Positions 1-64,000 of a stretch of 64,000 nucleotides of DNA are shown one piece after another. The position numbers and the translations under genes were made by a program. The stretch is from Enchytraeus crypticus (Eukaryota; Annelida; Clitellata; Enchytraeida; Enchytraeidae). A model generated the notes under the pieces. It did no database searches. It was not told where the DNA came from and worked only from the letters and a program-made list of their open reading frames with translations. The stretch is from contig CAJHZI010000884.1 in assembly GCA_905160935.1 (NCBI GenBank), positions 167,501 through 231,500 on the forward strand, written 5' to 3'. The first letter of the stretch is position 1, and each line of letters begins with the position of its first letter.

Positions 1-120
1 CGTGGGGGATTCTGCTTTTGGTGAGGTGGGTCCCGTATGCCTTCCTCAGCTTCGACTAACATTAACTGGGCAGGGGCGTCATTCCCTGAGAAAACAATCC
101 TGTTTATCCAAAGTTTGAAT
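1..120 (-). repeat. Interspersed repeat, copy 1
   Basis: The reverse complement of this segment resembles 33365-33465, where a tract containing GGGAATGACGCACCTGCC and ending AGCAGAATCCCCC recurs. Two copies in opposite orientation in the same window show a dispersed element. No coding potential was seen, and the class is unknown. The copy is cut by the window edge. Confidence 0.5.
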
Positions 121-394
121 TACGTTAATTAATTCGATGAGCTTTATTTATGTTGATCAAATTAAAATTAAAAGATTCATCAAATGGGTTCTTTATAGCC
201 AGCAAAAAATACAAAAATAAACAAGTCGACACACGGTAGAATATTTAGAGGTATTAAAGGCCAAAGGTACTGGCATATATCTGCGTGTAAACTTCTACAT
301 AAAGCTAGTTTGAATTGAAAACACTATTAAAAGTGTTGCGTTATGGTTGTTCCTAGTGCAATTTTTTCCTGTCATTATTAGTGCTACTGTTTTT

Positions 395-420
395 GTTTTT
401 TTAAATATTATTATTAGTGC

Positions 421-452
<32 letters not shown>

Positions 453-500
453 TAATATATTATATTATTATTATTATTTATTTATTTTATTGTTATTATT
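395..500. repeat. (ATT)n microsatellite
   Basis: An interrupted TTA/ATT trinucleotide array lies in the intron upstream of the deacetylase exon. Elsewhere in the window such arrays are tails of the CR1/L2-like LINE; here no LINE body is recognisable beside it. Confidence 0.7.
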
Positions 501-577
501 AGTGCTACTAGTTTCATCTCCTAATGAATAAGTACCAATTAAGTTCGATGTCGATATACTCTGTTTTTTATTTGTAG

Positions 578-715
578 ATGTTTGCAGAATACGGGCCCGG
601 CTATGAGCTTTCTATTCCTCCAGGCAACATGATTAACATGAACACTACGGAGTACCTTAATGCTACTGTTAATCTAGTCTGTGATAATCTTAGAAAAATA
701 TCTGTCGATAGCTAG
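578..715 (+). CDS. Class I histone deacetylase, last coding exon (HDAC8-like), 5' part outside window
   Basis: An acceptor (ATTTGTAG) at 577 opens a 46-codon exon that is open in only one frame and ends in TAG at 713-715. The product starts MFAEYGPGYELSIPPGN, continues through MNTTEYLNATVNL and ends a few residues after NLRKI. This fits the extreme C-terminus of class I histone deacetylases, where a Tyr-Gly-Pro-x-Tyr/Phe-x-Leu strand is followed by a variable loop and a final helix ending near N-L-K/R. Stopping directly after that helix, with no acidic or basic tail, fits HDAC8 better than HDAC1/2/3, though the loop also resembles HDAC1/2. These Zn-dependent enzymes remove acetyl groups from lysines in the nucleus. 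The catalytic residues would lie upstream of the window, so the call rests on about 40 residues of remembered family pattern. Confidence 0.55.
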   Translation: MFAEYGPGYELSIPPGNMINMNTTEYLNATVNLVCDNLRKISVDS

Positions 716-880
716 ATAATGTAGTAAAATATCTGTTGATAGCTAGATAATGTTGTAAAAAATTTTGATAGCTAGATAATATAGTAAAATGTCTGTTGTT
801 GGCTAGATAATGTAGTAAAATATCTGTCGATAGCTAGATAATGTAGTAAAATATCTGTTGCTAGTTATCCAACTTAGTAA
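690..880 (+). repeat. 31-bp minisatellite overlapping the deacetylase stop codon
   Basis: Five to six units of about 31 bp are built on the core GATAGCTAGATAATGTAGT followed by AAAATATCTGT. The first unit contains the last codons and the TAG stop of the preceding exon; the others form the start of the 3' UTR. Confidence 0.85.
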
Positions 881-1139
881 CAATCTTAGAAAATTGCCGA
901 TTGGTGGCTAGCTAAATGCCGCATGTCATATCAATTAGTTTCTTGGTAACTACGTAACATAGAAAAACATCTGTTGGTACAAAATTAATTACAATGCCTC
1001 CAGTTGTAGCTAGTAAATGTTGAGCTAATATCAGATGAAAGCAAAGCTTCTGAGGGGGTAATAATCTTATAATAGAAAATTTATTATGTATTTCTTCGTT
1101 TCTAGAAGTTTTTAAGGTAAAAGAAGCCCTAGCGATGTT

Positions 1140-1277
1140 AAAACTAACGTTAGCATTGTTAAGTCGATATTAACGTCAGTTTCATCTCTCGAAAGTGATA
1201 TCAGTGACTAGTGAGACCAGGATTTGAACCCTGCGCATACATATCCGCGATCAAATATCTTACCGACTTCGATGAGC
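1140..1277 (-). mobile_element. SINE-1 (tRNA-derived) copy
   Basis: This is a diverged copy in reverse orientation. It keeps the B-box complement GGATTTGAACC, the A-box region (TATCTTACCGACTTCG) and the 3' body motif CGAAAGTGATATCAGTGAC. Confidence 0.7.
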
Positions 1278-1843
1278 AATAGGTGGAAAGTTGTTTGCTA
1301 CATTTAAAGTGGTTTTAATTATTTAACTTGATATTATATGTGAACTTTAGATTTAAGTAAGAAAACTGTACGTTGCTTGTATTTATTTGTGTTGTTTCCT
1401 GAAAGTTTTGCTATTTTAGGCCTAATGAATAAAACTCAAATCTCTACCTTTGAAAGTTTCTTTCGACTAAACGATGAAGTGATTCTTAAATTTATTGATG
1501 TTGAAAATTTGTGCTTAATGAAAGGATGCTTTATTTCTGCCAAGAAATTTAGAATACTTTTTGTTGTATGCTAATTAAGAGTGTATTAGTTACCAATCTT
1601 GTTCAATCATCATCATCGTTTAATTTAGCCATTTAAATCATGAACTACGTGTAATATGGACACAGTTGTCATCACTGTGGCTAAGTTTCGCTCTAGAGGA
1701 TTGTCGCTGTATTGTGACCCTAGAGGAATCTCTATCGTCTCAGCCTTGACACTAAGATAGATCAGGATTTGAGATTTGTTGATATTCAGTTTAGTAGACA
1801 TGTCGTTAAAGGCTGTACCTTGCGTGCCAGTCGGTTAACTTAC

Positions 1844-1985
1844 TCATCATCATTATTTATTCATTATCATCTTCTCGTAAATCCCAGTTTAACTGGAGTC
1901 GGGATATGAATAGACTTTCTCCAATCCTCTCTGTCCCACACCGTATCATCAGTCAATCCCGTATAAATATCAATACTTAGACCAA
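1844..1985 (-). mobile_element. RTE-like LINE, 3'-end fragment
   Basis: It shares the tract TCCCAGTTTAACTGG, GATATGAATAGACTTTCTCC and TCAGTCAATCCC with the longer LINE copies at 13863 and 38760. It is only the terminal part, in antisense orientation. Confidence 0.65.
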
Positions 1986-2232
1986 ATACTATAACCTGCA
2001 GAAATAAAGCTGATATTCGTTTCAAGTCTTCGTCGTTTAATTAATATCAAATATGATGAGGACTTCTCGTGTGAATTAAGTAATGTACAGTATGTGAACT
2101 GATCGTTTGAGCTGCTAATTTATTATAAAATTAATAATAAGAAAATAATAATTACAACAACAATAAAAATAATACTATCATACAAATAATAAAAATAGTA
2201 ATAACAAAATAGTAAATATAATAACAATAAAC

Positions 2233-2305
2233 AAATAATAATAATAAAGGCTTAACGTCCGCTTCCTCATTAAGGGATGATGTCAGGAATGTCCCCCCAT
2301 CACAT
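2233..2305 (-). mobile_element. CR1/L2-like LINE 3' tail
   Basis: An (AAT)n run is followed by AAGGCTTAACGTCCGCTTCC and GATGATGTCAGG, the terminal signature seen at the end of the coding copy at 42236-43260. Confidence 0.65.
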
Positions 2306-2329
2306 ATCCCTGAACTGACCAATCAAATC

Positions 2330-2418
2330 AAAGACTGAAAGTGTTTAAACACTTTCAGTCTTTGGCTTGAGGAAACATCACATCCTGTGCAGATGTTTCA
2401 TAAACACACATCTGCACA
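2330..2418. repeat. Two adjacent inverted repeats
   Basis: Positions 2330-2363 are a perfect 34-bp palindrome with no spacer (half-site AAAGACTGAAAGTGTTT). Positions 2386-2396 and 2408-2418 pair perfectly (TGTGCAGATGT) around an 11-nt loop. They adjoin the LINE tail. The function is unknown. Confidence 0.8.
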
Positions 2419-3712
2419 AGATGGTCGAGTTATTATATGCTTGCTGGGCAGGGAGTAGGACATCAAATCAAATCTCACCTGAAAATTTTTATGTCCAGTT
2501 TCACTAGTATAGAAAATGACGTTAATGTCAACTTTTTTAATTAATTAAATTGTTATTATTATTCGTTATTATTATAATTTGCGTAATTGATTTAGTGAGC
2601 TTTCGTTGTGACAACGAATTGTGTCAAATTATTGAGCTGAGTCATTTTGTTCGACAGCAGATCAGTAGGTATTTTGTTCAAATCCAGTGTTGTCATCGGC
2701 ACTAGCTGACATGCTATCGAGTAGGTACTATAGCTTATTATGATTGACTTGGTTTCAGCCTTTGGTTTTTAAATGCCTGCAATACCAAAAAAACCTAACA
2801 ATTAGATTGCTAGTGTCGTCTCGTCCGTGACAATATCTATCACTATTGATACAATCCAAGATGGTGATTAAAACCAGCTCCCGAGCGGAGAAAAATCCAG
2901 ATAATCAGTCCAAAGATATCAATCATTGCAGCCAACCCCGATATCAATCAAATATATAAAAATAATATTTAATAAATAAAAACGACAAAAGATACCAACC
3001 AATCCCGATGAGCACTGATGGCTGGTGCTATCGATTTCTGAGCAGCAACAACAATAAAAAAGATTTACCATTAAAACATACTTAAGTCCATACCTGTTCG
3101 GGAGTAATAAAATACTTTGAGTTAGATTCCTATGGAATAGCTAGTTAGATATGAATGCATAGGGATGTCATACAGCTTAACCAAAATGATGTGTTTCTAA
3201 TTTATTAGTACTCTGATTTGCAAATTTACCGCTCTAATGTGCAATAAAAATGATGTATCAAGTAAGAAAGAAAAACCTGAAAGTGGTAGAAATTTCAAGA
3301 ACTTGGACAAACGTAGTGTTTGTTTTTTAATGATTTTATTCTATAAATTAGTAAATTATTTAATTTACTTTTAAATTAAACCTTTTCAATTATTTGCTTT
3401 TAATGTTTATGATCACTGGTAGAGGTAATAGGTTAGGCTGAAGCTAGTATTAACTTTGACGAATTACGCTCAATATATCTTAATAAAATATCTTCATGAA
3501 ACATGCTTTAATACACTGGAGAGTTTTCGTTGCTTAATAACGAACGATTTCTGTAATTTCAACTAATTTGCAGTGCTGTTATATTGTTTTTCTACATTTA
3601 AAGAGAAGATACTTTTAAAATCTTGATGAAATACTCCTCGATTGACTAATTTCAAGAGCTGTTAACTTTTGTTTGTAGATTCCTTTGTTATTTAGTAATA
3701 AAATCGTTAGCT

Positions 3713-6666
3713 ATGTCGGATGGTTTACAGAACAATGAGATTTCAAAGGAAAGATTTTCTGACGGATTACTCTTAGATCATATGCAGGGAGTTAAGGATG
3801 CGTGCACTCTTTCTGATGGGGCTTCTGGGCCCATCGTCATGGATGAAGTACTGAAAGAATTTCTTGGTGACAAATTAGATACTCTGACCATCGAGCATCT
3901 GAAGAACAAACGACGAATTCTTGAGGAACAGAAGAAAATGTCACTTGAAGAGAACGTGCAAACCAATGTATCAAAATCTACGAAACATAAGCACAAGAAG
4001 CACAAGAGTAAGTCAAAGAAGAAGAAGAAGAATAAAGATGCTGAAAAGAAATCTAAAGTGAGAGCTTCCAGCGAAGAAAAGAGTGACAGCGAGTCAGATT
4101 TAGATAGTTCATCACAGAGAGATACAGTGAATGCTTCAATCTTGTCTAATTTAAATGGAGATAGCTGTGAGAAAGAAAAAGAAAAATTAGCCAAGGGAGA
4201 TGATATAGGCAAAGGTGATAAATCAGGTAGTACTGTTGATTTCAACATTAAATTCGAGAAAAATAAATCTCCAGAGTCGAAAATTGATCCTGTTGAAAAC
4301 TTATGCAAGAGATTGTTACCGCAAGTAGTGATTGACACAAAGGGTTCACACAAGGACAGCGCTAAAGATTCCGAGCTGAGAAGTGGCAAGGTTGATCTTG
4401 AAAGGACCAATGAGTGCGCAGCTTCTGAACAAGAGATTTCTACAGAGAAAAGTGGTTCTGATACAAAAAATAAAATAACTGATAAAAATTCAAAGATAAA
4501 TTTCTCTTCAAATAGCCAGGACCATATTTCTAAAACTGTAAGTACAGAGCACAAATCGAAAAAGTCCAAGAATTCCAGAAGGAGTCGGTCGGCTTCAAAA
4601 GATTCCTTGACTACGAATATGACAAGTAAGTCAAAGGAAAGAAAATCATCTAAAGGTCATTTGAGTGAAGCAAGACGTAGCAAAGACAAGATAAGTGCTG
4701 TGCACGATGAAGCCAGAGAAAGTAAATATGACATTGAAAAGAATGAGAGATCCCGAAGAAAGCGTGATAGAGAAAATAGTCACGAAAAATCCAGTAGAAA
4801 CAAATCCCGTGAAATATCGCATACTAAGATATCCGAATCAAACTCAAGAAAAAGCACTCAGGATTCGTACAGCAGGAAATGTGAAATTAGTAAAAAGGAA
4901 GACAGAGAATATCGAGATGAGAGAAAAAGATCTAGATATAGCAGCGATAGAAGAGATAATAAGAACGATAAAACGAGTTCAGAGGTAGCCTCAAAAATTC
5001 ACCGATCACTTGAAACCAAGTTCAGAGAGGATGATGTAGAGTTGGATAGCGATGATTCCGATTGTGTCGTTCAAGAAAATGTTTCGACTAGAGAATTTAA
5101 GAGATCTGGAAACAAGACTACATCTACGCAAATAGAAAAACCATCGGTTGAATCTAAATCTAAGTCATACAGAGGTCGCCCTAAGGATACAAATGACGAT
5201 GTTATTATGATTGACGACGATTTTAATCCACCGAAAGATCTCGAGATGTCGGAAGACAACGATCGTCTGCAGAAGCGTCTAGCCAATCTGATGCAGCGAG
5301 GTCAGGAGCTCAAGAAACATATGCTGGAGAAGTCGACAGGCGAGAGTACATCCCATGCTCTGACGAATCTGATTCAGAGAGGGCAGGAGGCGTTACTGAA
5401 AAAGAACTTTACCGATGAAACTGAGGCCGATAAGGATTTGGGTTTCGAGTTGGACAGCATTCCTCTACCTCCTTCTGTTATTCCGCTACCGGGTGAGATG
5501 TTTCCACCACCTGCGACATTTCCAGCTGAACCCCCTCCACTGCCTCCGGTCGTAGCTTCACCCCCTCCTCCCCCTCTTCCACCCTCCTTATCCTCAACAT
5601 CGGAGGCTTCGCAGACAGGATCGGCTCTGTACGACTCTTTGAACCCATCATGTGCAGCCTCGATGATGCCACAATCAGTTCCGGGTAATTTCGTTGCTTC
5701 GTCAAGTGTGTCTCAGGATACATTTAGACCCGAGGTACCTCTAGCACCGTGGCCAGTCTTGAGCATTGCGACTAACGATGACAGCACTGCTCTTCATGAA
5801 TTTAACATAGCTTCACTCATAAAGGAGTCCATGAACAGTTGTACACCAGAGATACTTCCTCCTGCTGTGTGTGCTGGAGAAATACGCCCCTGTGATGATT
5901 TTAATTCGGCACCCCCTTCTGTATTCTCTGAACTCCCTCCACCTTCTTTCATATTTTCGAACCCACCTCCTTCTCTGCAAAGTACAGTGACAGCTCCGGC
6001 TGCCGTTGCTTCAGGAACATCTCTAGAACACGATATAGTAAACGCTTCTACCGCCAGCATTAGTAGTCAAGATTCAACTGCATTCATTTCAGCGTCAGTA
6101 GCTGAACCACACCCAGCATCTCATTCTATGAATTCCGAGTTTCTTGTAGCAGGTTTACCAGGTAAATTGTCAAATTTATTCACAACAGGATCTGATAGTA
6201 GATCAGCTTCGTTAGATCCGTATGATCAAGCTTCGACTGGTTCAGATGCTTCGATTCAGAGTCAGCATCACTCAGTACCCGTTGATCCTGCTGTAGCCTG
6301 TAATCTTCCTGTCACAGCTTCAGTTTCTTTACTATCGTCATCGGGGATGTTTGCTAGATCAGGCTTTAATGTGTTTTCTGAAGGTACAACAGTCACCGCT
6401 AATACGCCGTTGATGTCTTCTAAACCTACCTCGTCCAATTTATTTGGGCCAGTTAAGAAAGCACCTCTAAAGCTCGGCATTAAGATCTCCGATACAAGTG
6501 CGGCCATCATACTGTCTGGTAACAGGGGAGGAGCCGGTAAAGTTGCAGTGGGGGCATTGACGGAGGGGGAGAAACTGAAGACTGATGGGGGAGCTTTATC
6601 CGATTCTAAGGAACAGAATGTGTTGCCATCTGAGGGTGAAATTATCAAAGAGGCTTCAGCAACAAA
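3713..6666 (+). CDS. SON: SON exon 1: large N-terminal exon
   Basis: This 2,954-nt exon encodes residues 1-984. After an acidic start, MDEVLKEFLGDKLDTL matches the conserved helix before the KHKHKKHK/KKKKK basic block of SON. Residues ~280-440 are Ser/Lys/Arg/Glu-rich and probably disordered. Two helical heptad-like segments (RLANLMQRGQELKKHM and ALTNLIQRGQEALLKK) form an internal duplication. From ~580 the sequence is Pro-rich (PPPLPP runs), then Ser/Thr/Ala-rich. The open frame runs on to TAA at 6668, but a donor (ACAAA|GTAAGC) ends the exon at 6666, so that stop is intronic. Confidence 0.92.
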
Positions 6667-9600
6667 GTAAGCCATTTTTTCCCTAAGATTGAACGTGTTA
6701 ATGAATGTGGAAACTATTGTTTAATGGATCAGTATGTTTGGGGTTCAAATCCTGGGCTCGCCCGTCACTGATATCGCTTTCGAGTGAGGAAACTGACGTT
6801 AACATTAGCTTTAGCAGTTTTAACTCAGCATCACGTTAGTTGAGTTACATCAATTGTTAATGTGTCTAGTAGAGGTTTTATTGAAACATCTACTGGTAAA
6901 TCCTACTAACTAGTTACCCAATCTGATATTTGTGAATTTTCTGAGTGTAAATTGATGATGTCAAATTTGGTCTAAAAGGAACTAAATTTAAGCTTAAGAT
7001 TAAAAGTCACTATTATTATTATTATTATTATTATTATTTTTTTTATTTTAAATTTTTACCCCGGTGTAAAGAACCTGGGGTTTGATAAAAACGATTCGAG
7101 CAATACGTGCTGAATCGCCGCCCGGCTACTCGACGTCATCAATCGGCTTAAAAGAATTGTTGAAGCAGACTGCATTAAATCTTTGCAAAGTCATGGAAAG
7201 CCTTTGCCAAAGAAAAGATGTCTCTCGCTTATCGCCGGTTTGCTCTGCAATAAGTCTGCCTATGCCATTAATAAAGTCAACTCCTTCGGGATTAATCGGG
7301 CCCATGGTTTCAATGGCCACCGGAACAACTTCATATCCTAAGGACAGATCTCGGTATTTATCCAACTTCCTAGAGGCGGCATGAACAGCAGCTCCACCGG
7401 CTGTGACTGAAGTCGTATTGAGGTAGGAGTTGGCCAATGACCGTGACGTCCCATACGGCACATTTACCGTTGCACCAGGGAACTAAAGTCATGCCGTCCG
7501 GACGCTTGCCGTCTGATCTGGACAACCCACTTGGTTCCTTAGAGGAAGGGATGCCTGCTCTCGAAAGTGCTCGCCATATTATGTCATTTAAATTGTGATG
7601 GCGAGACATTCTACCTGAGCTTCGTTTGCAGGAGAGACCGTGGAGACCTAAAGCGTCGACTTCATGACCGCAGGGGCACATGTGAGGCTCGCAAGTTTTC
7701 GCCCCTAAACGGAAACTAACAGCTACTCGAATCGCCTCATTGTCTAAAAATAGCCCACAAGAAGCAACAGGGAGAGCGTTATTATTATTATTATTATTAA
7801 CAACGAAAACTTATATAGCAGTGTCATGGCTGAACTTGGTCTTCGAGACTACTTTACAAGAAGAGTATAATTGTAATCATGAGCTGAATAGCAATTATAT
7901 TTAAATTAATATCTAAACTAGTAAAAATTTCTACATATGTGCGGAACTTTACGCTATCCAGCAACACTCATTCCAGACTTCATAATACAAAATACTCATA
8001 ATAAACTTAGATTCGTGTATAGTAAATTCACTATTAAATACACTATGTACATGTATATATGGTAGCAGATTTAATAGTTCTAGTAAGACGAATTATTAAA
8101 CTTCTGAATTAATCTGAACAAAAATTTAATCTGAAATATTGTTTCCTAATCTATATATTCTCTCTAATTCAGCCATTTTGTTGTTGAGAAAATTGATTTT
8201 ATTGTATTGTTGAAATGTCCTCATTTATTTTTTATTACTCATTTTTTTATTACTCATTGATTACTTTTATCGGCTTGGGGGTTTAGCTACTTAACATAGC
8301 GTTAAATATATTCTGTCATTCAAAATGTTAGTTTAACTCTACTTGTGGTCTGTTGTTGATGTTGACACCAGAATCTTGATGCTTTAGAACTCCTCAATTA
8401 CAATATAGGAGTGGCTGAAAATCTATGATGTGCATAAGATCTTTTAATTAAACTAATAATTGGCATATAATAATGAATGTCTAAATAACTGAATGTATCG
8501 AGAGCGCGTTTACTAATGTCACGAAGTTTTAAATGAACGTTCTTGAGGTTGAGGTTTTATTTGCAAACTACATTGTTAGTTTTATTACTCATTTTTTCAT
8601 TAATTTAAACGTGAGAGTTTTTATTATTTTCTTTTGTTTTATCCTAAAGCGATATCAGTGATGGGTTTGGCTAGGATCCTACAGTGGTCATTTAGAAGAG
8701 TTGACTATACTTTGAAGCTTCTGAACTTACATGAATAGCTTAAGAATATATACAGTATTGGATGTATATTTTTATGTATTTTACAATTTATTTTAATTCT
8801 TTTTAAAATTTGCTAAATTTATACGTGTACTTATATGATGGAATTTATTTAGTTTGTTCTGATATTTAATTATTATTCAATATATTTATATTAATATTTA
8901 GTTTTCTTAAATCTCTTATATTTTCTGTTGAATGTCAAGCTGTTGTAAATGTGACAGAAGTATTAAGGTTGAAGAGAAGCAGGACGACAAACATTCTGAC
9001 TGCCTCGATAGTGAGGTAACAGAAAGAACTGGTTCTGCCTCAGAGGATCACAGGCGTTCTTCGAAAGAGAGAAAACTCTCGAACAGTCGTGAGAGGTCTG
9101 ATCGCCGTAGTGACAGCAGAAGATCCACATCTAAAGAGAAAAGAGAGGGAAAACGTTCTCGATCGCGAGATGATAAAAAATCAGCGGAGAAAAAGAGATC
9201 AAACTCACGAGACAGAAAGAGATCTGCTGAGAAGAAGAAATCAGTGGAGACAAGGAGATCGAGATCCAGAGGTAGGGAAAGGTCAAGAGATAGAAAGAGA
9301 TCTAGAAGTAGAAAGAGATCCGAGTCGCGAGACAGAAAAGCAAAGACCGGAGAAAAGTCTGAGAGACGTCGATCATCTTCAAGAGATCGCAAGCAAAGTA
9401 GAGCGGGTCGTAGGGCGAGCAGAGATAGGTCAGGGTCACGAAGGAAAGAGAGGTCAGCGTCCCGTAGAAAAGAGAGATCTCCTAAGAGGAAAGAGAGATC
9501 TTCATCTAAGAGAAGAGATAGATCTCGCTCGCGGAGAAAAGAAGACACGAAGAGAAGAGATAGGTCGAGATCTCGCAGGAGATCAAGGAATCGCTCGGTG

Positions 9601-12600
9601 TCTCGCGGAGGTCGCTCGAGGAACAGGAGAAGGAGCGGCTCTAGGGGAGGAGGGAGAGAGAAAGGGAGGAAGTCTTCTCGTGATAGGTTGGGCTTATTTA
9701 CGTTCTTAACAGTTGCTTTATCTTCGGTTTTAATTTTTTATTTAATCTTTCTCTCTATTTTTCTTTCTGTCTTTATTAGTATTTCTTTTTTAAAGTTTCT
9801 CTAGATTACAATTTTTTTTAAATGGTATTTTGTGTTTAGTTCTCTTTGTATCTACCTAACCTTCGTTAATCTGGTTTGATGTATACTGGTTAAGTCCATG
9901 ACACCATATGCAGCTTAATCTTTACTTTGAAATGGCTCATGATAGATTGAAGGTATTAGCACACGGTCTATCAAAGATTATGTTAAATCAACCTGAAAGC
10001 TGCGAGTTCGTTAGTGTGTTATAGAGTCAATGTGATGCACAAATATTGTGATTAAATTAACTTTCCGTGTTGATTGATTGATTGACTGCATGACTAATTA
10101 ATTGTTTAACGATTAATAAATGGAATTGACTGACATCTCTGCCTTACATCATACATGATTCTGAGTGCTGAATTATATCAATACACTAAATCAATATGTT
10201 AACTCAATACTGTTAAATCAATGTGCTAATCAATACGTTAAATCAGTATACTAAATCAATACATCAAATCAGAATCGTTAAATCGTTAACTCAATACCAT
10301 TAAATGAATGCTTTAAAGCGATGCTTTAAATCAATAAATGAATTATTGTTATTATTGATGACTGATTGAATTTTGTCTGTGCGAATCAGAATGAGATCAA
10401 GGTCTCCTCGACGGAAAGAAGAGAAGAAGGAAGAAGATGACGGTCTTAAGATAGACAAAGCCAAACTGAGAGAAATTGCCATGTAAGCAACTTCAGCCAT
10501 TGGACCTGTTCCTACTCGTTCAGTATCTTATAAAACATATAGAATTGGGTCTTCTTTTATATTCTCATATTCACTTGCTCATTCAATAATTAACAAATGT
10601 TTTACATCATGTTTAATGCTGTACTAATTTAAATGATGTGAGGTTCTGCTGAATGTCTGAAGGTTTATTTGTTTTAATGGTAGGCTTAAAACTTAAGATT
10701 GCTGAAGAATTCACTGCGGTGTTCTGAGAGACAAGACTCAACCTCTGTAATCTATCCATCAGCTACAGGCCTAATGTAATCTATCCATCAGCTACAGGCC
10801 TAATGTAATCTATCCATCAGTTACAGGCCTAATGTAATCTATCCATCAGCTACATGACTAATGTAATCTATCCATCAGCTACATGACTAATGTAATCTAT
10901 CCATCAGCTACATGACTAATGTAATCTATTCATCAGCTACATGACTAATGGACTATATATAGCTATTTGTGCATATCCAATCACTCCTAATGGGCTGGGT
11001 GTGATCAATTCTAACTGACATGTTAAGGGTTACACAGGATTACTAAAAATTATTCTCTCATACAATCTAAGTTCTGCTTCAGACGTTTTTAAACGTAGCA
11101 CTTATCATAAATATGTAAATTGATTGAAATTTAAAGTAAATTGATCAAGGGAGTTGACTGGGGCAATTGATTGACTGATTGATCGGTTGATTTATTGAAT
11201 GATTGATTGCTTTGCAGTAAGAACGTATTTGGTCACATGCAGTCAACGAGTGCAGTGTTTGAGGTAAAGCCTGAGGAGCTTCTCTCACTACCCTCTCAAC
11301 CCCCGCCCCAGCCCAAGAAAGAGAGCACTGCCACGGGAAAGTCCGTTCAGGAATTGACAAGTGAGAATTTTAACTATTTTACTTCTCTATTTTGATCAGA
11401 ATTTTATTTTCTATTTTGATCAGAACTTTACTTTCTATTTTGATCAGAACTTTACTTTCTATTTTGATCAGAACTTTACTTTCTATTTTGATCAGAATTT
11501 TATTTGAAAGTTTTTGTATATGTGAGAAGTCGTATCTTCAGTTGAATTGTTAAAAATTGATAATCTAGCTTTAATCGTGAGAGAGAGTACATATATTTCT
11601 ATAGATACTCGACCGTGGATTAGTATGTGCGGGGTTCAAATTCTGGGCTCGCCCGTCACTGACATCGCTTTCGTTTGAGAACAATGACGAAAACCTTAGG
11701 TTTACCAGCTTTTAGTGCTTACACAGTATCACCCGCACTAGGCTTTCAGGGGATATCGATATCCTGTATGATACGAGTCCTATAAACAAATGCTAAAAAG
11801 TAGAAAACGTTCTAGAAGAATGGCAAACAGAAAGACTATTATAGTTAGTTACAATGACTTAAAAATTATTAATAAATTAATTATCTAAACATATAGTTTT
11901 AAGTTTCAGTTGGGCTTACAACGTACTGTCGATCTAAAAATTGTTCCGTTCATTTTGTGTGATTTTGATGTCGATAGATTTCTGTAAGAAGATTCAGGAG
12001 CAGCCGGGCGGCTCGAGTTCACACAGCTCTGCTTGGACCAACAACAACAACAACAATGCTGACGATGACGATGATGAGGGCGGAGACTTCAGTCTGAAGA
12101 ATGTTCTGAAGAAAGTGCGGGAGGTGTCGTCTGCTGGCTTTGTCTTTCAGCCACCGGTGAGAAGTTCTTATGTGTCATCTAGAGTGCCACCTGAGGGGCA
12201 AATGTTCATGTATCATAGAAGGTTCTTATGTGTCATCTAGAGCTCTAAAAGCTGGTAAAGCTAAGGTTAACGCCAGTTTCCTCACTCGAAAGTGATGTCA
12301 GTGACGGGCAAGCCCAGGAAATCTTCATAGTTTCTACCATATAATTGATGATGAAAGCCATGATTTTTCCGAAGATTAAATGGTAATTAATCCATCTAAC
12401 TGAGGAAGACAACGGGAAACCACCTCAGAAGCCATACTTTTCCCAAGCTAGAGGCTACATATGGTATGGATAAGGCATAGAGTTCGTGAAGGGATTAACT
12501 TGTTGATCTAAGGAGTGCTCTTATGGAGCGAGAAAACAGACTTTGAGTATGAATATGTACCTTGAACCTGCCACTTGGCAGTGCACTAAGAGAGAGAGAG

Positions 12601-15600
12601 AGGGGGGGCCATCTGAAGGGCAGATGTTCCTGTATTGTTTATTTTGTGTATTTTGTACCGTTCACTTCGGTACAAAATCAGTTATGCAAAATCGATGAGA
12701 TTAGTGAACCATGTTCTCAAATCTAAATAAATTATATGCAATAAATTGTGATCACTTGTGTAAAGGCTCTGTGCATTTATTCTGTAAAAGCATTGCTTTT
12801 GGTTTAACTGAGTGATGAGTAATCATAGTCTGTGGTAGTGGTTTACTGTGATTTAGTACCTATTCAAGAGAAATGGTGCTTCAGATTGTGCAAATTAATC
12901 TTTCAATTGTGTAGGTGTTTATGTATTACTATAACTTCTATGAACAATATAATCTTTTTCAATATTCTCTTAGCAACTTAAGACATACATTATTAGACAT
13001 ACATTATTAGACATACATTATTAGACATACATTATTAGAGTAAAATTGTTTGAGCATTAGATATTTTCTATTTTAAAAATTTGATAATAATCTATTTTTA
13101 TTTAGAAAATTTTGCAGTTGTTTGTCGTATTGTTTAATATATATATATATTTATGATTTAAAATCCTATTTCGAACGCGTAGTTTTGCCATTGTTTGTTG
13201 CATCGCATGAGCAATTGATCTGTTAAAAATTGAATTAGCCATAAAAATAGGAGTCTTTAAAGTAGGCTCGAAGATCGGTTTCATTCTTGGCTGAACGCAG
13301 AAAGTGTTTAAAGTTCAGTAATATTTTAATCTGAAACAAGACAATATTTTTATATTAACTCTTCCATCTTTGAGTGGGTACTGATAAATTATAATTTATA
13401 AACTGACTATTATAATATAAACCTACTGATAATTATCAACATTACTGACGTTATAATTATATATATATATATATATATATAACTTTAGATAAGTAATTTA
13501 TTGTTTTTTTTAAAATTCTGATTCATAATTTTATATTACTCACGACTATGTGTTATTCTCAGCCGGTGCGTCAGATAGCGCAGGCGGGTGGTTTTCAGAA
13601 GCCGGTGAACGAGGAGCTGACGATGATGTTTCCCGTCTCCAGCGGCTCAGATCATCAGAAGAAAGAACTGGTACAAGAGGCACCTTCCAACGAGAGCTTA
13701 CCTCAAGTAGGAGTCTTTTGAGACAATATATTGTGTTAGATAGTGATATAATTCATTCAGTTCTCGTTCAGTCATTAGTTCAAAAGTTCATTTGTCCAAT
13801 GTCTTCAGCATCATATCATTCATAGCAGCATTTCTTATCGCTTTTCTTATAATAATAAAAATCATCATCATCATCTTCCCTTAAATCCCAGTTTAACCAG
13901 GGTCGGGATACGAATAGACTCTCTCCAGTCCTCCCTGTCTCACACCATATCACCAGTCAATCCCCTATTTTGCATGTCCTTCTTAGTTACCGCATCCCAA
14001 GTCAATTGTGGTCTACCTCTCCCAAGCTTAGCATCCAGTTCTTCCCTCCAAACTCTCTTTACTACATCCTCATCTGCCTTTCTCACAATATGCCCATACC
14101 ATCTCAATCTCGACTGAGCCAGCCTATCCCCAATCCCCTCAACATTCAAATTCATCCTCACATATTCATTTTCCATTCTGTCCGTCCTAGTTCTTCCACA
14201 CATTAGACGCAACATTCTCATTTCTGCCACAGGCAAACTCTGCAAATGTTCTCTTTTTAGTGCCCAACATTCCGAACCATACATCATTACTGGCATCACA
14301 GAACTATAAAATTTGCCTTTCAGTCTTAGTGGGATTCTCCTATCACACAACACTCCAGTAGCAGCCCTCCACTTTGCCCATCCAGCCTGAATCCTGCTAG
14401 TAACCTCTTTTTCCAACTCCCCAGTATCCTCTATTACAGATCCCAAATACTTAAAATCTGTTACCTTCTTTAGCTCCACACCCTGACTTATTACTCTATC
14501 TCCGTTTATCATCTCAACCTTCCATCTACTCTCTAAATGCTCCGTTTTTTCCTTATTCACCCTCAGTCCTTTACTTTCCAATGCCTCTCTCACATTTCCA
14601 ACATCTCGCTTACTTTCTCCACAGTGTCTCCTACTATCACCAGATCATCAGGAAATAGCATGCACCAAGGGGCCTCCTCAACAACTCCCTTAAGCAACTC
14701 ATCTATAATCAATATAAATAAATATGGACTTAAGGCTGATCCTTGATGTACCCCGATCTTCACATCAAAACTCTCAGATAGTCCACTCTCACACTGGTCT
14801 TCACCCTGCTGTACATATCTTTGATTGACTCAACATACCTCCTGTTCACTTTCCTCTACTGCAAAACTTCCCACACCAGTTCTCTCGGAACCCTATCATA
14901 GGCCTTTTCGAGATCCACAAATACCATCTGTATCTTCTTCCTCTCACTCCTTTTCTTCTCCATGAATTGCCTCAACATAAATATCGGCTCTGTTGTCGAC
15001 CTTCCAGGTATAAACCCAAACTGGTTGCCCTTAATGTTTCTTATAATAATAATAATAATAATAATAATAAAGGTTTAACGTCCGTTTCCTCATACAAGGA
15101 TGATGTCAGGGACGTCATTGTCAACATTTCATAGTAGCATTTCATATCAGCATTTCTTTTCAACATTTCATAGCAGCATTTCTTATCTGCTTAGTGATAA
15201 TAGCCACTGTGTCACATTCCACCAACCTGTCTTATCAGATTTGGGTAATAATGCACATCTCGGGTGAAGATTATGATAGTAGATATGTAAAAATTAAGTA
15301 AAGGAAATAAAGTACAATAAAGTAAAGAATGAGATTTGATATAGATTCAGGTAACTGTATTAGCTGAGAAACAGAGTTTGTAGTTTGCATGCACTAAAAT
15401 GTTGTATGAAACATGTTTTTATATCATATAATATATATATCTATATATATATATATATATATATCTATATATATGTATCATATATCATAACATATTTCAT
15501 ATCAGATTTTAAATGATCAGGGTTTAAATGTTTACATAAAAAATTTGTTCATTGTACTGTATTTAGGGAGAAGCTACACCGGCAGATGATAAAGTGTTTG

Positions 15601-18600
15601 ACGTAGGCCTTAGTGACGTAAGTGATTTTCTCTTTGTTTTTTTTTTTGTTTTTTTTCTTTATTTTCTGCTTTGTTTAGAGAACTAAAGTCTGATCTTCAG
15701 TATTGGTAAAATTGTTCCTATGAGACAATTAATACTGGTAATTAATTAATTAAAATTAATTATATATCAGTAATTAAATAATTAATTCATAATTAAGTAT
15801 ATACCAATAATTAATTAATTCATAATTAATTATAACTAATTGTCGATACTTATCAGGCACACCTGAAAACGCAACAGAATGATGACTTGTGATTCTAAAC
15901 AACTCTATCTTTTCTATTGTAATGTCTGATATTTTTAAGTTTAAAATTTCAGGCAAATATTTTTCTTTTGTTGGAGTTATGATAATTTTTTCTAGACTCT
16001 ACGTGCACATTCAGCATTTCGTTGTGACTGATTGAAAAGACTGCAGCAGCTGAATGTATGCGAAAGAGTCAACTATGCTGATACAGCCAGTGTCATATAC
16101 TTGACTAAAATGTACGCGATGGGTGCTAAAAATTACTGTAACACGGTAAATGCGCGTTAAAGTTATACACAAACTTTGACAGTTCTGCGCATGAAAAATT
16201 GTAGTTTAGCGAAGCATACTTGAATACCATTTGAGTACGTGTCACTATGCTCAAAAGTGCATCTGAGTATAATGAAACAGAGAGCTCTCTTTGGTCAGTT
16301 AAATCAGCAAGAGCTCTTTAGTTATCTTACGAGCATATTGTAGGTATGAACTAGGTTCTGTCACGTAGTAGAGAAAGCATAGCTGACATATTGTTTATTG
16401 CTGAAACCAGTGGCGATGTCGGTAAGATATTCGACCCCAGATCAGTATGTGCAGGTGCAAATGCTGTGCTCGCCCGTCATTGACATCGCCTTCGAGTTAG
16501 GAAACTGACATTAACATTAGCTTTACCAGCTTTTATGTGTTTATTAAACATAAACCTACGACATTAACAAATAGACTTAATTAGCTGTTTACGTATGCAC
16601 AGCCGATGGAGATAAGCAAGTTTGTGAGCGAGAGAGCCGAGGCTCTACGTAAGCTCTCGGCTGATCCTAATGATGCCGAGGCACTTGCGGTCATGCAGAG
16701 AATTCAACAAAAGGTTTACATCTCGTTTGTCTCTAAATCTCGACAATGATTTCATGTTGATGAATTGTCAGTATGACGTCCCTGACATCATCCTTGTATG
16801 AGGAAACAGACGTTAAACCTTCATTATTATTATTATTTATTTATTTATTGCATCATTTATTAGTATTACTCGAAACTATGAACTAGTAAATCATGACGTG
16901 AAATGGTGCTTATAATTATTATTATAATGCTTATAATTATTATAATTATTTCTTCTATTTGTGAGACCTATTGAACAAGGGGGCTCTAATTAATAAAAAA
17001 CAAATGAAGGTTTAACGTCCGTTTCCTCATTCAAGGATGATGTCAGGGACACTATCCTTGTTTGATGTCAGGGAGATCATCGTTGCTTGAATATGTGGAA
17101 TTTTGTTGAGAGACTACCACTCTACTTTGCTCTACTGCACCTTTACTATGCCTCTTGTGGCTCTAGTTTTGAATTTAAAGGAATCCTTTATTTTTATCTT
17201 TAAATTTAATTTTAATTAATTAATACATTAATGCATTTTTCTGTGTGCTTTATTATAAAATAACATACTGTGTATTCTAGATGAATGTGCTGTATTATAA
17301 AATAACATACTGTGTATTCTAGATGAATATGCTGTATTATAAAATAACATATTGTGTAATATAGATGAATATGCTGTATTATAAAATAACATACTGTGTA
17401 TTCTAGATGAAGGAATGGGTGGCAGCAAAGCAGAAGCCGGGCCAGTTTACTGGATCCACTAAAGTGCAGACGTTGTCTGCTAAACAGCTCGGAGGCAATG
17501 ATCCCAGGGCCTGGGTTAAAAAGGTAACGTCGTCGCAATACTTGTGTGCTGCAGCCATTGATTGCTCTCTGTTGTGAAACTGTACTGACTGTGTGTGCAT
17601 CCAAAGGTGATATCCGGTACTTAAGTCATTAATTTATAAGATCCTCACTTAGAAACGTAAAAAATACTTGAAGAAAGTCTGTGGTTGGAAGTTTAGTAGT
17701 TTTTAATGGCACAGTAGTGGATGAAATTTCTGCGGAGTAAATGTAGAGGAACTCTCGCTGATGAACTCTCGTTGCTTTGCTACTTTCTTTGGTGACAGCT
17801 GTCTTTTTTCTTCTTTATCTTCTTTGTATTGAGTATAGTCTCATATTTTTTAGTTGTAGTCTTCAAAACAAAATTTTGTCATTTAAGGTAGAACTGCTTT
17901 TAAAACGCATGATTTAAAAGTTCTATTTTGGTTACTTTTAAAAGTAATCAAAGCAGCAAATCGGCGTATTTGCTGATTTTTTCAGTTATTGATATTATTT
18001 TTTAATATACAAACATTTATTACTTCTGTACTTTTTTGTAGTCTACCCTTTTATTGATTATCCATTTCACTGGATATCTCCAATGGATGCACAGATATAT
18101 ATTTGAAACTTCACAGGTTCTAACAACTCCGTTGGCATTGAAGGTGTGTTTACAAGCGATTGCATCAGTATTGGGAGACTACAACTGGTTTGGACTGGTT
18201 CAGACTGGTTGAGCAGAATTATGCAAACATAACATCTGCGCTGATAATAATTATATATGAAGATGATTGCCATGTATGATTATTGTCTGTGTGGATGTTA
18301 TGCTTGGATAACTTCTCTCAGTGTAGTATTGTGCAAGGCACCTATGTATTTTTGAGTATGCCAGTGAGTGTGTGTTTATGTATGTCTGTGTGTGTGAGTA
18401 TGTGTGGGCTAGCGGACGAGTTTATTTTAATGTGCTTGCATACATGCGCGTGTATGATTGTGACAGTGAATGCATGCCTCTGCTAATGTTTAGTATGTTG
18501 AATGAATGGTTCTTTGATATGACAGTAAAAAGGGCAATCAATTAAAGACCTGATAAGCTGAAGAAGCTTTGATTGTCTTCATTGATTGGTCTGGCAATTC

Positions 18601-21600
18601 AACTATAAACAGGACCTTGATAGTGGGGGGTGGGGTTATCTAAGGATCAAAAAATTACACTTATTTAAGATAAAAAGTCTCAGTTCTGAGATCACATTTT
18701 CTCAGATCATTTGAACTAAGGCTTATGCCTCGCATCATATAAAAATTTACAATTTAAAATTATGGTTCCTGTGAAATCTCCATTGATGATGTGCCAAAAG
18801 GGTAGTTTTTCAATTCAGCCTGTGTAAATGTGCCGTGTTAGGTGCACATTTACACAGTGCCGGTCCTGTTTTAGCTGACTCGCTGCGTCTGATGGTAAAC
18901 TGACACCGCTCGACTGCGACTAGCCGCAACGGTTAATGATGATGATGTGAACCTGCCACGAGAGACCTGCGGGTAGTTAGAGTAAGTATGTGCAACAGTT
19001 TGCATCATTTTATCATTGTAGCTTCGGCGAATATTGTACTGTATAAAATGATATAGTGTGATGAATACACTGTGATTAGAGTGTTGCTATGGATGATTTT
19101 ACCTGCTAGATATTTACTCTCCTGCTATACGGTAGAGTGAAGTTTGGAGATCATTCTCGAGTTTTGCTGTATCAATATGTATATATGCCTGATCTCTAAA
19201 CTGATTTTGGCAAACGTTAGCACCGTAACCTTCGTACTCTCTTTCACACCGCCAATGACTGGATCTCGCATACACTCACACACACGTAAAGACAACTTCT
19301 CAACGGTCAAATTGAGAGAGAGATTGAGAGGGAGAGAGAGAGTTAAGTGACATCAAAGAGAATATGAAATCATAATTTGATTATAAACATTCCCTTACAT
19401 TATGATCCATCTGTATGACCATGTTACAACCAATGCCATCTAGCTGATCATAATACGAAACTTAAATGCTTTATCAACCATTTAACGAGTAGCGCTCTTC
19501 TGCTGGAAGTTTCTTCAGTAGTAGTCTTAACAACTGACGTTCTGATGTAATGTGTGGTTGTAGGACACATTTCTGAAGGCTAAGCCCGTGATGGGGGGCA
19601 TAGGTAAGGCCCTGCTGCAGAGGATGGGCTGGAAGGAGGGGGAGGGGTTAGGCAAGGACAAGGCTGGCATGCTCACCCCTATAGCTGTCGATATCAAGTT
19701 CGATAGGAAAGGTTTGACACTTTTGTCTGGTCGTTGTTTTATGTGGTACAGTATGCATATGAGACCGACATCTTAGATAGTCCAAGAATTTAGGAAAACA
19801 AATGTTCAATCTATCGATCAATAAGCAATTTAATGTCTGGTTCCTCGCCATTAAGCAATGTCAGGGGCGTCTCTTGCAGACTCTGCATCAACAGGCACCA
19901 ACTCACCATACTATGACGACTGAGTATTCAAAGACCACTGGAGAAAGCAAGATAAATAACAGTGCAGGTCCAATATCCCAGCAATAGTGTCAGAATACTG
20001 ACCTCTGGCCCAGGGAGATGAGTTTTAACTTGCACAGGAAAATAGTAATATTACAATTACTACATAGAAGATCTTGTGACAGAGAACTCCACAATGTTGG
20101 AACAGAAAAAGTGTAGGTGCATCTGCAAATTGGTATAATGTCATAACTCTCTTTTGAAGTCAGTAATTGTTTATTCAATCAAACATAGCTAAATTTAATT
20201 GATTGATTGATTGATTATTTCAGGGCTGATTTCAGCGAGTGAAAGCAAAGAGAAGGCAGAACAGCTGCAGCAGCTGCAGCAACAGCGACTCATGCAGCAA
20301 CAAATGCAGCAGCGTATGGCTAACCTGGGACAGCTATTGGGGGGTATGATAGCGGGACAGGTGGGGGGCATGAGGCCCCCCATCCTCTCCTCACCCATGT
20401 CCTTCCCAGGTCTGTCCCCCGCTGCTGCAGCGGCTGCAGCCGTGGCGGCTCACACACTGGCTAAGGGCGGCCAAGATCTCGCAGGTCTGTGATCGTCATT
20501 ACTAATAATTATATTATGTATATAATTACTAATGTATAATACTAATATATAACTACTTATATGTAATAATTATATATTACTAGTAATTTTATATTAAGTA
20601 ATGTCCACGAACTGAGACCAGCGCGCTAACCTCCATTCCGCTAGTATCCAGATTTTGGCTCGCACCGTTTCTGGACCACCTACATGCATCTCATAGGTTT
20701 GCTTTGGTTCCATAGTGCTCGATGTTGTTAGGGACGGAAGCACTTTAATCGTGTTGTTGTTATTGTTGTTATACTGTATATTAATATTATAATTGAGTAT
20801 TACAATTAGCCATCGACCTTAGTTAAACTGGAATTCAAGCGAAGATGATGATTGTTATTGGCGACCAACATCAGAAGTAGAATTGGGTTGGTGGGCTCCT
20901 AGACTCCAGAAATAGCTACAAAATTGTCTAATCTCAACCCTAGTTAGACTGGAATCGTCACAGAAGATGACAATGGCAAACCTACAAACTAAAAAATTCT
21001 GATGACAAGTTTATTCTTTGAGATGCCGTGTTTGTATTTGATATTGTCATGGATGATGATGGCAGTTTGTTGTTGTTGTTGTCATAGATGATGATTGTTG
21101 TACAGGTAAGCACCATGTGACTAAGACACACTGTGATAGTACTTGATGTTGTCATAGATGATGATTGTTGTACAGGTAAGCACCCTGTGACTAAGACACA
21201 CTGTGATAGTACTTGATGTTGTCATAAATGATGATTGTTGTACAGGTAAGCACCCTGTGACTAAGAGACGCTGTGATACTACTTGATGTTGTCATAGATG
21301 ATGATTGTTGTACAGGTAAGCACCCTGTTACTAAGACACACTGTGATATTACTTGATGTTGTCATGGATGATGATTGTTGTACAGGTAAGTACCCTGTGA
21401 CTAAGAGACTCTGTGATACTACTTGATGTTGTCATAGATGATGATTGTTGTACAGGTAAGCACCCTGTGACTAAGAGACTGTGATAGTACTTGATGTTGT
21501 CATAGATGATGATTGTTGTACAGGTAAGCACCCTGTGACTGCGCTGAGTGAACTGTGCACTAAGAGACGCTGGGCCACGCCTTCTTTCATTCTCGTTCAA

Positions 21601-21857
21601 GATGGCGGACCCGCGAACAACAGACTCTTCAAGTTTAAGGTCTGTCTAGTAGATTGTCTAGATAACATTTTACTTCTATTTTTTCTACTTTCATTTCTGA
21701 GGGAAACTGAAGATGAGCCCTTCTTTAAACAAAGACTGTAGTTTTGTGAATGGAAAGTTGGGTGATATTCGTGTTACCCTGTTATGTTCAGATTGTCGAA
21801 GAATAGACCTACCTTAGAGAGGGAGGGGGAGAGAGAGGTAAAGAGGGAGAGAGATTG

Positions 21858-21916
<59 letters not shown>

Positions 21917-22160
21917 TTGTTTAATTGTATTTATTGTGTAAAGGATTGGCTATATTTTATCTAATTAAGATTTATTTATTTGTCAGAAGTTTTAAAGTCA
22001 TGACTTTGTATCGCAGGTGGTTGTTAACGGCATAGAGTACCTTCCGTCCATGTCCAGCTCAACGAAGAAACAAGCCAAGAGTGAGGCAGCTGCTGCCTGT
22101 CTACAGGCATTCGGAATACTGCCTCACAATATCGCCCCATCAAGCGCGCTTCAGCCTTAG
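3713..22160 (+). CDS. SON: SON, RS-rich nuclear-speckle splicing cofactor (13 coding exons)
   Basis: SON scaffolds nuclear speckles and helps spliceosomes use weak splice sites. Coding exons: 3713-6666, 8958-9686, 10390-10482, 11218-11360, 11978-12156, 13563-13706, 15567-15617, 16603-16713, 17407-17523, 19564-19711, 20224-20484, 21524-21639, 22017-22160. They join in frame to 1,730 codons including the stop. The order is diagnostic: N-terminal lysine-rich block (KHKHKKHKSKSKKKKK), RS region (residues ~985-1228), an ELT-x2-CKKI block, FPVSSGSDHQKKE, PGQFTGST, a G-patch (~1514-1556) and a C-terminal dsRBD (~1645-1722). The long octapeptide-type repeats of mammalian SON are absent. ATG 3713 is the first in-frame Met after an acceptor-like site at 3678. 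Poly(A) signals AATAAA lie at 22792 and 22858. The family is certain; individual splice sites are inferred from GT/AG and phase. Confidence 0.94.
6728..6824 (+). mobile_element. SINE-1 copy in SON intron 1
   Basis: The copy contains GGGGTTCAAATCCTGGGC (B box), CTCGCCCGTCACTGA and GAGTGAGGAAACTGACGTTA, matching the family consensus. Its tRNA-like head is truncated. Confidence 0.8.
7011..7790 (-). mobile_element. LINE fragment with restriction-like endonuclease C-terminus
   Basis: On the minus strand two overlapping frames (7681-7370 and 7461-7126) cover the end of a retrotransposon ORF with one frameshift between them. The first has a C-x-C-x7-H-x4-C knuckle (CPCGHEVDALGLHGLSC), then RHHNLNDII, then DGKRPDGMTLVPW and VWDVTV, which is the layout of the Zn-knuckle plus RPD/D nuclease core of R2-superclade LINEs. 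The second continues to RLSMTLQRFNAVCF and the terminus NSFKPIDDVE. (ATT)n arrays flank it on both sides. Copies of the same C-terminus occur at 54545-54990. It is a dead fragment with no reverse-transcriptase part. Confidence 0.65.
7791..8957. other. SON intron 1, remainder
   Basis: AT-rich intron sequence with a short SINE-1 remnant at about 8644-8680 (AAAGCGATATCAGTGATGGG). I see nothing else in it. Confidence 0.5.
8958..9686 (+). CDS. SON: SON exon 2: RS domain
   Basis: This exon encodes residues ~985-1228, almost entirely Arg-Ser, Arg-Asp and Lys-Arg dipeptides (for example RSRSRDDKKSAEKKRS, RRDRSRSRRRSRNRS). It is the phosphorylatable RS region that targets SON to speckles. The acceptor is at 8957 (GTGACAG|A, completing a Lys codon) and the donor at 9686 (GATAG|GTTGGG). 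The frame stays open to 9804 but turns into a hydrophobic stretch that is intron read-through, not a membrane segment. Confidence 0.88.
9687..11217. other. SON introns 2 and 3 with exon 3 between
   Basis: Intron 2 (9687-10389) carries degenerate ATCAATA/GTTAAATCA repeats at 10170-10300. Exon 3 (10390-10482) encodes the end of the RS region and the conserved helix LKIDKAKLREIA. Intron 3 (10483-11217) holds a 29-bp minisatellite (10746-10950) and a GATT-rich tract that runs into the exon 4 acceptor. Confidence 0.75.
10746..10950 (+). repeat. 29-bp minisatellite in SON intron 3
   Basis: About seven units contain TAATGTAATCTATCCATCAG. The unit ends change from CTACAGGCC to CTACATGAC midway along the array, which shows stepwise spread of a variant. 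Confidence 0.9.
11218..11360 (+). CDS. SON: SON exon 4
   Basis: This exon encodes KNVFGHMQST through SVQELT, a conserved linker with a short proline-rich stretch (SLPSQPPPQPKK). Acceptor CTTTGCAG; donor GACAA|GTGAGA. A 24-bp array (11394-11500, unit ending TATTTTGATCAG) starts about 33 bases after the donor. Confidence 0.85.
11361..11977. other. SON intron 4
   Basis: Five units of a 24-bp repeat ending TTTTGATCAG (11394-11500) are followed by a SINE-1 copy (11604-11725, + orientation, with GGGGTTCAAATTCTGGGC) and AT-rich sequence. Confidence 0.75.
11978..12156 (+). CDS. SON: SON exon 5
   Basis: This exon encodes NFCKKIQEQPGG (aligning with the ELT-x2-CKxI block of SON), an Asn-Ala-Asp acidic run and SAGFVFQPP. 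The acceptor at 11977 (TGTCGATAG) was chosen because it alone preserves phase with exon 4; the later AG at 11988 would shift the frame. Confidence 0.82.
12244..12605. mobile_element. SINE-1 fragment (-) joined to GA-tailed repeat (+)
   Basis: 12244-12326 is a reversed SINE-1 piece ending inside the CCCAGGA motif. It is fused to a GA-tailed element (12327-12605) with CTAACTGAGGAAGACAACGG, GGAGTGCTCTTATGGAGCG and CTGCCACTTGGCAGTGCACT before an (AG)n run. The same element recurs at 24000, 50585, 53400 and, reversed, at 54155. Confidence 0.75.
12606..13562. other. SON intron 5, remainder
   Basis: A 10-bp stem (12651-12660 with 12668-12677, TTTTGTACCG) is followed by AT-rich sequence, four copies of GACATACATTATTA (12980-13040) and (TA)n at 13137-13150 and 13460-13480. 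I see no other feature. Confidence 0.6.
13563..13706 (+). CDS. SON: SON exon 6
   Basis: This exon encodes PVRQIAQAGGFQKPV, then MMFPVSSGSDHQKKE, a motif shared with vertebrate SON. The acceptor is TTATTCTCAG and the donor CTCAA|GTAGGA, with phase 0 on both sides. Confidence 0.85.
13863..15035 (-). mobile_element. RTE-like LINE, 3' half, degenerate
   Basis: The minus strand encodes the end of a non-LTR reverse transcriptase: FIPGRSTTEPIFMLRQFMEK and VFVDLEKAYDRVPRELVWEV (RT core), then an LF-P-DD-LVIV motif in which the usual Ala of FADD is Pro, then 14593-13940 open for 217 codons ([50 protein letters not shown]). Stops and frameshifts lie between the blocks, so it is inactive. It sits in SON intron 6 in antisense orientation. 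The clade call is from memory of similar mollusc-type elements. Confidence 0.75.
15036..15566. other. SON intron 6, 3' part
   Basis: A CR1/L2-like 3' tail with (AAT)n (15040-15120, reversed) is followed by AT-rich sequence with a (TA)n run at 15428-15475. Confidence 0.6.
15567..15617 (+). CDS. SON: SON exon 7 (51 nt)
   Basis: A 17-codon exon encodes GEATPADDKVFDVGLSD between TGTATTTAG and GTAAGTG. Its acidic VF-D-LSD sequence precedes the PMEISKFVSERA helix, as in vertebrate SON. It is too short to stand out as an ORF. Confidence 0.8.
15618..16602. other. SON intron 7
   Basis: It opens with a long T run and TTAATTAAT-type repeats (15735-15835). SINE-1 lies at 16406-16536 in + orientation with its tRNA-like head preserved (GTGGCGATGTCGGTAAGAT). 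Nothing else is recognised. Confidence 0.65.
16603..16713 (+). CDS. SON: SON exon 8
   Basis: Thirty-seven codons encode a charged helix beginning PMEISKFVSERAEALRK and ending VMQRIQQK, aligning with the SERALAQKRLSE...LNRAQE helix of SON. Acceptor GTATGCACAG, donor AAAAG|GTTTAC. Confidence 0.85.
16714..17238. other. SON intron 8 before the splice-site array
   Basis: Two CR1/L2-like 3' tails face each other: 16770-16835 (+, ending GACGTTAAACC then (TTA)n) and 16990-17070 (-, AAGGTTTAACGTCCG then GATGATGTCAGG). The rest is AT-rich. Confidence 0.6.
17239..17406 (+). repeat. 42-bp tandem array ending at SON exon 9 acceptor
   Basis: Four units at 42-bp spacing each end in a 3' splice-site sequence (TGTGTATTCTAG, one variant TGTGTAATATAG), with AG at 17280, 17322, 17364 and 17406. 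The last is the acceptor of exon 9. Each copy is followed by ATGAA, the first five bases of the exon. Confidence 0.9.
17407..17523 (+). CDS. SON: SON exon 9
   Basis: This exon encodes MKEWVAAKQKPGQFTGST, then KVQTLSAKQLGGNDPRAWVKK, the conserved PGQFTGST and AWxKK elements just before the G-patch. Donor AAAAAG|GTAACG; phase 0. Confidence 0.9.
17524..19563. other. SON intron 9
   Basis: Two kilobases without a recognised gene or transposon. It contains GT-rich sequence (18360-18410), a stem-loop at 18821-18856 (13-bp arms TGTGTAAATGTGC, 10-nt loop) and a short (GA)n at 19312-19343. Confidence 0.55.
19564..19711 (+). CDS. SON: SON exon 10: G-patch
   Basis: This exon encodes DTFLKAKPVMGGIGKALLQR, then MGWKEGEGLGKDKAG, a textbook G-patch (G-x2-LL-x-MGW-x-EGEGLGK). 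G-patch proteins bind and stimulate DEAH-box helicases; in SON this domain supports splicing activity. Acceptor GGTTGTAG; donor GGAAAG|GTTTGA leaving phase 1. Confidence 0.95.
19712..20223. other. SON intron 10
   Basis: No transposon was recognised. It ends with five TTGATTGATT-type units (20199-20217) directly before the TTTCAG acceptor. Confidence 0.6.
20224..20484 (+). CDS. SON: SON exon 11: Gln- and Ala-rich linker
   Basis: Residues ~1557-1644 are a Gln/Met-rich coiled-coil-like run (QLQQLQQQRLMQQQMQQRM), a Gly/Met segment (LGGMIAGQVGGMRPP) and a polyalanine run, ending KGGQDLAG just before the dsRBD. The polyalanine and CAG-rich codons make it repeat-prone. Donor GCAG|GTCTGT. Confidence 0.88.
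20485..21080. other. SON intron 11 before the splice-site array
   Basis: AT-rich sequence with TAATTATATA repeats at 20500-20600, GTT repeats at 20750-20775 and a short RTE 3'-end remnant near 20810-20850. Nothing else is recognised. Confidence 0.5.
21081..21540 (+). repeat. 70-bp tandem array of 3' splice sites before SON exon 12
   Basis: Seven units each carry TTGTTGTACAG followed by GTAAG. The AG ends at 21105, 21175, 21245, 21315, 21385, 21455 and 21523 (spacing 70, last 68). The seventh is the true acceptor of exon 12. Each decoy repeats exon codons (GTAAGCACCCTGTGACT) and then runs to an in-frame TGA. Confidence 0.92.
21524..21639 (+). CDS. SON: SON exon 12: dsRBD, first half
   Basis: This exon encodes GKHPVTALSELCTKRRW, then PSFILVQDGGP and LFKFK: helix 1 and strands 1-2 of the double-stranded-RNA-binding domain of SON. 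The exon itself starts with GTAAGC, so joining it to exon 11 (ending GCAG) recreates a strong 5' splice-site sequence at the junction. Confidence 0.93.
21640..22016. other. SON intron 12
   Basis: Dominated by a (GA)n microsatellite at 21815-21915. Confidence 0.7.
22017..22160 (+). CDS. SON: SON exon 13: dsRBD second half and C-terminus
   Basis: This exon encodes VVVNGIEYLPSMSSSTKKQA, then KSEAAAACLQAFGILPHN. The KKQAK-x2-AA-x-CLQ motif is the RNA-binding helix 2 of dsRBDs. TAG at 22158-22160. Confidence 0.93.
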   Translation: MVVNGIEYLPSMSSSTKKQAKSEAAAACLQAFGILPHNIAPSSALQP

Positions 22161-23878
22161 TCGTGCTGCTATTTACCTGCAATGTTGTTGCTTGAACGAT
22201 CGACTGTTTGATGGAGTCATTGACGTGTATATCTCTCTGTGATTTGTGGTTCGTGTGATTAACTGGTGATAATATCTATTTATTGAGGAGCGTCGTAGTG
22301 CTTGTCTGATAGACTGAATTTTTCATGTTGGCAAGAAAAGAAGCTAATGATAAAGTCAGTTTCGTCACTGGAAAGCGATGTCAGTGACGGGCGAGCCCAG
22401 GATTTGAACCCTGCACACTTTCATCTGCAGTCGAATATCTTACCGTCATCGCCACTGGCTCCAGCCTTTAAGTATTATTATTGATTAATTATTTGGTTTG
22501 ACAGAACTGAGTTACAATCAGTGACTTAAGTTAGCGGCGGTTAAATTCTGCGCTGGATGCATTTCAACTGCGTAAAAAATGCGTGTTTGATGTGAAGCAG
22601 AGATTGACTATGATGTTAGTGTATTAGGAGTTACAATCAGTGATGGACTTTAGCTCCTCGTAATTAAACTCTGCAATGGAAGCAGTTCAAATGTGTACAT
22701 CTCCTATTAAGACTCTATTTTTTCTCAGTTTTTTTTAGTTCTATTTTTTATTATAATTGTTTAGTACATAATTATTTGAATATTGTTATGAAATAAATTC
22801 ATATCAATTAATTAGTAATATGAATATGTGTGTATAGCTGAATTAAATGAAGTTTAAAATAAAGTATTTCAGGTGGAAACGCCTAATTATATTTTAGTAA
22901 CTTCAGTTAATATATCTCTTTAAACCTATTTGCCTGACAACTGTTGAAACCTTTCTCTTGAGTGGCAGTCGTACTTTACAAAATGTTTGAGTGATCTTCT
23001 AAAGTTCTAAAGCAATATAGAATAGACAAAGCATGAAATGGATGTGTTGTTAGAGGCTACTAACTCGGAATGGAGGAATATAATGTGAGATCATCTAATA
23101 GGCTTAGAGTGTAAGATAAACGGCATGTCTCTACTCTTCTATTGAACTTCTCAAGGCATTTCCATAGCATATAACTCTTCCAACCAATTCTATCCTCAGC
23201 CTTCCTTTTGATCATTATATATGAATTTGTTATAAGTCATCCCACATCTTGGTTTTCCTATAACTTTTTACCTTGCATTCTTCCTTCTGCTACATCCCTT
23301 AGCAAACCTATAATATGTCCTATTCAGCGCCATGTTAACATCTCATAAATGCCTCTGTGATGTCTTCAACACGATTGTTGATCTGTGATAACCTCTCGAA
23401 TAAGCGCGCGATCAGAGTAATAATTTTATAGTAATTTTTCAACATAGAACGTGTGTTTAGACTTTAAGGCTATGAGATAGCAACCAATGCCAACAATATG
23501 TAGGGGTCTATTAAAACTAACAACAACAAGAGTGGTACTCTCGCCAATGACCACATCTAGCAGTTTAACGCAATCGAAATAGAGTAGAAAATAAGAAAAG
23601 ATAAAAAATCAGAGTAAATTCAAAAGACCTATCCAAAGAAATCAGTAAGTGCTAACTCGAATGCTTTAAGCGTAATTTAAAGAGAACATCAGCAGCTGCT
23701 GGAAGATATCTTTCTGCGCCAAAAAACGATTGCTAACAATTATGAAACAGTTTCAGTCATGAAATTATTCTATATCTTTGGTTTCAGTAGCCAATCCCTG
23801 TTTTTCGAAGAATTATAATTCTTCAAAATACATTAAAAAATAACAGAAGTAAGTCAAATAAAAACATAAACAAGAAAA
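22161..23878. other. SON 3' UTR and SON-AAGAB intergenic region
   Basis: The 3' UTR contains a reversed SINE-1 copy (22340-22467) and a ~115-bp duplicated tract starting GAGTTACAATCAGTGA (22510 and 22627). AATAAA occurs at 22792 and 22858. Sequence at 23150-23350 resembles 39850-39990, so it is probably an unclassified dispersed repeat. The AAGAB promoter should lie within 23400-23878, but no motif was identified. Confidence 0.6.
22340..22467 (-). mobile_element. SINE-1 copy in SON 3' UTR
   Basis: A near full-length reversed copy runs from AAGCTAATGATAAAGTC to CGCCACTGGCTCCAGCC and includes GGCGAGCCCAGGATTTGAAC. It lies upstream of both candidate SON poly(A) signals, so it should be part of the mature mRNA. 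Confidence 0.85.
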
Positions 23879-26800
23879 ATGGCGGCGCCGTGTGTTTTGT
23901 TGACCAGTTGTTCAGAAAATTATAATATTTCAGATCTCGTTAAACGTAAGTATTTTGTTCCTATATATTCATACGTTCCCCTTGTTGTACTTGGGTGTGG
24001 TTGGACCACTGCAGAATAGGGCAAGCGCAAACAATCTGCTGTGTGTACGTAAGAGGCGACTAAGGCAGGAGCTGAGGATGGCAAGCGGGGACACACCTCA
24101 CCATGAAATATTTTCCCCCTGGATTATATGGTTATTAATCCATCTAACTGAGGAAGGCAACAGGAAACCATCTCAGAAGCCTTACTTTTCCCCCAAGCTA
24201 TAGGCTACATCAGATATGGATAAGGCATAGACTTTGTGAAGGGATGAACTTGTTGATCTAAGGAGTGCTCTTACGGAGCGAGAAAACAGACTTTGAGTAT
24301 GAATATGTACCTTGAACCTGCCACTTGTCAGTGCACTGAAGAGAAAGAGCTATTCATACGTGACATGATAAGTTAAAATAGTTTTAAAAATGTGTTCTTA
24401 TTTAAGTTATCCATCAATATAATAAACGTTTTAGCTTCATTGGCTTTTGTAGCGCTTGCTGATTTCATAAGGTTGGCCAAAGAGAATCGACTTTAAAGAA
24501 ATTATCTAGTGCTATGAGAGCTAATAAAAGCTATAAAGCTAATATGTTTTTCTACCACAAATGTGCTGTCTGATACGGTCCGACTGAATTTCAAACCTGC
24601 TATCTTCTGCTTATCAACAGACTTACAACCAACTCTGTTTAGTTCAGGTTCTATGGCATTTACAGTATGATGTATGTTTACGTTACTTTGTGTTTTTTTA
24701 TGTGTTTGTAGAGATTCTTTCAGTTGACGTACTGCCTGCCGGTACGCCAGTTATTGAGTCAGTTGTATCTTATCCGTGGGCCGTGAACACAAAGTATTAC
24801 ACCGCAGACGTTCTGCTCTGTACGACTGACTTGAGGACAATAGGCAATGCAGATTTTGCTGAAAATGTTGAGGCATTCATAGCATACTTTGATGTTACAC
24901 AGGTAAATTGGTTCTTTAATTAAAACTTAGCCTTGATTTAGATAGCAAGTTAATTAATCAAATTTTGTGTGATTTATCCTTTGCAAGAACCTACATAATA
25001 AAATTCAATATTCAGAGATTTTGAGACTTGATTCAAGTGAAATATTTAGACCATTGTTCATTTTCAGGACAAAGAATTTAATTTTCATACATTGAATTGG
25101 ATAGTTTTTTTTAACTTCATACCATTTATTTGCTCATCACGGCACTGATTAGTTGTACAAGTGACAGAAACATACATGTAATCATATAAACAAACAAGCA
25201 ATATTAGAACCCGAAAGAGCCAGAGCTGTGTGCGGCAATACCATACTTAGTAGCTAGCAAAGTCTACTCAAGTCTGAATTACAGAAATTTCTATTTCAGC
25301 AATCGACTATTTCATATTGATAATCTAATGGCCAGACGCTGGCAGGTTGATGGTGAGGGGCATATAATGAGTTTAGGTCTTTGTGGTAGTGTACCTTTGT
25401 CTTGGTGGTAGGATAATGATGATAATGCCACCATTAAAACAAAAGAAGTTAGAAGTACGTCTTAGGCATATGAGATCTCTAAGTAACTTTATCCACCAAT
25501 CTCCTTATCCAGCTAGGAGAGGAATGGTCACCGCTTAGCAATATATGACCATCAATTTCTAGAGAAATCTTTGGCTGGAACTAGCCCCAGGATGATCACA
25601 TGACATGACCTTGTCTTTTGTGTTGTGTTAGAGTACCTGCCTGCAGCAGGTGGAAATGTGGCTGCCGTACCTGCGTCAATTATCTCCTGCCGTACAGCTA
25701 CTGGTGTGCGACAGATTTGATGAAACATCACGTAAGCTATCTCATGTATCAATAGCTAATGCTTATATAATATATGTATATATATATAATACATGTATAT
25801 ATAATATATAATATATGCATATAGCTAATATTTATGGGAGCGAGAGTGTGTAACATTGCCGATTGATTTGACAGTTGTCTCATATGAGATCCATTATAGG
25901 ATCCACTCTGACCTGTATAATAAGTTAAGATTCGTGTACCTTTATGTGTTCCTTCTAAAGCTCTTGAGGTGTGCTTGAAGAGAAGAAATCATGGAAGAGA
26001 TCTCTTAGACTCACGAAATTATTGCACTCGAGAAGGAGACTATCAAAACTATTTCTAACCTGTGTGATATTAAAAAGTCTCCGATCTACTGCAAGATTTT
26101 TATCGTGAAATGCTTTACTGACAGAGTTAAGAGCTTTAGTGTTATTTTAAACTGTTTACTATCTGTCAGTGACATCATATATATCAATAAATATTTCAGA
26201 TATTACATGCTTTTTGCAGCTATCAAGCGCAAGAAGATGGTGGAGTGGTGCTTAGAATATGAATTCGAAGTAGTTGAGTTAAACCCTGCTCCCAACGATT
26301 CAGATGATGACGATGATGACAGTGAACTAGAAGATTGCTTTAGGGAAACATTTGGGGTCCAACGGATTATTGAAGCATTGTCTTGTCATTCCTGGTCAAA
26401 TGCTGTACTCAAAGGTTTCTTTTATGTAATTATATATAACTATTAGTGTAAATTACAGTGAAGAAATACGCGTCTATCGTACATGCAATAGGGTCATTCC
26501 ATGGCAACTGATCCAAATTTTCTTAATCTTCCCAGGTGACCCTCTCAGATTTAAATGATATTTTAACAGTGTAAAGCAAAATATGTCTCTAGGCTAGATT
26601 TAAAATTTCAACTCAATCGGTTGACCGGTTGGGTAGTTATGACAGTCATTTCGACCCCACCGTAGATCCATTTTGGTGCGAAAAATGAAACGCGTGTTTT
26701 TTTTCTGTACTTTGAACTGCTATAATTTTGCTATTTATGGTCCTATCCATATGAAACTTCCCAACAAGACTATATTTAATACGTAGATTCAGAATAAATA

Positions 26801-29800
26801 CTCAGAATTGAAGTGGCATGTATATCTTGGCTGCTACAGCAGCTCAAACTTGACGTTTTGCAAAAGTATAAATTTTTGAAAAGCCAACTTTGAGTCCTGA
26901 TAATTCTCAAAATTGACCAACCACATTATTGCAAGCCATTTAGTTTAATAATATGGACATATCTCAATAACATAAAACACTTGCCATTTATTCCAGTTGA
27001 AGGCTCAACAGCCTCGTTGAAGATGAAGCGGCTCTCTTCTGATGTAGAATATAATACTGTGTCAAAGCCTGCAATGCCAGCAATACAGGCACCTAACGTT
27101 AATACAGCCAATCTAATTCCGGGGCAGTTTGTGGCATGTGTCTGTGAACGAAAATGGTATATTGGAAATATAATCGAACGCTCAGAAGAAAATAATGACA
27201 TTCTTCTCTCATTTATGAAACAGAATGGCGAAATTTTAAGTTGGCCACAACGTAAGGATTCATGCTGGATTCCTTTCTCCAGTGTTCTGTGCATAGTATC
27301 TGCTCCAGAACTTCAAATTATGAGAGCATATTCTGAATCCATGCAACAGAGATAGTATTTGAATTAGTTTCATATAGATAGGACCATAAACAGACGAGAT
27401 ATAGTGCTTTAAAGTAGTGAAAAATAATCATTTTAATTTTTTGTGTAAAAACGACTTTCGATGGGTAAGTTGACATGGCTATTGCTATATGTTCTGATAG
27501 AGTTGAGGTAAAAATATTTTTACAGTAAGTTAGTAACATATAGACCTGTAAATAGCAGCAGTTTGAAGGTTGTGATCAACTGCCTACATGCCTAACCATG
27601 GCCTTGAAGTTGTCCAAGAATTGGGTGATGCTTGAATTTTTTTCAAGTTTGAGCTAGTGGTTTTCAAAATCCAAGCTGCTTCTGAGGGTGACAAGTGTTT
27701 TATGTTATTGAGATATGTCCATATTATTAAACTAAATGGCTTGCAATAATGTGGTTGGTCAATTTTGAGAATTATCAGGACTCAAAGTTGGCTTTTCAAA
27801 AATTTATACTTTTGCAAACGTCAAGTTTGAGCTGCTGTAGCAGCCAAGATATACATGCCACTTCAATTCTGAGTATTTATTCTGAATCTACGTATTAAAT
27901 ATAGTCTTGTTGGGAAGTTTCATATGGATAGGACCATAAATAGCAAAATTATAGCAGTTCAAAGTACAGAAAAAAAACACGCGTTTCATTTTTCGCACCG
28001 AAATGGATCTATGGTGGGGTCGAAATGACTGTCATAACTACCCAACCGGTCAACCCGATTGATTTGAAATTTTAAATCTAGCCTAGAGACATATTTTGCT
28101 TTACACTGTTAAAATATCATTTAAACCTGAGATGGTCACCTGGGGAGCATTGGACCTGTTGACATGGAATGACCCAATAATAATTGTAATCCTGTCAGTA
28201 ATAAGAATTTTAAAATGCTATTCATGCAGGATTTGAGAGAAAATATGATTTTCTATTCAAGCTTAAATATTATCCAATGGGTTTTAAGATACTGTCTACT
28301 TTGAAATATGTTGTTGTTGTATCTGTGCTAAAAAAGAAAATCATGATGCTAATGATCCTAAAAACTACTGGCCCTGCAACCTTTTAACCTTTGACCTACC
28401 TCTGACCTTTCTTTTATTTCTAATTTTTAGAGCATGCTATATCTAATCAGGTTACATTTTACTTAAACGCTCATCAGTGTGCTTCCAGACTGTCATTCTG
28501 CATATAGAGCTTTCTTCTACTGAGTCTGCACTTCTTAAAGTGACAGCAAATCCGTGATAAGTATATGCTTGTTGAAATTCTGAGCTCGCCCGTCATTTAT
28601 ATCGCTTTTGAGAGATGAAACTGACAGTAACATCAATTTCACAGCTGTTTAGGTATACATACTGTACGAAGTATTTGAGTTATTGACAAAGCACTGGAAG
28701 TAAAGTTTTAACGTAGAAAGCATGTACAATTGTTTTCTAGATAAACCGACATTTTACAGTCCATATCTCCAGCAGCTGATGACAGAGGCAACCGATTTCG
28801 ACAAATCAAACTCAGAGAAAGAGGAGGGCGGTAGCTGCGTAGAATCAGCTGAGGTCAAGGTTGACCACTCGTCTGCTTGCGATGGTGGAGCGTGTGCCAA
28901 TCAAGAATCTTCGGCAACAAAGAATGTGTCGAATAGTTCAAGTGAAGCGGGGAAATCAGCGTTGAACGGGAGAGACAGTAACTCGTCAGCCAAAATAATA
29001 GGTTAGTTTTTATATAACAACGTGTCTTGATGGTCGTGTGCAGTTATGTGCTAGATTTTAAATGAAAGCGGTTAATTTCTAAACTCAGTGCGTGACTGAT
29101 TCTGATTTTTGCACATAAAATGAAAATATTCTTATACAGTAAATGAAATTATTCATATACAGTTTTAGTTAATTTAATTATTATCGTAGTCATGCAGCAA
29201 TACTAGCCCAGTTGTCAAAAATTGAGTTTTCACAGTAGTTTACATGTAGATTTCAGTTTTTTGGTGTTGACAAGGAAACAGCAATGAGCTACTATTGTGC
29301 CAGTTGGATGGTCGAATAGATAGCAAGTTTGTCTGATGAGCCAGAGGCCATCAGTTTAAATCTCAGCAGCCACGAGACCATCGCTGGCAGTATAGAGAGA
29401 TAGATAGATATTTGATTTCCACGAAAATCACAATGACACCGTAGAACGACTTGAAAAATTGACATACAGGTCCGAAAGCTCTGACGCATGCCCACAAAGG
29501 CTACAATTAAATCAAAATCAATTCACGGTACAAAAATTACAATTATTTACTTCTGAAATAATGATAAATAGGAAATTAATAGATCTCAGGTACTGAAATA
29601 ATAGACATAATTAGATATAGAGCTTTATCATTAGTATGACTTGCGATAGATTATGATCTTATTATGTGACACTAGCATACTGAACATGATTCTTTCTAGG
29701 CTTTAACTTTTGTAAACTGTATAAAGACTAAGTCTATTTATGCCAACGTTAGAAAGGGAATTGGTTGGTGAGCGCCTTGTCTCCAGAAATTGCTACAAAA

Positions 29801-31258
29801 TTTACAATCCCAACCCTAGCTAAACTGGGATTCATTGGATGAGATGACGATGTATGAGGACTGTTGAACCTATTAAATCGTTAATTGTGTTGTTCTGTAA
29901 ATAGACAGTCTATTGGATGGGGCACAGTTGGGGGAGGAGGGAGGAGATAATTTTGAGAAATTATTTGAAAAGCTACAAGTTATGAAGGGTAATGCAAAAG
30001 TTACTACATGTTTATTTCTATATTTATTTTTCACTTTTGTCTTAGTGAAGAACATATTTTGCAAAAAAATAATTTACAAAATAATGTTTTGCAAGTGAAC
30101 AAATGACACAAAAGAACAGATTTTAATTTTTAAAAACTACTTTCGAGATAGTCAAATAGTATATTATAGAGAATGCTGCGAGAGTACAAGACATTGCAAA
30201 ATCAATGTAAATATGACGTTAATTCAGATCAGTTAAATTCATTAAATTTATGCTAAAGAGCAGAAATCTATTTTTGAAACTTTGGTTATGATTTCAATTC
30301 CCACTACTTTGTTTGTAAACATTATGGTATAATTGATTATGATATCAATTCCCACTACTTTGTTTGTAAACATTATGGTATAATTGATTATGATATCAAT
30401 TCCCACTACTTTGTTTGTAAACATTATGGTATAATTGATTATGATATCAACTCCCGCTACTTTGTTTGTAAACATTATGGTATAATTGATTATGATATCA
30501 ATTCCCGCTGCTGTTTGTAAACATTATGGTATAATTGATTATGATATCAATTCCCGCTACTTTGTTTGTAAACATTATGGTATAATTGATTATGATGTCA
30601 ATTCCCGCTACTTTGTTTGTAAACATTATGGTATAATTGATTATGATATCAATTCCCACTACTTTGTTTGTAAACATTATGGTATAATTGATTATGATAT
30701 CAATTCCTGCTACTTTGTTTGTAAACATTATGGTATAATTGATTATGATATCAATTCCCGCTACTTTGCTTGCAAACTTGAATGATGTTCAAAGAAATTG
30801 CATTATCTGAAGTTTTAGTGAATTGACTGGATTAGCTTTCAATCAATTAATCAATCTATCAATCAATCAGTTCATCTAGCTATGTATGAATCGGCTTAGT
30901 TTTGCACTCTGTCAGTTTAATTTGGCATTTGCTTAACAATCGATTTGCTACGGATTAATGGGTTACCATATATAGATTGATTCATCATCATCCTCCCTTA
31001 AATCCCGGTTTAACCAGGGCCGAGATACAAAATACAAATAGACTTTCTTTAAGTTTATCCATTCGTTTAAGTATATATCGTATGTGTATAGATAAGTATT
31101 TGTTTTCGAATGTGACAGAGTCGGCGGGCACGATGTCATTCGAGGAGAGGAAGAAGTTTGCTGAGCAGGTGACGGTTCAGTTCTGGGAGGCTATCGGTGG
31201 AAACATGGAAGAGATAGAGGGGCTTTCTGATGAAGAGAATGACTCAGCAAAAACATAA
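23879..31258 (+). CDS. AAGAB: AAGAB / p34, alpha- and gamma-adaptin-binding protein (7 exons)
   Basis: p34 is a cytosolic chaperone that stabilises alpha and gamma adaptin subunits while AP-1 and AP-2 clathrin adaptors assemble. Coding exons: 23879-23945, 24712-24902, 25632-25731, 26220-26414, 28741-29001, 29905-29988, 31119-31258. They join in frame to 345 residues (human ~315). The N-terminal half is the Rab-like pseudo-GTPase fold: VLLTSCSENY at the start, SYPWAVNTKYYTADVLLC (residues ~44-62), AFIAYFDVTQ, then LLVCDRFDETS and EWCLEYEFEVVELNP, ending RIIEALSCHSWSNAVLK. Exon 5 is a variable Ser/Glu-rich linker. Exons 6-7 hold the conserved C-terminal helix: DNFEKLFEKLQVMK, then ERKKFAEQVTVQFWEAIGG and EEIEGLSDEEND. 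The start codon lies in AAAATGGCGGCG. An AATAAA occurs at 31412. The call is strong because order and motifs match along the whole length. Confidence 0.92.
23946..24711. other. AAGAB intron 1 with GA-tailed repeat
   Basis: 24000-24352 is the fullest copy of the GA-tailed element. It starts with GTTGGACCACTGCAGAATAG and ends CTTGAACCTGCCACTTGTC then GTGCACTGAAGAG. The remainder is unremarkable. Confidence 0.7.
24903..26219. other. AAGAB introns 2 and 3 (exon 3 at 25632-25731 between)
   Basis: Neither intron contains a recognised transposon. Intron 3 has an AT-rich TATATA segment at 25765-25825. Exon 3 uses the acceptor GTGTTAG at 25631; an alternative downstream CTGCAG would break the frame. 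Confidence 0.65.
26492..28175. mobile_element. Foldback DNA transposon with ~490-bp terminal inverted repeats
   Basis: The left arm 26492-26983 and right arm 27692-28175 are inverted copies of each other with few mismatches. The outer 13 bases are perfect (GGGTCATTCCATG at the left, its complement at the right). AATA flanks both ends and is a possible 4-bp target-site duplication. The 708-bp core carries one 124-codon open frame (26981-27355). A ~70-bp piece after the ORF (27368-27440) resembles part of the right arm (27918-27990), an extra internal copy. It sits in AAGAB intron 4. The superfamily is not identified; no transposase catalytic domain is present, so it is non-autonomous or internally deleted. 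Confidence 0.85.
26981..27355 (+). CDS. Transposon-encoded C-terminal domain, probable terminal exon
   Basis: The open frame includes LIPGQFVACVCERKWYIGNI, an acidic stretch, ILLSFMKQNG, LSWPQRKDSCWIPFSSVL and a short helix before the stop. The spacing of aromatic and Cys/Trp residues suggests a small beta-barrel of SH3/Tudor type; I recall similar blocks at the C-terminus of transposon-like proteins in invertebrates but cannot name the family. TTTATTCCAG at 26987-26996 is a good 3' splice site, so the natural unit is probably an exon at 26997-27354 that lost its upstream transposase exons. Confidence 0.5.
   Translation: MPFIPVEGSTASLKMKRLSSDVEYNTVSKPAMPAIQAPNVNTANLIPGQFVACVCERKWYIGNIIERSEENNDILLSFMKQNGEILSWPQRKDSCWIPFSSVLCIVSAPELQIMRAYSESMQQR
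28176..28740. other. AAGAB intron 4, 3' part
   Basis: A diverged SINE-1 copy (28554-28651, + orientation, with GAGCTCGCCCGTCATTTATA) lies shortly before the acceptor TTTTCTAG of exon 5. Confidence 0.65.
29002..29904. other. AAGAB intron 5
   Basis: Mostly unique AT-rich sequence, with an RTE 3'-end remnant at about 29755-29845 (TTGGTTGGTGAGCGCC, CAGAAATTGCTACAAAATT). Confidence 0.5.
30286..30782 (+). repeat. 51-bp minisatellite in AAGAB intron 6
   Basis: Nine to ten units of 51 bp (17 codons) contain TTTGTTTGTAAACATTATGG. Because the unit length is a multiple of three, frames stay open on both strands (IDYDINSRYFVCKHYGI forward, MFTNKVAGIDIIINYTI reverse). That is a by-product of the repeat, not evidence of a gene. 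Confidence 0.92.
30783..31118. other. AAGAB intron 6, 3' part
   Basis: AATCAATC repeats (antisense GATT type) at 30838-30872 and a short RTE 3'-end piece at 30985-31045. The acceptor TGTGACAG ends at 31118. Confidence 0.5.
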
Positions 31259-32061
31259 CATTCCTTTAGAGTAGTGTAGAACGAGTGATTGCTGACTGTG
31301 TGTAGGATATCTCGATCCTGCCATTTAGCAGAACACCACAGAGCCAGAGAGAGAAATAATATGAATTAAACGATTATGATTATATTGATTATTTTGTTGT
31401 ACATAAATAATAATAAACGTAAAGTTGTCATTTTATATGGTTATTTTTACATGGTTATTTGTAATGGTTATTTTAAGTAATGTAAGCAATCTTTTAATTG
31501 AGTAGTGTAGGCAATCACGTAATTTAATAATAGTAATAACCTCCAATAATTTCTATTGTGGTGTCATGGCCATTGTCCGATCTTCGGGACTGCTTATGCA
31601 GATTCCAGACAGGTTATTATTAATCCTTTCCATGTAAAATCATATCTTTGCTATTGATAGCGCCAATTAACAGCAAGCTCCGATACAAGATTAACCTTCC
31701 ATGGGCCCAAGGGGCTATACGTAATCAGGTAATTAGTAGTCTAAGCAAGTTTAGCGTATAAGCTGACAGTATATGTTACACCAGCCTTTAGCACAATGAT
31801 TTAGCGTAAGACAATACATTGTATTCTACATTGAAAAAATCTTTTAATCTTACAACAATCACTTAATATTAAACTGCGTTCATTTCAGTCAACATATAGT
31901 GCTAAGCCAATCAACGACATACACATAAAAAAAGCAGAATTCACTAATAATGTCCTTCACATTCCTGCTAAGAACAGACGAAAACAAAACACAACAAAAT
32001 CTTTGACTCTGTACCATCGTCCTAGCAAGGATTCCCTTTATAAATATATATTTTATATGTA

Positions 32062-32120
<59 letters not shown>

Positions 32121-32766
32121 CCCTTTCAACAAAGATAAAAACAGGTACAACCAATCCGAATTACAACCAGTGTGACAAACGGATGTACAACCAGTATGAC
32201 AGACAGGCGTACAACCAGTATGACAGACAGAAGTACTCCCAAGCTAACCGTCGTCAGCTCGTCAGCATAATTTAGATGTCACTTTAACCTACTGAAATTC
32301 TGTCGAATATTATTTTCTAAACAGTTTCACAAAATAAATACTACCTACCAAATATCACAGTGCTCTGTCAGAGATCTCTACAATCTACTCTATGAATATC
32401 ATCATCATCCCTAGAATCCCAGTTTAACCAGGGATAACTCCATGAATATAATTCAATGATACTACAGCTACAGTAACATTAAATAATTTATCTATGCTGA
32501 CACTGCATCTCAATTCCCACACAAATTGCTTAAACTGAAATTTCAAAACTCAAACTGTCCCCTTCCAAATTAATTTTAGACGTTATCTTCCCCACTGTCC
32601 ATCCTACCTTTCTTACACAGTGTCAACAAGATTTGTAGAGTTGGAGTCAGAAGTTCTTTCACTGGATTCAGATGTTATAAATAAGCCAAACGTGCTGTAC
32701 TTCTCATACAATAGATCTATATAAGAGGCACCTCCAAACTCCCCACTCCCACACAGCTGACACACT
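31259..32766. other. AAGAB-UBLCP1 convergent intergenic region
   Basis: It contains a GA-tailed repeat remnant (31308-31352), a (TA)n run (32064-32117), three ~30-bp repeats around TACAACCAGTATGACAGACA (32160-32235) and an RTE fragment (32398-32440). No UBLCP1 poly(A) signal was found on the minus strand in this interval. Confidence 0.6.
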
Positions 32767-35700
32767 CTAGCTGTCGTCCTTTTTATCTTCTGCCTTGTGT
32801 TTCTTATGATGTCTGTGCTCCTTCCTTCTCTCGTAACTAAAACAAACATAGATAGTGAGATAGAAAAGCAGCATCTGAGGCATCTAAAGCACAGTTAGTA
32901 GGTGCAAACGTAGAATTCGACAAAGGTATTGGAAGTTCTACATAGCCATACCCTTGTTGAACTTGGATTTAAAGGAAGACGATGATGACAAGAAGTTCGG
33001 TGCTGTCATAATCATAGAATGTCTCCATAGCGTAGAGGTAACGTCATGAAGTTTTAAATGGCAGATCCTGTGGTGAATGGAACCCTCGTGGGTTCGATTC
33101 TCGGCCGCGCTGGTCTGAGAGTAAATTCTCGGACATTCACTGGACTGGTTATACGGAAAATGGACAAATTGCCTAACGGATTTAACATATGATATTAAAA
33201 TAAATAGATTTCAACATAGTTGATCATTTCACTATGCTGCATGCTTACTTACAGAGTAGGTTCTACAATAATAACAAATATGAATAATTAACGTTCATCA
33301 TAAACAGCTGCATAGCAGCTGGGTAAACAATAAAAAAATAAACTAATCCTGGTCAAACATGATTGTTTTTTCAGGGAATGACGCACCTGCCTAGTAAATG
33401 TTAGGCGAAGCTGATGAAGGCATAGGGGCCCACCTCGTCAGAAGCAGAATCCCCCAAGAATAATTGTATATCAAAAGGAATGTTATAGATGATTTAAAGA
33501 TCCACTCGTATGTGGACATGGAGAGGAAAATGGAAGACAGAGAATGACATGAGAAGATTGAAAATGGAGACAGTAGAGGCCATGGACCTGCCTGCGGTCA
33601 TTGCCTTAACAGACAGACATCTGTATATTTACCGCTGCCATCAATCATTAATCACAGATACTGAAACCGCAAAAGGCTTCATACTATGAACGTGCTTGAA
33701 AATATGAACATTGACTAATTTGTTCTGCTGCAGATTTTAAACTATTCTATTTAAATTTGTAACACATGAGACCAATAAGTCAGAAAGGCAATTGCATATC
33801 ACTCACAGACCATGGTAGGAAAACTAGGTATATTAGGAACAAGGAACAAAATAAACCTAAAAATGAAATGAAGATAATAAAAATAAAAGAAATAAATCAA
33901 AAGTAATAAAAAATAAAATGTATTTATCCAATGTATTCAATGAAATATTTATACTCATCATCTTCCCTTGAACACCAGTTTAAACAGGGTCGGGATACAA
34001 ATGGACTGTATCAAATCCTCTCTGTCCTACATCATATCATCAGTCAATCCCCTACTTGAGACTTTTCCATTCGTTTAAATTTTTGTAGCAATTTCTGGAG
34101 CCTAGGAGTTCTCCAACCGAATGCCCTTTCTGACGTTGGTATCGATCTTAGTGCTTTAGTCGCCTTCTACGACAAGTGTAGTTACCGGTTGGCCAATTCT
34201 TCAAACAACCCGGACACAACACGGGGAAAATCACTTATAACTATATTACTTTAAATTGAATAGCACTGCGGACAAATCTCTGACGTGTTACCTGGACCAG
34301 CGGACAAATCTCTGACATGTTACCTGGACCAGTGGACAAATCTCTGACGTGTTACCTGGACCAGTGGACAACTCTCTGACGTGTTACCTGAACCAGCGGA
34401 CAAATCTCTGATGTGCAAACTGGACCAGTGGACAAATCTCTGATGTGTAAACTGGACCAGTGGACAAATCTCTGAAGTGTTACCTGGAGCAGTGGACAAA
34501 TCTCGGACGTGTTACCTGGACCAGTGGACAAATCTCGGACGTGTTACCTGAACCAGTGGACAAATCTCTGACGTGTTACCTGGACCAGTGGACAAATCTC
34601 GGACATGTTACCTGGACCAGTGGACAAATCTCTGACGTGTTACCTGGACCAGTGGCTGTGGTTGAGTTGACTGAGATCTGGCTCATCGGCTATCAGCATG
34701 AGATACTTCGATAGACCCACCAACTCTTTATCGTCATCACGCGTCAGATGAGCGTTCTTAAACGGCTTGATCTACACAACCAACAGTAAACAATGCCTTT
34801 AACAGATTTCAAATAGGCTGAAACAGCCTTTCACACAATACTTTATAAAGGTAACAGGACAAGGGAGAATAGAATTACCCCAAATATTGTTACTGCGAAT
34901 ATATATTAAATGTAATTACAAATAAATAAATGTACTTACCAGTAACTAAATATCATTACAAATAAATAAATGTACTTACAAACAACTAAATGTAATTACA
35001 AATAAATAAATGTACTCACAACTAACAAAATGTAATTATAAATAAATAAATGTACTTATAACCAACAAAATGTAATTATTAAAAATGAATAAATCTAATT
35101 ACAAATAACTAAATGTAATTATAAATTAATAAATGTACTTTTAACTAACAAAATGTAATTACAAATAAATAAATGTACTTACAACCAACACAATGTAATT
35201 ACAAATGAATAAATGTGTTCTAAAAGTCACAACCAGAAAAACGTTCAGATCATAAGTCTAAGCCCAGTACCTTGAGACCATTCTGAGGATTCATGATGAA
35301 GTTTCTTCGCAGATCATCAAACATGATAGTATTGGTCCTGTCCCATTGTGGAAACTTTCCCCATATCACTCCAAGTGGCTTCACCTAAACCAACACACAG
35401 CAGAATATCCCTAATAACAACCCTGGTTGTCAGTTTTTAACATTTTGATATTCGTTAGTCACATAGTACAGTGCAGTGTGCAAGTGAGCAGTTTAAAAGA
35501 GTCGGTTCATTTAGATGAGTGAGTCGGTAATGTGCTGCTCCCACAGACGAGTCGTTAAGCACATCACTAACACAGAAATTCACCAGCTCACTAATATATA
35601 ACATAACTGCGTAATGGAATTTATACATAGGACTCTAGAGAGAGAGAGAGAGAGAGAGAGAAAAAGAGCTGGCAAAGCTAAGATTAACGTCAGTTTCCTC

Positions 35701-38700
35701 ACTCGAAAGAAGAAGAGAAGAAGAGCGAGAGAGTAACCTCGATGACTCCGTATGATGGAGTCTCAACGGTGATCATCGCCAGACTGTCGACCATGAAGCA
35801 AAGCTTGTAGTTAGGATTAGACGATACACCTAGCTCCTGCATCTTAGCTTCTATCCACTTCATACTCGTGGCAGCTACAACAACATTCGTGATACCATTG
35901 AGCACTACAGACATATAACAGTTATGCAAAATGTTCACAATGCTCCTGAGACAGGACATGAATATGATATCTGTTTGTTATGATTTTCTTTAGCTAGTAA
36001 ACTTGAAAATTGTGAATGTAAAAGAATTCATAGAACTTAAATAAAGGCATTAATAATCTACAAAATATTAGATACTTTTAACGTATTTAACTATTTATTA
36101 TTTAACCTTTTCATTCCACCAAAAATACTTTCATCATCTACAATAATACACAAGTGCATCTAGAGCAAAGAATAAATACTAACACCAAATCACGATATCA
36201 TATTTTGTGTAAGCCGTCTCGAGGAATTCATGTAAGTAGGGCCTCATGAGCTCCTTGCCTGATTCTGCGACTGACCTGTGATCTACAGCAATCAATCAAT
36301 CGATTCATTAATAAATCAATTCATCAATCAAGTAAACCAATCAATCGATTCATTAATCAATTCATCTATCAAGCAATTGATCAATCAAGCAACCGATCGA
36401 GCAATCGATCAAGCAATCGATCAAGCAATCAATCAATAAGGTCAGGAAATTAACCCATGAACTAGCATGAACCTTTTGATTACACCATTACTAAAAATAC
36501 AAATAAAACACGTCAAATCTTAAATAACTATCTCCACACAAAAATGATACAAGTCTCTTTCAAATAAACAAACAATACTTAAATAATTATCTCATCTAGA
36601 GCTAGCACAAATGACTACAATTTCTATCGAATAAAAAAAGCTGGTAAAGCTAAGGTTAACATCAGTTTCCTCACTCGAAAGCGATGTCAGTGACGGGCGA
36701 GCCCAGGATTTGAACCCGCATCAACTGATCCGCGGTCGAGTATCTTACCGACTTCGCCACTGGCTCCAGCCAAATAAACAAAACAATACATTACTAAAAA
36801 AAATATATATGCGTCCTATATAGTCACGTCCAGTTTTCAGTGGTCTATATCCAAATATATCACACTCTTCATAGGAAAATAAAATCATAAACAAAATGAA
36901 AATAAAGTTAAACAATTAATAATTAATGTATTGTTTGTTTATTTGATAGAAATTGTTATCATTTGTGCTAGCTCTAGATGGGATAATTACTTAAGTATTG
37001 TTTGAAAAGAAAAAAATAAAGCAAATGAAATAAAGAAAAAAATTAAATTAAAAAAATGAAATGAAATAAAAAAATAAAAAGAAATAAATGAAAATAAAGT
37101 AATAGTAGTAAACAAATGACAGACCGAACAATGTGTAGTCGACATCCAGCACTAGAAGCTTCTTTCCCTCCCGCGGCTCATTCAAAATCTTTATTTTGTA
37201 CGTCTCTACCCGCTTCTCCACCTTAGCCAAATAATCCGCTCTAAGCAACAGGTACAAAACAGCACAAATAACGCCCTCTCTGATAGCCACAGGATTCAAT
37301 GGATAAGATGTTTGGTTTGATTTGAATGATTGATGAGATTTCAATGTCTGATGCATTTATGTTCACTGATTTACTGTTTTCGTGATGTGCCTGTATGCTG
37401 TGATTTCTCATATATTTTATACTTTGATTCTAACGAACTGGTACTGCAAAGCACACTTTAAAGATTAAAATGTGGAGATAATGTACCAGTGGCTTTAAAT
37501 AATCCCAATGCCTTAAAGCGAAATGTATAATTTTTCTTTGCAATTTTATATTACGTCTGCACAAATTTACATATTTTTAATGATTTGTTCAAGTTTAAAT
37601 TTGTATAGTCTCCAGTTGTACTAATCTCTCTCTCTCTCTCTCTCTCTCTGATACATATCCATGGTCAAAGGTACTCATGCAATTATTGGTCTACTGACAG
37701 GTCTCTGAAGCCAAACCACTACACAAGAAGCTACTCATGCCACAATACTGCCTACCACAGTTATTCATTTCTGTCCACACTTCTAAGTATCATTTAAATA
37801 TTTATTAAAAATACGTATATATATATAACGATATCTGGCATTATTCAAATAACATGAACTATTCTAAGATAACAAGCTGTGACGGTTGCTGATGATAGAT
37901 CATAGAAGCGAATGGAGGAATGTATCTACCTTATGTTCTGTTCAGAACACAAGGAACTGACGAACATGATGATTCTAGGAAAACAACACAAACTACATTG
38001 TTCAGCAAATGGAGTAGAAAATACATAGAAAGATACAGAAGATAAGGAACCTGTTGCTTATTTCAATGCTCTCATCGTCAGGTATATCAAGGTCGTTGAC
38101 CACCTCCGGCAAGTCAGTGGGCGGCTCAATAGCCTGCGCTATCACTTCCTCTCGAGTACCCATCATCATTATCTTGGTGTTTGATGTCACATTCAGAGCT
38201 GATAACAGCAACTCATCTGTCAGCGGACCTATTATACAAAACAATCATCATCATCTTTTTCTTCACTTGAATCGCAGTTTAACTATGGTCAGGATTAGAA
38301 ACTTTTGCAGCCATTTCTGGAGCATAGGTGCTCATAATAATAATAATAATAATAGAGGCTTAACGTCCGTTTCCTCATCCAGGAATGATGTCCGGGACGT
38401 CCCCAACAGCACATATCACTGCATATCAATTCACCCAGACCAATCTGCAAAAGAAATGTGCTGAGGAGAAGTATTGTCCTAAATGAAAGCCAGTCCGGTG
38501 CTAAAAAATGGTCAGGGTAGATTTATTATGTCTATGGTGGGAAAAGGTAAGTTTTAAGCTTGCTAGAGAATGTTGAAAGAGAAAAACAAAAGCGAAGATT
38601 AGCAGGTAAAGAGTTCCAGATTGTGGGTGCTGCGTAAGAAAATGAACGTCTGCCCAATGATCTGAGAATATTTGGAACAGAGAGAAGATTGGCATCGGTG

Positions 38701-40114
38701 GAACGAAATGATCATCAACCGAATGTCCTCTCTGACGTTGGTTAAGATAATACTATCTGCATCAACTTCATCATCTTCCCTTCCATTCCTGTTTAAATAG
38801 GGGCGGGATACGAATAGACCTTCTCCAGTCCTCTCTGTCCCACATCATATACTCAGTCAATCCCTATCTTTCATATCCTACTTTAAATCACCGCATCCCA
38901 CGTCAGTTGAGGTCTACCTCTCTCTAGAATAACATCCATCTCTTCCTTCCAAACTATCTTTACTACATCCTCGTCTGCCTTTCTCACAATATGCCCATAC
39001 CATCTCAATCTCAACCAAGCCGTCATAATAGCCCTAATCCCCTCAACACTCAAATTCATCCTCACATAGTCATTTTCCATTCTGTCCTTCCTAGTTTTAT
39101 CACAGATTAGGCGCAACATTTTAATTTCTGCCATATGCAAACCCTGCAAATGTTTCCTTTTTAGTGCCCAACACTCCAAACCAAACATCATTACTGGCCA
39201 TAACACAGAACTATAAAATTGCCTTTCAGTCCTAGTGAGATTCTCCTATCACACAACACTCCACTAGCTGCGCTTCACTTTGCACATCCAGCCTGAATCC
39301 TACTAGTAACCTCCTTTTACAACTCCTTATTATCCTCTATTACAGACCCCAAATACTTAAAATCTGTTACCTTCCTTAGCTCTACACCCTGATTTATTAC
39401 TCTGTTTATCATCTCACCTTTCAATCTACTCTCCAAATGCTCTATTTTTTCCTTTCCTTATTCACCCTCAGTCCTTTACTTTCCAATGCCTCTCTCACAT
39501 TTTCCAACATCTCGCTTACTTTCTCCACAGTGTCTCCTACTATCACCAGATCATCTGCAAATAGCAGGCACCATGGGGCCTCCTTAACAACTCCCTTTTA
39601 AGCAATTTATCCATAATCTAAATAAATAAATATGGACTTAAGGCCGTTCCCTGATGTACCCAGATCTTCACCTAAAAACTATTCAAGTGTAAACTCTCCA
39701 CTCTCACACGAGTCCTGACATATCTTTCATTATCTCCTGTTCACATTCCTCTGGAGTTAAAATCTCTCTCTTTCCCTCTCCCTCTCTCTCTCTCTTTCCA
39801 TCTCCCTTCTCTCTCTCTCTATCCCTCTGTCTCATTGTTTATATTGCCTGTACAAGTCATAAACTATTCCAACCAATTTATCCTCAGATTTTCTTTTAAC
39901 CTTTAAAAACAAATGTTATTAAATAAGCCTTTGTCTGTCTACCACTGCACTTTTTTCCGCACATTCTTCATTATCTTGTATATTTCAATATTCAATAACA
40001 TACCCAGCGGTACAATAGGACAACAAACAAAATATGAGCTGATAACAGTATCTATTAGCAGACCTACTATACAAAAACAATAAGAATTATAGAATAACAA
40101 ACCAATAAGAATAT

Positions 40115-40206
<92 letters not shown>

Positions 40207-40658
40207 CTGTGTGTATTTGTGTGTATGTGTATGTGTATGTGCAATACTTCTATTGTGTGAAAGTCTATAGCTATAGGCCTACCGTAGACTTACACACTTT
40301 TAGACTTTTGTCTTTGGATTAATTTTCTAAATTTTATGAATTTGCATTTTTGGTCTTCTTTGTATTCACTACTTGGATGTGTCTTAACAGTGCTCGATGT
40401 TATCATGGACAACACTAGCACTCAAATTGTCATGTGTAGGCTTATAGATAAAAACCGGAATGGTAAAGTTAAGATATTAAAACCTTTATATTTTATGCCA
40501 AGTAATTTCTGCCTCTCCGGCAGAACTCCCGTCTCAGCGTGTATTTGTTGCTTCAGAGATAAGAGTGTGTCAGATAGACTTAGGCAGGAGATTTTATACT
40601 CCGTGCCGCTCCATTTAACAAAAATCTCCACAAAACTGTCATTTGTGGAAGCCGCCAT
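32767..40658 (-). CDS. UBLCP1: UBLCP1, ubiquitin-like domain-containing CTD phosphatase 1 (8 exons)
   Basis: UBLCP1 is a nuclear HAD-type phosphatase that docks on the proteasome through its ubiquitin-like domain and dephosphorylates it; it also acts on the RNA polymerase II CTD. Exons in transcript order: 40658-40484, 38228-38051, 37240-37125, 36282-36184, 35874-35738, 35384-35271, 34771-34644, 32836-32767. They join in frame to 338 residues (human 318). Residues 1-90 are the UBL ([44 protein letters not shown]). The catalytic DVDYT is at 150-154 within [19 protein letters not shown] and [12 protein letters not shown] follow, then the second acidic motif MFDDLRRNF (~256-264). The basic tail [13 protein letters not shown] exceeds the human one. 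For exon 4 the donor GGT|GTTAGT was preferred because it restores W-S-A-T. The active-site residues are intact. Confidence 0.95.
32837..34250. other. UBLCP1 intron 7, 3' part: SINE-2, repeats
   Basis: It holds SINE-2 (33020-33165, +), the second copy of the 1-120 repeat (33365-33465), a tract at 33490-33600 resembling the reverse of 43610-43745 (dispersed repeat), and an RTE 3' end joined to a GA-tailed element fragment (33950-34215, -). Confidence 0.6.
33020..33165 (+). mobile_element. SINE-2 (tRNA-derived) copy
   Basis: It has RNA polymerase III-type A box TAGCGTAGAGG (33028-33038) and B box GGTTCGATTCT (33091-33101) at tRNA-like spacing, followed by a unique body (GAGAGTAAATTCTCGGACAT). 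It differs in sequence from SINE-1. Two reversed copies lie at 40852-41250. Confidence 0.75.
34265..34660 (-). repeat. 32-bp tandem array of 5' splice sites after UBLCP1 exon 7
   Basis: About twelve 32-bp units include the last bases of exon 7 and its donor (minus strand CACTGGTCCAG|GTAACA). The real donor ends the exon at 34644; copies end at 34612, 34580, 34548, 34516 and 34484, then further on. Two units near 34420-34452 have lost the GT (GTTTAC). Confidence 0.9.
34772..35270. repeat. 40-bp AT-rich minisatellite filling UBLCP1 intron 6
   Basis: From about 34905 to 35215, units of 40 bp carry AATAAATAAATGTACTTA alternating with AACTAAATGTAATTACA, about eight copies. Confidence 0.85.
35385..36183. 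other. UBLCP1 introns 5 and 4 (exon 5 at 35738-35874 between)
   Basis: Intron 5 contains (AG)n (35636-35663) and a truncated SINE-1 (35663-35709) ending 29 bases from the exon 5 donor. Intron 4 is AT-rich without recognised elements. Confidence 0.65.
36283..37124. other. UBLCP1 intron 3: GATT array and SINE-1
   Basis: On the transcript strand, GATTGATT-type repeats (36284-36440) abut the exon 4 acceptor GATTGCTGTAG. A complete SINE-1 copy follows at 36634-36770 (-). The rest is A-rich. Confidence 0.7.
36634..36770 (-). mobile_element. SINE-1, best-preserved copy
   Basis: Read on the minus strand it starts GGCTGGAGCCAGTGGCGAAG, continues TCGGTAAGATACTCGACC (A-box region TGGCGAAGTCGG), has B box GGGTTCAAATCCTGG, then CTCGCCCGTCACTGACATCG and CTTTACCAGCTTTTTT. 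It serves as the reference for the family; B box and spacing are tRNA-like. Confidence 0.85.
37241..38050. other. UBLCP1 intron 2
   Basis: Unique AT-rich sequence with a (CT)n microsatellite at 37625-37650 and a short TATATA run at 37815-37828. No element recognised. Confidence 0.55.
38333..38720 (-). mobile_element. CR1/L2-like LINE 3' fragment
   Basis: This is the same 3' end as the longer copy at 42236: (AAT)n, AGGCTTAACGTCCGTTTCC, then the terminal coding part (minus strand CSTLWQSLPAN-type segment, frame broken). It ends where the LINE is truncated. Confidence 0.7.
38760..39725 (-). mobile_element. RTE-like LINE 3' fragment
   Basis: The minus strand repeats the C-terminal blocks of the copy at 13863 ([49 protein letters not shown]) with frameshifts, so it is inactive. 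It lies in UBLCP1 intron 1 in the same orientation as that gene. Confidence 0.75.
39726..40483. repeat. UBLCP1 intron 1, 5' part: (CT)n and (TA)n
   Basis: CT-rich runs at 39765-39830, then (CT)n at 40113-40158 directly joined to (TA)n at 40159-40205. A tract at 39850-39990 resembles 23150-23350. Confidence 0.75.
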
Positions 40659-40851
40659 GTTGACTGTTTACCATTGTTGTTTATGCAAAAAAACCAAATT
40701 CCTTGCATTTTTAAAATAATTGTACTGGTTACACCGTGGAAGTGGGTTAAAAAAGTAAATACGCATTACAGTGAATAATTAACTATGTTGATATCTATCA
40801 CTTTTAATACCACATGTTTAAACCGTAAGGCATTTTTTTCCATTGTCCGTG

Positions 40852-41250
40852 TAGTCAGTCCAGTGAATGTCCGAGATTTTACTCTCTGATCAGTGCGGCA
40901 GGGATTCGCACCCACGAAAGTTCAATTCATCTCAGGGTCTGTCGTTTAAAACTTCATGACGTTACCCCTACGTTATTTAGACATTCTAAATTTACACATT
41001 GTGGCAGCAATAAAGTATACACTCATTATAGTACTGAAAGCCTGATCAACTATGTTGACATCTATCACTTTTAATACCACATTTTTAAACCGCTCTTCAA
41101 TTTAGTCCATTTTCCGTATAACCCGACCAGTGAATGTACGAGATTTTACTCTCGGATCAGCGAAGCTGGGATTCGAACCCATGAGGATTCAATTCACGTC
41201 AGGATCTGTCACTTAAAACTTCACGACGTTGCCCCTAGACTATTAAGATA
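40852..41250 (-). mobile_element. Two SINE-2 copies in tandem orientation
   Basis: Both contain the body CAGTGAATGTMCGAGATTTTAC, the B-box complement (GGATTCGCACCC and GGATTCGAACCC) and end CTTCAYGACGTTRCCCCTA. They are separated by about 110 bases that are also partly similar, so either two insertions or one segmental duplication. Confidence 0.7.
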
Positions 41251-42235
41251 TTGCAATGAAATAAAGATTTAATACAATGCAATATATTTTCCAGACGCAT
41301 CTTTTCCATGCTGCATATATCTATGCTGCTTTGTTGACATTTTTAATGTGAACAGCTGATCATTGGAAACATCAATCATTGGGTTTAGATATCATTGATC
41401 ATTTGCTACTGATCACTGGTATTATTGTTGCTAATTATATAGATTAGTTTAGTCAATTAGATTATTTGTTTAAAGGATCAGTTGCTCCATGTCTAATCTA
41501 ATTGAGTGTCATATTGGCTTTCATAGCTCATTCATTGAGAAATAATATTAATTATGTTTGCTATGCAATAATCTAGGTGTTAACTTATATAGTCGAGTGA
41601 GTTTAGGTTGTCCAAATTTAAAATATGTCATAAGAGAATTAAATTAGTTCGGTCATCACATAACTCATTAATATTGAATTCGAGCCTGCGATAAGTCCGC
41701 AACATCTGGCAATATGAAAGTATAGAAGAGTCAAAGATTAGCCTTGATGCTTATGCTCTAGTAAAATTTTAGCGCATAAAAATTTGCATTTGGGCTAACT
41801 ATGATGAGCCATGTAGGTTATGAATATTAAAGCATAAGCCATAACCTGGGCTCGCCCGTCATTTACGTTGCTTTCAAGCGAGGATACTGATGCTAACGTT
41901 AACTTTACCAGCTTTTTAATATTATGTAGCTAAATAACTAAGATGTTGCTGTATATTTAAACAGTTTTGTTTGCTTATGTCTTTTGTACCCCTTGAAATT
42001 TTGTATAGTGATGCTGAGTGCTGAGGTACTTTCAAATTCCTTGCATTTAATTTTGAATAAAGCTGATCATAAAGTAATGCAGCTTGTATAGAGACAATTA
42101 GCTTAACTCCCAACAATTTAAATCATTATTATTTAACTCATAAAAGATAATTAAGTGCCCAAGTATTTATTAAAATTTTTAATTTTTAAAATTCAAATGG
42201 TAAATTTGTAGATATAGTGTAGATGATTATATCGC

Positions 42236-43260
42236 TACGGTTTAATAATAATAATAATAATAATAAAGGTTTAACGTCCGTTTCCTCATCCAGTGATGAT
42301 GTCAGGGACGTCCCCAACAGCACATATCACTACAGATCAATTCACCCAGACCAATCTGCGAAAGAAATGTGCTGAGGAGAAGTAAGGTCCTAAACGACAG
42401 CCAATCCGGTGATCAAAAAATGGTCAAGGTAGACTGATTATGTCTATGGGGGGAAAAGGTAAGTTTTAAGGTTGCAAGAGAATGTTGAAAGAGAAAAACA
42501 AGAGTGAAGATTAGCAGGTAAAGAGTTCCAGATTGTGGGTGCTGAGTAAGAAAGTGAACGTCTGCCCAATGACGTGAGAATATTTGGAACTGAGAGAAGA
42601 TTGGTATCGGTGGAGTGAAGTGTACGTGAGGGGCGATAGGGAAGAAGAATTTCAGATAAGTAAAAAGGCTTGCCAAATCGCAGAGTTTTGAAAGTAAATA
42701 GAGCTATTTTATGTTTTATGCGTTGATTAACAGGGAGCCAGTTAAGACTGCGAAGAAGAGAAAGAGAGCGAAATTGAAGTCGAGAGGACTTACAAACAAC
42801 ACGTACAAGAGAATTTAGGACATGCTGCAAACGATTGAGAGAAGAAGTAGGCAACCCATGTAATAATGAATTACAATAGTCGAGCTTTGAATGAACTATA
42901 ACATTAGCAAGGATAGTGGCCAAATTTCTAGTAAGGGATGGACGTATTTGCCTAGTCTGATGAATCTGAAAGAAAGAAGCACGACAAACAGAAGAGATAT
43001 GGGATTTAAAGTCAAAGTTTTCATCAAATATGACTCCAAGGTTTTTGGCAGATCGAGAAGGTGAAAGAGCAAAATGCTGAAAATTAACAGAGTTATTGGT
43101 AATTTTACTTCTTTGCAAAGGAGTGCCAATTACAAGGTATTCAGTTTTGGAGGGATTAACAGCAAGATGGTTAGCGCAAACCCAGGAATAAACCTTGTCT
43201 AGAATGGAGGAGAGATGAGCCAGTTTCTGATCAGAATCATGATTAGAAAAGGAAATATAT
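42236..43260 (-). mobile_element. CR1/L2-like LINE, C-terminal part of ORF2
   Basis: The minus-strand frame 43118-42444 is open for 224 codons and includes SAKNLGVIFDENFDFKSHI, HSKLDYCNSLLHGLP, LRSLNWLPVNQRIKHKIALF and [13 protein letters not shown], the standard end of CR1/L2/Jockey-type ORF2 after the polymerase domain. The 3' end is GATGATGTCAGG...ACGTCC followed by (TTA)n. The catalytic RT motifs are missing, so it is 5'-truncated. Confidence 0.82.
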
Positions 43261-43804
43261 AGTTGTGTTTCGTATTAACTTTATTAGATAGTATTAACTC
43301 GTATTAGTTTAGTATTAACTTTACGATAATGTAAGTAAAGATAATACTTGCAGTACCTTCGATTGGTCCATTTTCCTGATGTGGATGTGCAGTGACTTAA
43401 AACTCTTGTGTGATAATTCATTTTCCACATGTTATATTTTTTATTTCTATAACTATGTCTCTTACTCTTTTAAATATATAGAAATAGCTCCTTGGAACTA
43501 TTTGAATTTGTATATTATCTCTTAGTATTAGACTATTTAGAATTGGTTCTTACTATTACAAATATTTACTTGTGTATGAAATATCCTGAAGTAGATTGTG
43601 GATCCTCTCTCTCTCTAGCTTAGTGCTCTGCCTACTGGCAGGCCCATGTTACATCACACCTCCACTCTTCTCTGTCTTCCGCTTTCCTCTTCATGTCCAC
43701 ATATGAGTGGATTATTAAATCATCTAACATGCCTAATCTCGATCTGTCTCTGCTTCTTTTAGATTGTGGATTAAGGTAGAGTAAATATATTAAGATTTTC
43801 ATAA

Positions 43805-62974
<19,170 letters not shown>

Positions 62975-63430
62975 TATGGAAGATGTCAGCACTGCAGCTG
63001 ATCTCTCGAGACAACAACAACAACAACATTAGTGTAGCTGATGTCAGCACTGCAGCTTATCTCTAGAGACAACAACAACAACATTAGTGTAGAGGATGTC
63101 AGCACTGCAGCTGATCTCTCGAGACAGCAACAAAAACAACATCCGTGTAGAGGATGTCAGCACTGCAGCTGATATCTCTAGAGACAACAACAACAACATC
63201 AGTGTAGAGGATATCAGCACTGCAGCTGATCTCTCGAGACAACAAAAACAACATTAGTGTAGAGGATGTCAGCACTGCAGCTGATCTCTAGAGACAACAA
63301 CAACATTAGTGTAGAGGATGTCAGCACTGCAGCTGATCTCTCGAGACAACAAAAACAACATTAGAGTAGAGGATGTCAGCACTGCAGCTGATCTCTAGAG
63401 ACAACAACAACAACAACATCAGTGTAGATT

Positions 63431-64000
63431 ACGACAGATCCACTGCTAATATATATCAAAGGAACAATTCAATTGTTACTTTTTAGATGTAAACAATAAC
63501 TAGACGTGAGGTATTTGTAGTGTAGAGGTGAGACCTGGAAAGAGTCTGGATTGGTTCAGATGGTTTACATGCAAAGCTAAAAAAGCTAACGTTAAAGTCA
63601 GTTTCCTCACTCGAAAACGATGTCAGTGACGGGCGAGCCCAGGATTTGAGCCCCGCGCATACTGATCCGTGGTTGAGTATCTTACCGACGTCGCCATTGG
63701 CTCTAGCCAGTACATGTACACCAGTGTTGACCTCTAGGATCTGGAACATTTAGTATTCGTTTCGTCATTGTTATTGAACTTATATGATGTAAACTTTGTG
63801 CTGAATTGACACATATCTGATTTAGGCATTCTCTTCTTGTTCTCAGGACTCCTTGTTTAACTCTGTATTAACATATTTATAGTATTTTAAGTATTATACT
63901 GTATATTTAATTTCAATATTTATCTGTTTCTGGTACTAGTAATTTATTTTTTATTGTTTCACTCTGCACTAAATATCTAAATTGTCTAGTCTGAATTGTA
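63431..64000. other. Right end of window
   Basis: A reversed, nearly complete SINE-1 (63578-63708) and AT-rich sequence. No coding exon seen. Confidence 0.6.
63578..63708 (-). mobile_element. SINE-1 copy
   Basis: Reversed copy from AAGCTAACGTTAAAGTCAG to CGCCATTGGCTCTAGCC, with GGCGAGCCCAGGATTTGAG (one B-box substitution). Confidence 0.85.

What the first reader, a model, noticed from the sequence alone, without database searches (positions are those of the whole stretch)
21081..21640. Seven tandem 3' splice sites, each a recursive-splicing-like CAG|GTAAG, before the SON dsRBD exon
Seven 70-bp units carry TTGTTGTACAG|GTAAG; the seventh is the real exon 12 acceptor. Each is both an acceptor and a consensus donor, the arrangement of a ratchet (recursive) splice site. 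Because exon 11 ends GCAG, splicing to any copy rebuilds GCAG|GTAAG. If a decoy is retained, the frame GKHxVTK... meets an in-frame TGA about a dozen codons later, deleting the dsRBD. An array that lets a splicing cofactor make its own truncated transcript would be a natural feedback switch; that role is inference.
Basis: partly seen in the sequence, partly recalled or inferred. Interest (0 to 1): 0.78.

Follow-up and report, generated by a model that had tools for sequence, protein, structure and literature searches.

The report
Repeated splice acceptors before an exon
A stretch of DNA holding the end of an intron and the first letters of the next exon is repeated seven times in a row in an animal's SON gene; the same kind of copying was found at about one in ten sampled exons of this genome, so it looks like tolerated repeat growth that offers a natural test of how cells choose between identical splice sites, rather than a switch built for SON.

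Summary
Seven identical TTGTTGTACAG|GTAAG sites (spacing 70, last 68) precede the dsRBD exon of an intact, single-copy SON gene; the 16-mer occurs nowhere else in the 524-Mb genome. The interpretation changes. Each unit is 42 nt of intron end plus 28 nt of the exon itself (GTAAGCACCCTGTGACT + AAGAGACGCTG, an in-frame 21-nt deletion apart), so GTAAG in the decoys is copied coding sequence (Gly-Lys), not an evolved donor. SON has a second acceptor array (exon at 17407, four copies) that rebuilds no donor. Of 101 sampled WD40 and RRM exons, 10 (95% interval 5-18%) have 1-5 upstream copies of the exon start; one of the ten exons starts with GT. Candidate acceptor AGs carry tandem copies about as often as distant AGs (9.3% vs 8.2%). 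The array is best read as a splice-junction minisatellite, one of a genome-wide class, tolerated because the exon-proximal copy wins (inferred). Recursive use is possible by sequence: the rebuilt CAG|GTAAGC is the strongest donor at any SON junction. It is untested, as no RNA was available. A SON feedback switch has no support beyond the decoys' stop codons, which the non-ratchet array shares.

The parts
3713..22160 (+). SON gene, coding part: 11 coding exons, 1681 aa from ATG to stop, RS-rich N-terminal part, G-patch, C-terminal dsRBD
   Evidence: Gene model in frame without internal stops; Pfam G-patch 5.9e-15 and dsrm 9.9e-12 on the C-terminal 222 aa; the four C-terminal exons match once in the genome, two weak hits elsewhere on C655. 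The name SON rests on architecture and recall; the two RS-rich N-terminal exons gave no Pfam hit.
20224..20484 (+).
21038..21065 (+). Degenerate unit-like stretch upstream of the array (TTGATATTGTCATGGATGATGATGGCAG)
   Evidence: Read from the sequence; its relation to the unit was not tested
21073..21540 (+). Tandem array, period 70, 6.7 copies; unit = 28 nt exon-derived start + 42 nt intron 3' end
21106..21523 (+). Six decoy units; decoy exon starts at 21106, 21176, 21246, 21316, 21386, 21456
21524..21639 (+). Authentic coding exon E10 (116 nt; GKHPVTALSELCTKRRW..., first half of the dsRBD), starts GTAAGC, ends AAG|GTCTGT
21562..21572 (+). AAGAGACGCTG in E10, present exactly in unit 3 at 21263 (the only two occurrences on the + strand of the window)
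22017..22160 (+). Last coding exon E11, second half of the dsRBD; if E10 were skipped it would read GGC-stop
17246..17411 (+). Second acceptor array in SON: period 42, 4.0 copies, decoy exon starts 17281, 17323, 17365 (the last with a changed site, AATATAG), authentic 17407; no donor rebuilt (ATGAA)
17407..17523 (+). Coding exon E7 (MKEWVAAKQKPGQFTG...), 117 nt

Best explanation
A splice-junction minisatellite. A segment spanning the last 42 nt or so of the intron and the start of the dsRBD exon was tandemly duplicated into the intron; a 21-nt in-frame deletion between two ACT triplets of the exon copy gave the 70-nt unit, which was amplified to six decoys plus the authentic site (anatomy shown; order of events inferred). 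The same happened at SON exon E7 and at about a tenth of sampled exons, so it is a property of this genome (shown for the sample). The authentic, exon-proximal acceptor makes the main mRNA because only it is followed by the whole exon close to its donor, i.e. exon sequence and exon definition decide between otherwise identical sites (inferred). Occasional decoy use would give stops 155-493 nt upstream of the last junction, expected to trigger NMD (stop positions shown, NMD inferred). Because the exon happens to begin GTAAG, a decoy splice here also rebuilds a strong donor and could be re-spliced, which would make errors at this array correctable (possible, not shown). The array is tolerated rather than selected as a switch.
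For: Exon-derived part of the unit: 17 + 11 nt identical to E10 around a 21-nt gap. The 16-mer and a 140-base piece are found only at SON. Second SON array without donor. Exons sampled by domain, not by array: copies of the acceptor side and exon start at 6 of 61 WD40 and 4 of 40 RRM exons (read by eye). Candidate acceptor AGs with an upstream tandem copy 36 of 386, distant AGs 428 of 5205. SON's 2 of 10 acceptors fit that rate (binomial P 0.26). Arrays of period at least 20 and 2.5 copies cover 11.1% of the window. No clear excess conservation of the site columns (P 0.08). Mirror donor arrays at ends of open frames: L043, L051, L074, L076, L077.
Against: Within SON, two arrays on acceptors is more than random placement gives if arrays may hold at most 20 exonic bases (P 0.0055 to 0.00015 by array threshold; 0.13 to 0.02 without that rule, post hoc). 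Array coverage in the 200 nt upstream of WD40 matches is raised (18.5% against 9.4% and 14.2% further out, n = 60; one-sided P 0.09 for period 20 or more, 0.04 for 30 or more), so acceptors may be somewhat favoured. The RRM result is uneven: 4 of the first 20 exons, 0 of the next 20 (P 0.12 for 0 of 20 at the pooled rate). All seven sites are perfect. The CAGGTAAG triple pattern has 232 hits against 69 for its reverse, not normalised for single-site frequency. No RNA shows which acceptor is used.
Confidence: 0.76

Rival explanations
1. Recursive (ratchet) splicing: the intron is removed in steps from copy to copy, each step rebuilding CAG|GTAAGC; each unit is a 70-nt RS-exon whose downstream donor is the next copy.
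For: Rebuilt donor -11.0 kcal/mol against -6.4 (E9) and -4.9 (E10). Most Drosophila RS sites are followed by a further 5' splice site less than 100 nt downstream (PMC6224609, section 15 read); here one lies at 70 nt. Strong RS-5'ss can outcompete the downstream donor in human reporters (PMC6224609, passages). Recursive splicing has been reported over a broad range of human intron lengths (PMC10156609, passages), so a 1-kb intron does not exclude it.
Against: GTAAG is inherited coding sequence. Nine of the ten sampled acceptor arrays and the E7 array do not abut a GT. The intron is only 1039 nt; Drosophila ratchet points sit mostly in long introns (PMC8605326, passage), and in human introns under 1000 nt lariats favoured conventional over recursive splicing (PMC10156609, passage). 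The seventh copy has the same donor, so an unchecked ratchet would skip E10.
Confidence: 0.14
2. Feedback switch: SON level sets the choice between decoys (poison, NMD) and the authentic acceptor, or skipping of E10 (stable truncated SON).
For: All six decoys and E10 skipping would remove the dsRBD. Splicing factors often use poison exons (recalled).
Against: The E7 decoys stop in frame too, and other genes carry the same kind of array. No conservation or RNA evidence; the paper searches showed no report of SON autoregulation of this kind in their listings.
Confidence: 0.06
3. Assembly artefact: the repeat number is inflated by misassembly.
For: Tandem arrays are prone to this; no reads could be checked.
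Against: Units differ by substitutions and a 2-nt deletion (9 variable columns of 70), and similar arrays lie on other contigs.
Confidence: 0.04

Closest known systems
Internal tandem repeats at human exon-intron boundaries (PMC2812944; passages read)
   Same: Minisatellites (on average 30-bp units) at exon-intron boundaries that alter splicing; 27 intron modifications in genes of segmental duplications.
   Different: There the repeats vary between recent paralogues and the exon-intron structure changes; here the sampled genes appear to keep their structure, and 10 of 101 sampled exons carry such copies.
Annotated RS-exons (PMC6224609; passages and section 15 read)
   Same: E10 starts GTAAGC after an exon ending CAG, rebuilding a donor stronger than its own downstream donor.
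   Different: No RNA or EJC test here; six further copies of the site precede it.
[quoted passage not shown] passages read)
   Same: Local tandem duplication of an intron-exon junction; each unit here runs GTAAG...CAG, i.e. is a potential 70-nt intron.
   Different: No new intron with an exon between copies; the units are back to back.
Minisatellite with multiple splice donor sites in the interferon-induced gene 6-16/IFI6 (recalled; papers holding that phrase seen only in the listing)
   Same: A minisatellite supplying repeated splice sites.
   Different: Donors, shorter units (recalled).
Drosophila intronic ratchet points (PMC8605326, passages)
   Same: Acceptor and donor in tandem.
   Different: Those are well conserved and mostly in long introns; here exon-derived, in a 1-kb intron, conservation unknown.

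Membership tests
Recursive splice site / ratchet point | Acceptor abutted to a donor (AG|GT) | tested here: met
   Seven CAG|GTAAG sites
Recursive splice site / ratchet point | Partial splicing intermediates, lariats or saw-tooth nascent coverage | not testable with these tools
   No RNA data held
Recursive splice site / ratchet point | Long intron (typical of Drosophila ratchet points, not strictly defining) | tested here: inconclusive
   Intron 20485-21523 is 1039 nt; human data show a broad range of lengths with a preference for conventional lariats below 1000 nt
Annotated RS-exon | Exon start rebuilds a 5' splice site at the exon junction as strong as real donors | tested here: met
   CAG|GTAAGC -11.0 kcal/mol; ten native SON donors -4.1 to -8.3. 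U1 duplex energy was used, not MaxEntScan as in PMC6224609
Annotated RS-exon | Skipping after EJC depletion | not testable with these tools
   Needs RNA
Minisatellite across an exon-intron boundary | Tandem array whose unit holds intron and exon sequence | tested here: met
   Unit holds 28 nt matching E10 plus intron end
Minisatellite across an exon-intron boundary | Copy-number variation between individuals or species | not testable with these tools
   One assembly; the tool says it has no relatives here
SON | RS-rich protein with G-patch followed by C-terminal dsRBD | tested here: met
   (RS-rich part read by eye)

The most novel reading that the evidence does not exclude
In this animal lineage the spliceosome reads only the exon-proximal member of runs of identical acceptors so reliably that acceptor duplications drift like neutral DNA at about a tenth of exons; and at SON, where the exon begins GTAAG, mis-spliced decoys are re-spliced copy by copy, an error-correcting run of recursive sites.
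Probability: 0.17. Interest if true: 0.8.

Novelty: new variant of a known kind. Interest (0 to 1): 0.5.

Why it matters
Duplicated splice sites have been built by hand to ask how the spliceosome chooses between identical sites (Reed and Maniatis 1986; title seen in a reference list, content recalled). This genome appears to offer many natural versions in conserved genes: the local site sequence is nearly constant while distance, exon length and copy number vary, so RNA-seq alone could show how far local sequence matters. The two arrays in SON, one that rebuilds a donor and one that does not, are a matched pair for asking whether recursive splicing corrects errors. A high rate of tolerated acceptor duplication would also feed intron-boundary shifts and intron gain.

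Tried and rejected
Rejected: a SON-specific kind of array (similar arrays in other genes). Not shown: purifying selection on the sites (P 0.08 that all 16 site columns are invariant by chance; longest invariant run P 0.28). Rejected: a dispersed repeat as source of the unit (one locus only). Sought in vain: a SON paralogue or haplotig for comparison. Rfam: nothing at gathering score. ARAGORN: no tRNA. Paper searches on minisatellite donors, recursive splicing, SON splicing, repeat acceptors, intron gain and repeats at exon-intron boundaries listed no report of arrays like these; the library holds open-licence papers only, and most listed papers were seen as listing alone. The first WD40 tables read minus-strand loci in the wrong direction; corrected, and only corrected numbers are used. 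The CAGGTGAG replicate did not complete and single-site counts were not made, so one search is not normalised. Gene names for sampled exons, where I had them in notes (WDR3-, WDR12-, WDR26-, CDC40-, hnRNP-, tra2-, synaptotagmin-like and so on), are recalled and come from no call. Acceptors of sampled exons are inferred from reading frame and sequence, without cDNA.

Sampling: WD40: the 30 best loci plus 37 of its further hits in the 20 places, picked down the list (a hit in a very long open frame, C387, passed over); 67 hits, 1 exact duplicate dropped, 5 near-duplicates dropped, leaving 61 of the 150 listed. RRM: 40 of the 150 hits, in list order among those starting at model position 1-3 with open frame of at most 110 aa and no stop; one at a contig end (C134) was passed over and one that qualified (C197) was overlooked. 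The first 20 were fetched first, the next 20 after I had seen hits among them; they gave 4 of 20 and 0 of 20. For L061 the script's candidate AG lies inside the copied exon; the acceptor named here (TTGCAG|GTATGC) was placed by eye. Of the arrays behind I read 10: the first five contigs in its list (2 of 5 at a coding boundary by eye) and five I chose because they looked coding (4 of 5).

Full report
OBSERVATION. The 16-mer TTGTTGTACAGGTAAG is exact at seven places, spaced five times 70 and once 68. TRF reports 21073-21540, period 70, 6.7 copies. Whole genome: seven exact occurrences, all here, reversed control none; a 140-base piece finds only this array. The genome held is 524 Mb in 802 contigs.

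GENE. Joining the exons gives an open frame of 1681 aa in 11 coding exons. The C-terminal 222 aa match G-patch and double-stranded-RNA-binding models. Those exons match once in the genome; two weak hits lie on another contig.

WHAT THE UNIT IS. After the acceptor each unit reads GTAAGCACCCTGTGACT-AAGAGACGCTG (or a variant) and then returns to intron sequence. E10 reads GTAAGCACCCTGTGACT-GCGCTGAGTGAACTGTGCACT-AAGAGACGCTG. The 11-mer after the gap occurs twice on this strand of the window, in unit 3 and in E10. The gap is 21 nt (seven codons) between two ACT triplets. So the first 28 nt of a decoy are a copied, internally deleted exon start, and GTAAG there is the Gly-Lys of the dsRBD exon. This accounts for the acceptor|donor layout without selection for a donor.

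STRENGTHS. A duplex with the U1 5' end (9-mer recalled) gives -11.0 kcal/mol for the rebuilt CAG|GTAAGC (-11.6 for copy 5), against -6.4 for the native E9 donor and -4.9 for the E10 donor; the other nine rebuilt SON junctions range from +1.5 to -5.9 and the ten native donors from -4.1 to -8.3. By sequence E10 is therefore an RS-exon of the kind described for human genes (PMC6224609; passages and section 15). The copies are identical from 18 bases before to 5 bases after the junction, and their pyrimidine content (0.45) is at the low end of SON's own acceptors (0.45-0.64). The site itself thus cannot tell copy 7 from the decoys. One base, A at -30 in copies 2-7, is T in copy 1; it could be a branch point, which was not tested.

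CONSEQUENCES. Decoys 1-5 end at codon 14, decoy 6 at codon 10, with the stop 155-493 nt before the last junction. Skipping E10 from the rebuilt donor gives GGC-stop in the last exon. The first class is expected to be NMD-sensitive, the second not (NMD rule recalled).

A SECOND ARRAY IN SON. 17246-17411 is a 42-bp array of four copies whose last copy is the real acceptor of E7. Its three decoys run into an in-frame stop after 13 codons; one has a changed site (AATATAG). Since the exon starts ATGAA no donor is rebuilt. It is an internal control: a tandem acceptor array can persist in SON without any ratchet.

GENOME-WIDE. I sampled exons found by Pfam models: WD40 (stretches; 61 exons after removing duplicates) and RRM (stretches; 40 exons). 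I asked whether a 30-nt window around an open-frame AG before or just inside the match recurs within 340 nt upstream with AG kept. Result: 6 of 61 and 4 of 40, the latter 4 of the first 20 and 0 of the next 20; pooled 10 of 101, 95% interval 4.9-17.5%. All ten were read by eye: L014, L062, L063, L064, L088, L092, L094, L024, L061, L098. In each, exon-start sequence is copied upstream and the copy falls back into other sequence. Only L061 starts with GT (acceptor placed by eye). Candidate AGs with a copy: 36 of 386; AGs 500-1400 nt from WD40 matches: 428 of 5205. A looser control by 130-nt blocks, any AG and no frame filter, gave 87 of 605. So acceptors carry such copies about as often as other AGs, and SON's 2 of 10 is unremarkable (P 0.26). 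Candidate donor GTs of the WD40 exons carry downstream copies less often (8 of 365, in 5 of 61 exons, against 913 of 6488 distant GTs), though coding GTs dilute that figure. Donor arrays do exist: in L043, L051, L074, L076 and L077 copies of CAG|GTAAG run on from the end of an open frame, and L078 looks like a second acceptor array on an exon starting GTAAG (by eye, no domain search). Four other arrays read (L046, L048, L053, L075) showed no coding boundary at the array.

RESULTS THE OTHER WAY. Array coverage just upstream of WD40 matches is raised (18.5% against 9.4% upstream and 14.2% downstream further out; P 0.09, or 0.04 with period 30 or more; n = 60). Within SON, random placement rarely puts two arrays on acceptors (P 0.0055 to 0.00015, or 0.13 to 0.02 without the exon rule, post hoc). 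The CAGGTAAG triple pattern has 232 hits against 69 for its reverse, unnormalised and with overlapping hits. These leave room for some preference for splice sites. One possible cause is the repeat TTGATTGA, found within 150 nt upstream of 19 of 81 exons (61 WD40 and the first 20 RRM) against 47 of 736 distant 150-mers (P 4.6e-6); the antisense form was in 0 of 81 against 12 of 736. TTGAT fits the loose metazoan branch-point consensus (recalled), so intron ends may be built from an unstable repeat.

MECHANISM. Best supported: tandem growth of an intron-exon junction, kept because the exon-proximal acceptor, followed by the full exon and its donor, out-competes copies followed by 28 nt of exon and then intron. 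Duplicated-site experiments found that exon sequence and proximity matter (Reed and Maniatis 1986; title seen, content recalled). Recursion at this array is possible and could even mend errors; recursive splicing is reported over many human intron lengths, with a preference for conventional lariats in introns under 1000 nt (PMC10156609, passages). But the identical donor at copy 7 must be ignored for E10 to be kept, which in human cells is work of the exon junction complex (PMC6224609).

NOVELTY. Tandem repeats at exon-intron boundaries are known (PMC2812944, passages). What seems new is the frequency, the apparently preserved gene structure and the ratchet/non-ratchet pair in one gene. The searches named in Tried and rejected listed no report of this.

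Noticed in passing
17246-17411: Second tandem acceptor array in SON, 42 bp x 4, last copy is the real acceptor of exon E7; decoys stop in frame.
   Followed up: yes
59817-59991: 62-bp array (2.8 copies) at the end of an open frame (58910-59929), three copies holding CAG|GTATTG: perhaps a donor array of another gene. A SAM-domain stretch lies at 61557-61829; whether it is the same gene is not known.
   Followed up: partly
L014, L024, L061 (hit 776447), L062 (hit 105304), L063 (hit 82559), L064 (hit 114122), L088, L092, L094, L098: Acceptor plus exon-start copies at other exons of this genome.
   Followed up: yes
L043, L051, L074, L076, L077: Mirror-image donor arrays by eye (end of an open frame plus GTAAG copied onward), 12 CAGGTAAG copies in L074.
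   Followed up: partly
sampled introns; window E9 acceptor 20190-20223: TTGATTGA lies within 150 nt upstream of 19 of 81 exons against 47 of 736 distant 150-mers; antisense 0 of 81 against 12 of 736. Perhaps repeated branch-point-like motifs.
   Followed up: partly
L078 (G000:C271:296400-297500): Apparently another exon beginning GTAAG with upstream CAG|GTAAG copies, a close analogue of the SON array.
   Followed up: partly
13940-14829 minus, 38883-39245 minus, 42444-43274 minus, 44379-44920 plus: Open frames that look like pieces of non-LTR retrotransposon reverse transcriptase by eye; the two searched (13940-14644, 42444-43274) gave no Pfam family.
   Followed up: no
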